In this document: positions 1 to 64,000 of the stretch, piece by piece | How positions within the stretch are numbered: the first letter of the stretch is position 1 | How the letters are laid out: each line of letters opens with the position of its first letter | DNA from: Lineus longissimus | Lineage: Eukaryota > Nemertea > Pilidiophora > Heteronemertea > Lineidae | Reading direction: 5' to 3' | DNA: 64,000 nt | Assembly: GCF_910592395.1 (NCBI RefSeq) | Contig: NC_088311.1 | Location: 24,832,646-24,896,645 of the forward strand | Made by a program: the position numbers and the translations under genes | Notes under the pieces: model-generated | Databases searched by the model: none | What the model saw: only the letters and a program-made list of their open reading frames with translations | Told to the model about the DNA's origin: nothing

Positions 1-470
1 CGGTGATCATGTTGGTGAGATCAGCAAGAGGGCGCCAGGTGGAGGCAACATGAAATTACACACTAGTATCGTGACTTATGAATTCTGTGGGACGGAGGTA
101 ACTGATTAGTAATAAATGGTCTGATCAAATCATCATTCTGGGAAAAAAACAATGTTTTATAAGGTCATACTGTTTGCCTCCAATCATTAAAATATAATTT
201 CTGTGTCCTTGAGAAAGACACTTTATCCTTCTTGCTTCTCGCCTCACAGGAGTAAATGAGTTCCTGGCTAGCAGAAATGGTCATGTTCATTGCATGTTCA
301 CAGGCAATTGAAATGTGCTGTCACTGGCTCTGTCACAGGCAATTCAAATTTGAAGTTTGTTCCGAAGGGAGTTGAGATCAAACCACATTGTATAGGCATG
401 CGTCTGGGGGTACAGTAAGCATGAAAGTACAGTAAGTAGAAAAAAATGTATCATTTCTGTTTTGTTGCAG

Positions 471-952
471 TTTGATCCCTGTTCATTCATGACTGATGGT
501 GCAGTGTATATCTATGCGTTTGATGTTGGTGGTAACCTTGGCAACCCACAGGTGGAGATCATGTCACGATTGGATTCGGCGCGGGCTCAGGTACACCATC
601 TTCTACTTTCACGATCAGATCTGAGGTCGTTGCTAAGTTCTGTTTTAGAGTTGTAAACTAACATCATTTGCTCAGAGAAAATCGCTTCTGTTGACCTTAT
701 GCCCAAAAATGGAAGACTAAAACTCTTCCAAGGCAGTATTAACAGCCCGAAAGATGCACAGTGTTTTCTTAAACTGAAAATGTGCTACTTTTTCTTTCAG
801 GTCCTCTGTGTACCATTTATCATCTTGGCATTTCACACAGAAAGCAAGGAGTCCAAATCTGCGATTGATAATTTGACAAAAACATTGTCCACCGCTATGA
901 CATCACGAGGTGAATACCTCAAGAACTTGATGGAGAAGGAAAAGGTTGACAG
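471..952 (+). other. Degenerate C-terminal half of a first Roc domain
   Basis: These two exons encode a beta-strand pattern (VYIYAFDVGG, then VPFIILAFHTES) that lines up with the second Roc of the same protein (IYILVWNMR, then VFIVGTHADE). The first exon starts at the same place relative to the domain as the exon at 14337, just before the strand that follows the G3 region. The G4 motif THxD of active Roc domains is replaced by AFHTES, so guanine binding looks impaired. The P-loop half would lie left of the window, so activity cannot be judged fully. Confidence 0.55.
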
Positions 953-3900
953 GTAGTGTGATGACATCATTTTTATCATCTTGACCAGTGACATTGGCAG
1001 ATGCTAGTGCAAAGAATGGCATGAATTATATTCTTTTTGTTACTCTCGTTTTCTTATATGATAACTTGGAATTTCTTCCAGTTTTTCATTCTGTGTTTCC
1101 TTTAATTTGTGAGAGCAGATCACCTTAACAATTGCTTCAAAAGATTTTACCGTCTTTCAGTCGGGAGCGAGACTTCCAGTTTCAGCAGCACTACAGCCGT
1201 GGCCTACAGGCGGAGGAATTTCATCAGATGGACCCTATTTACTTCTTCAGCATAGAAAAGGATACTAAACATGTAAGGAGAATCATGAATAGTCTGCCTG
1301 CCATTTTGTAAGAGTGCGTGCTTGTAAACATGGTCTATACGACACATGAAAAACGGAAAGATGCTGTGGTTGAGAGCGGCTCTGAATGAAAATGGGAGTC
1401 TCATGGTTGCATAAGTTGTCTTGATGTTTAGGTGAACTAAACTACAAATATATAGGCCTTAGGCCTCAATCGTTTTGGTCTGTCACTGATGTCGGTTGTT
1501 AAAATTCAGAATTGGGCTGGTGGGGTTCCCAACTTCGTCTTCATCTGTCCTGACCTCTTATTCAGTCAACCCCATATACCCTTGGCTACCCATACTATAT
1601 CAAGTATCAACGTACCTTTTAGCTCCATGGTGTAGTCCTGGTGGAGGTCAAAATTATGTGAAACTTTAAATCTTTTATTGCAATTTGCTTGTATTGATGG
1701 TTTTCGTATCCTAGGAATAAATTCAAATTTTTCAGGTTGAGTATTGCGCCCTGAAACAAGAGGTTGGAGGAAGTAATCAGACACTGGAAGATCTTCTAAA
1801 AGTACAGGAAGAATTAACGGTAAATATGATTGCATTATTCGGGAGTAAAAAGTGTAAAAGGTTGTGAAGATTTGATTCAAAATACAGCTTCCCTCAAAAT
1901 TTGCAGTGTTGAGGAATGGTTAGTTTCGTTTGACACCAATTATGATGTGGCAGCTCTGTAGTGGGTTGTGTCAAGCTATCAAGCTGTTTTCCAATGATAT
2001 TCTGTTTTCTTTTCCAGAATAAAGCTAGTGCATCCATTGACAACCTTAGAAAGAGTGATATATCTGAGGTAAGAGGATCGGTTTTAGTCAGCCTTGATAG
2101 GAGATTTCTTGGTGGCTGTAATCATTGGTCATTTCCAGTTTTAAGAGTTCTGAGTCGACTGTATATTCAGGAAACTCTTGATTGCAAGAACCTCGATCTG
2201 CATCCTGTCTCTTGCGGCGTGCAGTTAAAAAGTTGGGTTTTTTTTCGAAAATCTTCCTAAAATGATCATCTGATCGTTCTGGGGCTTCCAAAAGAGAAAA
2301 AACTAAGTTTTATGAAAGGAACTTGTTCCTTCAATAAAAGCCTCCTTGCATCTGAATTGCACAAAAGATCCTTTGATATTATCGAGGTATGTTTTAGTTG
2401 ATAATTTTTTATTTTGATTACTGTATAAATGACCTGAATTAAAACTTCTTTCTTTTCATTTCCTGATTGATTCAGATAGCATCCATGAGCTCACCACCAC
2501 AAGCGCTGCTGAAAGTAGCACAAGGACTGTTAGTCCTTTTAGGAAAGGCAGACTCGGTGAGTAACCCCTCCAGAAATGATTCAAGGGTGTTCTCACCCAT
2601 TTAACTTTGAGGTCAAAAGTTCATTTTACTCTCTTAAATATCTGTTTGTTATCAGAAATGACTGTTGAGGTATATGTGTAAGAAATTGTGCGTTACCAAT
2701 GAATTCTGACCAAACAGTTCAAGAATTGAAATTCAGACACCAGATTTCCATAGCTTTATGTTCTTAGGAAGGGTCAGTCAAAACTCTGAACATTTCAGTG
2801 TTGTCTGTCTTCTTTCAGTTAAAGTCAGCTACTTGGAAACTCTTCAAGCCGATGATCAGGAATATGTCCTTCCTCAATGAGTTGAGGGAGTCGCTGTCAA
2901 ATGTAAGTAGAATTGCTTGAAAAGTCAAAACATTACTGTTTTTATCACACAAGAATCAGCTCGACCACAATCTTTTTTCTGTTTGTGATGTGTTACCGAG
3001 CAGCTTGTCTGCACTGAACCTTTTCGCCAACTTCTTCATTTTAAGATTTTTATGTGGAATTATTTGCAACTAAATTTGTTCCTTATCCATTCCAGCCTGG
3101 AGACTTTGTGGAACGCTGTAAAAAGATCACTCCTCTCATGAACGACCCTGATCTCAATGAACAAAGGGTAATTACTAATAAAGTGGTTAAATTGAAGTGG
3201 ATATATGTACAGTGGAACCCCGGTAACATGACCACTCATGGGACCCGAGGTTAAATGGTTGCGGTGGCCGCGTTAGTGAAGTTGAAAATCCGGGGACAAA
3301 ATGCATGATTAGGTTTTCCCGCCAAAATTGTTGAACTTATTCATAAGTTTGTACAAAATACAAGAACTTTGCATTCCAATGTTCTTCTGGGTTTGGAATT
3401 GTGGAGATGCTCGCTAGGCATTCAGTCCATTTTCAGTGAAAGGGTAGCTGTCCTAGAGAGTTCAGCCATATTTTACATGTTAGAGCCCAAGAGCGTAGTG
3501 GTCAGGGACTGGTATCCTTTGGCCAGTATTCCTCTCTGTTATAAAACCGACAAATTCTTATTGACACACTGGCTATCGTGTTTGTTTATCTTTCAGCTTC
3601 GCAACGTATCAATCGCTGGACATGCGTTCTATATTTGCATGACGACAGTTTACCAGTTGAGCACAGAGCACTGGCCGAAGATATCCAAGCTACAAACTGA
3701 TTTGAAGGAGAAAATGGAAATCCAGAACAAACATGTATGAGTACTTAAATACTCTAAGAATTATTCCATTGGATTGCAGTCCGGTTGGTGCATGGCCGTT
3801 TTCAGTTGTCTCTGATGGCCTTGATGTTCTTGCCAACCGTTCCCGTTCACTTGATAAAAAACCACTGTTAGTTACTGACTGTAAAACAACCCATCTGTTT

Positions 3901-6900
3901 ATAATGATACTTGGCAGAGGACGAGGAATGAGCATGAACTGAAATTGTAATGCCTGGCAGACTACGTGGAAGAACAAGCCAGCAGGAATGTTTCTTCTCA
4001 CCAACCATGGCCAATGCTTTGTCCCATGGATCACAAACAGTATCCAATCCATTCACTAGAAAAATCATCATCGGACGTCTTAGTCCAAGTCAGACTTGGG
4101 GCATCCCCTGTCTGTAATTTATTACTCTCTGTCATTGATTTTCTGTGACCCTGTCTATGATATGCCTTTTTCTTGCAGGACCACACTGCAATTCAGTTCT
4201 CTCTTGAAACTTGTGAAAAGTATGTTCGTACGGTCTACCAGTGGGAGTCGTACGAATTCAGCCAGGCAGTACACAGCTTGTATTCGTCACTGCCTAAAGT
4301 CAAGATGATGAATCTGGAGGAGTATGTGCAGAGTCTGTCGGTCAAGCCATTTGGTGATGGTATGGGACCGTATCGGAAAGCAGTCCAAAGACTTGCTAAC
4401 ATGGTAAGTTTGGTTTCAGTGGTCAAGTATTATAAGATGATTGCAATTGTTCTGTCAACAGTGAGGCCAGTGATGGTATAACTATTGCCACAACAGTTGC
4501 CAGGTTGGCAATGCATTGTCTAGTTCAATAACAGATTCTTGCATTGCTCAATGTGCATGGGTTGGAGATCTAACAGAGGAAAGACTGTATCAAGCTGTAT
4601 GTAACGATGCTCTTGATGATGATGATTTATGACAATGTTAACTTTCATTTCAGGGCAAAGTTCTCTTCTACCCAAACATTGCCGGTGAACCAATCATATT
4701 TGATGTACAGTGGTTTATGGACATCATGGACTTGAAGCACAAAGACAAGAAACTAGAGAATCGTGACCGGGTTTTGTCGCTGACTCGCTACGCCCAGCTT
4801 TATGAAATGGGCGACCTGGAGGAGGCATGGAAAGACCACTGCACAGGGAACGAAGTAAGTCAGTTCAGCATTGCACTCATGGGGAGTAATACTCATAGTA
4901 ACTCATGTAACAGAATAGAATAAACCAGTTGACATCCTGCACGCTAAAGTGAGATGCCTGAGTCATTTTGATCTTGGATCTCTTTGGATTTTGATTTCAC
5001 AAGATGATAAAACTGAAACTTTCATATCAACTGACACTGTCTATTTGATTAGTTTTCAGCAGTTCTCTCCATCATGCAACACTTCGGTGTTGTGCTCCAA
5101 GTTAAAACTGATGTTCCAAAAAATACCGAGCCAGATTGGTACTACGTGTTCTTCAGAGATGTGCCCCCCAAGATGTACCTTTGGTCGAACCCTCGGCAAG
5201 ATCAGCTGAGTGGACTGGGAGAGCGTATCTTCAACACAGACAATCCCGATGACACAGAGGGTCTCGTCTCAAATTATTACTACGTGGTGAGTAACAAAAC
5301 TGTTCCCTTATGTCAACTTGGGGACCACGCCTTCCTCAAGAATTCTACAGACTGAGTAGTTAGTTGGTTCTGATCCTCGCTTTATTCTTTCTTGTTCGTA
5401 GGTTGTGCGATGCTGTTTAGAACGACTTGTTAAGAAGGAATAAGAAGCTTACTGAGCTCTGTTGGTCCCACTTGATACCTCAATAGCCTGCATAGAACTC
5501 TAACCTTTAAACAGTTTGTCAAGTGTATCTCAAATATATCCATCAAAATTTTTAATTTTCAGTTGTTTAATTGTCCTTGTTATGTTTCAGAAACATTTTT
5601 GGCCCGATCAGAAACCGGACACCGACCTCGAGGTGACGTACTCCTACAATCTCGATAACGGCTTCCCCTCTGTACTGATTCCCCAGATTGTAGCAAAACT
5701 TCACGAGATGTTTGATGTAAAGTTCTGCTGTCAAACCTGCGCTGTCGTTGGTCAGGGAGCAGTCGAGGCTAAGATCAAGTACAATGTGCATGGCAGTAAG
5801 TACAGACTTTCAAAATCAGGCAGTTGAATTCCTCAAAGTCAATTTTTGGCCATGAAAATGATAGCCTTTTGATAATAGGCTGAGGTTAGCCTGAAATGAT
5901 CCCTACTGTAAACAAAACATCATTGTTATCGTTACTGAGTCACTTTAACAGAGATTCTAGCAATGTAGGGCTGTATGACTGACCCATGCATCAAGTACAT
6001 TTACATCATGCATTGTGCATCATCATCATGGACCTTTCATTTCAAACACAAATCACAGATGGGGACGTCTGAGGGGTGCCTATGATGTCAAAGTGTGGAG
6101 TTGACATAAATACCAATCACCTCTGAGCAGACGAGTCTTTTGTCATGTGATGTTGGTTTCCTCCAGAGACTCAGGTGTGTTCCGATTGACACTCGAGACT
6201 AAACTGTTGTGTTCCTCTTTTAGCCCGCATCACCGGCTCCATTGATATAGAAGCCCGCTGCACTCGCTTCAGCCAGGAGAGAGAGGCGAATGAGTACATC
6301 ATTCATCAGTACATGTGGGGTCTCGTCAATAGTATCTGTCTGTGTATCGAAGGCCTGATCATCTCCTATCCGTTGCTACACTCTCATGTGAGTTAATATA
6401 ATCCAAGTCCTGTCTTGATGAGACAGCAGATGATTGTAATGATGTCTTCGAAGATGTCTGTGAAATTTTCTTTCTTTTAACTCTGAATGTTTTTTCAGTT
6501 ATCACTTGTATCTTCGAACCTGGGGCTGACATAACAAAATCAAAGTTTGATGACTAATAACTCGGAGTAATTTTATGTCTAATGCTGCAGGTTGTAATCC
6601 CATGCCTTGGATCCTGTGCCCAAACCGTCTACAGGTATAGATACTCTCCACTGGAGCTTCCCAGGGACATTACAAGTGAAATACCTTGTCCAAGTTGTAA
6701 AGAGGAGCGGATGTCACCCTTGGCGTATGGTCTTCTGCTCGGCCGCCATGCCTACCTTCCGTACCATGATTGGAAGGAGGAACTGGGAACCAAAAGATGT
6801 CGGCATTGCGGCATCTCCGAGGTTCAAAGTGAGAAATTTTGGGTATGTTGTGTTTGCTTGACCATCTTGCAATCTTGTCCAAATTCAGTGCACTGGGTCA

Positions 6901-9900
6901 GTGTACGACTATTTCATTACCATGGCTGGTGATGTGAGAAAATCCTGTTTGATCCCAAAGCAAGGATTGATAAAAGCCAAACTTCAAGGAAATCAAACCA
7001 GTGGTTTGTTCCCAAGAGCCCCTACTTCAACTTTACTACATGTACACCATGGTTTTTCAAAAATGTAGATGATGTCTTTATTCTGTGTGAAGTTAGTGTG
7101 TGACTTCAATGGCGTAAATCGACTGTGATTCGTATGCATTCATCTGATGCTTTCAGGCAATGGAGTCCTCCCTCTACCCAACATTTAGATCACAGACATT
7201 TGAGTTCATCACTGCTGAAACAAGTCAACCAGAGCAAAAAGAGTGAGTCCACTGCAAAACTTTCTTCAGTGTTTCAGATAACTGCCAGTGAAGAATCCAC
7301 TGGACACCCAGACTAATGTTACTCTATTTGCCCCAGTATTTATATCAGGACGTAATGCCAATGGTACTGATTTAGCAACTGGGCCCTGAACTAGATTATT
7401 TAAGGCAATCATTCTCTTGCCTTTTTGGTGGAGAGGGAGGGTGTACTGTGACCACTTTCATCATTTTCGCTTCAGATTATCTGAGACTCGACAAGAGAGT
7501 TCTGTGGAGTTGTTTCTGTCTTGTCAGCCTCTCTGTGCGAGGGAATTCAAAGCGGTCAGGTTTCTGGTGCTGGACTCTAAAGGCGTGGAGCTACACATCA
7601 TACGAGACGTTGAGTGCATCACAAGGTATGATGAGTTAAGAGTGGGTCTGGTTGTTCAAAACAAATTCTATCACTCTATCCATTAGACATCTAGTGGCAA
7701 GTAAACAGCAACAAGCCAACGGCATTATTAGCTCTGGTAAAATTTTGATATATGTAGGAGGGAACTGGAGATCCCTGATATAAGCTAGTTTATTAGCGAG
7801 ATTCACCCTCTTATCAGAAGGGCGACAGATCTGTCTGACCGGGCTGCAAAACCCTTGGTGCAAAGATGCTAAAAGCTGATGTTTGTTATAGAAATTGATC
7901 GCAACCATTTGTAAAACTCCAACGGCCCCAAAGCGATGAAGTTTCAGCCTCCACCTCAAGTGTGCTAGCACATGCAATTGATTTTGTTATTGACTCCAGA
8001 CTGAAACGTGGAGAAACCGATGATTTTACCTCCAACCTGCAGAGAGCAGGTGATATGACCATGAACTTGGCAGGAATGATCATCAAGAAGTTTACTGGTG
8101 AAGATGTGAAGGAAGAGCACGAAGCGTTGAAATGTTTACCGGGTGATGTTTTGCATTTGGATGTCAAGTGTATTGTCTCTGAAGATGGATGGGAGGTAGG
8201 TTCAAGAAAACACATTGGCTGCCTGTTGAAGCTTAAAGCAGCATCTCAACTCAGTTAGAATTCTGACACACTCCGAATCTCTTCTCGCAAACATTTTCAT
8301 CAAAATAGCCACTTTATCAAGCTCTTTGCAGGATCTATTTGCTGTATTGCGATATTATTGTGATCGAATTCTTTTTTCCTGCTGCAGACGAATGACCTCT
8401 TGTTGATTATCTCCAAGAATGGGTGTGCTGTGGTCACTGTGGGCATCCAGACAGATTCCTTCCTTGCGATAACCGCAGAGGATTCATTCATGACTGAGTC
8501 TGGGCCCAAACTGGTGATGCAGACACCGATGTGTCCAGTAAGTATTCCTTAGTTCCAGCAATGTTGATTTTGGACGTTTTATCTTTTGACGACATAACTG
8601 ACAGTCCATATATATAACACTATTGACTTGTTCTGGTCCTGTGATTGGTTCGCAGCCAGCTGTTTAAAATAGAAATTGCCTTCTCCCCAGGTGGCACTTG
8701 AGAGTGTCTTGTTTGACAGATCTGGCATGTTCTTTCTTTGGGAGAGACATGTCGTAGACAAATTTACTTTACAAATTAAAAGGTGATCCTCGTGACATCT
8801 CAAAGAATCTTCTCTTACAGGTTGTGACGTCCAGACACTTCAACGTCAACACCCTGGTTGTTTATGATGAAACAGGGATTGGAGGTCAATGGGCAGTTGG
8901 AACGATACAATCCATTTCCAATGGCTACCTCTACGTGTCGCAAGATAAACACAAGCGGTCGTCTGCCAGGAAGATTCATCCGAATTCAGAAGACCTGTCG
9001 TCGTTGTGTCAGACCCCTGGCGACAAGAGCATCACCATTGGGAAGGGTAACTATTGTAAACAGTGAAATGCCATTGTGTAGACAGAATATGCAAATCCTA
9101 TAATTACCAAGTTTCAGCACATTTGCATGTATAATAACAGCACAACAGCATTGTGTATTTCTATATTACAAATGGAGTAAACCTTTAATAATGCATAATT
9201 AATGTCTGAAGATAACTTATCAATCGTTTTTGGCCAGTTCTGCTTAGATCTTTTACACTTTTACACTTTTTGGCTTTTCATCCCTTCACTATTTGTTGCT
9301 TTCAGAACTTGTAAAACGTCCAGGGCAAGTTTACGAGTTTCTGAATGAGACGAAGACTTTACCAGCACCGATTGGGCTGTTTAGACACGTCATTAGGAAT
9401 ACGGTAAGGAAAGATGATAGTTCTCAAACTAATATTGGGTTAGTCAGAAAAACTGGTAAATCTCACATTGGATGTTCGGTAGAATTATTTGAATATGCTT
9501 ACGTAATGTTCATTATATCAGCATCATAAATCCATTAATAAAATTGTCGAAGTTTTTATGAAAAAACAACTTTAAAAAAAAGACAAGACGAATTTGGTAA
9601 AAAGAGGTAGTAGCCCCCAGTGAGATTTGAACTCACGACCCCTGGTTTACAAGACCAGTGCTCTAACCCCTGAGCTATGGAGGCTTGTGTGAGAATGAGG
9701 TGATCAGCTGGTACATGTCAAGCAGTTTGTCAAGTTTATTCACAGCAGGCACAGTGACAGCTTTCTTATTATATTGTCTCTTGACATATGGCATGCATTA
9801 AATGTACCGGTACATAATTGCTGAAGTTACAGGTTATTGATTACATATGTCCTATAGTTATAAAACAATGTTTTCAATGTCTTCCTAGTGGTATAATCAT

Positions 9901-12900
9901 TGATTTGTTGACATTTCTTGTGTATCTGTGACCGAGCTCACTCTATAGCCAAGTTAAAATAAAATTTGAACAATTCACTTCATATGCTCATTCTACCTCA
10001 TTCAAGATATGTTCTTTATTTTCAGGCTGACATTGATCTATTGCCTCTGAAGGGCCGTCTTGAGAACCACCCTGTCCAGTGCACCGCTGGAACCTACACA
10101 CCACTAGTGCTCGCCAGGACAATTGAAAATAGCATCATGATGAAAAACCGTCTGTCACCGGTGTCCATGTTGTTCTTGCCGTCCAACTTCGAGACGCATC
10201 ACCTGTACCATCCATCACGTCACGTGGTCCATGACCTGACCAATCAGGCAGTGACTCAAGTCTGTGCTGGAGATGTCATCAGTCGCAGGAACGGTATGCA
10301 TGGTCTTGAGCTTTTTTCACAGATTTAGCTCTGATTGAATAGCCTGGGCCATTGTACTCACCTGTAGGTGTGCGGCTTCCAAAGTGTTGTTTGCACGGTT
10401 GTGATTCAGATGAATATGTCTGTTGCGGGCAACGATGGACTCCAAAATTGTTTGTCGAATGCAGGTAAGAGGGGCGAAAGCAACTAGATGGGCCTTGAAA
10501 TAGACAGAGTCTGCAGGTCACCATCACTAACATTACTTTAGCTCTGAAGTACCTCTCTAATCTTTTGTGTCATACTTGTGTATATTGAAGCCAGAATGAT
10601 CATATCACATACCTGACTGCCAGACCATACTGCTCATATTCTTCAGCTTTATTGAAAATGATGTTTGTTTCAGCGGTTTACCATGCGAGTCACCTGATGA
10701 ATGCTCCCGTCATCCCTTTGGCTGATGTTGATGGTGTCACCTCTGCTGAGACTGGCCAGATCTGGAGGGCATTGGTGGCCCCTTTTCTAGAAGGCTATCA
10801 GAGACTCATGGCATATCCTGTAAGTGTTGTTCTTTGAGCGTTGTTGATTTCACTGTTGCCGAATAAGTTGTCGATTCTTCAGGTGCGTCATGTCCGTTGT
10901 TTCTTTTCAGCCACTGTTTAAAGTCTGGAATAAGATCTTGTCGCAAGTAAAGGAAGACTTTGAGGAAGGCTTGGTGAGTGCATTCTCTAGATTCCATTCA
11001 GATATTACAAACGTTCCCTGGTGCAGTCTCAACTTTTAACTTGGCCGCATATTCACCTTGTAATGGAATATAGAATACAGGAGTAGTTGTCATTGTGAAC
11101 CTGCTACGTCTTTGTCAGTTAAAAGAGAGATTTGGTCTTGAAAGCTAAAAAACAATTTGGTGTTTTCAGATGAGGAAGTGTCTATCTCGTCTCATGGCGT
11201 TGTACTATGAAACCATGCTTCTACTTATGGCTGTGAATACTGACATCGAGATGAACCCAGAGATGAGGCAGGTTAGTAGATCTCAGCCAAAGCTTTCAGG
11301 TCAACTTGTTATAATTCCAGTAGTTCAAGTTACAGATTACTGATCAAGAAGTTAATTATAGGATTGATTCAAATCACCTCTTTGTTGTTTCTGCATTTTC
11401 AGAGGTTTGGTAATGTAAAGATTGTGTTATTCCTTTCAGGCAGAGGCAGACGTGTACACCATCAAGATCAACAAAGCCTTTGAGCCGCGGGAGGATCTTG
11501 AGAATGGCCAATGTGAATCACATCGCTGCATCGACTGGAAACTGGTTATAGACGCTGAAAATCTCAGAGCAATCAAACTCTCGGCAGACACGAAGGCGGA
11601 CATTGCTATGGAAATATTCCGGCGTTTCCCAAATCTTGTGACTGTTGACCTGTCTGGCTGTCATTTTAAAACACTCAGTGGCATTGGGCTTTGCAATACT
11701 CTAGAGAATCTCGACATGAGTGAGAACGATTTTGAAGAACTGCCAGCTGAACTTGAGAAGTTGAAAGGAACTCTGAGGTCTCTGAATCTCCATACAAATC
11801 CTCTGAAGCGTTTTCCCGATTTCATCTCTGAGTTTAGCAAACTAGAGATTCTGGATGTCGGCAACACATTGATCAGGAGCCTACCACAAGATTTCGGGAA
11901 CTTGAGCAGACTACGGATGCTTTCCCTTGAAAACACTGCCGTTGTCAATCTGCCAGAAAGCTTTAGAAAACTTCGGGTATGATACATTTCTAGCTCATCC
12001 TGAGGAGCTTATACGATACCGTGGCGTCCGCCATCATGAAACTTTCAGTTCCTGCTGGAGCCTTCGGGGATGACCACTCTTGTTTGAAGCACTTGTGACA
12101 AATATGTTGTCCTAAATTCTTGAAAGGGTGTGACAGCCCCGTTGCCATTGAGATCTTTTTGAACATATTTCTATGTTTAGTAAATCTTTTTCTACTTCAG
12201 TATCTGACCTATTTGAACCTGAAAGGTGTCCTCTGGATGGCCGCGTCTGATATGCCACATCGAAGTATGACAATGGAGAAATACATGTCGTTTGTGTCAA
12301 ACAGGAAGTGGAGTTACAATATGGCTGTACTACACAAAGAGGTGGGTTATTTGTCTTATCATTTCATGTCTGTGTCTGATGCACGTGCAGCAGCGAACTT
12401 CGTGCGATCTGTTGTGATCACTTAGGGAAGTGGAGACATCACAGGAGATCAATGTGCTCACATCGACCTCCCGACAATAATGTACCGTAAAGTACCTCTA
12501 GGGTAGATAATCTTGTAAAGAGACTAACCACCAATCTTTTCAGGAAAAAGAAGAGTTGTACAATGCGTGTAATCCTACCGATGGTGGCTTCACCTCAAGA
12601 GGAACCTACGACATGCAGGAGAGGATGTTCAAGATGTTCCCAAGGCTAGGGGTCGATAATGAGGGTAAGTATTGGTTCAATAAAGGCCCGATTTTGCTGG
12701 GGTGTTTTTCAGGCTACAATATCAGTGTGTAGAGTACCCCAGCTAAGGTTGACTGATGTCAATTAGACGTTGTTGTTTATAAGAATCATAAAGTTGTTTC
12801 AGATGACTTTGCATCTGCACAGGAAGTACATTGATAATGACTTGTTCCAGATTCGGCGGACATCTCCCTCTTCGGTGGCGTTCCATCCCAGATATTCAGC

Positions 12901-15900
12901 TGCAGGAACCTGACCTACCTCAACCTATCAAACCAGGGGTTAAAGGTCATCCCGGATATGATCGGCAAGCTGAACAACCTGCAACAGCTACTCATTATGG
13001 ACAACCCTCACTTGGTCAGTGTGAGTGGAGAAGTTGCCAAGACACCTATTGAATGTGAGTTGTGGACACGTTTAATCTCTTTGTCTGATTTTGATCTAGA
13101 AAAACTGATAAACCAGCTAGCTAAACATAACAACAGTACAGTTCACTGCTAGGGCTGCCAACCCATCAGAACTTTCACTGTTCTAGTCTTTAAGTTTGCA
13201 AAGCAGTACGGAAGATATTGAAGTCTTCCTCCAATGCTTACAGAATACCAGTCGTTTTTGCCAATGACCATTTCAGCCGATGGTCTGAAACGACTTCTGG
13301 TCATGGACCGAAACAACCATGAGCTGATATGGTAGTGTGCCGAAACAACTTGTGCGAAAACAGCCATGGCAAATGGTCATTGCCAAAATGACTGTATACC
13401 CTTCAATAGTTCCAAAGTGATCTAAAGTTCGCTTGCAAACTATTGTTGCTCCAATTCCAAAAGTTGTTTCATTTTCTTTAGCTCTTAACCTGACGAGCTG
13501 TCCATCCCTAAAAACCCCACCACAGGAGATCATCCGACAGAACAGCCAGACGCTGACGATTGCGTACCTGCGGAGATTGGCTGCAGGCTCTGTCACATGC
13601 TACAGGACCAAACTCATGTTGGTCGGACTTGGTGAAGCCGGGAAGACAAGGTATTTACAACTTTCACTGAATCACTAGATAGCAGGAAACCTTTGTAAAA
13701 GCTGTGTATGGTTTCCCTTTGTTGTGGAAACTGAGTTTATGCTTTTATTGTGATATCTATTCTTGACAATTTCCAGTCTGATTAGGGCCTTGATGAGCGA
13801 CAAATTCAAAACCACTGCCACTTCCGCCGAAGGCATTACGGATGGTATAGACATAAAGAACTGGCAGGTGACCCGCAGCAACCTGACATTGACGTATAGT
13901 GTGTGGGACTTTGCTGGACAAACGGTCTACTACAACACACATCAGGTAAAGACACCAACATTTCCCTATATTGAGAGACAAACTCCACTATCGATAGGGA
14001 TGAAACTGTTCCAAAACTGTTCAAGCTGGCTCAAGGCTGATCACCATGTTCTGTCACTGTGACAGACTTTGACATGGGTTCTCCTTCTGACATCATAGAA
14101 TTGCCCCCCTCTCCACCTGACATCCAGCTCTGTTTGAGAGGTAACTTCTTTCGGATATCATCTATTTTGCTCTTTCCTGATGAGGTGGTAGCAACTAAAG
14201 AACCTTATCGGACATACCAACGAATGGGTCTTGAGCATGTGATCTTCCCGCCACAAGGTAAATGCCTTCACTTAAGGCCATCAGAATTGCTATACAAAAG
14301 ACATTCTTGCTGAAAATACTTGTTTGTATTTTCCAGTTTTTCCTGTCAAAGAGAGCCATCTACATCCTGGTGTGGAACATGAGACTCGGCTTTGAGCATG
14401 CTGGCCTAGACTTCTGGTTGAATTCCATCCAATGCCATGCACCAGAAACGCCTGTCTTCATTGTGGGCACACATGCTGATGAAGTGTCAAGGTCGGAACT
14501 GCCGTCTGAAGAATTCATGAGGAAGTTTTCAAACATCACTGGATTCTTCTACATCAGCTCTAAAACTGGACAGGTAAATGGAGACAGAATGCAGTGCCCA
14601 TGTTTCATCTCCTTTGTTTACATACAGTACATCTTCGTAGATCCGGCATTTACTGTTTCAAGAGGTGGACCAAGAGAAGAAAAAGAAAAGTCAAATTGAA
14701 AATGATGAGATTCCCTTTCTCCTATAGGGCGTCTCTGATTTCTATGACAAGTTGATAGAGACAACCTTCCTACAGCCATACATGGGTGAGAGGATTCCAG
14801 AGGCGTGGTTCAACTTCGAGAAGAACATCATCAGCAGACGACAATCTGGCAGCCTTCTGCTTTGGGAGGATATTGAGAAAGAAGCTTCGAGGAGTGCAGT
14901 GTTTGGGAATGAGGTGAGATTTCTTGAAGGCGGAGGGGATGGAGGCTTGATTGAGTGCTGCCTTTGGGACAACCTACCGTTTCATCAATATGATGGTAGG
15001 TGTGTTGCCATCCACAAAAGTATATTCTTGATTATTTATTTGGTTTATCATCTGTTCTTTCCATTTCTTCCTTAGATAAAGCAAGCGGTCCAATTCATAC
15101 ATGACCTCGGCAGTCTCCAGCACTTTGATAGTGACTTCCTACGCAATCGTGTGGTGATCAACCCACAATGGATTGTCGACGTCATGGCGTGTGTCGTGTC
15201 AGTTCACAATGATGTCAACAAGGTAGGTGTCTGCAAGTTCAATGTGAATGAACAGTAACGCTTTTTCAGACATGTCATTTCGATTGTGAAAAACAGAAAT
15301 ATCCCAGCTTTGGGAACTGAATTTCAACAGACAGACATGAGAATATTTATTGTTGCAAAAATCCAAATTGAAGGAGATCAAAAGTTATAAGATTACTATT
15401 GATCATCTCATCTTGTTACTTTCAGCATGGTTATCTCGATCATAAGGACATCGCCACGATTTGGAAGGATTATGATTCAGAGCTTCATGATTGGCTGCTT
15501 CGACTGACTGAACTCTTTGACCTGACCTTCCCATTGGCTGATCAGGATGTCAATGTCGTTCCTTGTCTTCTGCCTCAGACTGAGCCAGAGGTAGGTTGAC
15601 GTTTGAAATCACCTAATCCCGGCTTTCTGGTTATTGTGACTTGGTCCTGTCAGACCAATTTTGGGATGAATGGAATTTATAATCAAACACCTCTTGATAC
15701 CTTTCAAAAATTGTAATATTTTTGAAAGGTTTGTTTGGTGTGAGAAGAACACTTCAATGGGGATACTTATACCTACTTCAACTGTCGTTTAGATTGAATG
15801 GCCAACAAAGAAAGAGGGAGTGAGGAAAGCTGAGATGCTCTATCGTTTTGAGAGTCTGCCGGCGGGCCTGTTTAACCGGGCCCAGGTCCGCCTCTACCAG

Positions 15901-18900
15901 TTCTCTGACGGCTCAAGCATGTGGAAGAGAGGTTCTGTCCTAAGGAAGAATGACCACATGGCTGCTATTACAATGGAGGGGTAAGATTTGTTATACCAGA
16001 ATGCTCGGTGTCAATATTGGGGAGTCATTCTTGGAAACAATGTGTCTTCAATGGTTTAAGTTGACAAGAGATTTGGTGCACTTGTGTGGTTTCAACGCGT
16101 GTGATGATCCTGCTCTGAAACTTGTAAACTTGTTTGGTGAGTTGTTTGAGCTGTGAGCTTCGCCTCAGTTTCCTAAACGTGACCGGCCAAGAGTTGTGCC
16201 TGATTGTTGTGAAGATCTCAATTTGCTGGAAGAATATGCGAATAGAGGTGTTGATGGATCATGATTGGCATCCATCTGATGATATTGTATTGTTTAACCA
16301 GGGAGTCTGAAGTGCTCGTTCGAGCGCAGGGCACCAGACCCGAGAACATGATCCTCCTGGTCCATGAAGTGTTTGAGGGCCTCATCCTGGAGTTCTTCCG
16401 TGGGGTCAAGTACGAATACTTGATGCCTTGTCCCGACTGCCTGAAAGCGGTAAGAAGATAATTGACATGAAAATCTTTGAAAAGATGCAAAAATCAGAAC
16501 TTTATTTTTTGTGACATTCTTGTGGAATTTCTTGCTCGTCATCACCGATGTCACAGTCTGGACAAGTTAAAATCATGTCTAGTTTGTTTTGTTTCAGGAC
16601 GCTAAGCATCCGACCATGTTCCCGTCATCAGTGCTGAGGCGGGCTGTCGAGATGAAGGCCATGCATCTCCAGTGCCATGCATTCTTTCATTCCCTCGCAA
16701 CATCAGAAGTGCAAGGTAACTACTTTTATGTCTGATATCGTCACCAGTAAACACATCTAACCATGGTGTTCATTGCTTGCTACGGTGGCTACAAATTTGG
16801 GTTCATGACGGAGTATTTCACTTGCGCCTGCATAGACACCAAGTACAGGGAATCTTGTCTTACGTCTCCTTCAAAGGACATGGTTATCCAAGTAAAACGA
16901 CTTCCAAAGGTCATAAGTGAGGTGTCTTTGTTGGGGAACCAACTCACGATTATCAGATTATGAGTTTGACAGCTCCATGTAACTCAACATCGTCTTTTAT
17001 ACATTTCTCCTTCCAGCCATGATGCCACCAGAAGCATCTGAGGACTATGAGGTCCACATGAACAACATGGTCCATGACCTGGAGGACCTGCAGAATCAAC
17101 TGCCATTTGATACATGCATCCTCTACTGCAAGGCAGACGTTCCTCAAGAAGGAGCAGACGCCGTCCATCCAAGACAGGTTAAGAACGACCTGGAGAAGAA
17201 AGGATTCAATGTGTAAGTGGTAAAAGCAGTCCAGTGTAATACCAATAGGTTCTGTGCCTAAGAGTCCTTTACTTGAGAATCTCTCCCCGTGCAGGCTGAT
17301 GTGGATGTTCAACCGACTCCAACAGGTACTGCAAAATGATTCTCCCATGCTCACTACAGACTCACTAATCTCTTTTCAGTTGGTACCAGGATGACCTCCA
17401 TTCCATGTCAGTTGATGATGTCATAAAAGCAATGTCGTCATCAAAGACGGTCATAACATTTGTATCCGACAGCTTCGTCTTGGACACAGATTGTCAGCGC
17501 ATGTTCCAGTTTGCGCAGCAGTCGCTGAAGAAGCCGATTCTACTGGTCATGACTGGTAAGGGGAGAAAATGGCAGCAGTCGGTGATTGGTATGAGGACGG
17601 CTCACCAGGTGTACGTCAATATGCAGCGAGCGAAACAGTATGAGTCGAAACTGCAGGAGCTTGTCACTCAGGTGTCGGGGAAGGTTGGCAAGAAGAAGGT
17701 GGGTGGAGTGTACAAAGAGAAAAGTAAATCTTGTGTGGTGTGATTCACATGCTCCTTCCCTGGCACGTGTTACTTATAAGGATGAAATAGTAGCATAGGC
17801 TAAGTTACACACTAATATAAATGTATTGTTGAGTCGAGGACCTTTGTACCAAAGACAGCAGTTCCCATGTTTTAGGATGTTTTCTGAAAGCTTTGGCTCT
17901 TCCATTATGACACAACATTATTTCCCTTTTCTTGACAGGTTGTGAAAGGTGCCGACGTGTTTGTCAGTTATTGCTGGACAAACTCTGCCCAGGCAGTAGC
18001 GATCGGACATGCTGTTGAAAAGGCTGGATCGTTAGGCCACGGTGATCCTAGACAACTCAAGGAGTTCTTGGAGAGTGAAGGCTTCTCAGCTTGGATTGAC
18101 TTTGAGAATGTTGGAGTGGTAGGTTTAGCTAAAGATCGTATTATATTTCGGGGCATTCACTGACCAGGTGGGACCAAACGTCTTTAAGAGTCAGGGTTGA
18201 CCACTTTCTAGAATGGGTGTAGGAGAAGACTGTCATTACCAAAAACATTGTGTTCATCTTCTTTCCAGAACGGACTGTTTAGTGACATTGCAGAAAGCTT
18301 GAAGAAATGCAGAGTGGTTGTGGCCTGTGTCTCAGATGAGGTAAGGTTGGTTGTCTTTGTGATAAACTCAGTCTTGACTTCTTGGGGCTTACCACTGCTT
18401 TACCCATCAAGTGGCAATCCCTGTTGGCTTTGAAAGAGCAGAACTGTATAGCTCAGCAAATGTTAGCCCTTGGTGGGTCAAGAAGGATGGAGCGCATTTC
18501 ATGTCAAACGAAATGCTTCAGGAATAGATTTACAAGGGTCCCCAAGAAAGCAGTTGCAGAAGACAGTATTGTCTTATCAGAATGATGATTTCATAGGCCT
18601 GATTACCAACCGAGTACGAATGGCCAAGTCGTGAGTCATCCCTTTCTGTGGAAAAGACATTTCCCTGTATATATACTGGGATTATGACCTTTCACCTTAT
18701 GTTTTCTTCAGTATGCGATGTCCCCTAATTGCCAGATGGAGTTCAGGTTTGCGCACGTCACTCTGAAGAAGCCTATCATCTTAGCAGTGGTTGGTACAGG
18801 TTACAGCTGGGAATCCACCGAGGTAAAGTAAAGATGCCATATTGAGCTGCATGCATGGTTTTCCAGTGGGGAGGATTGGGTGCATGTGTTATATATCTGT

Positions 18901-21604
18901 TGTGTTGTTTCACCAGGTTCTTCTTTGCATGAAAACGTTCGTCCAGTCAGGTTTATAAATGTATGATCAATTAATTGATTGAGGCGCCCTGCTTACAAGA
19001 TAGTCATATCAATGTGACCTGCTAAAATTTTTCTTGTCTGCAGATAAAACCAGCCATAGCTAGGTTTGATATTTATAACTGGTCTCGGAGACAATCTCTT
19101 CTTTTCACAGGCTCCTGTACTGACCACCACGCACAAGGGGTTTCTGTTGCATGTGGTAATTATTACTGGTGTCTGCAACAAAAATCTCTGATTTGCAGGG
19201 TGCTAATAGGTATTCCTTTCATTCTTCAGGTTGGCCTGCTCTCCCTTGGCTACCCAAAGATGAACTTCCAAGTCGCCAACAACATCGCATTCAGCCAGCT
19301 CAGGGAATCAGTGGCTGATAGTTTGGCTAGCTTGGATTGTCAGAAGGATGGCAAATCATCTGCTCCACAAGGGACGCAGAAGCAGTCGGCATTCCAGGAA
19401 CTGTATGAGCTTGCCCAGAGGAAGTTCCTGCGTCAGTTGGTGACTTATACGAATCATAACAGTAACTATCCAAGGCTGTTTGTCCTAGATCTTCAGGAAC
19501 CAACGGTGAGCAGTTTAAAGTGATCATATCCGAGACACATCTGAAACACAAAGTTAACTTCATTTCACCAAAAACTATGTTCTAATCAAGAACTGTTGCA
19601 GAAATGTCTTTAGCTCTTTTATCAAATACTGAATTGATCTTTGATGAAATGATTTCCGACTTTTTCAGAGCGTCTCTGAATCAGGTGGGTCTGGCATCGA
19701 ATCAGTTGAAATTGACCTGAAAGATGATGATCAGCCATCTGACAAGCCGCATGATGGACCTGGAGAATACTGCTTCCGAGTCCTGTGTGAGCACGAAGGG
19801 GTAAGATCATATCTGGCGGAGTTCGCTCTTTCTTCACAGGGAGAAGTTTCCGTCTTGGAGCTCAACGATCAAGAAGGAGTTCACTCATACACTCAAGATG
19901 GCCTCATAATAGCATATTATCTTTCCATATTAAGTTGAGCAGTACTAAGTGTGACTTTCAAAAAGAATAAACCCTTTACAGAGTGAGCCTGCATTATATG
20001 TTGCAAAACTTGCACCTTTGTGTCAAGGCTCAAGAAAGACAATACTTGGGAGCTGGGTTTAGTCCAGTTCCTTCTCAAATACCACTCCATGTGGTACCAG
20101 CAAAAGGTTTCAGGTTAAATCTTCACTTCTTTCAGGGCTGGCATGCCGTCCATGAGGGTTTCCCCATCTCGATGATACAAGATGAAATGACGCCCCTTCT
20201 TCACCTGACCGCTCCGTTCTTTGCCCGCATCCTCTCCATCCTCAAGCACAGCAATATCAACCTGCAATGCTTGAACTCAACCCAAGGTGACGCTTTCATC
20301 AAGATCTTAGAGCAGGTATTTGTCTTGGCCATGGTCAGCCCATCATTTAACAAATACTCAAGTCAAAAAATGTATTGTGACTTCAACCTTACAAATCAAA
20401 CTTGCATGTGATGTTGGATAACTACTGTGGATTATAGCTCTCTTGCTAGATACCTATAGCTTTCTATAAAGGCACAGTTTTGGGTCCAGAATTGGGCATG
20501 TTCAAACCTGCGAATGATATTTAACTGAGCATATTGTCCGTCCCTTCAGCGCGCAGGAGTCAATGTTGATGTACGGCCATTCTACCAAGCTATCAGAAAC
20601 CACATCATTAGGAAGGATGTGACGCAGACGTTTGGAGGCTTGGCAAGGTCAGTCACATGGTTATAAACGAACATTGATGGAGGTGGGAGCAGCATGGTCT
20701 AGCTTAAGGCGCCCTACTCAATCAGGCTATCTTTAGTTCGTACCGGACACAGACACATCGATTGTGACCGTCGACAAGACATTTTACTCTGATTGCATTG
20801 TCCTTTGAGTAAGATGTGTAAAGCAGAGTTGTCTAAACTCGTATTTGCTGGTCTGCTGTTTGTGTCTAGTCTCCCTGATTGATGTTCCAGGTGTTACCTG
20901 CCGAGCGGCAAGTTCCTCTGGTTGTGTCCTGAACACCAGAAGTTACCCAGGGTTTCCAAGCTTGAAGTAATTGTGTCAGACCCAGCGCCACATGATACGG
21001 TCAGCGACTACCAACTGATTGAGGATCTGAAAGTTTATCAGGAGCTGGTGACAGTCAAGCCTCAAGGTGGGTACTGAGATTCTTGACACGAATTCAGGTC
21101 TCTTCTTGGAAGAGCAAGACACACAGTCTTCATACTTGAGTTTGAATTGACTTTAGCTTGACAACTGTTTTGGGAAATAGTGAGACACACATACCTGTTC
21201 AGACTGGTGGTGTTATATATGTACGGGTCAGTGGTCTAGCATTGCGAAGTGATTCGTGTACCCGTGTTGACATTGTTTCTCGTAAGCCTTTAATGGGAGG
21301 TGTTTTTGTATTTCCAGGTAATGACAAACCTACAACAGCAGCGCCACCAAGTGAAACACCAAGTGAATGCGATAAACCTGCCAAAGAGGATGTGAAATTA
21401 CCATCAATAAAGGAAGAAATCCAACGTATGCCAGCAGTGACTGCTAAACCTGCCAGGTCACCTGCAAAGCCAAGCAGTTCATCAGGATCAAAACCTGCAA
21501 AGCCAAGCAGTTCTTCAGGATCAAAACCTGCGGCAACATCGAAGGGTTTCACTCCACCCAAAAAGGTTGAACGGTCCAAGAGTATAGCATGCACTGTTCA
21601 ATAG
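471..21604 (+). CDS. Giant ROCO-family protein with dynein-type stalk, LRR, Roc-COR and two TIR domains (5' partial)
   Basis: I chained 49 coding exons into 2,759 residues ending at the TAG at 21602-21604; the N-terminus lies left of the window. Exons: 471-590, 801-952, 1161-1272, 1736-1819, 2018-2068, 2476-2556, 2819-2902, 3096-3167, 3597-3734, 4179-4403, 4654-4858, 5060-5286, 5591-5795, 6224-6387, 6591-6842, 7157-7242, 7476-7625, 7934-8195, 8388-8537, 8821-9046, 9306-9403, 10026-10293, 10674-10819, 10911-10973, 11170-11271, 11440-11976, 12201-12341, 12544-12664, 12851-13054, 13482-13650, 13777-13945, 14337-14573, 14728-14913, 15076-15222, 15426-15590, 15793-15980, 16302-16449, 16598-16715, 17017-17212, 17380-17698, 17939-18118, 18269-18340, 18712-18822, 19230-19505, 19669-19800, 20136-20315, 20550-20647, 20891-21066, 21318-21604. 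Phase agrees at every junction and no poly(A) signal or stop interrupts the chain. The protein is probably a cytoplasmic GTPase scaffold; its pathway is unknown. The 4858/5060 junction assumes a GTCAGT donor four bases after a better-looking GTAAGT, because only that keeps the COR frame. A short exon may end near base 14. The left part could still be a separate gene, though nothing in the sequence marks a boundary. Confidence 0.8.
1736..3734 (+). other. Dynein-type coiled-coil stalk and microtubule-binding domain inside the ROCO protein
   Basis: Six consecutive exons (1736-1819, 2018-2068, 2476-2556, 2819-2902, 3096-3167, 3597-3734) encode about 170 residues with the order of landmarks of the dynein heavy-chain stalk tip. 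A short helical lead-in ends in IDNLRKSDISEI, followed by the paired prolines SSPP that close CC1 in dynein. Then come LLVLLGK, TWKLFKPMIRNMSFLNEL (dynein: W..a...m.d..Fl..l), MNDPDLNEQR (dynein: y..dp.fnpe.v), SIAGHAFYICM (dynein: S.Aa..lc.Wv) and HWPKISKLQTDL, which holds the conserved CC2 proline and opens the second helix. No AAA+ motor motifs lie around it. The domain sits between the first Roc remnant and COR. In dynein this module binds tubulin; binding here is inference. The coiled coil appears shorter than in dynein. Confidence 0.72.
3210..3310. mobile_element. Possible terminal piece of a pogo/Tigger-like or MITE element
   Basis: Inside an intron of the ROCO gene, the stretch beginning CAGTGGAACCCCGGTAAC resembles the terminal inverted repeat start (CAGTGGAACC..) common to pogo/Tigger-type DNA transposons and derived MITEs. 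A related string (AGTGGAACCGCCGTTAGTGG) occurs in a LIG4 intron near 44578. I did not find the opposite end, so this is a low-confidence fragment. Confidence 0.3.
4179..7625 (+). other. First COR domain with CxxC pair
   Basis: The exon at 4179 leads into a COR-like start: a helix ending KAVQRLANMGKVLFYPN, then EPIIFDVQWFMDIM. This matches the family pattern of a short helix, G-x-hydrophobic strand and DPQW-like tryptophan. A later stretch (SIMQHFGVVLQV, then DWYYVFFRD near 5090-5150) matches the COR segment that usually reads MExFGL followed by YLVPxLLP. The exon 6591-6842 contains CPSC and CRHC (C-x2-C-x33-C-x2-C, 6687-6809), which could bind zinc. COR domains of ROCO proteins mediate dimerisation and link to Roc. 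The second COR keeps only the first CxxC (CPDC). Confidence 0.6.
9599..9603 (-). terminator. RNA polymerase III T5 terminator of tRNA-Thr
   Basis: A run of five T on the minus strand lies nine bases past the tRNA 3' end, as expected for pol III termination. It supports a working tRNA gene. Confidence 0.7.
9612..9684 (-). tRNA. tRNA-Thr (anticodon UGU)
   Basis: The minus strand folds into a complete 73-base cloverleaf: acceptor GCCTCCA with TGGGGGC plus discriminator T, D-stem GCTC/GAGC, anticodon stem CTGGT/ACCAG with loop CTTGTAA (anticodon TGT, threonine), and T-stem GTGAG/CTCAC with loop TTCAAAT. The A and B box positions look normal and there is no intron. A T5 tract follows nine bases downstream. 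The gene lies antisense in the ROCO intron 9404-10025. Confidence 0.95.
11440..13054 (+). other. Leucine-rich repeat region
   Basis: The large exon 11440-11976 and those at 12201, 12544 and 12851 encode repeats of the LxxLxLxxN type: LVTVDLSGCHFKTL, LENLDMSENDFEELP, LRSLNLHTNPLKRFP, LEILDVGNTLIRSLP, LRMLSLENTAVVNLP, then LTYLNLKG and, in the last exon, LTYLNLSNQGLKVIP and LQQLLIMDNPHLV. Spacing of about 22-24 residues and the terminal xLP agree with LRRs of the ROCO and RAS-binding SHOC2-like type. A stretch of about 60 residues from 12230 to 12660 (MEKYMSFVSNRKWSYN and on) interrupts the repeats. LRRs immediately before Roc are the standard ROCO order; they usually serve as protein-binding surfaces. 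Confidence 0.85.
13249..13394. mobile_element. Foldback/MITE-like inverted repeat in ROCO intron
   Basis: The arms at 13249-13273 and 13371-13394 are near-perfect inverted repeats (CAGTCGTTTTTGCCAATGAC and its partner ending GGTCATTGCCAAAATGACTG). They flank a centre rich in short CGAAACNAC/GTCGTTTC-type words. This resembles a small non-autonomous foldback DNA element. No coding capacity is seen. Confidence 0.55.
13482..14573 (+). other. Second, intact Roc GTPase domain
   Basis: Three exons (13482-13650, 13777-13945, 14337-14573) hold the guanine-nucleotide motifs: P-loop MLVGLGEAGKTSL (G1, split by an intron after the K-T), YSVWDFAGQTVYYNTHQ (G3, WDFxGQ) and VFIVGTHADE (G4, THxD). These are the defining motifs of Roc (Ras of complex proteins). 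All residues for GTP binding that I can see are present, so this copy is probably the active switch of the protein, in contrast to the remnant at 471-952. Confidence 0.9.
14728..16715 (+). other. Second COR domain
   Basis: Six exons follow Roc directly. The segment VVINPQWIVDVMACVV (15140-15200) is the COR signature with the conserved NPQW/DPQW. It is followed by DIATIWKDYDSELHDWLLRL, the MExFGL-like LTELFDLTFPL, and VVPCLLPQTEP. After a helical linker comes YRFESLPAGLFNRAQVRLYQ, typical of COR-B in ROCO proteins of invertebrates. The end has CPDC and MHLQCHAFFH. COR normally dimerises the protein and couples Roc nucleotide state to the rest of the chain. Confidence 0.85.
17017..17698 (+). 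other. First TIR domain, lacking the NADase glutamate
   Basis: Exons 17017-17212 and 17380-17698 encode a TIR fold. It starts with the strand FDTCILYCKAD, continues with VKNDLEKKGFNVWYQDDL (alphaA and betaB) and SSKTVITFVSDSFVLDTDCQ (betaC and alphaC), and ends with KKPILLVMTGKG (betaD). At the place where NAD-cleaving TIRs have C-x-x-E, this copy reads DCQRMF, with methionine instead of glutamate, so it is probably a binding-only or pseudo-enzyme TIR. If the intron after 17698 were retained, translation would stop at 17743, leaving a protein without the second TIR. Confidence 0.8.
17939..19505 (+). other. Second TIR domain with C-x-x-E motif
   Basis: Exons 17939-18118, 18269-18340, 18712-18822 and 19230-19505 encode a second TIR. 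Seen in order: GADVFVSYCWTNS (box 1, like DVFISY), KEFLESEGFSAWIDFENVG, ESLKKCRVVVACVSDEYAMS, PNCQMEFRFA and KKPIILAVVGTGYSW. The motif N-C-Q-M-E-F places a glutamate at the position of the catalytic glutamate of SARM1-type NADases, so enzymatic activity is possible. Known TIR modules either assemble signalling complexes or cleave NAD; which applies here is inference. Confidence 0.83.
19669..21604 (+). other. C-terminal region and basic low-complexity tail
   Basis: About 290 residues follow the TIR pair. The exons at 20136, 20550 and 20891 form a compact part with RCYLPSGKFLWLCPEHQKLP, a cysteine-containing stretch like those near the C-termini of other invertebrate ROCO proteins. The last exon (21318-21604) is a Ser/Pro/Lys-rich tail with two tandem AKPSSSSGSKP units (about 21470-21530) and a final basic segment (PPKKVERSK), probably disordered. 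No domain is recognised in the tail. Confidence 0.55.
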
Positions 21605-22556
21605 TTGACAAGTTGGCACATTGTCTTTAGAGGTTCTTCATTGACATCACAGTTGTCACATACATTGTAGTTCCTAAGATTCCATCATCTTGGATGTCAG
21701 AAGAATGATGGGTTGACTTCTAACCTGACATTTGGTGGAATTAATTAAGAGCCGTTCACAAGGACTCAAACAATGTTAGAATGACACAGGATACAGCCTC
21801 CTGATCACAGAACTTCCAGTCGCCAAAATGATTCTGTTTATTGCATATTTATAGTGATCCATACTTCTGTCCAGTTCCTAGCGTTTGCAGCATTTGTCCT
21901 TCAACTTCTTCCAGAGTAGCTTTTAGGAGTGTTAACAGCATAATCTGAGCACAATACACTTTTTGGAAACGATGAGTTCTGTTTTGTTGTGCAATCAATT
22001 TGTAACTTTTGTCATCAATGTTCCGATTCCAGAATCATGTCTGCCATTATAACAAAATTGACCTGTGGTATATTTACGTCCTATAAGATCAATGTCCTGT
22101 TCTGGAAAAGTTTTAATCTGTGATATAACGAGTCTATCCAAGACATTTGTTGGATATTTTTCTCATATAATTGTAATGTTACAATGTAAACTGTGATAGT
22201 GTTATCAAGTTCTCATTGTGGGCTGGCGAAAGTATCTTTATTTCTGTGAGCGACATGACTACAGGCATGGTGCAATACCAAGTATCTTATGTAGAGAAAC
22301 TAAACAGTAAAGATTAGGAAAATAATGAAGCGTCGAGGTCCAGCCCACCATGTGGTAACTACACGTTCGAGATAAAATTGTCTCATGGCTGAAATACGTC
22401 ATGAAACTCTTTCTCTCATTGTTTTCTTTTTAACATGCGTTACCATGACAACTTGATATATATTTACATGGATCTCAGGATTGTACAGAACATTCCAGTA
22501 TATATTGGATCAGTGATATTGTTTATTTATCAATTGTAAGACAATGCACAAATAAA
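21605..22556 (+). other. 3' untranslated region of the ROCO gene
   Basis: AT-rich sequence without a convincing reading frame runs from the ROCO stop codon to the first well-placed AATAAA at 22551-22556. It is best read as a 3' UTR of about 950 bases. Confidence 0.6.
22551..22556 (+). terminator. Poly(A) signal AATAAA for the ROCO gene
   Basis: A canonical AATAAA lies about 950 bases after the stop, with no earlier clear signal on this strand after 21604. Confidence 0.5.
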
Positions 22557-24229
22557 ATAGGTTATTGCTGTCAGTAAGTTGTCTGTATTTCTTTACTGTG
22601 CCTGCTATCACATCGTGGTGACATCTGGGATGGCAGACTGTCCGCCATGAGCAACCTAACGAGGCAGGACATGGCTGCATAGACTCAATGTCTGAATGTT
22701 TGACAAGCAACTTGGAAATACATGCAGTTCAACAGGACATGACAACCAATGCCTTCACCCCGTCCAAGAATCCAATGGGGCAGTCCAGTATTACGGGGTC
22801 CATGGGCAAGATTTGATTAAATGACTTGAAACTCGAGTGTCGTTCTTGTTGAAAGTCTGACAGAGTTGACGTCAAGCACTTTGGTACATGCAGACATAAC
22901 AGAAGCACAGGAGGATGTCCCTCACAAGGACAGTGGACAGGTTTCCATTTATGGACACCACATGCCAAGTTCCTGGCTGATAAAAGACATGTCCGCATGA
23001 CATATCCAATGGTTTTTTCATTTGAAAGAAATAACTCCACAATGATTGATGCGAAAATGTTCAATATATTATTTCATTCAACAAAAAAGCTGTTAGCGTT
23101 TAAAATAGACAGTTGTGAATTTCTTGTTAGTGATCGACTGCAAAATAAGATAAATGCTTGCTACATTGTTACATGTATTACTCCTGCAGTGATCAGTGGT
23201 GCTTTGGGTTGGCCTATAACAATGGTTTTACTCATTTTTGATGGTGTCAGACGGTGGGCTTACAATGAAGATAATAACATCAACTATATATGTGTATAAG
23301 AATGAGTGGATACATGTAAATGTCCACTGTAAACAAAGAATGTTCCACTATGACAACTAAATAAATCTCCTATAGGTTAATAGAGTTACCTACTGACAAA
23401 AGGTACACACAAAACAACAACAGTGTACACTACACTGCATCCCAGACAAGTAGCTCGTTATAAAAGCGCATTGTAAACAAAGCCTGTTAATGGTAAAACT
23501 GATTTATATAGTAGACGACCAGTGCACAGAAGAATCCATTGATAATATTCTTTGTTATGCCAGGTATTTCAGTACCACTCGGGCATGGTGAAATACACTG
23601 GTAGCACCAAAACGTGCCGCCGGGTTTATACTAAATAACAAAGGACGTAACCATTGGACTGTTCTTCCTCTCGTACATGTCCAGCAGAGTGTGCCTGTGA
23701 CGCACTTGATCACACAGGCAGGCTCAAATATGACAGTGACACCCTGCCAAATCATCGGTTCCTATATTCAATGATTGTGCCAATGGCACTAGGTTATATC
23801 ACTAAACTTCCCAACTTCACATACAATGACATTATATAAGCAATATATAGCACAATGTGAAGTTATTAGAAAGGTGAGGAACAAACTTTAGTGCATATGT
23901 TTCTTTGTGGAAGACTAAGACAGTGACAGCAAAATGTGCAATTTTTAGAATGAGGAAATACAATTTTATTTTAATGATGAAAACGTGTGCCTGGCAGTTG
24001 AACTTTCTGAGATATTTTGGCCATCCTAAACATATGGTTTGCCTGGTGTAACATACAAATCTGAAAGCTGTCACATTAAGTATTATGATTGACCAAATGA
24101 CAGTTCTCAAGTACACAGTTCTCATCATAAGAGCAGCAGTTTCAAAAATATGGTAAATATAAGAAAATAAGAAAAGTAGAAATGCTTCATGGACTACATT
24201 TAGTAAGGTAGTAAGGTAGTAGTAGACTT
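22557..24229. other. Intergenic region with FAM151 3' UTR at its right end
   Basis: Open frames exist here on both strands (for example 22997-23299 plus and 22729-23064 minus), but none resembles a known protein or has splice or codon support. The part from about 23965 to 24229 is probably the 3' UTR of the minus-strand FAM151 gene. Nothing else is recognised. Confidence 0.5.
23965..23970 (-). terminator. Poly(A) signal for the FAM151-like gene
   Basis: AATAAA on the minus strand (TTTATT on plus), about 260 bases past the FAM151 stop codon. Confidence 0.45.
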
Positions 24230-26549
24230 TCACTTTATTTTTAACTCATCAATCACAAGTTGCTTATTTACCCCTAAAGTTTCCAAATATACCCGAGAAT
24301 TTTTATTCTCAACATCTACTTCACCTAGATCCAATAAAATGCTCGATTTTTCATTGACTGCTGTTGATATTGGGTCATCACAATCGACAAGTGTGCTGAC
24401 TTTTAAATAGACGGTTTTCATTTCATCAACAACATCAAATCGTACACAATGATTGTCCAATTGTAGCTGGCCTTCCTGCTTTATCTCTTTACCCAGAGTT
24501 GTCTTAGCAGTCACATTGAAAAGAACTGCACCAGCTTTCACAGCGATGAAGCATTTTATACCAGATAATGTCAGCGGATTGGACTCGGTGGATGCACGGA
24601 TATAAATCACTAATCCAGAATCAACTTTTTCCTGTTTTTCATCTGAATGCTCAGGTTCTATAAAAGTGACCTTCCCAGAAACATGCAAAGGATAATCTTT
24701 AGTGCTTTTATAGATTTCTTTTGACATGATGAAAACTGGTTGTTTCTCTCTTGCCATGACGACTGCCTCAGAACCATATAACAAGTTCTTGTCACTATTA
24801 GCAGCAGCACCTGCTGTACTCCATTGGTCTGCATTGAAACTTCTCAGCTGAAGTTCAGACCAGTCCTTAGGTAGCGCTCCAGCCTGAATGTCATCAATAT
24901 GGTCTGAAAATCGTCCCGATATATGTTCAGGCAACTGATAGAAGATCTGAATCTTGGGAAATTTAGAACGCATTATTTGAAGCAGGAGTATCAAGGAGGA
25001 TTCAAACTCGTCTTCTGCTTCTGCCCAGATATGAAGCTGAGCTCCGGTCATGTCTAACAACCATTTGATCTGTGCAACAGATTTTCTTATGAGAGGCGCA
25101 CGGATTGAAAACACCGAAGGCTGGTGATGTGCATTCCATTTCTGGACGTAATTGTACATGTCAATGACCATGGGCCATGTGTATCCACCATTGTCTTTGT
25201 CTTTCTCATAATGAGCCGTCCAGCCTAGACACAGAGTACTCTGAGGAAACATGGTCGTGACGAGACGCAGGAAGCGTGTTGGATCGACAGGGAGATCCCA
25301 GCGAGGTGTAGGCTGGGTGCCGGACTTCTTGTGGCACACACAGTTTGGACCAAGGAGAATGTCAGCACCAAGCCACACTGGGAACTGCAACTGAAACCAA
25401 GAGAGAGGATCAAATTAAATCCCATTTGCCTAATACGAGGAGATGATTAGGAAATTAACTTGACAAAGAAGCAAAAAATACAACAGTCAATGAAAATTGA
25501 AAGGCAACTTTAATCAATTCAGATTCCGTCCCCAGGTTAGAGATGCAACCATACTGTAATAGCAAACCTTTGATTCCAGACTCTTCAACTGTTGTAAGCT
25601 CACTTCCACAGGCTCAATAGATTTGAAGTTGAGTTTAATGCCCTTCCCCTTGGTGGTGATGACTTTGTCCACCCAGTCGTTGAATGTGACATCACTGTCT
25701 GTGTTAGGAGGGAGACTCATCACGGGGGTCATCTGTTGCTTACTGGTTCCTTGGTACCTCAAAACAACATCGCCCTCTAACATCATGGCATTAGCTGCAA
25801 AATGATACGAGAATGTCAAATCCATAAGATTGAGCAATTAAATTTGTAAACCTTGGCACCATTAGTTTAAGACCAGAGTTGTTCTTGTTCCCCGGCTAGT
25901 TCTGGTAGAGAATTAACTCAACTCCGACTTAAATATATCTGCTTACCGGTTTAAGAATGCTGCCATATTGACTCATGACCAACCATGGTAGACTTACAGT
26001 GGAGAGCCTCCTCCAGTGATCCGACGCTATCCAAATGGTTTGCAAAAGATACCTGATAACTGTCATCTGCAGCAGCTTTGAAGTAGGTATTCAAACTGAT
26101 GTCAGACGTCATTTTTCTTGGCCGGTTGAAATTGGGTAACAATCCTGAAATTCATATAAAGAATTAGGCCTAATGAATGCATATTTTTGATGATCATGAT
26201 GATGATGAATATCATAAAGGGTCACATCGTGTAATAATATAATTGCGCCGATTCAATGACAAATTTCGCTACTTGTCACAGCTTGCTTTGCAAGTCCAAG
26301 TTCCCGCTTTCATCCTTGATGATTCAGCAATCGTCCTGTTGAAATGAGGAGGGATTATCTCCTGTACATTTTGTAGACCGGCCTATAGTCATAGTGCATT
26401 TTGTACACACCTCCATTCCAATAGTACCAAACTGTCACCATGAACAATGCCAAAGCACAATTGTACAGGAATATTTTCCGCCTAATTGGACTCCCAACCA
26501 TAATATCCACAATAGGATGCGGTCGTTTACGATTTCCGTATTGCACCAT
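24230..26549 (-). CDS. FAM151/menorin family protein
   Basis: Four minus-strand exons (26549-26411, 26144-25998, 25794-25568, 25390-24230) join in phase into 557 residues. Residues 27-43 form a hydrophobic segment after a basic N-terminus (RRKIFLYNCALALFMVTVWYYW), so the protein is probably type II membrane-anchored. The menorin (DUF2181) domain follows: NHLDSVGSLEEALH, MMLEGDVVLRYQG, DWVDKVITTKGKGIKLNFKS, then FPVWLGADILLGPN and TLCLGWTAHY. The acidic MLEGDV and GIKLNFK motifs match the TIM-barrel core related to PLC-like phosphodiesterases. Its length is close to vertebrate FAM151A (about 585), but I see one clear barrel and a beta-rich C-terminus. The family includes C. elegans MNR-1, which guides dendrite branching; the biochemical activity is unsettled. 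The gene diverges from IPO13. Confidence 0.88.
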
Positions 26550-27447
26550 TGTTGTTCAACGCACTTATAATCAGCAAATAACTTCACAATCACACATCAT
26601 TTTGTCAACATTAGAGGTCAAGGCCGATGAGGTCACTGCATTAGTGTCAGCTGGGTGGTTTCGCTTCATGACCTTTTCGCCCTCGGTCGTTTGGAACGAA
26701 TCACACCCCGAAAAAAGGTCATCGGTTGACTAACGAAGAACCACTGTTCAATGGATTTATAGTTGAATGCGATCAAACTACGTCATTTCCGATCGGGGAT
26801 TGTAACTTTTAACCAAATTGTCCCAATTTCCCAGGCGAAGAACACCCCCAAGTCCCAAGGAGCGAACCGACTACGATTTGGAGCGAAACGACTTCGATTT
26901 GGAGCGAAACAACTGAGGGCGAAAAGGTTATGAAGCCAAAAGTCCGCGCAACTCGTTCGCGGCTAAGATTGCGAGAAATAACGAGATTCAGCATGGTGGA
27001 TGAAAATAAAAAAATCCAGAAAAACAAGTAAAAAGTCGAACAAAAGCATCATAAACAACCATTTTAAATGCTTTTTATTGGTCTTATGGGCTTCAGTTAC
27101 ATATGCTTCCTCTGAAGAATATCAGCTCGAGAGAATATTTGGTGGTGGTATGAAGATATATTATTATTAAGGCCTAGGCTACTTCTTTCTGTTTCGTAAT
27201 TCGTACGATATTTAAAAAGGTGTAAAAAAACCGCAGTGGATATTTTGACCCGTGTCACGGTTTCATTTTACGCTCAAGGACCCTGTGCTGTGGCTGTTGG
27301 GCAATGATATCAATGATTTACCTCGTTTCCTGTGTTTTTGATACAAGGTCAATATACTTCATCTTGCCTTGCAGATCTCAGGTTACCTTTAAAAGGACTC
27401 TGAACCATCTTTAAAAGGCTGTTCAACTTCAAGTCTGGGGGACTAGC
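26550..27447. promoter_or_regulatory. Divergent intergenic region between FAM151-like gene and IPO13
   Basis: About 900 bases separate the two start codons, so this region must hold both promoters. No TATA box is obvious. The left half contains an inverted-repeat pair (26659-26697 and 26903-26940). Tandem GATTTGGAGCGAAACGACTT-like units at about 26873-26915 lie next to the right arm. Confidence 0.5.
26659..26940. repeat. Inverted-repeat (foldback) element upstream of IPO13
   Basis: The left arm TTCATGACCTTTTCGCCCTC (from about 26665) is matched in reverse complement by the right arm ending GAGGGCGAAAAGGTTATGAA (about 26914-26933). Together the arms are about 38 bases with a few mismatches and enclose about 200 bases. 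The inner words (GCGAAACGAC) recall those of the intronic element at 13249-13394, so both may belong to one foldback family. Confidence 0.55.
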
Positions 27448-30400
27448 ATGGCTTATTCAGTTGAGAATATAGAGAAGGTTTGTAAACTTAAAGTGGTCTT
27501 TCAAAAAGGCTTCCCAGTTCATGTGGCTGTCTATGTATTTAATCTCAAGCAAAATGTCTTTGAATCTTTGGATTGAACTAGATGCCGTCACAGTCATTAG
27601 ATCAGACTGGTGTGGATGACAGAAATTTCCATCAATATTGAAGTATTGCAAAGGATGTGATGGTTAAGAATCCACCCCTTATGCATCAAATCAAAAAGTT
27701 TCATTCATCAGAAACTGGAACCATCTCTTTTCATTGGTTGGTTCACTGGTATACTTTTTTGTGAACTTCAGAACTTAAAAGATTCCAGAATGTTTTTAAC
27801 AATTGTCCCTTTCAGGCTGTCAGGCAGTTCTACTATGAAGCTAGTGCACAGCAAGAGGCCCATGCATGGCTCACCACAGCTCAGTTATCGCCAGACGCAT
27901 GGTCATTCAGCTGGCATCTTCTCATGCCCGACAAGGGACCTGAGGTTCAGTTCTTTGGAGCAAGCTGCCTTCATGTCAAGATATCCAGATATTTGTGAGT
28001 GATGTTTATTTAGAAATAACGTGTCTTTTGGTGTCTGCTGCATTAATTTTCTGCTGTGGCATTGGTCTTGTTGCCACTTCCAGCCTTTTATTACTTGTAT
28101 ACTGTGAATGCCACCAAGCCCAAAAAACGTTTTCTTTCTAGTGCTCCTGCTGATTGTGCTGATGATGTTATATTTTGATTCTTCAGGCACGAACTACCCG
28201 CTGAGAAACTGGAAGAGCTGCGGAAACAGCTGTTTGAAAGACTCCTCTCATTTGCTAATGGACCTAAAATGGTGCTAACAAGATTGTGTGTAGCAGTAAG
28301 TCTTTCAACTAAAAATAGTTTGTGATCAATGAGGTACTACTACTTGTTCTGAAACAATATTACATCACATGTGGGCAAATTTAAGAGTAGAGTTGCAGAA
28401 TTTGGACCTTTTAAGTTGCATCCTTCAGCTATGGACTGTGTCCTTTACAGTTCAGAAATATTTTCAATTGCTCATTGTAGTAAATTGTGTGTTTTGACAG
28501 GTTCTTCTTAGATATGGCAGTGCTATTCAGACAACCAGATGTATTTGGTTTTCCAGAAACCAGAGATTTTGTGTTATAAAATTTGTGTTGTTTTCATTTC
28601 AGATGTCAGCCTTGTCAATCCAGACAACCCCTGAGATGTGGACAGATGCCGTGGTGTCAATAATCACCACCTTCCAGCAAGCACAGCTTCCAAACGTTGA
28701 GGTAAGAGACTATTTGTCAATCCTTTATGTACTGAGGCTATCATTTTCATATATTCTCGGTAATCTCAGCATGATGACAAGTGACTCATTATAATATCTT
28801 TACTTTTATCTCTTCCAGTCTAGCCGGCTTTGTACCATACTTTTGGAGTTACTGACTGTTTTACCAGAGGAGGTAAGTAATAGAAGTTACGGTGGTGTGC
28901 AAGTACTACCAAGTATATTGTCTAACAGACCCCAATCCTGCAGGAAACTACATAAAAATTATACTCTAACAAGAGGATTTTATGACACGAACTGAGCGTA
29001 TCAGAAAACTTCTGTGTTATCAATGTTCAAGTTTTTAAAAAATCATTATGAAAGACATATTCTGTCTTTGTCTTCTTTTCAGTTCTTCACTGCCAATCTC
29101 TCGAAAGTGAGGAGGGGTTCCGTCAGATATGAACTAAACAAGGGACTAGCACATGGTAAGTCAATGCTTGGTAAGTCCATGCTTAGTAAGTCCATGCTTA
29201 GTGAGTCAGTAGTGTAGCTGAGTTACTCAAAAGGAGAGTTCCTTGTCATGTGGGTGACCATTATGACTGTAACTTACAAGTGTAAACCATTGAATAATGA
29301 ATATACATTTTATTTTCAGTCATTCCCCTGCTTCAGAGCGTGATGGTGCCATCATCGCCACCTGAGGTTTACGACCAAGCCATGAAGTGCTTCTCCAGTT
29401 GGGTCCAATTCGGTATCCCTCTGAATGAGAGCGTGACACTGGTTCAGCAGGTCTTTGATGCACTCAACAACACAGATATCTTTGACACTGCCATCGAGTG
29501 CCTTGTGAATGTGTTCCAGCAACCTGAAGCCTACAGGTTTGTTATGTTCAGATTCTCAACACAAGTTACCTTACGACACAGTCTCCACCAGTGATCAATT
29601 TCATCTCGATGTCTGGGCAGAATTCCATGGTTAGCAAAATCATTCCACTATCGATAAACATTCGTGACAAGGTCTGTGCATTCAAACTCACTGATGCAAG
29701 TAAAATCAGAATGTGTATGCTGAGTGAGAATGATGTTGTTTGGCTTGAAAGTATCCTGAAATATTTGCTTTGCAGGTATCCAATATCTTTGAAGGTTTTA
29801 TTTGTCAACATCCTGAGTCTTCAAGGCATGTTACAGAAAGCCATAGGAGAACATGATGTGGTGAGTATTACAAGCTCTCATAGCCATGTCTTTGTATAGT
29901 TGATAGGTGTAAAAAGATGCAAAAGCCATGACGAATCAACACAAATTTTCTCATGCAACTCTAATTGTTTTTGCTGTAGTAAATTGAAGCTCACTGCATG
30001 ATTTATTCTGGGGAAATTGTTTTTGGTACAGATTCTAGGTATTGCCATAATTTTCTCATTGACTTGTAAACAAGTATCCATTCTGCGTCTTGGGCTTTTG
30101 AGGCAGATATCAGCTGTGGTCTTTCAATGCGTGATGTTTTATTGATTTGGATGTGATTTCAGGATTCATGTCACAGTATATGTCGACTGGTCGTCACTGC
30201 TGCAGAGAACCACACCAAACTGATCTTAGAGTGTGCTCTGGGAACCGAGGAGGAAAAATTACATGCCATGAATTTGATCAACTTAGTCATGGTAAGCCGC
30301 GAAATCACCTATTCATACCCAGAGATTGCATGAGGCCTTGATACAAACTGAAGCAGTTGGTATCACTAAGCCAAAATTACGTTGATTGGTATCGAGTGTA

Positions 30401-33400
30401 CTGTAGATACTTGCTTAGAAAACAATCTAATGAAATAAAGGGAGTTTCCTGTTTGTTTTGATGAAAACTGCCAGTTGTGGTTAAGTCACCAAATGTAACT
30501 TTGTCTTTTAACTTCCGAACATTCTGAAAATTCGCATAGACTGGATTGGAATAGCTGTTATGTTATTTCCACTTTGATTTCCAGCAATGTTCAGCAATGC
30601 CAGGCCACTTCCCCACCGATGAAACGTGCAGTGAACTAGCGTTTGGATTCTGGTACATACTACAGGTATGCGTTTTTCCTATGATCTCTGACAGATTTTT
30701 CATCTCTCATGTTGCAACGTAGCTTATTTTGCTTTCTGCTTGACTTCTTTCAATATGCTGTCTCTGGCTCTGGGTGAAAATAGAATTCGTTCATCATTTC
30801 TAACTGTCTTCATGAAGATATTCTTATTTCTTGGTGCCTTCATCTTCAGGATGACATCATGTCATCAGACCATGAGCTCTTCCAACAGTACATCAGAGTG
30901 TTCGCACCCGTCTACATGTCTCTTGTCCAGGTGTTCCTCGGGAAGGTGGCGTACCCACCTGAGGCCGAGTATGTACAGTGGAGCAAAGGTTAGTCCTTGG
31001 GCAAGTCACTTTGCTCCAGTTGTGATTTCCTTGAGATTCTGTGTTAGGTTCAGTATCGGGTCTAGTGCTCAGTCCTTGCAGTGGGTTGCTACACCTGCTA
31101 TATTTCAAAACATTGAGTGAAGATAAAAGTTCTGTGCTAGTCTGCCTATACAATCACTAAGAGGTTGATATCTAGAGCCAGAGGATCAACAGATGGCTTC
31201 CTCATTGGATTGTTACAAATTGATAGAAGCTTTACCAGTTTCAGTCATGAGGCAAGGTTTAGAAGAAAAGGATAACATAAATGCTGTCTAGACATCTTGG
31301 AGTGCTTTCAGCTGCCAAAGGGTTGATCAATTTTGTGCTTCCTTTTGTATGTTGCAGAAGAAAAAGAGCAGTTCCGGTGCTACAGGCAAGACATAGGCGA
31401 CGGAACAGTAAGTCCTGATTGGCCAGCTATGACCAATTCAATAGTCATTTGTGTCATAGGATGATTGGCCAGCTATGACCAATTCAATAGTCATTTGTGT
31501 CATAGGATGATTGGCCAGCTATGACCAATTCAATAGTCATTTGTGTCATAGGATGGCGAGTTGTTGCTTATCCACTAAGTTCTTCACATTCAAACTTTCC
31601 TGATTGGCGATGAATTCAATGTGAAAATATCAAAACAAAACCTGTTCCACCAGCTGTTGGCTGTGTATCTCAAAAGCAACGTTAAGTTGGTAAATTGTAG
31701 ATCCAGACTATTATTGGTTGATTTGGTTGTTTCAGATGTACGCGTACAACATCCTGCGTCAGCCACTACTTGCTTACATGTGTTCAATGCTGTGTAGCTT
31801 AGCAGAGAAAAGCTCGTTGGAGGAAATCAGCTGGCAGGTGAGTAGTCTTCTGCATTTGATGTGTGCCACTACGATTGGGTTTCCTTTGGGGGACTAGTGG
31901 CCGAGTGACTCCATCTTCGTTTGAGAGTTGGAGTCCATGACAACCAGCTCCATCACTTGGATGGGGTATTTTGATTACTTTGCCATTCCATTCAAAAGAC
32001 GTGACCATTAGGAAAGTCAAGTAGTGAAAGTCCAAGTCAGATATCAGACTGATGCTTATCAGTTTGATTGTAACATGTAAATGAATGCTTAATGACAACG
32101 CCCTTCAATATTTGGTGAATCGGCCATTTTCATTTTTCAGAACGTGGAGGCGGCATTTTATCTCTTGTCTTCCATCGCTGATAACGTGGAGTTTGAGGAG
32201 AACGTATCACTTCCGATAATCTTTAGTATCCTACCCAGAATTCCTTTCAATAATCTCACGCTCATCTCAACTGCTTTAGTCATGATTGGTGAGTAAATGC
32301 AATTATTGAAATTCTTGACCGTTTAGACTTGTAACTTCTTTTTTGTGGCAAATTTGACATTGCTTTTGCTCCAGATCCTCTGGTCAGGAAGTGATGCCAG
32401 TTTAAGATATTGGAAATTATAGATTTTAAAATGAAGCTCTTTGTATACTACCCTTTTCGTATTCCATCTTTATTCTTTTAGGTGCTTATGCCGAGTGGAT
32501 GAACTTCCACGCTCCTCTCCTTGGTGGCGTTCTCCCCCTTCTTCTCCAGGGCCTCAACAACTCTGAGATGGCAATGTCCGCTACGATGGCCCTGAAGGAT
32601 ATCACACGAGAGTGTCAGGATCACATCGCTGGGTACGCTAATCAGATTCTGACGGCAAGTCAGGAGGCCTTAGCATCGAATGTTATGAAGGTAGGGGCGA
32701 CGCAGACTCACACAGTTACTTGCTTTAGACCACATTTGCAGTCTCCCTTGGTGGCCATGATTTCCTTTGCCTGTCAGGACAGTTCTGCTGTGTGGTGAAG
32801 TTGGTGAATAACCCCATCCATCAGAATAAAAGTTCGCACATGGCACACTGTCCCTTTAAAGGAAAATAAAGTACAAACATTACTTCCAGAATTGAGAATT
32901 CTACTATTCTACTATTCTACTTTTCCCTTGTTTCAGTCACGAGAATGTATTCGTCTGATGTCGTCTGTAGGCCATGTCCTGTCGATATGTCCCCTGGCTG
33001 ACATCATACAGTACCTGAACAGTCTCCTGACACCCCATTTACAACAACTGCAACAATTAGTCGAACAGCCGGTAAGAAATGTTTTTGACTCATATTTGTT
33101 TGAGTTCGACAATCAGAAGTTTCCTCGAGCTCTTGTTCATTGGTGATGCCATCTGTCTTGAGTCAGAGTTTCCGTTGATGCTGTGGTTTCTCCTACCCTA
33201 CCCTACAAAAACCTCGTATGTGGGCATGTGTCTATTTACAAAAATGTCTGACAAAATTTTCCATACACACCTTGCTCCTGTATGCTCAAGACTAGTGTGA
33301 CTGCTTGCAACATCTGCCTGGAAGCTGCATGTATTTCACACATGTCTTATAGGATTAAGTTGGCCAGTATCCATTTCTATTCAATACGACCTCGTTTTCT

Positions 33401-36400
33401 GTCCTTCTAAAGATTGTTGGAGAACCTTCACCTGATCTGAGTCTAACCTTCAAGAATATGGGTCTCTCATCGACTGTGTCATCAGGCCCTGTTTATGTTA
33501 TGGTGAGTGAAGAAGAGGCATTGGTTGCCCTGTCCTGTGAGAAAAATATGTATCTTTGTTTTTACTCAAAGTTGCTACAGAATTAATCAAATTCATAGCA
33601 GGTGAAGGGCTGTTTTGATGTCAAAATGGATAGAAAGGGATACAGGACTGAAATTGTCTGCTCTTTGAATTGAGAACATGAGCCCTTTTTAATCCAGGTA
33701 CTAAAATGAAAATAAGGTGATCTTAGACCTTCTAGATCTGAGGAAATGGTCTCTCTCTCTCTCTGACAATGCAGATTTCCACCAGGCTTTCCAGTTTCTC
33801 CTATCAAATATTACATTCCAAAATGACATCACAAAGTCACCACTTCAGAGTTTATCTTCAGATTTTGGATAAAGTCAGGTCTTTGGTAATGGTTTCCTAA
33901 TCAAGTATGCTTGTCCCATTCCAGCCATCAGCTTCTGTTAGGAATTGCATTTTATTGAAAGTGAACATGTTGTCAACATTGTTTGGTTCGTTGAATACAA
34001 ACAGAGAAGAGTCTGATGAAGAGGGACGGGAAAAGCCGAAAGAGACTCCAGAGGAACCACAACCTGTAAGTCTTATTGTGCGGCCTGGTGGCTGTGTCTT
34101 TAGCTAGAGAGAGACTCCAGAGGAACCACAACCTGTAAGTCTTATTGTGCGGTCTGGTGGCTGTGTCTTGAGCTAGAGAGAGACTCCAGAGGAACCACAA
34201 CCTGTAAGTCTTATTGTGCGGCCTGGTGGCTGTGTCTTGAGCTGGAGAGAGGAGTCAAGCTGAACGTATTACCGACTTGGATGGGTCTTTTGTTTGTCTT
34301 GGCATAGACACAAGGTACCAGGTACCTCGATCAACAGCTATGTCTTAACTGAAGGTGTAGCAATGTAGCATTGGGTGTGTTGCTCAAGGATACTGAGACA
34401 AAACTTTGATCCTTTAGAGTCGAATCCATGCACTTCGTGATGATGAGCCCAGCGCTCCAGCAACTATGCCATGATACCCGGTCTTGCCTGATAATCTAGT
34501 GTTCTTATGAACGTTTTATACAAGTAATATCCCAGACAGCAATTGGAGGGTTCTACCATTACATCACTGATTCTTCAAGTAGAATCTCTCATCATTCCAG
34601 GTGATGTTGATCCTCCAGCAGGTGATGCCTGTCATCAAAGCCATCTCGGCCAAATGGATCGCGGATGCAGCAATAGTAGAAGTAAGTCTTTCATATGCCT
34701 CTCAAACAGCTGTCCTTCATTGGCTGCGATCCAAGCTTGAAATTATATGAGAACGTTGAAAGAGCAGCCTCAGCGACAATTCAAGTGATTTATGATTAAT
34801 ATTGATGCTACCTGTCTTGACTTACAGGCGGTCTGTGATATGTACAAACGAGCTCTGAGATCGTTGATGGACGACTTCTCTCCGCTCGCCGAAGACGTCT
34901 CTCAGATGGTGGCGGAGATGTACACTGCGGTGCCTCATTCCCATCTGTTGGATTTAGCAAAACAGGTACATTTTGAAATAATTTTATTGAAAAGCATTTC
35001 TCATGTGTAATCAACTGGCTGATAAGCTTACACACTTCACGTAATGAACCATTTGGTGCAGAAAAACGGCTGAAAATGATGTTCTAATCCTTTATACAAA
35101 TTAGTTGTTGTTCTTTCAGTTATTGGTGTTGTTCATGCCTAACGACTCCTACAAACCGATTGGTCAGAGGATGTTTCTCTCACTCGTTGCCAGGACGATA
35201 TGTCTTGCTGAGAATGGTAAGGTCAAAACTGACTTCTTGATGATGTGCTGATTGGTGTGTTGGATTCTGGAAGAGGAGGTTGTTGCTTTTAATCTATTAA
35301 TGCCAGCAAATGAATCTGACCATTCCACAAAAAGATGCATCATTGTGATATTTTAGACTTGATACAATGAATGTTCTCTTTTATAACAGGTGCTAAAGAT
35401 AACCCTGATGTGATAGAGACGTTCACATCCACCATGGCTCAGGTAAGTGTCTTAAGTCTGTCCTTCCGGGTACCAAGTTGAGTTTCCAGTATAATTACAG
35501 TCAGCAGTTGCTGCCAGCAATCAGCTAGCTCCATGTTTGACCTGTTTCACTTTGAAATAAAGTAGCTGACAACGATAACAGTTGTATTCAAGACGAGTAA
35601 ACGCATCTCTTCCTTTGTCATTCCAGCTTTTAAAAAAGTGCCATTGTTTATTCATGGACGAAACCTGTAATTTATTAGGAATATTCCAGATCGGTGAGTA
35701 GCTGTTTCATTCCACAACTTTTTTCCAGGGGGGAGGGCAAGTGTCTGAGTTTACTCACTTCATATTTTAATTGTTGATTCAGAATTCTCTGCCAACACTT
35801 TTTTTTACTTTTGACCATTCATACAACAGCCTGCACCAGACCGAAGGCCCTAAGGAATGTGTGATTAAGCCCACAATGTCAATAATGTCGACCATAACAC
35901 AATGTAAGCACCCTCCTTTTGGTGATGGAAGACATTTCTTCATATTACAGGAGTGGTTGGCATGGTGCTACAAGAAAACCCGACGGTCAAGTCATCATGT
36001 TTCTTCATGGTATGTATTGATCATGTTATGTTCGATCATGTGATCTTATGTGTCACGTGTTCGTTTACTAAACAAAGGTCGTTCAGCAGCGATTAAGAGC
36101 AATTACAACACCTCCCCGTCCTCAACCTTGGATGTGTAAGGGCCGCAATACTTGCCATGTTAAAAGAAATCACAATACCATCACATAACAATGAAAACAT
36201 TTTCCCTGTAGGAATTCATTGGATAATTTACTTTTGTGACAGGTTTAGCTCTTAACAGTAAAAAATTAATTCTACAAATAAAAATCTGTTTCAATTATCT
36301 TTCAGGCTGAGTTGATCAACAGCGGAGAGAAGATACCACCCATATGTGATATCATCCGAGCACATGGTCAGGCTTTAGTCGAACGATTACTCAGGGTGAG

Positions 36401-37303
36401 TGTTGAATAAGAATGAGGTGTTGAATCATTGCAAGCTGACCTGACATGCATGATTTTCCTCATGTGATGATGGATGAAATATTGATAGCCATTTGGATTG
36501 TTTCAGGCAATTGGTGGGGAATCTCCTCGAGCTGTGGTTGACCACATGTGTGACGTTCTTCAAGCTTTGAACAAGAAATACAGTGAATATTCGCGGCAGT
36601 GGCTGGCAGATCTTATGGCCAATGAAGGTTTCCCTACAGCTAAAGTGTCAGCAAAGGATAAGGAGACATTTGTCAAATTCCTACTCAGGTGAGCGTGAAT
36701 TGTATAACAGACAATATCATGGTCATCTTATAGTGACCTTATGCCGGCCCTCTGGTTGTGACTTGATATTCTTTAGACCAATTTGGAATGAATGGCACCA
36801 TGGGGTCCGGTCCCTCTCTGTGTACGACTCAGTATTGATAAGGATGACTGTTGATGTGCTCATATTGGGGGTTATCTTGACTAACCTGAGCCAATTACTG
36901 AATTTGGAATGAATGGCACCATGGGGTCCGGTCCCTCTCTGTGTACGACTCAGTATTGATAAGGATGACTGTTGATGTGCTCATATTGGGGGTTATCTTG
37001 ACTAACCCGAGCCAATTACTGAAGGAACATGAAGTCGGGGGTCTCATTTTCACAACTTGTGAGGAATGATGGCAAGGCTAGTAAAGAAAACACTTGAATG
37101 AAGACATGAATTAACTGAAAAGCTATAGAATACTCGATAGATATCGGTGAACAGTGTTGGTGTGTTTGCGCTGACTTCATCAGTCATCTAATTTCAGGGA
37201 AAGAAACAACAAAAGGAAGACGAGAGAATTAGTGAAGGAGTTTTCTTTGAACTGTCGTGGTCTGATAGGAACGGAATATGGGGCTCAGGACGTCACCCTA
37301 TGA
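27448..37303 (+). CDS. IPO13: Importin-13 (karyopherin beta family)
   Basis: 27 exons join in phase into 980 residues (human IPO13 about 963): 27448-27477, 27816-27994, 28187-28295, 28603-28701, 28819-28872, 29083-29155, 29320-29536, 29776-29860, 30163-30291, 30585-30665, 30850-30988, 31358-31407, 31736-31837, 32141-32288, 32482-32690, 32937-33071, 33413-33502, 33925-34065, 34601-34681, 34828-34965, 35120-35216, 35390-35442, 35627-35693, 35951-36009, 36306-36395, 36507-36688, 37198-37303. The start MAYSVENIEKAVRQFYY matches the first HEAT repeat (human TVENVEKALHQLYY). LLELLTVLPEEF, KCFSSWVQ, FGFWYILQDDI and the end NCRGLIGTEYG match the human protein closely. IPO13 is a RanGTP-dependent bidirectional carrier that imports cargoes such as UBC9 and MAGO-Y14 and exports eIF1A. 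Several introns carry tandem repeats, two of them at splice donors. Confidence 0.95.
29156..29206 (+). repeat. 15-base tandem repeat carrying four successive splice donors
   Basis: Immediately after the IPO13 exon ending at 29155, GTAAGT-type donors occur at 29156, 29171, 29186 and 29201 (the last GTGAGT), each inside a 15-base unit like GTAAGTCCATGCTTA. All are in the same phase, so using a later one would add 5, 10 or 15 residues without changing the frame. A stop codon follows the fourth. Confidence 0.85.
31416..31555 (+). repeat. 46-base tandem repeat, three copies
   Basis: The unit containing GATTGGCCAGCTATGACC and ending GTCATTTGTGTCATAG occurs three times with period 46 in an IPO13 intron, beginning just after the donor at 31408. 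Copies are almost identical, so the amplification is recent. Confidence 0.9.
34043..34245 (+). repeat. 69-base triplication of an exon end and its splice donor in IPO13
   Basis: The last 23 bases of the exon 33925-34065 plus the following 46 intron bases are repeated three times (AGACTCCAGAGGAACCACAA at 34043, 34112 and 34181). Each copy has its own CCT|GTAAGT donor (34066, 34135, 34204). The period is a multiple of three, but a TAG lies between donors, so only the first gives full-length protein. Confidence 0.9.
36781..37022 (+). repeat. 121-base tandem duplication in the last IPO13 intron
   Basis: Two direct copies starting ATTTGGAATGAATGGCACCA at 36781 and 36902 differ at about one base, indicating a very recent duplication or an assembly artefact. 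Confidence 0.9.
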
Positions 37304-37567
37304 CATGGCGAATATTAACGAGAAACTTTGTCCATGCTCTGTTGTTTTGGTTGCTGGCAATAAAAAATGTGATTTGATGGAGTGGAAAATTTTGAAATTC
37401 CCCTCATCAGTTGGATGATGGGATGAGGATATGGGCCATGATGTTGTATCATCATGGGAACAATGTTGGATATCATGTCTGTTTCATTGTTGCTGTCATA
37501 AAGACAAGGCATCATGGTTGGTGGGCGGAAAACCCCAAAAATTGACCATCGTCTTCTGCAACTTGGC

Positions 37568-37650
37568 TCAACCACGGTGCAGTGAGCTTCAACCACGGTG
37601 CAGTGAGCTTCAACCACGGTGCAGTGAGCTTCAACCACGGTGCAGTGAGC
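37568..37650 (+). repeat. 21-base tandem repeat, four copies, in IPO13 3' UTR
   Basis: The unit TCAACCACGGTGCAGTGAGCT occurs four times head to tail. The period of seven codons keeps frames open on both strands, but the location after the IPO13 stop and before its poly(A) signal makes coding unlikely. Confidence 0.9.
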
Positions 37651-37787
37651 GGAGGAAAGGAATAACCTCAGTCACAATGTAGCATTTAATTCAGAGAACA
37701 AAATATTAGTTATTATTTATAAGCAAATGTATTCAATTGATTTGCATGTCTTCAAGAGGTTTTATTTGATGTATTTTTATGTGCTTG

Positions 37788-37793
37788 AATAAA
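37788..37793 (+). terminator. Poly(A) signal AATAAA for IPO13
   Basis: Canonical AATAAA about 485 bases after the IPO13 stop. Confidence 0.55.
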
Positions 37794-38705
37794 ATGTATA
37801 TATTGTTAAAAAAGGAAATGACTTGCTGTATTTTTTAGATCTTTTAGTCTGAATTGAATGTGCCCCAATGACACTAGAGTCCCGATATTGTGTGACGAAT
37901 TCATCAGAAATTATTTGCTTTGCACATTGATCGTAACTCGAGCAACTTTCATTCAACTCTAGTTCCAATCAAAGCTGGCCGTCAAAGTTGGTCATGGAGT
38001 CGTGAGCAGTAAGAGTAATCGCACACAATCATTTTAGTGGGATTCATGATGGATGAGCAGAGAATTCACCCGGAATTAGGGTGGGACCCAGAATTCAGAT
38101 GCTGACAGAATTGAGACGGGGTATTTTTGAGGACAGGTATCCATTTGGCTTCTTTTTTGTGTGCCGTAGTCCTTCACTGCACTTCATGCAAACCAGCATT
38201 CAAGTTGACATGTCTTCACCACATCAAAGTAAATATGTTTATACGCAATTAGAGTTATGGTATACATTTTACATAAAGAGTGTTTGCCTTGAATTACTTT
38301 ATTGATTTAGTCTGTTAGAATTGCAGAAAATGGCAAAACATTCAAAAAAGCACTTTTTTGTGCGGAGAGATAATCGGTATATTAGGAATAGTGAAAATTC
38401 TGAGATTTTTTGGTACCGACGACCACAACATATAATCTGTCGTGAAATAAAATCACTAAAAAAGCTATTTTTTAATATTTTAGTGCTAAAGTATTAAAAG
38501 TAGAGATAAATCGTTTGTTTTACGTAGATTAAATAATTTCAAAATAGCAATTAAAATAGTTTTTTACGCCATAACTTTGCGGCAGTATCATGGCCGACTG
38601 AGACAAAATTTGCAAAATTGCAGAAAAGTATCATACAAAGTTGCCGATTATTACGAAATCAAAATCACTTTGATAAAACAGAGAAATCACACACAAAGGA
38701 GAGTA

Positions 38706-41700
38706 ATGGTTGCAACAGTTGCATCAAAAGTCCCTTTCTCAGAGATTGGTGGTTTGCTCGAAAAAATCGAAAAGCTATCGGCCAAAAAAGCTGTTTCTGA
38801 AACCAAGAAAAGCCTCGTCCGGGATTTCATCAAATCATGGCGAGAATTCCATGACAAACTTCATGCTGACGACCCCAACACGGTAGGGTTATGATTTTTG
38901 TAAAGGCCTATTTGCTAGTGATCAGAATGTGTGCATGTGTGTGTGTGGGGGGAGGTCTGATGGTTAGTTATCTAAAATACAAGCCGGCAGACGACACAAA
39001 ATTGAAAATAGTTGCTGTCTGAACCGAAGGCTGAAGCCAGGTCGTCTGATTGTGCTTGTTAGGGCAAAGTGGTGATGGTGTGTGTCACAAGCAGTTTAGT
39101 AATAGTTGGGCCAGAATCAAATGGGATGAAGGGAAGGTCAAGGTGAACATTTCTAGTCGTTTGTAATTTGTGCCAGTCGAAATGAACCATACTGAGGAGT
39201 GAGGTGCCAAGTTTTCTCGAAAGATAAATCCAGAAAATGACTTTGTTTTAGTTTTGGACTGCACTAGTCCTAGATTCTTCTTTCATTTTAGACTGATTCG
39301 TTCTATGCAGCCATGAGGCTACTTGTTCCACAACTAGAGAAAGAACGAGCGGCATACGGTATCAAAGAGCACACTTTAGCCAAACATATGATTGATGTTC
39401 TTGGTCTTGCAAAGGAGGGCGCTGATGCACAGAAGTTGTTGAATTACAAGGCTCCAAAACATGCCAAGGGTGTAGGTATTTCCATGAGTGGTTGTCAGTT
39501 CACCTTAATGTTTTCATTGTTGGGTCTACCGACACAGCCTCTTGAGTCTTGTAGTTGTAAGGTTGAAAGTCAAGTTATCAAATATAGCAGACCATGTGAC
39601 ACATTTCCTGAATATTTCATGACATTTGTGTTGAAGAGTACAATGTACGCCAGTGGAACTTTGTTGATGGAATGATTCCCCCATATGAAACTGAAAGCAA
39701 CCACTAAGTTATAGTTATTCAGTGGTAGAGATTCATATTTCCTTTCAGAATGTTGGTGACTTCGCAAGCGTGGCATATTTCGTACTTAAGAATCGATGTC
39801 CAGAGAAGGGGTCCCTAACCATTGAAGAAGTAAATGAGCACCTTGACTCAATATCCATCAACAATGCCAAGAAGAACAAACAGGGGGTCTTGAAAAGCAT
39901 CATGCATCTGTTGAAGAATATGTCGGCCCTCGAACAGAAGTGGTTAATTCGTATGATCATGAAGGAGCTCAAATGTGGCATCAGTCAGCAGACGGTCTTC
40001 GCTCTGTTCCATGAGGATGCTGAGGACCTTTATAATGTTACCAACAGCTTGGAGAAGGTGAGCAGAGCAGGTGTGGTAAACAACACCCTATTCAGTGTTA
40101 ACGCTACTCAGTGTCTGGAGATTGGAAATATTCTTAAATTAGCCAATCCCAAAGAAGAGCTAAATTCCTACGCAGGGGTTTAAAGTGGATGTCTGGAGGT
40201 TATTTCATTAATCACTTAAACCGATAGCCAAGAATACTGTAGAACAAACTCAAATATACCAGAATCAAACTCTCATATGCTAGAATAAGTGATAGGTTAG
40301 TGATAGGTAACTGGGGAAACCAGCCTATGAGCAATGCGTCAAGATGACTGATGGCAGTTGTGAAGTCTGTTATCCATTTCATTTGCAGGTTTGCCTGCAG
40401 CTCCGTGATCCAAATGTTCGACTCCACGAGATTGGCATTTCTCTCTTCCTTCCTTTCCGTCCTATGCTTGGCGAGAGAGCTGCTCCAAATAAAGTAGAAA
40501 AACTCATGGATTCAAAAGATTTCTTCATTGAGACGAAATATGACGGTGAAAGGATGCAGCTGCATAGAGATGAGGGCGAATACAAATACTTCTCCAGAGG
40601 GTAAGAAGTTAGCATTAAAATTCAACTGTGCCGCAGCAATGACAGCTTTCTCTTGATCAGCGTTAGAAACTAGGACTTCTCTAGCATGTGACAACCAATC
40701 TGTGAAGAAGTCAAAGTCACAACCTGACAAGTGGTGTAACGTCATGTGAGAGAAGGGGCATGTCATCCTGATGTTTCATTCATCATTGCACAAAGCACAG
40801 CTCATCGTATTCCTCTTTTCAGTGGCAATGACTACACCGGTACATATGGTAATGACATGTACCATGGCAACTTCACAAGCTACATTGATAACTGCTTCAA
40901 GCCAGGTGTCAAGTCGTGCATTCTGGATGGCGAGATGATGGGTTACAACCCAGAAACTAAAACTCTTGGTAGGTGCGAGTCATATAGGATAATTAGAAAT
41001 ATTGCTATGTAAATAAAATAAATCCTGGTTGGTTGCCACAAATGCTACTATTACCAGCAATCCTGGTGATGAAATACTTTCTCCTTGATGGATTGGTGAC
41101 AGGTGATTACTTTCAGCCACTTCTTCATACAGTTCCTTTGAGTCCGTTTTTTGTGACAGATTTCCTTTAACTGTCATCTATTCGTCCTTTAGGTTCCAAG
41201 GGTGAAAACTTTGACATCAAAAGCACCAAGGAAATGGAGAACTACCATCCATGTTACTGTGTATTTGACGTCCTGATGTTGAATGGGAAAGTCTGGTCAA
41301 ATAAACCCCTCACTGAGAGACTGGAGGCATTGGTGGAGATCTTCAATCCTGTCGAGGGACGCATATTTCTTGCTGAGAGGAGGAAAGGGAGAACTAAGTA
41401 GGTGTTTGACCCTTGTAACTCACAACTGCTATATTTTACTGAAAGCTGTCCTGATTACAGAGGTCAATCAAATGGATTGTCTTCTTGGGACAAGAAGCAT
41501 GGCGATTTTTGGTCTTGGATGGTGTCTTTTAGAATGTAGGCTTGACATTCAAAAAACAGCACAAGGAATTAAGGTCAATGCTCATTTTATATTTTCAGTC
41601 AAGATGTAGCAGACGCCTTGAATGAGGCCATCGATGGGCGAGAGGAAGGGATCATGGTGAAGAGACCAGACTCCATCTACAAGCCCAACACAAGGAAAGG

Positions 41701-44700
41701 TGGCTGGTTCAAGATCAAGCCCGAGTACGTCGGAGGCCTAATGGACGAGCTCGACGTCTGTATCATAGGTGGTTATTTTGGTGTCGGTCACCGAGCTGGT
41801 ATGATGTCACATTTCCTGTGTGGTGTTGCCGAGGCGGCCCCTGATGGTGAACATCCGACTGTGTTTCAGTCATTTTGTAAGGTAAGGATACAACGAGTGT
41901 TCACTGATAAATACTAGCCTTGTGAGATTATTCGTACTCCATTGCAGGAGGTAACACTCTATACAAAAGTCAATGTATATTTCCTTGCAAAGCAGGGGTA
42001 GAGAACATGAACCTCTCCTTGCATATTACTGAAGGAGGTAGTCACATAATGGAATCAACCTGGTGCTCTGGCTGATTTATAAATAAGTCAATTGTTACTT
42101 TATCGATAGTTTGGTTGAAGTGATGACTAACTCAACTTTGACTTTCTTGCAGGTGGGCTCGGGTTATTCTAAGAAAGAGTTGTTTGAATTTAACAGGAAA
42201 CTTGCCAGCCATTGGAAACCTTTTGACAAGAAGAACCCTCCGAGATGTATTGTCCTTGCCTCAGGGTTCAAGGAGAAACCGGATGCTTACATTCACCCAT
42301 CCAATTCATACATTGTTCAGGTAAGTAACATTGTCCAGGGTCGCTTGTAAACAATGACTGTATTCACATTGTATACTTTGACTTTTGAGACCTGTTTTTT
42401 GAACAATGTGACCTTGCATGCTTTCCTTACAGGTGAAAGCCGCTGAGATAATAGACAGTGATCGGTTCAAAACAGGCTGTACCCTTCGGTTCCCACGAGT
42501 TGAGAAGATACGGGATGACAAACATTGGTATGACTCCATGACGACGGCTGATGTGGAGGAATTAAAACAGGTAGGTGGCACCACTGTGGAACCACGCTTT
42601 TACTTACCAGATGACTCGGCGGGGAGGATTCATTTAAGATACCTTTTTTGATTGTCTCCATTCATTCTGAAATGTGTGGGCAGGCGACATCAGTACAAAG
42701 GGACTGTATGAAGGAGAGCATTCATCCTTGACTTTGAACTCCAAAATGTAACATTTCAGAAATCTGGTGGAAAACTTGCGAGTGGATTTGCTCTCGCTGA
42801 TGATGATGAGGGTCCATCGAAGAAGAAGCGGAGGATTGTCCAGAGAAATGAACGACCAACCGTATCATCGCAGTTTAGAGGGGTCGATACTACGGCTATC
42901 AAAAAGGTAAATAAACAAATTGAAGAAGAGGTTTGGTTGTATTTGAGCAAGAATTCTGTCGTTGAAAAAGCACTGTATGAAAAGCCAACCCATGAATTAT
43001 CAACTGTCATTAACTATTTCACTGCAGACATCTGAAGTGTTTCAAGATCTTGAGTTCTGCATCATGAACGGTACCGCCGAGTTCTCTAAAGCCCACCTGG
43101 AGCAGAAGGTTGTTGAGTTTGGTGGGCAGATCGTACAGAATGCTGACGAACAGAGCACCTTGTGTGTGGTGGCGGATAAGATCATCCTCAAAGTCAGGAA
43201 CTATATCAAGAAAGACTGTTATGATGTGGTGAAAGCGACTTGGTTGGCGAGGTGTATTGAAGCAAAGAGATTTATACCATGGTAAGAGATTTACCTCTGT
43301 GATGGTCACTAATAAGTCTGTCTTGATCAGTTGAGTTAAGATACAAAGCATTACGTGAGATAACAATGGGTGCTATGCAAGCTTAATGCATGTCCTTTCA
43401 TTGAAAGAACACTATATGTTTTATTTAGGGTACCATCTGACATGCACCACACAAGCCCCAAAACAACCAGGAAGTTTGCCTTCGACTATGATGCCTATGG
43501 AGACAGCTATTATGAAGATACGTCTGTACAGCAACTCAAGAGAGTCTTTCAGAAGGTCGAAGCTGAGGTAGGCATGGAGTGATAGAATGATAACAGCGTG
43601 TGGATTCAAATGGTTCAAGATTAGATTCGAGATAGTTTCTAGATACTAGATCCTTCATGCTAAGTACTGTTAAACATAAAACAAGAAAACATTTATTGGT
43701 TGTGGGCAGACATGAAGACAAGAGAAAGCAGTGTGCCTTCTGTGAGCAAAGTTGGCCTGACAAATAACTGTCACACCTGAATGTTTCAAATTGTTCTATA
43801 CATGTACAATGCCAACTGTAGAATGTTGCAGTCCTACGCCTATCACCAGGGCTTATGAGTTCGTACATGTATGTAATATTGGATTGACCCTTTGATAGCT
43901 GTCCTCGTTGTCTTCATTATAGGGTGCTGCCAAGCCAGTCTCCCAGGAAGAAATAGCTGAATTTGAATCTGTCTACTTCCCTGATGACTCTCCTTATGGA
44001 CTATTCAGGACATGCCGGTAGGTCTCATGGCCTGAATAACCACAGAACCAAGGTTTTTCCAGCTGAGGTTCTAGGGGAATCCTAAGATGAGTTGGCCCAA
44101 TGATGCCTGGAACGATGGAGTGTCAAACACATTGGGGTGAATTCCATGACGTCAGTCAGGGAAGAACCCATGTCAAAATTAGCCACCCAGGTTAAGTCAT
44201 GAAACATAGTGGTCAGCGTGGGGCAAGGCTGAATGTATAGAGTTTTAAGGCAGCTGAGCTTGGTGACATCAGTACATGTACTTGTTACCTCAGAAAAGGA
44301 TGAAAAACATGGCCTGGCTACTTAGCAACAATTTTCAAAATTAAATTGAACATTCTTGATTTATTTCATCTGTTATGTTTCAGATTCTATATGGATAACA
44401 AGTTGGCAGTAGATGATGTGGATTCTGTGATACCGGACTGCAGCCTTGAACTGACAGCACTGGATATACGATTTCATGGTGGGACGGTCGTGGATAAACT
44501 TGACAAGAAAGTTTCACATCTTGTAGTACATTCCAGGTAAGATGAAGTATATACATTTTGAATCGATGTTAGCACAAAGTGGAACCGCCGTTAGTGGACA
44601 CCACTGTAAGCATGAGGTTGTTGGTTTGTAAGACCAATGGGAACACATGCTGGAGTAACCTTTGTTCAAGCACAAGTTCTGAATGGGATCTGCGGCTGTT

Positions 44701-44887
44701 GTGTCGATGGAATCTCAAATCGATTGTACCTTTTCATTTCAGTGATTTGTCAAGAGTGCAGGAATTACGGAATCTTTCAAAGAAAAGAGAGAGAAACTTT
44801 CACATCGTTACTGAGGATTGGGTTAAGGACTGTATAGAATCAGATACATTGAAAACTGAGCGGTATTACGAACCACCAGCCTCATAG
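38706..44887 (+). CDS. LIG4: DNA ligase IV
   Basis: 15 exons join in phase into 916 residues (human 911): 38706-38882, 39292-39471, 39749-40057, 40389-40600, 40823-40968, 41193-41397, 41599-41881, 42153-42320, 42433-42570, 42760-42906, 43028-43281, 43429-43567, 43923-44017, 44384-44536, 44743-44887. The start [16 protein letters not shown] aligns with human VASHVPFADL. Exons 1-4 encode the DNA-binding domain. The adenylation motif TKYDGERMQ puts the catalytic lysine at about residue 272 (human K273). [19 protein letters not shown] and [10 protein letters not shown] are nucleotidyltransferase motifs III to V, and the OB fold ends near [19 protein letters not shown]. Two C-terminal BRCT domains follow (about 43028-43281 and 44384-44887), with the XRCC4-binding linker between. 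The enzyme seals double-strand breaks in non-homologous end joining. The second donor (GGT|GTAGGT) is weak, but homology fixes the frame there. Confidence 0.96.
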
Positions 44888-46219
44888 ACATGATTTCACG
44901 AGCCTCGTAGATGCGTTTTCATTTCTCTTCATGGCCATATTTGTGTGAGATTAGTAGATTTTCAGCTGGATAAAGATGCACTTAACTGAATTTGAATTTG
45001 AAAAATTGGGACCGAACAAGGCCCTGTGTATAATGCATGCACCACTGCAATGATGATGTGTTAGGATGGGGCTCTCGGCATGTTTGGTTGGTCCGTCATT
45101 GTGGGAGATGCAATAATTCTTGATTTGTATATTGTAAGTGATCCGACATGAATATTATTGGTGCTCAGGATGTTAAACTTTAATCAAGCAAATTGCAACT
45201 GATATTATGATAATGAGCACATGATGTATTTGATTGGTCACAAATGTTATTTTCCACACTGTTCGAAAAATTTATAGATCAAACTCCCATTCAACATTAA
45301 TTGCTGTCCATCAATCCAATCTCTGATCAAATTTCTTCGTGCAGGCATCATCAACACTATCTTAAAAGAATGTGCAGTGCACTTGTATGTATGGTGAATG
45401 TATGTTGTTTATAGATTGTATATGAAAATAAAAATTTATTTTAGTTACACTTCTCGTTCTGTTTTCTATACATTTGTATCCTGATACAGTGATAGCACTC
45501 AAGGAACTGACCGGTGGTCCACATCTTCTGAAGGCAGTCCAGGCTAGCCAGTATCGACCCTCCCATCCACACACATTACTCTCATGATGTAATGATGATG
45601 ATGCAGTGTCCCGTGACTCTAATTTCCATTCTGTGTCACTCTGACAGGTCATGAAGTGACATGATGACACGCAGTGCACAAAACTCGAACAAGTCGAAGA
45701 GGGGAATGTGGGTTGTACCCCTTCCAAACTACAAAATCAGTGCTTAGACCTTGAATGTAAAGTCATTTAAAAGCATCTTTTGTTGTCTTGATTTACTCTA
45801 TTTTCATTATCAGCTATGCTTGGCCTGTTTTTCTTGCTGTGATCGAGAATATTAGCAATTATGTGAGGAAAACTGGAAGTGCTGTCTGCTCAAAACATGC
45901 ACTTTAAATTTGAGCTATTTTGCACCAATGTAATAAATAATTGTAATTGATTTTCTATAAATCAATAAATTTGATTCATAAAAGCTTAGTTATTGTATTA
46001 TTTATAACATCTAAGTCAATATCAGAACTTTTTACGACAGACAAATGATGTAAAATTACTTATAAGTTATCAAAACATCTAAACTCTTGTTACAGGTTGG
46101 TGACTTTTAGTTACAAATCCACCGCTGGGAGCGCTGTAAAATTTCAGAAAACACGTTTTGCACTTTTCAAATGGCAATTTCTCTCGATTTCTGCGTCTGT
46201 TGATTTCAAAACCAGCAAA
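44888..46219. other. LIG4 3' UTR and NOL10 upstream region
   Basis: AATAAA at 45427-45432 (and again at 45964-45969) gives a LIG4 3' UTR of about 540 bases or more. The remainder is AT-rich and leads to the NOL10 start, with the stretch from about 46090 likely 5' UTR. The open frame on the minus strand at 45362-45727 has no recognisable similarity. Confidence 0.5.
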
Positions 46220-49200
46220 ATGCAGGTGTCGAATCCGAATAATATTAAGATCTACAACCTTAGTGCTGGAAAGTCGCTTCCAGAGGTCAGTATTGCGGAG
46301 AAATTTGATAGTCTATGTTGGATTAAACTTTGTGTACATTTCCCTGTACATTCAATCATAAGACATGTAAGATGGTCCGGTGTACAACAGCAGCAGCAGA
46401 CCCCTCAAACAAATCTGTGGTGTGATTCTCTCCTGTCAAATGATGGGATTTTTGTGCTTTGTCTTCCATGCCATTGAGAGTTGGACTAGGTGTATTTTAC
46501 TGTTGTAGAGAAAACAAGATTTATACGTTTTTTTCTTCTCATTTTACTCTTCTTAGTGGCTCTCTGACCGCAAGAGAAGATCACTGCTCAAGAAAGATGT
46601 TGGTAAGTGAAAAGCATTGTCAACCACTTACGCTAGTTTATGAACCTCACAATGATGCCGTACAGCATTTGGTTGCAGGGATAACCTGGAAAAAGTTCAG
46701 CCAAGGACACCTAATGTGGCACAACTTGTAAATCAATTTCATGCAACTTTTTCATGCTGATGAGAATGAGAAACACATTAAGACTGCTGAACTTTAAGGA
46801 CTCGGAGGACTTCTGAAATGGAGTGGTAGATTCATGAAAATAACAGTGGCTGCTGTGAGAGTATTTACTGTTAAAATATAACTATTTGTCTCCTTGCTTC
46901 CTCTTTCACTCAGACATACAAAGGAGAATCGAGTTACTTCAAGACTTTGAGATGCCAACTGTTAGTAATTGCATCAAAATGACTCCAGATAACCGATACC
47001 TTTTTGTCACAGGTAAGAACATTCTAACATATAAGTTGTGATATAAGAAAATGTATTCTGAAAAGAACAAAAAAAGAAATTGAATGATTGAATTGCATTT
47101 TACCCTTTAGCAGTCTGATATTAAATTACAGAATTCATTTCAATAGTTTGTCTCCCTAGCCTTTTCTGACTGGAAATTATTGGATAAAATGATGAACTGA
47201 GGAGTCAGGTTAATGGAAAGTGTAGTTTTTAAATTTGTTCCTTGACAAGGAGAATTCCTTGGGGGGTTTTTGTCCCATTTTTGATCCCTTGCCTATGATC
47301 ATTTATCGATTCCAGGTGTTTATAAACCAAGAGTGCGGTGCTATGATGTTTCTCAGATGTCCATGAAGTTTGAAAGGTGCATGGATTCCGAAGTTGTAAA
47401 GTTTGATGTATTATCAGATGACTACTCAAAGGTAAATATATTGTTCTTTACCTCAGACGATTTTATGATATTATACGGTAGTCGAACAGGTATCTAATAT
47501 CAGAGTTTATTTTCTTTCAGCTTGTTTTCCTTCAAAGTGACCGTTATGTTGAATTCCATGCTCAGTATGGACGTTATTATCGCACAAGAATACCCAAATA
47601 TGGCCGTGATATGGCGTATCATTCGGCGAGTTGTGATATGTATTTTGTTGGTGTTAGGTGAGTGGATATCCACATTATTATAACATCTGGCCCCATTCTG
47701 GCAAAACAGCTTTATGAAGGAATATGATGGTCAATAGAAATCAGTGTCATAAATTTCTGTCAAACATTTTTAAAGTCTATAGTCTAAAGACACTAGAAGA
47801 TCTCGCCTCGTCCAGCCATCCAATTCTTTTTTTAAGCTGGATTTCATTTGATTTACATGCATGCTATTATTGGCTTTATTTCATATTACTTCCAATATTA
47901 TTTTTCAGTCCTGAAGTGTACCGATTAAATTTAGAACAGGGGCGATTTTTAAATCCATTAAAAACAAGTGCAAAGTAAGTAGTTTACCTGCCTTTATCTT
48001 AATTAAATTGAAAGGGAAAACTTTTATTCTGGTTCCATAGTATTCTTACATAAAAATGTATTCTTTTCTTTCCAGTGAAATTCTATGTTGCCAGATAAAT
48101 CCACATCATAATTTATTCACTTGTGGCACAGCTGAGGTAAGTAGAAGTGTGCATTCCTTCTTGAGTCGTCTCGTTTACTTTTCTTCTGAATCTCTGGTTT
48201 GTCATCGTTCCCAGTTTCAGTGTTTCCTTCAGGTCATCATTTGCCGATGATGTCAGAACAGTCCTACTTATACCACCATGATTTCTGTTTGCAGGGTAAA
48301 GTTGAAGCTTGGGATCCACGATGTCGAACTCGAGCAGGGATTCTGGATGTAGCTACAGGAATCAGTGCTCATAATGATGGGGATCTAGATGGTCTTCCTG
48401 CCGTCACTGCCTTGACATATAGAGATGGTTTGAATATGGCTGTAGGGACAAGCACAGGACATGTAAGCTATGGTGGACAAGTGAAGTTGGGGTTGCTAGT
48501 TGTGATATCGTCATCCACTTGATTTCATTGGAGGGTAAAATAAGTGTGTTTGGTGTTCTCCTGGCCCAATATTCTTAGCTTGTCTGCCCTACCTAATATC
48601 ACATTCTTCAGAACATGTGTATGATCCATCATGTCAGAACAATTCTGACCATTGCCAAGATGACAGAAGATTTCATGTATACCTAATCTGTGCATGGTGC
48701 GGGTTGAGGGGGAAGGAGAAGCCACTTGGGCATGCAGTCCGAAAAAAAGGGAGCATGGCATTGTAACTATTGGTTCCTTCAGGTTGCCCTGTACGACATC
48801 AGATCTCCACACCCGGTGCTAGTCAAAGATCACATGTACGGTTTACCCATCAAGAAGGTGGCCTTCCATCAGGCGGAGCGCGAGTTAGTCATCTCCATTG
48901 ATAAGAAGATACTGAAAATATGGGACAGAAATAATGTAAGTTCATAATTCTTTGTTTTGTAGAAGTGTTGTGGATCAGGGTCTAGTCGTCGGGTCAGACT
49001 AAGGTTCTTCCTCTCTGCTTTGTGCCACTGCCGAGACCCTCTGGTTCGAGGGTCTTAAATGAGTTACAACAGAAAGGATGGTAGCATATGATATTGCCAG
49101 TGAAATCTGACAACAGGCTCAGATGGCTCAGACATGTCTTCCTCATGGCGTAGCTCAGCTGAGTAAGATAGGGGACGACAGATTTAGACTCTCTGGTAAA

Positions 49201-51874
49201 CAGCATTCATTGTTTCAGCACCATTATCAACTTTTTATTTGAATTTCAGGGCAAAGCTTTTACCTCAGTGGAGCCAGGGACATATCTAAATGACCTATGT
49301 GTGGTCCAGGGTTCTGGCTTATTCTTCCTTGCCACTGAAGCACCCAAGATGTTAACATATTATATTCCGGTAAGTCACAATTTGTACCATAGGCAAGTTT
49401 AAATGGAAAGAGGTGTACCACAAGGGAGGTTCCATCATTATGAAACATTAAGAAGTCGTGACTCCATGAAATAGTATTTTGTCAAGGTCTTTGCCAAGAA
49501 GTAACATGCACTACTCCATGTTCTTGTACGCCAGTAACCACATTTGTTAAAATCTCCTTGCAGACCCTTGGTCCTGCTCCGAAGTGGTGTGCCTTCTTAG
49601 ATAGCATGACAGAAGAACTGGAGGAAAGTGCCACGCCAATGGGTAAGTGAATCCTACAAATGGCTGCCAATAACAGAATAATGGTTGCTAGTAAATAACA
49701 CATTCTGGTGATCTGGGTCTGTCTCAAAGCATTTTACAGCTATTGCCACTCGCTGTCACTGATTCTCTATGTATCTTTATCATGTCAATCTTTACTTTCA
49801 GTTTATGATGACTATAAATTCGCCACCCGCCACGAGCTTGAAGAGCTGGGCTTGACACATCTCATTGGCAGCAATCTGTTACGGGCCTACATGCATGGCT
49901 ACTTCATGGACATGAGGCTGTTCAGGAAAGCTAAGGCGATCGCTGATCCATTCGCTTATGATGAATACAGGATGCAGAAGATTAAACAGAAGATGGATGA
50001 GCAGAGGGCGAACAGGGTTCAAATAAAGGTGCGGTTTTTATAATCGTGTTGTTTCTTCGACACAGATTACCTGACTGGAGTTTGCGAGGAACCAATCAGG
50101 TTGCATCACAGCTTCAAAATGGCCTCCGGATGACTTAGTAGTAGAAATGTTCTCCTGCTGCATCATTAGTATGAATTAAAAACGTTTCTCTGTCTGTTTT
50201 AGAAACTGCCCAAGGTGAACAAGATGCTGGCTGAGAAGTTAATGGACCAAGAAGAAGAACCACTGAAGAAAAAGAAGGTAAACCTTATAGAGACTTTTCA
50301 TATTTCATTAGTAGTCTTATGATTCACCTGTGCTTTCTCCTGTCTGCCGGCTGAGCATAGAATCCACTCAAGCTGCCATCTTGATTTTCAACAGTCTGAT
50401 AGAAACCTGATGCCCGGGTGTGCTAACAGAAGTACAGGGGCAATGTATACATGGTCCCATTTTCTACCAGGCAACCGACCATTTGCTGATTTTGATGAAT
50501 ACCCCCCCCTCACATTATTGGTTGTCTTGCAGTATTTTACTAATGGTTTTCTCTCGTCACCAGGGAATACCAAACTTACTCAAGGATGAGCGATTCTCTG
50601 CATTGTTTGCCAACCCTGACTTTGAGGTCGACACGGAGAGTCCTGATTATCGTCTGCTCAACCCAGTAGTCTCCAAACTTGACAAACAGAGAATGAAGAA
50701 GAAAAGGCACCAGGAGGTTGCCATGGAAATAGAGGAGGTAGGAACATTGTACTAAAAAGTGTTGATGTCAGTCTGGCTGGAATCTTGGTTTTTGAAGCGA
50801 TGCTGGGTATTGATATCAACTTCAAGGTTGGTGGAGGCCTAGTGGATTTCAGCCAAATATTCTGAGCTGTTACATGTATGCATGACCTTGCTGCCTTGTT
50901 GGGAACAGTTTTCATTGGAAAAACATTCAATTTTACCAATATTCCCCTTTGAAAATTGTTCTCTGTTGGGGCCATTCGAAGTGAAGCATCCTGACTCTTG
51001 GTTCAACAAACTCGCAAGGGAGAGTTGTCTGAGGAGGTAGCAAGATCAGAAACTTGGGTATGAACCTTCAATATGAGTCTTGGAATACAATGTACAAGTT
51101 ATCAGGTTGTTTCTCTCTGCAGGATGAAGAACGAGAAGGTCATCCGAGTGATGTTGAGAGTGATTCCTCCGATGATGATCGGGAATGGGAGAAGGAGGTG
51201 CAGCAACAGCATCGGCAGATTAGGCAGGAGGAGAAGATGAAGAAGAGAGAGGAGTATCTTGCGCGCAAGTTGAAACCAAAGTTCATGGAACTCAAAAGTG
51301 GCGAGGACTTCTCAAGTTTGCATGCGAAGAAGAAGAGAGAATCTCGGTAGGTTTGGTTTGTTTTATGTGTCATTAGCATGAACTGTAATGGGTTGCCAAC
51401 TTACTAAAGGCCTGTAGATGGGGCAGCAAGATGTAGACCTTTTCAATGCCTGTGTGAACATAACGCCAACAGCTGATGATGTAGAAGATGTCACATGATG
51501 CCACAAGTAGCTTTGCCTTGTTGTCATGCTTTGTATTCAGAAATTGTCAAGGTCATCACCAAAGACTTGCATCGAACTTGATTCTCTTGTTATTAAGTAA
51601 ACCATTAAGTCATCGCAAGTTTTTTCTCCCCAGGAAAAGTCTTGGTGACCGTGTCCAAAAGGAAGTTGAGTCGGGTGTTGCAACACTAACTGGTGCAGGT
51701 GGTGGCAGCCGAGAAATGACATTCTCACTCAGGAAAAGTGAGAAAGATAAACAGCGGAGAGTAGAGGCGAGAGAGCATCACCAGGAACGGAAAGAATTGC
51801 GACGATCCGCGGGGGACATTACCAAAAAAATTCAACACAAACCGAAATATTGGATGGGAAAACGGGTGCAGTGA
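46220..51874 (+). CDS. NOL10: Nucleolar protein 10 (SSU processome WD-repeat protein)
   Basis: 16 exons join in phase into 683 residues (human 688): 46220-46285, 46557-46602, 46914-47012, 47316-47431, 47521-47657, 47909-47974, 48076-48136, 48295-48462, 48783-48935, 49250-49369, 49564-49642, 49802-50028, 50203-50277, 50564-50737, 51123-51346, 51634-51874. The start MQVSNPNNIKIYNLSAGKSL and GVYKPRVRCYD, PEVYRLNLEQGRFLNPL, EAWDPR and KDHMYGLPIKKV match the N-terminal WD propeller. HLIGSNLLRAYMHGYFMD and ERFSALFANPDFEVD (NUC153-type motif) match the middle. The C-terminus is highly charged (exons at 51123 and 51634) with RRSAGDI, close to human RRSAGHL. The yeast counterpart is Enp2, a component of the 90S pre-ribosome needed for 18S rRNA maturation, so it acts in the nucleolus. 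Confidence 0.95.
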
Positions 51875-52221
51875 TTATCTTGGTTTGTCATGTGTTTATG
51901 AAGGAGAGACTGAATTGATAAATAGTTCTCACTCAGAAAGACTGAGAAGGGAAAACTGTTGTGTTTTGTGAATGCAGTCGGGAACCATTTTATGTTGTGG
52001 CATGGCCGCATTTGTTAGTGATGGACTTATCAAGTTGCAAAAGTATACCTGTATGATAGTTAATCAGTCGGCAGTACTTGCATGTCTCTCCTGTTGGTAG
52101 GACACGCTTTTGTTTCCCGAGTGAGAAACGTTGTTTATAAAGTCTCTATATCTATTTGTCTGCAGTCTGCAGAGTTGATAAAAACTGAACGAACAGTTGG
52201 TTGTGAGTACTTTGATATAAA

Positions 52222-52227
52222 AATAAA
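52222..52227 (+). terminator. Poly(A) signal AATAAA for NOL10
   Basis: Canonical AATAAA about 350 bases after the NOL10 stop. The bases from 52228 to about 52740 hold no recognised gene and grade into diverged minisatellite units. Confidence 0.5.
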
Positions 52228-52740
52228 AACTCTACGATTCCATATTACTTGCTTTTTATTTAGTCATACAACTGCACTCTACCAGTTCTCAACACTCCGT
52301 CAGGTGGTTGTTCCATGTCCAAGTGCTGTCTCCATCAGTCAGGCCCAAGGACAGACGCCAGTCTGTCATTGGATTCTCAGTCTCCAGTTCCTAAAGAGGG
52401 TACATTGTAACTGTATGAGGTCTAAAACCTGATCTTGGTATAAATATCCTTGCATGTGGCTATCAAGTGCATTTCATGTTCTCGAGTCGCATATCCACAT
52501 GGTCTGCTGAAATAATGACGCTGGTGCAGACAGTTGAAAAGTGATCCACACTATTCACGTCAAGCTTAAGGTTGTGACTATGTCTTTGAGACCACCCAGC
52601 GCCTGATATCATCACCCAGGCTGTGACAGTGTCTCTGATAGGACCATCCTGGTCTGACAGCATTGATTGATAATGATATCACCACCCTGGTTGTGACACT
52701 GCTCTTATTTCCACGTGCTTGTGCCCACACATGGCTCTCA

Positions 52741-54965
52741 TCTTTACTACTGGAAACACGGTGGAGCAGCAAGGACGTGATTTGGCCTGGCTGTGACCGT
52801 CTCATCTCTCACCAGGTTGGCAACACAGTGGAGCAGCAAGGACGTGATTTGGCCTGGCTGTGACCGTCTCATCTCTCTCACCATGTTTGCAATTCGGCGG
52901 AGCAGCCAGGACGTGATTCGGCCTGGCTGTGACCATCTCATCTCTCTCACCATGTTACGGTGGAGCAGCCATGGCCAGGACCGATTCGGCCTGGCTGTGA
53001 CTGTCTCGTCCCACTCGCCGTGTTGGCAACACGGTGGAGCAGCCAGGACTGATTCGGCCTGGTTGTGATCGTCTCATCTCTCTCACCATGCTGTCAACAC
53101 GGTGGAGCAGCCAGGACCGATTCGGCCTGGCTGTGACTGTCTCGTCCCACTCGCCGTGTTGGCAACACGGTGGAGCAGCCAGGACTGATTCGGCCTGGTT
53201 GTGATCGTCTCATCTCTCTCACCATGCTGTCAACACGGTGGAGCAGCCAGGACTGATTCGGCCTGGCTGTGACCGTCTCATCTCTCTCATCATGTTGGCA
53301 ACACGGTGGAGCAGCCATGGCCAGGACCGATTCGGCCTGGCTGTGACTGTCTCGTCCCACTCGCTGTGTTGGCAACACGGTGGAGCAGCCAGGACTGATT
53401 CGGCCTGGTTGTGATCGTCTCATCTCTCTCACCATGCTGTCAACACGGTGGAGCAGCAATGACTGATTCGGCCTCGCTGTGACTGTCTCATCCCTCTCAC
53501 CGTGTTGGCAGCACGGTGGAGCAGCAATGACTGATTCGGCCTCGCTGTGACTGTCTCATCCCTCTCACCGTGTTGGCAGGACGGTAGAGCAGCCAGGACT
53601 GATTCGGCTTAGCTGTGACTGTCTCATCCCTCTCACCGTGTTGGCAGCACGGTGGAGCAGCCAGGACTGATTCGGCTTAGCTGTGACTGTCTCATCTCTC
53701 TCACCGTGTTGGCAACACGATGGAGCAACCAGGACTGATTCGGCTTAGCTGTGCCTGTCTCATCTCTCTCACCGTGTTGGCAACACGATGGAGCAACCAG
53801 GACTGATTCGGCCTCGCTGTGACTGTCTCATCCCTCTCACCGTGTTGGCAGCACGGTGGAGCAGCCAGGACTGAATCGGCCTGGCTGTGACTGTCTCATC
53901 CCTCTCACCCTGTTGGCAACACGGTGGAGCAGCCAGGACTGATTCGGCCTGGCTGTGACCGTCTCGAATCTCTTGATGTTAACAAGAGGTTGGAGCAGCC
54001 AGGAGTGATTCGGCCTGGCTGTGACCGTCTTGTCTCTCTTGATGTTAACAAGAGGTTGGAGCAGCCAGGACTGATTCGGCTCAGCTGTGACTGTCTCATC
54101 TCTCACCGTGTTGGCAACACCGTTGGGCAGACAAGACTGATGTGGCCTGGCTGTGACCATCTCATCCCTCCCCTTCTTGCAACACCGTTGAGGAGCCAGG
54201 ACTGATTCGGCCTGGCTGTGACTGTCTCATCTCTCTCACCGTGTTGGCAACACAGTGGAGCAGACAGGACTGATTCGGCCTGGCTGTGACTGTCTCATCA
54301 CTCTCATCATGTTGGCAACACGGTGGAGCAGCCAGGACTGATTCGGCCCGGCTGTGACTGCCTCATCTCTCTCACCATGTTGACAACTTGGCAGAGCAGC
54401 AAGGACTGATTCGGCCTGGCTGAGACTGTCTCATCTCTCTCACCATGTTGGCAACACGGTGGAGCAGCAAGGTCTGGTTCGGCCTGGCTGTGACTGTCTC
54501 ATCTCTCTCATCATGTTGGCAACACGGTGGAGCAGCCAGAACTGATGTGGCCTGGCTGCGACTGTCTCATCTCTCTCATGATGTTGGCAACACGGTAGAG
54601 CAGCCAGGACTGATTTGGCCTGGCTGTGACTGTCTCATCTCTCTCATCATGTTGGCAACACGGTAGAGCAGCCAGGACTGATTCGGCCTGGCTGAGACTG
54701 TCTCATCTCTCTCGCTGTGCTGGCAACACGGTGGAGCAGCATGGGTTGATTCAGCCTGGCTGTGACTGTCTCATCTCTCTCATTATGTTGGCAACACGGT
54801 GGAGCAGCCAGGACTGATTCGGCCTGGCTGTGACTGTCTCATCTCTCTCATCATGTTGGCAACACGGTGGAGCAGCCAGGACTGATTCGGCCTGGCTGTG
54901 ACTGTCTCATCTCTCTCATCATATTGTCAACACGGTGGAGCAGACAGGACTGATTTTGGCCTGGT
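52741..54965. repeat. 68-base minisatellite, about 32 copies
   Basis: Units of the form GGAGCAGCCAGGACTGATTC, then GGCCTGGCTGTGACTGTCTC, then ATCTCTCTCACCGTGTTGGC, then AACACGGT are arranged head to tail with period 68. Between about 53000 and 53460, alternating variants (GTGACTGTCTCGTCCCACTC and GTGATCGTCTCATCTCTCTC) form a 136-base higher-order unit. Near 53960-54060 two units carry a GTTAACAAGAGGTT variant. Because 68 is not a multiple of three, the frames shift from copy to copy and the apparent ORFs here are artefacts. The array fills most of the space between the convergent NOL10 and UHRF1 genes. Confidence 0.95.
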
Positions 54966-55066
54966 TTTGGAAGTGAATGCTTACATTCTCAAGGGATGAA
55001 AACAAGTGATGGGTCGTAGCATAGAAAATGGCATACATGTAACACTCTATGATAAATTTCTCTTAC

Positions 55067-56045
55067 TTTATTTCAATCAAATACAACTACATTACATTGG
55101 ATGCAACTTTTAAAAGATGTCGGACAAATATGTACAAAATTCATTTGTGAACTTTACATGAAAATGCAATAAAAAATGAGTGTTGATAAATGAAAGAATA
55201 TGATAAGTTCTAATATAAACAGTGTCTCTCATGGGTTGAGAGGGAGTTCCAATACATGAAATATTGGCAGTGTCTTTGGGATGAGATTTCACTTTGGATT
55301 TCTCCTCATTGATATTTCTAAATGCATATATTTCTTAATCTGAAATGCTTCATATCGCACAATATACAGATGGGCCTAACTGCTATCATGAAGATTATAC
55401 ATGTAAGAGTATATTCGAGTAAAATAAAGAAACACGATATATTGTTGTAACATTACCCTACTTTCCACGATTGTTTTTAAGTATCTCCAGTCCACCTAGT
55501 CTGCCAAAAAGCTCAGCCCAACAGACTTAAAATATCTCTTCAAATTGACTTCACAAATATAACCATAACCAGACTAAAATCCATGCATGGTGTGATAATT
55601 ACATTGAAAGGACATGTTACACAGTGTCCCGAAACCTGCTAACTTAAGCCACTAGATTTTGATAGAATCATGAAAACTGGATTGGGAATGATATATAATC
55701 CATGTAGGCCACACGTAAGCCATTATGTACAATTTGATAATCTCAAACAATGCATCATGTGACGATGTCAGTGCAAACTACACATATTTACAACATAGAG
55801 GCTGCTCAGCAGGCTTGACATAAAACATGATGACTTCACAGGATATCAATACATGTAGCTCATAAACATTATGGAGAGCTACATCAACAACATGTAGGGA
55901 GTTACAGTATCTAAGCCAGAATTCATCCCATTAAAAGCACAATCTGGACTGAAGTCCAATAGAAATTAAATGCACCTGGTTCTGTTAAAAGTTTAAACAA
56001 ATTTTTCCAACTGCCCATTGAGTTGAAAAGCCCCATTTTCTTCAC
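55067..56045 (-). other. UHRF1 3' UTR with poly(A) signal
   Basis: A minus-strand AATAAA (TTTATT on plus at 55067-55072) lies about 975 bases past the UHRF1 stop. The sequence between is AT-rich with no supported coding frame, so it is read as a long 3' UTR ending roughly 100 bases short of the minisatellite. Confidence 0.55.
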
Positions 56046-59000
56046 TCATCGTCCGTTCTCATAGCCAGGGAATAGTCTGTTTAGGATTTTGCCAAGGGTC
56101 GCGTTTGTAGCCAAACTGTAATCCTTTCCCAGTTCTTCACGGCATGCGGGGCATGAGTAGACTTCTGCCTTGAATGATCGGGACAAGCATTGCTGAAAGA
56201 TAATCAATGATTTTGTGAATACTATCTTATAATAGTCATATTACTTCCTCCAGGATCTCAAAGATTCTTTATTATTGCATGGGGAACTGCAACCCCTAGG
56301 GCGAAACGATTAATCCACTGGTTCTCACCGAGTCAGCGTGTCAGTGTATTATGTCGAGATCCCTGGATGATTCTAGCTCACATCAACTTAAATATGACAG
56401 TTATCTTATCATATTTGGGGGCATTTTGCTTGATCGAGGAATATACTCTCAGGCACAAGGACACTTGGCTTCATGAGACCACTGAAGTAAAGGGACTTGT
56501 CAAAGGCGACACGCAAGGTGCTGATATACTGTTTGTACTTACCTTGCAGATATTGTGAGAGCATTTGACCGTAACTGGCTTGAAGACGATATCCTGACAG
56601 CAAATACAGAGGAAGATCTCTTCAACATTCGCCAGGAATTTCTGAAATGAATGTAAACACAGTAAGAAATGAGACATTTGATCAAAGCAAACAGGGACTG
56701 TGAAACCTACTGAGGAAAGTCATCTTTGAAGCAGGTCGATATACCATCCCTAGAGGCAGGAGAAGGGATTACAAGCCCTACTGGAGCCAGGACCTGGAGG
56801 CACTACACCAGCAAGTCAGCGATGCGAGGGATGTGATGGATGTAGACCCCACGGAACAAAACATCATCACCAACAACCACTTGAATGCAGTGTACACCAC
56901 CAGAAACATGATCAGCAGCATCTGGAAGTCCTGGCAGGAAAAAATGGAGACGTGACAGTTTTTTTAACCAAAGCTGCTTGTTTTGAAAGTAGGAACTGTT
57001 TTTCTCAACCAGTCGTATATTAATCCTGTGGTATCGGTTACATTCTTTCCATCCTGTCAGCATTGCTTACCTGGGCGCCTTCCTTGACATGAGTCATCGC
57101 ATCATCCCAGAGTTTCTTATTCTCCGTATCATCCTTGATCAGTTTGGCAACCTCTGCATCGACCTTGTAGGCAGCGACCTTACTCTTCTTCTTCGGGGAG
57201 ATGTCTTCCTTGTCCGATTCTTCGTCTGAAATGATGAATAACTAAGTTAGGATCAGCTCAGGTCAGAATGGTATCAACACATTTAGGAATGGCAACGTCA
57301 GATGGTGAATGCTAAGTGCTCACTAAAACGGGCCACTGCAACACCATTTGCACAGGTTTGGATGGGAGTAATCTGTTTGACCAGATTGATTGCTCAAAGC
57401 AAAGTGATTACTTGGAACTGTTGGCAACCGCCAAATACCCCAATCATGACGTCAATGACACCTACCTTCGCCCCTTTTTCTCTTGCCTTTACCCTTTCCC
57501 TTGTTGTCTTTCTCCTTTTCCTTCTCAGCCTGGGCTTCAAGATAACCATCAGGGTACTGAAACAATGACATGAACCTTTTAAATACCTGTTGAATGGTGA
57601 ATAATTATCATGGGCAAGCAATACATTTTACTGTGACAGGCATGTGCCGTTTTGGAAGGAGTAACTGGATAATCTATTTCACCATCTACGTTGTACAAGA
57701 CTAGGACATCAGCTGACCGTCGTCCCTCAGTACTCAACCACTTGTGTTGGTTTGACAGAATGATACATGGTCATTTAGTATAGATTCTGTTACTGCTACT
57801 AGAACTCTGATGATGGCTTTCCAGGCCTTGGCGAAATATGAATAAAGAAAATCTTTTTCTGAATAATCCCCACCTGCATGGTTAGTCCTAACTGGGCGAT
57901 ACGCTTCTTCCCCTCCTTTGTCCAAGGTGCCGGGGATGGGTCATCCCGCCGCAGTTCGTATCGCCACACCAAGTAGCCAGACTTGCCCTTCTCAGGCCAG
58001 TAGCGTGTAATCTGAAATGTGGATAGAACATTTTATTCCTAGATGTCTCAAATTCCTTTTCTGAACAGCCACGAAAGAATGATTTGTTTGGTTTTTGTGG
58101 TCTTGACATTGCAAGGGTTTTTCACCACACATCGACAATGAAATATCGTGAAAGCCAACAACAATTTTAACTTCAATCTTAAAACTGAGCACAAACCTTG
58201 TAAATGCCGTCATATCTGTTTCCATCTACTGGCGCATATTTGGAATGTTTCCTTCCTTTGACATTCCGGACGACTCGCACCGGTTTCCCGCCCTTCCACT
58301 CCTCTGCTTCTCCACCATTTTTCTTGTCAAACTTGGCGTTGCAGCATTTGGCAAGAGCACTAATGGATAAAGCAAGACACAAACAAGGTTACACATAATG
58401 TGCAGAGATGAGATTTCTCAGCCAAATTCATTGGTAAGACGTGGTCTGAAGCAGATTACATTCTTCTCTCTGTTAAGCATTAAATTTTAGTAGGCAATAG
58501 TGATATATCGCGAGCACCGTGGCAACTGACATCAACTGACACTTACGCATTCATTCTTGTTAACAATTGATCACATGATTGTTCTGCGGTTCGTTTGTTG
58601 CCGGACAAGTCCCGGCCACCGCTGCCTGTGTACGTGAAGTTGTCCCCATTATCGTGGTCATCCTCATAGCCTCCAGATAGCACTATGGAGTAAGCACCTT
58701 CTTCTTCTCGGCCATGGATACCGGCAACGTGAGGCCGGTGCACTCCAGCTTCACTGCACTGGAAGAGAAAATATCCAGTCAGAGCAGACGCTATACAAGT
58801 CAGTGGAGAAAAAAAGGATTTAAATACATGATGGGTAATATTGCAATAAGAATCATTACTGAATTGCTGGTTATCTCGCAAACCTGTGCGAGTTGAACTG
58901 AAGTGATTGTGACTAGCTTACAGACACTGAATACTTCTCAACCCAGCAGTACATACCTGCACTCTGAATTTCCAGGCCGTACCCACTTCCACTCCAGGAA

Positions 59001-62000
59001 TCGGTCCGAAATGATTCGGTGGCACGATTGTGCACATTTTTGTTCGTCCGACGCACGCCATTCCCTTGCCCCAATCTCGACTAGATGACGTGGTAGCGGA
59101 CGCCATCTTTGCCTTCTTTTTACTCTCCTTTAACTTCTCACCAGCTCGGACCACCTCTGTGTCGTCATTCTTACATTCAGGACAATACCTACAAACAAAT
59201 GAGGCCTCATCAATACAGACATAAGAGGTTGATCCCATGTTACAATAACTCATAAAAGAAGGTATGTAATTATGTGCATTCTATTTTAGTCCTTGAGAAC
59301 GCTGTTTTGATTATGGCTATGTGAGGTCTAGATGGGATCTCTCTCGTCAGCTTCTCATGGTCTTACTGTCTTGATCCTCCCACCAGGTCTATTTGCACCG
59401 ACTTGAGATTTAACCGGGATATTGGCTTAGTTGTGACAATGACTCGGAATGTCTTGTAATCAACCAAATGACGCCATCTATCTATAAACACTGCATTAGC
59501 TTACCATTCCTCCACATCTGGAATCGCCTCTAGCGGTGGAGTCAGACAGCCGATATGATACGCTGCATCACACTCATCGCACATAATCTGCTTCTCTGGA
59601 TCATTCTTCCCACCACAGATGGCACACGAGCAGAATTTACATTTCCGTCGAGGGTTGTCTTGGCAATGGTCACATTCGGGTTTGTTCGTTCCTGAAACAA
59701 AAAACATGTAAATCTTTAAAGTGATCTCATCGTGCCAACTGGTGGAAACTCTCTCCGTGCGACTCATCATTGATATTACAAACATGATGTTTCAATCTGC
59801 ACACTACATTTCAGTTATTTTCACATAGAATGCCCACTCACTCTTGGTAGGACTTGAAACCACTCCACTCTCCACTTGGCTCATGTTTAACTGGGCACCA
59901 GGTTTGCCGATGGCCATTATTTCATCGATGTACAAAATCTGGCAGTTCTCCAGGGGTGCTAGGTCCGGGCTGGAATGAGAGACAAAGAACACATGGATCA
60001 ATTGAACTGATGAATATGCAGAGGACGTGTATCTGACCTGTGGCACCCTCGGTCTTGTTTTCAGCAGCAAATTAGTCATTAGTCAAGTAGAAATAAATCA
60101 TCAAAGGACTCGCATATCATATTAGGGTTGTTTGAACTCAATGTAACACGACCACCTGATCTTATGCGTTCCCAAAAAAGAGAGGATATCTAAAGCTCTT
60201 GACTTCATATTGGCCCAAGCAAACATTAAGCCAAATGCACCACTTTTGAAGATATCAGATGAACACTTTACATGTACTGTTTGAAACCACAAATGAAAGC
60301 AACTTTAAAACATACCCCGTAACTCACCCCAGGAAAATAGTAGCATACAACTCCTTGATAGTTCGTGTGTCTCGTTTCTCTGTCACAATACAGTCATACC
60401 AATAACCACGCGCTTTAGGCGCATCGTAATTATAGTTGACCATGACCTTGTCTCCAACCTTGACCTCCTTAAAGGGGATGTTAACGCTGGCTCGAGGTCG
60501 AATACTTTTCACAGTATCAGCCACTGGATCATCGTTTTCATAGCTGCAAGAAGAGAATGAGAGATCTTGATGGAATGTTAGCATTATCAAAAAAGTTCAC
60601 CGCAGTATATTTTGTAGTTCCACACAAGTGAAAAATAGGCCACAACAGCAGGGTAATCCATCAGTGGCTGGGTGCCTGTATTACACGCATCATCCAATTG
60701 GTGCATAACTATAGTGGCACGCAACAAACCTTCATTTATGACAAAAGTAAACGCTGAGAAAGAGAACCATAAAAACGTACCCTTCAAATTTAACATGGTA
60801 TCTATACCCATCGTCTTTTACAGTAGTTTCATCATCCAAGATGGTCGCCATCACCTTCGGCTTGACACCATCGGTTACATCACAGCCAATGCCTGAGGTA
60901 GTTTCCATCATTTCAACATCAATTGTCTCTTTGTTTTGTTTATCAGTCAAAGCAGACGTCGTCTCCTTGACTTCTTTATTTTCTGTCAATTTTGTGTTGC
61001 AATTTTCATCAATGGCCTCATCTTTTTCAATCTTGGGCTTGTTTTCAATTTTCATATTTTCACTGTCAGGTTCTTGAATGTCTTCATCAGAAAGTTGGGC
61101 TTTTTCGACTTTGACGATCATTGCTTCGAACCAAGCTCCCATCTGGTCGTCTCTCACATCAACTATATCGCCAACCTAGGAAGAGAAGGGAAAGTTAATC
61201 TGTATAAATCTTGGCTCCCTCCTACTGCCTTTTAGAAATTAGAACATTTGGAAACCTTACTGTAAAGTGTAGAACAGCAGGGTTAAAATACAATCAAGAC
61301 ACATAAAATCTGCGGAAAGGCCTGAAATATTCACCTTGTAAGTACTGTCATCATCCACGACTCCACTATCTTGACTGTTGCCAGGAAGTGGCTGAAAAAA
61401 GAGCATCAACGCTATGATAATAAAGAATAGATTGTTGTTTACTGGCAACTGGTAACCAATCCCCAAGCGAGCTACAGGGTCAACGCAACTCTTACTCAGT
61501 CACACTGGAGAAGCTGGTAACCTGTACAACAATCCCCAAGCGCGCTACAGGGTCAACACACCTCTTACTCAGTCACACTGGAGAAGCCACAATCAGTTTT
61601 ATAATCAGCAACACGACAATGGAGCGAGGACATCACCTACCTCCTGATTTTCTTTATCTGACGCGCCCTCATCTCCACTACTGACGTCGCCATTCACCTT
61701 ACAATGCTCCACCTCTTCCTTCTCAACAGGTTTAGGAACGGGCCGGACAAGCAGCTGAACAATATCATTCTGCACCACACTGTAGTCATACAAGGAGTGG
61801 CCATCCTCAAGCTGAAAAATAGAACACATGTTAGTGTTGTTACATCATTGTTGTTGATGTCACATCACTGTTGGTGATGTTACAATACATCACCGTTGAT
61901 GACGATGTCATATCATAGTTGGCGATGTCATATCACTGTAGACACGGTTGATGATAATATCACATCAGTATTGTGGGCCATGTCGCATCATCATCAGACG

Positions 62001-62379
62001 GGTTTGACAGTACGTAAATGTATCGTATCGACTAATAACTATCGATGTCGTACTGAGTTTCTTTCACTGGTCACTGGCCGTGATGAATGGGTCAGCAACT
62101 TTTGAGAGGGGATGCAATACGAATACGATCTTGTACTTCTGTACTGGCTAATACGCTACAACAGTTCTACTGCTAGCCACGCTAGTATTATACACACTAC
62201 ACAGTGGATCTGTAAGTTTCACGCACTTGTTTACCACGGTAAAACAACCTCTGACGATTGGCACTGGCATCAAACAGTTCTTCTAATTTTTCACGTAGTT
62301 CTTCTATTTTTGTCAGCTTAGACAGGTCCTTTACACAATGGGACGTTTTGCCGTCCATAGATCGCACTTGGATCCACAT
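56046..62379 (-). CDS. UHRF1: E3 ubiquitin ligase UHRF1
   Basis: 15 minus-strand exons join in phase into 847 residues (human 793): 62379-62227, 61811-61641, 61391-61335, 61175-60781, 60543-60328, 59969-59842, 59691-59505, 59188-58957, 58758-58547, 58359-58197, 58011-57874, 57556-57466, 57225-57071, 56641-56543, 56192-56046. Domains in order are ubiquitin-like ([19 protein letters not shown]), tandem Tudor ([30 protein letters not shown]), PHD ([25 protein letters not shown]), SRA ([34 protein letters not shown] with the base-flipping NKR finger) and C3HC4 RING ([28 protein letters not shown]), ending FPGYENGR. The protein reads hemimethylated CpG and histone H3 tails and ubiquitinates H3 to recruit DNMT1. 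A long acidic/lysine-rich stretch inside the Tudor region accounts for most of the extra length. It shares a 212-base promoter region with DHCR24. Confidence 0.96.
56716..56955 (+). mobile_element. Fragment of a non-LTR retrotransposon ORF2 in a UHRF1 intron
   Basis: Within the intron 56642-57070 (antisense to UHRF1), a plus-strand frame reads [20 protein letters not shown], then [18 protein letters not shown] and on to a TGA at 56953. The pattern IPRGxRxxYxPxWxxxLxxL is typical of the segment between endonuclease and reverse transcriptase in LINE-type elements. No polymerase motif is present, so it is a dead fragment of about 240 bases. Confidence 0.6.
61457..61595. repeat. 72-base tandem duplication in a UHRF1 intron
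   Basis: Two direct copies containing CAATCCCCAAGCG and CTTACTCAGTCACACTGGAG start at about 61457 and 61529, with a few differences. They lie between the second and third coding exons of UHRF1. Confidence 0.8.
61820..61960. repeat. Degenerate GATGTCACATCACTGTTG repeat in a UHRF1 intron
   Basis: Imperfect units such as GATGTCACATCACTGTTGGT, GATGTTACAATACATCACCG and GATGTCATATCATAGTTGGC recur with spacing of about 25-30 bases just upstream (on the minus strand) of the second coding exon. This is simple-sequence expansion with no function seen. Confidence 0.5.
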
Positions 62380-62591
62380 ATTTCGGCTTTCTTTGGTGCC
62401 TGTCGACGAAAAATCGGAGTGTTCACGAAGTAAACACAAGATTGTGCACAACACGTGAAAATTTGGCGCGAAATTCTTCGGAAATAGCGGGAGTTCACCG
62501 GGCAAGGCCGAAGTCGCTTCGGGAAATTATGTATTCATTTATTCCGACTTTTGACCTGCCGGTCTGGCCTGATGTTTGTTTACGGTGAAAA
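62380..62591. promoter_or_regulatory. Bidirectional promoter region of UHRF1 and DHCR24
   Basis: Only 212 bases separate the divergent start codons, so both 5' UTRs and core promoters must overlap here. The stretch around 62460-62520 is GC-richer than its surroundings and contains TTTGGCGCGAAA (62461-62472). This fits the E2F consensus TTTSGCGC, and E2F is a known regulator of vertebrate UHRF1. No TATA box is evident. Confidence 0.6.
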
Positions 62592-63354
62592 ATGGGGCTG
62601 CTTGGAAGCTTCTCCGACCAGTGGTTGGAATACATCCTAATCAACTACAGATGGATTTTTGTCTGTTTGTTCCTTTTGCCAGTTTCTGTTGTTTATGATG
62701 TTCTATTCTATGTGAGAAACTGGGTCGTTTTCAAATTGAACAGCGCCCCAAAACAGCATGACAAGAAGGTCCAAAAAGTTCAGAAGCAGGTAAGGTTATA
62801 CATTGTTACTTATTTGCATAGGGTTAATGTACAGGAACCATACAGGGTAATCCAAAATGAATGCCACTAGATACTGACACAATCCTGGAGACACAATCCA
62901 AAATGAATGCCACTATATACTCACACACTCCTGGAGGCAACAATACTGGTAATGCCTGTAAGCATTACCATCGATGATGAAGGTTAATGACAAGGGAGCT
63001 AGGTCTAGACCTGTGTCGATGTCAATGAATGATGACAGCTCGATGACGATGTAAAGAAGTGCCACATATTTTACACATTTGTTTCTTTCTAGATCCGAGA
63101 GTGGATAGATGATGGTTGCAAAACTCAAATGTGCACAGCCAGACCAGGATGGATGACTGTCAGCTTTCGAGTGCCAAAATACAAGAGCACACTGCGTCAG
63201 ATTGAAGTCAATATGATCGATATCATCGACGTTGACGAATCGGCGAAAATAGTGCGGGTTGAGCCGTTGGCGACCATGGGCCAGATCACAGCAACTTTGA
63301 ACCCTTTGGGATGGACACTGCCAGTATTACCCGAATTGGATGATCTTACAGTTG
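62592..63354 (+). CDS. DHCR24: Delta(24)-sterol reductase, first two coding exons (3' partial)
   Basis: Exons 62592-62789 and 63093-63354 encode about 153 residues; the gene continues past the right edge. The start [20 protein letters not shown] is followed by [20 protein letters not shown], the hydrophobic N-terminal anchor (human [20 protein letters not shown]). Then come [25 protein letters not shown] and [16 protein letters not shown], and [14 protein letters not shown] closes the visible part of the FAD-binding (PCMH) domain. The enzyme reduces the C24 double bond of sterols such as desmosterol in the ER membrane using FAD and NADPH. The second exon ends GTT G|GTAAGT in a phase that needs a following exon. 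Confidence 0.95.
62848..62940. repeat. 46-base tandem duplication in DHCR24 intron 1
   Basis: Two direct copies of AATCCAAAATGAATGCCACT followed by TATACT/GATACT and TCCTGGAG start at 62848 and 62894. They differ at a few positions. Confidence 0.8.
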
Positions 63355-64000
63355 GTAAGTCTATTCCTCCTTTAAATTTCAAAGAGGAAGAGTGTAGTCC
63401 CTCTTTAAATTATTCCCACCGATGAGTACATTTCCCCTTTTGTCTGTGGCCCAGTCTCTTTTCATTCCCCCTTTAAATTTGACAATGGGATAGGATGAGT
63501 CTATGCCTCATTTTCCCTTTTTATTTGTCAGTGGGGCCAAGTCAAAGGATACATTACATGTCTCTTCCTTAAATTTGACATTTAACTAAGGACAATCTGT
63601 TCCCCCTTTAAATTTTTCTAAGAAATGAGTGGTTTCCCCTTCGTTAAATTTGTCAAATGCATGAGTCTCTTCTCCCTTTAAATTTGTCACTGGGTTGAGT
63701 GATCACCGTTAAAATTTTCCGAAGAGATGAGTATACAACTCCTTTAATTATTGGCATTGTGTTTCAAGACATATTTACGCTTAAGCAATCTCAAAGTTCG
63801 AGTTCGACAGGTCATTTCTTTACGACGGTGTGGTTTTCTCCTTGAACTTTAGTTCCGTACTTGTAACACTTTTGACTTGGTCTCAATTGGGCACTTGACC
63901 ATGACTGTATTGATTAATGGCTGAAACCTTGACCATTGATCACTATAAGTACTTCAGTCTAATTGTACCAATGATTGAATGAGGACTTCTTCTCAAGATT
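63355..64000 (+). repeat. DHCR24 intron with irregular CCCTTTAAATTT repeat
   Basis: The visible part of this intron holds at least seven copies of a word like CCCTTTAAATTTGTCA (for example near 63370, 63402, 63469, 63573, 63603, 63641 and 63678), separated by GATGAGT-containing spacers of varying length. It looks like a decayed minisatellite. No exon is recognised up to the window edge. Confidence 0.6.

Follow-up and report, generated by a model that had tools for sequence, protein, structure and literature searches.

A dynein-type microtubule-binding stalk encoded within a ROCO-TIR gene of the nemertean Lineus longissimus

The window, the whole stretch of 64,000 nucleotides analysed here, was taken from Lineus longissimus (NC_088311.1, positions 24,832,646 to 24,896,645 of the forward strand). 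It encodes the database gene model P0001, a protein of 2964 amino acids, and belongs to a contig of 25.6 Mb. The exon chain from 471 to 21604 (+) comprises 49 exons in one open frame without a stop; all of its 48 introns are of the GT-AG type and 34 of the 48 are in phase 0. The spliced model built by hand equals the last 2738 residues of P0001 once one of its junctions is made to follow that gene model (donor 4854, acceptor 5053, in place of 4858 and 5060). Residues 1-226 of P0001 are derived from exons upstream of the window together with window positions 1-97; in the exon ending at position 97 the frame runs in from the upstream sequence, a GT donor follows directly and both agree with P0001. 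The single open frame and its identity with P0001 support the original prediction that the exons at 1736-3734 belong to the same gene as the Roc-COR exons, as is probable from the genome sequence.

The N-terminal half of P0001 contains, in this order, a stretch resembling leucine-rich repeats (LRR; its Pfam match lies under the cut-off), a pseudo-Roc1, a dynein stalk (residues 355-524), COR1-A/B and about 500 residues without a known domain. The C-terminal half contains LRRs, Roc2 with a P-loop, COR2-A/B, TIR1 and TIR2. The features of the gene are as follows.

1..97 (+): 3' part of a pseudo-Roc1 exon, 5' part before the window; reads ...GDHVGEISKRAPGGGNMKLHTSIVTYEFCGTE
471..590 (+): pseudo-Roc1 exon, beta-4-like, FMTDGAVYIYAFDVGG; counterpart in the chr4 paralog FLSSGATYIITVEL
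801..952 (+): pseudo-Roc1 exon, VPFIILAFHTES at the place of GTHAD in Roc2
1161..1272 (+): final pseudo-Roc1 exon, ends in YFFSIEKDTKH, phase-0 intron next; matching junction in paralogs
1736..1819 (+): stalk exon 1, coiled coil CC1; Pfam MT
2018..2068 (+): stalk exon 2, end of CC1, basic pair R-K aligned to cytoplasmic dynein K3298/K3299
2476..2556 (+): stalk exon 3, proline pair in SSPPQ and helix H1; Pfam MT, landmark alignment, structure model
2819..2902 (+): stalk exon 4, H2-H3 with the conserved Trp; Pfam MT, landmark alignment, structure model
3096..3167 (+): stalk exon 5, H4-H5; Pfam MT, landmark alignment, structure model
3597..3734 (+): stalk exon 6, H6, CC2 proline (HWPKI) and CC2; Pfam MT, landmark alignment, structure model
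4179..5286 (+): COR1-A-like domain, exons 4179-4403, 4654-4854 and 5053-5286; profile-profile match to COR2, counterpart in the chr4 paralog
5591..6842 (+): COR1-B-like domain, exons 5591-5795, 6224-6387 and 6591-6842; hhalign to COR2-B, tblastn matches in the chr4 paralog
7157..11271 (+): region of about 500 residues and 10 exons without a recognised domain; no Pfam match
11440..13054 (+): leucine-rich repeats; Pfam LRR families
13482..14573 (+): Roc2, P-loop GLGEAGKT and GTHAD; Pfam Roc 1.1e-22
14728..16715 (+): COR2-A and COR2-B; Pfam 2.4e-30 and 2.2e-28
17017..17698 (+): TIR1; Pfam TIR_2 3.9e-7
17939..18822 (+): TIR2, C-x-x-E at NCQMEF; Pfam TIR_2 2.4e-13
19230..21604 (+): C-terminal exons and stop codon; open exon chain, P0001

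An antisense tRNA-Thr (TGT) gene lies within an intron of the ROCO gene (9610-9685, -). The remaining window contains a Menorin-family open frame (PF10223, PF25161; 24230-25414, -), an exon of the transportin-3/importin-13 type (PF24140; about 32430-32680, +), exons of a DNA ligase N-terminal domain whose pieces were joined by hand (PF04675; about 38500-40200, +), a minisatellite with 32.6 copies of a 68-bp unit (52751-54964) and open frames for a UHRF1 tandem tudor domain (PF12148) with a sub-threshold SRA match (about 58500-61200, -).

Each of the six stalk exons is bounded by GT-AG introns, has a length divisible by three and is in phase 0 at both ends. The original prediction had described six in-phase exons with the ordered landmarks of a dynein stalk tip, and all of these landmarks were found in the order known from dynein. 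Its assignment to Pfam MT (PF12777) was borne out by an E value of 3.3e-9 for the 170-aa stalk (36.7 bits, cut-off 24); within the spliced model of 2737 aa the E value was 1.6e-7. A comparison with the sequences of solved structures (E ≤10) gave the same assignment: the best match was DNAH9 (E 1.4e-7), and among the best 60 of 65 rows the first 56 are dynein heavy chains, judging from their names, labels or lengths; one of them, 9fqr_Hl with 4583 residues, is listed under a different molecule name. Rows 57-60 are hydrogenase-2 at E about 0.5. A profile of 15 dynein stalks, all from the L. longissimus genome, gave 53.2 bits for the stalk and 46.5 bits for the whole of P0001.

The prolines which bound the microtubule-binding domain (MTBD) and are universally conserved in dyneins (PMC6629372, excerpt) are kept in register in SSPPQ and HWPKI. 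Since the local match stops at the start of H6, it is the global alignment together with the structure model that supports the end from H6 to CC2. Compared with the dynein MTBD, several contact residues are changed and H6 is altered, the distance from the conserved Ser to the CC2 proline being 3 residues shorter than in the aligned dyneins. Dynein has a 15-nm stalk (PMC7042235, excerpt), whereas the coiled coil of the window protein is short: about 50 residues lie between the end of Roc1 and the PP pair, and about 20 follow the CC2 proline before exon 6 ends. Unlike the dynein stalk tip (PF12777; PDB 3err, 6rza), the stalk does not lie between AAA4 and AAA5. In line with the predicted lack of AAA+ sequence nearby, no AAA family was among the 19 Pfam matches (E ≤1) of the spliced model, and none occurs in the precomputed domain list of P0001. 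The six exons are confirmed to encode the microtubule-binding domain of a dynein heavy chain, carried by a coiled coil of reduced length.

A first, longer structure model of 222 residues had a pLDDT of 45.6; Foldseek with this model found nothing at E ≤0.001, the best row being a dynein chain at E 0.56. In a later run, whose alignment included one dynein row, two of five models scored above 70 (85.6, 72.1, 43.9, 43.2, 38.8). The predicted structure is a helical MTBD fold between two coiled-coil helices. Structure matches were also obtained to 7jtk_C of the Chlamydomonas radial spoke (14% identity) and 9ya2_L of Toxoplasma conoid microtubules (6%), with Z values that may be due to chance for helical domains.

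For the tubulin-contact residues, numbering follows the cytoplasmic dynein of L. longissimus aligned to the human chain; mouse numbers are the human ones minus 2. Besides R3342 and K3299, we take K3298, E3378 and R3382 to be dynein contact positions. Dynein MTBDs contact tubulin through H1, H3 and H6 (PMC7042235, excerpt), and R3342 and K3299 are named as contact residues in the literature (PMC7042235 among the sources, excerpt). The stalk keeps Arg-Lys at K3298/K3299 in H1 and the Lys at W+4 in H3. It has Asn at R3342 and R3382, each preceded by an Arg one place before, and Gln at E3378. Arg is also absent from the R3342 position in 14 of the 15 dynein rows of the same genome, one of these having Lys, and two of its dyneins have Lys-Asn at the H6 position. 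Judged by these residues, binding of the stalk to microtubules is plausible.

The original prediction placed the stalk between a Roc remnant and a COR domain. The COR part is the better supported: hhalign of COR1-A from seven genes against COR2-A from six genes gave a probability of 81.9, a score of 35.4 and a P value of 1.2e-6 (best column shuffle 10.2, 40 attempted), and COR1-B against COR2-B scored 18.1 with column shuffles ≤9.5 (40 attempted), the paralog COR1 segments having been picked in part by a COR-A-like motif. Pfam alone did not recognise COR1 of the window; in three of the four paralog COR1-A segments submitted (of 6), COR-A was the best Pfam match at sub-threshold E values of 0.029-0.076. 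Pairwise alignment of COR1 and COR2 was weak, with 18 of 500 shuffles equally good, and a search with COR1 among solved-structure sequences returned no COR match and three unrelated ones (E 0.08-0.17). As read from P0001, Roc1 is degenerate and lacks the P-loop lysine and THxD, hence the features of a functional Roc; it had no Pfam match and 0 matches among solved-structure sequences. Its pairwise alignment with Roc2 was not significant (z 0.8), and a MAFFT alignment of the two was rejected as misaligned.

All parts of the predicted continuation into LRR, Roc, COR and two TIRs were matched by Pfam in the spliced model and P0001. The second module, Roc2-COR2, shows the Roc followed by COR-A and COR-B that defines ROCO proteins. 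By its sequence, TIR2 carries C-x-x-E and TIR1 C-x-x-M; the former resembles the catalytic motif of TIR NADases.

The genome searched for relatives is an assembly of 391 Mb in 30 contigs, in which the window lies on contig C4. COR-A and COR-B searches revealed further ROCO genes, with a COR-A match at 14 loci; our comparison covers the window gene and six paralogs and leaves out L040 and six others. The six paralogs have an LRR-Roc-COR-TIR content like that of the C-terminal half, with partial LRR matches on C9. Clear counterparts of the N-terminal half, located upstream and with the same order of halves, were found in the chr4 paralog (about 0.39-0.41 Mb). The other five gave weak N-terminal matches to P0001 (best E 1.8e-4, with many values over 0.1); a motif and the resemblance between paralogs served to identify their COR1-like exons. 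The genes of this family, at least seven on C2, C3, C4 and C9, appear to begin with an LRR-Roc-COR-like half that is partly degenerate and to continue with an intact LRR-Roc-COR-TIR half, clearly in two genes and weakly in five.

No stalk was found at the Roc1/COR1 junction of the six paralogs, the boundary of the C9 gene not being placed. Phase-0 introns of 263 bp (C2b), 293 bp (C2a), 404 bp (C2c) and 241 bp (C3) were observed at this junction, where the window gene has 2.9 kb with six 0-0 exons. As the queries came from open frames of C2b and C3, these two genes were matched to their own frames and show no more than the presence of a junction compatible with splicing; C2a and C2c, found with the C2b query, are genes in their own right. 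The junction of the chr4 paralog spans 185 bp in phase 0 in one alignment and 206 bp in phase 1, with another boundary, in a second. When four further paralogs were aligned, with splicing, to the chr4 paralog or to the window protein without its stalk, the scores were low (65-102). Searching the entire genome with the complete N-terminal module gave 15 matches at E ≤1: 12 are exons of the module itself, 2 are COR1 exons in the chr4 paralog and 1 is a dynein, which covers the stalk (E 1.6e-5). With the dynein profile the upstream open frames of the paralogs reached ≤7.9 bits, a weak test because the stalk exons of the window themselves reach just 12.7 bits. A genome search with PF12777 gave 25 matches; the short stalk exons of the window were not among them, so other split stalks could escape it; the search with the N-terminal module, whose query includes the stalk, tests this better.

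Phase 0 of all seven given introns was discarded as a sign of insertion, being unremarkable in this gene (chance 0.07, given 34/48); therefore, the argument for an insertion rests on the paralogs. The simplest and most likely history suggested by these sequences is that symmetrical exons were inserted into an old phase-0 intron in the window gene alone.

No single dynein emerges as the parent. Identity of the stalk to the dyneins of the same genome is 16-28% and points to L010 (28%), whereas the tree places it beside the partial dynein row L018 (support 95/96) with a branch length of 9.68. Intron positions shared with these dyneins, which would have argued for exon-by-exon copying, were not found; the introns of the domain lie at different columns or phases. 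Either the event is therefore old, or intron gain came later. Protein-database searches, which covered lengths of about 670-2133, 1505-4790 and 1630-5187 aa and required shared 5-residue words, found no other protein with the module and just a Pythium dynein at E 3. A scan of viral_contigs with a dynein stalk of L. longissimus gave no confirmed match.

Cross-matches are common among coiled coils, which would allow for a chance similarity. This explanation is contradicted by the profile of L. longissimus dyneins, with which the globular head without coiled coil reached 27.6-28.6 bits and the best of 20,000 head shuffles only 9.8-10.8; it was rejected and retains practically no probability. It is also very improbable that the gene model is an artefact in which the stalk exons or the N-terminal half are another gene or an unexpressed relic. 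The status as one gene is read from genome sequence and gene model. The 49 exons without a stop and their 48 GT-AG introns speak against an artefact. So does the chr4 paralog, where both halves recur in unchanged order (the five others have the C-terminal half clearly, the N-terminal half weakly), and so does the distance between the halves of 168 bp (11272-11439), with an in-frame Met not occurring in the following exon before its 57th residue.

We favour, as rather probable, a dynein stalk inserted at the Roc1/COR1 boundary of an LRR-Roc-COR-TIR gene and acting as a microtubule anchor for the TIRs. The identity part of this proposal is supported by the sequence, the structure model and the paralogs without a stalk; its working part we infer. 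The stalk head would project out of the Roc1-COR1 body and bind the tubulin groove via H1, H3 and H6. The bound stalk would anchor the scaffold on microtubules, and self-association of Roc2-COR2 together with the microtubule lattice would gather the TIRs, whose output would then depend on the microtubule network or the place of the protein in the cell. A captured stalk that does not bind tubulin, and instead serves as a rigid helical hairpin binding another protein or spacing Roc1 from COR1, is a less likely but tenable alternative. The changed R3342, R3382 and E3378 positions and the shortened H6 are in its favour, and from the low identity and very long branch the tubulin surface may have been lost. 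Against it, the stalk has retained its fold as well as the two proline landmarks, the Trp, the basic pair of H1 and the W+4 Lys of H3, and the missing Arg at R3342 is shared with 14 of the 15 dynein rows of the same genome. The Roc-COR junction is the hinge of ROCO proteins. As the stalk exits there and Roc2 in the same chain has a P-loop, the GTP or dimer state of Roc-COR could shift the register of the coiled coil like the AAA+ ring of dynein; we regard such gating as doubtful, given that Roc1 lacks P-loop and THxD and the coiled coil is short. Equally doubtful is its extended form, with the ROCO body in place of the AAA+ ring, in which the state of Roc2-COR2 would alter coiled coil and microtubule affinity or tip binding would switch the TIRs. 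If true, exon shuffling would have produced a microtubule sensor that is not a motor, is coupled to a GTPase and serves innate immune or cell-death signalling. The original prediction of a GTPase scaffold that may have captured the stalk as a sensor or anchor is partly supported, with profile, structure model and stalk-free paralogs behind the capture. The missing P-loop of Roc1 makes it most likely that the anchor would be constitutive and not nucleotide-driven in cis, and to hold a TIR scaffold on microtubules in this constitutive way is the likeliest role.

LRRK2, to our knowledge, contains no dynein stalk. It is a microtubule-associated ROCO protein, as proposed here, which binds via basic residues of its own Roc (PMC9758056, excerpt). 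DAPK1 is a human ROCO member (PMC3995007, excerpt), and C. elegans DAPK-1 is linked to the microtubule cytoskeleton through Patronin (PMC5053806, excerpt). Animal LRR+ROC+COR+TIR proteins such as the ROCO-containing 'TLRs' of Aplysia have the same domain content; the window gene differs from them by the extra degenerate N-terminal LRR-Roc-COR-like half and the dynein stalk, and for two of the Aplysia genes an Mbt repeat region and an EF-hand were reported (PMC9334734, excerpt). Titles and abstract starts among the open-licence literature matches listed mention no ROCO or TIR protein with a dynein stalk. A ROCO gene survey presents up to forty animal domain combinations in a figure, and the word dynein does not occur in its main text as available (PMC11378527); the figure lies outside this text comparison, so an earlier sighting among the forty combinations is possible.

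The dynein stalk is usually seen as inseparable from the motor, and a natural copy in a signalling protein makes it a movable module. Ready-made controls are at hand in its stalk-free sister genes of the same genome. If the stalk binds microtubules, it would provide a natural test of a minimal stalk with short coiled coil, changed H6 and altered contacts, and TIR signalling would be joined directly to the cytoskeleton. The finding suggests that signalling of this large immune-type ROCO-TIR protein may be tied to microtubules.
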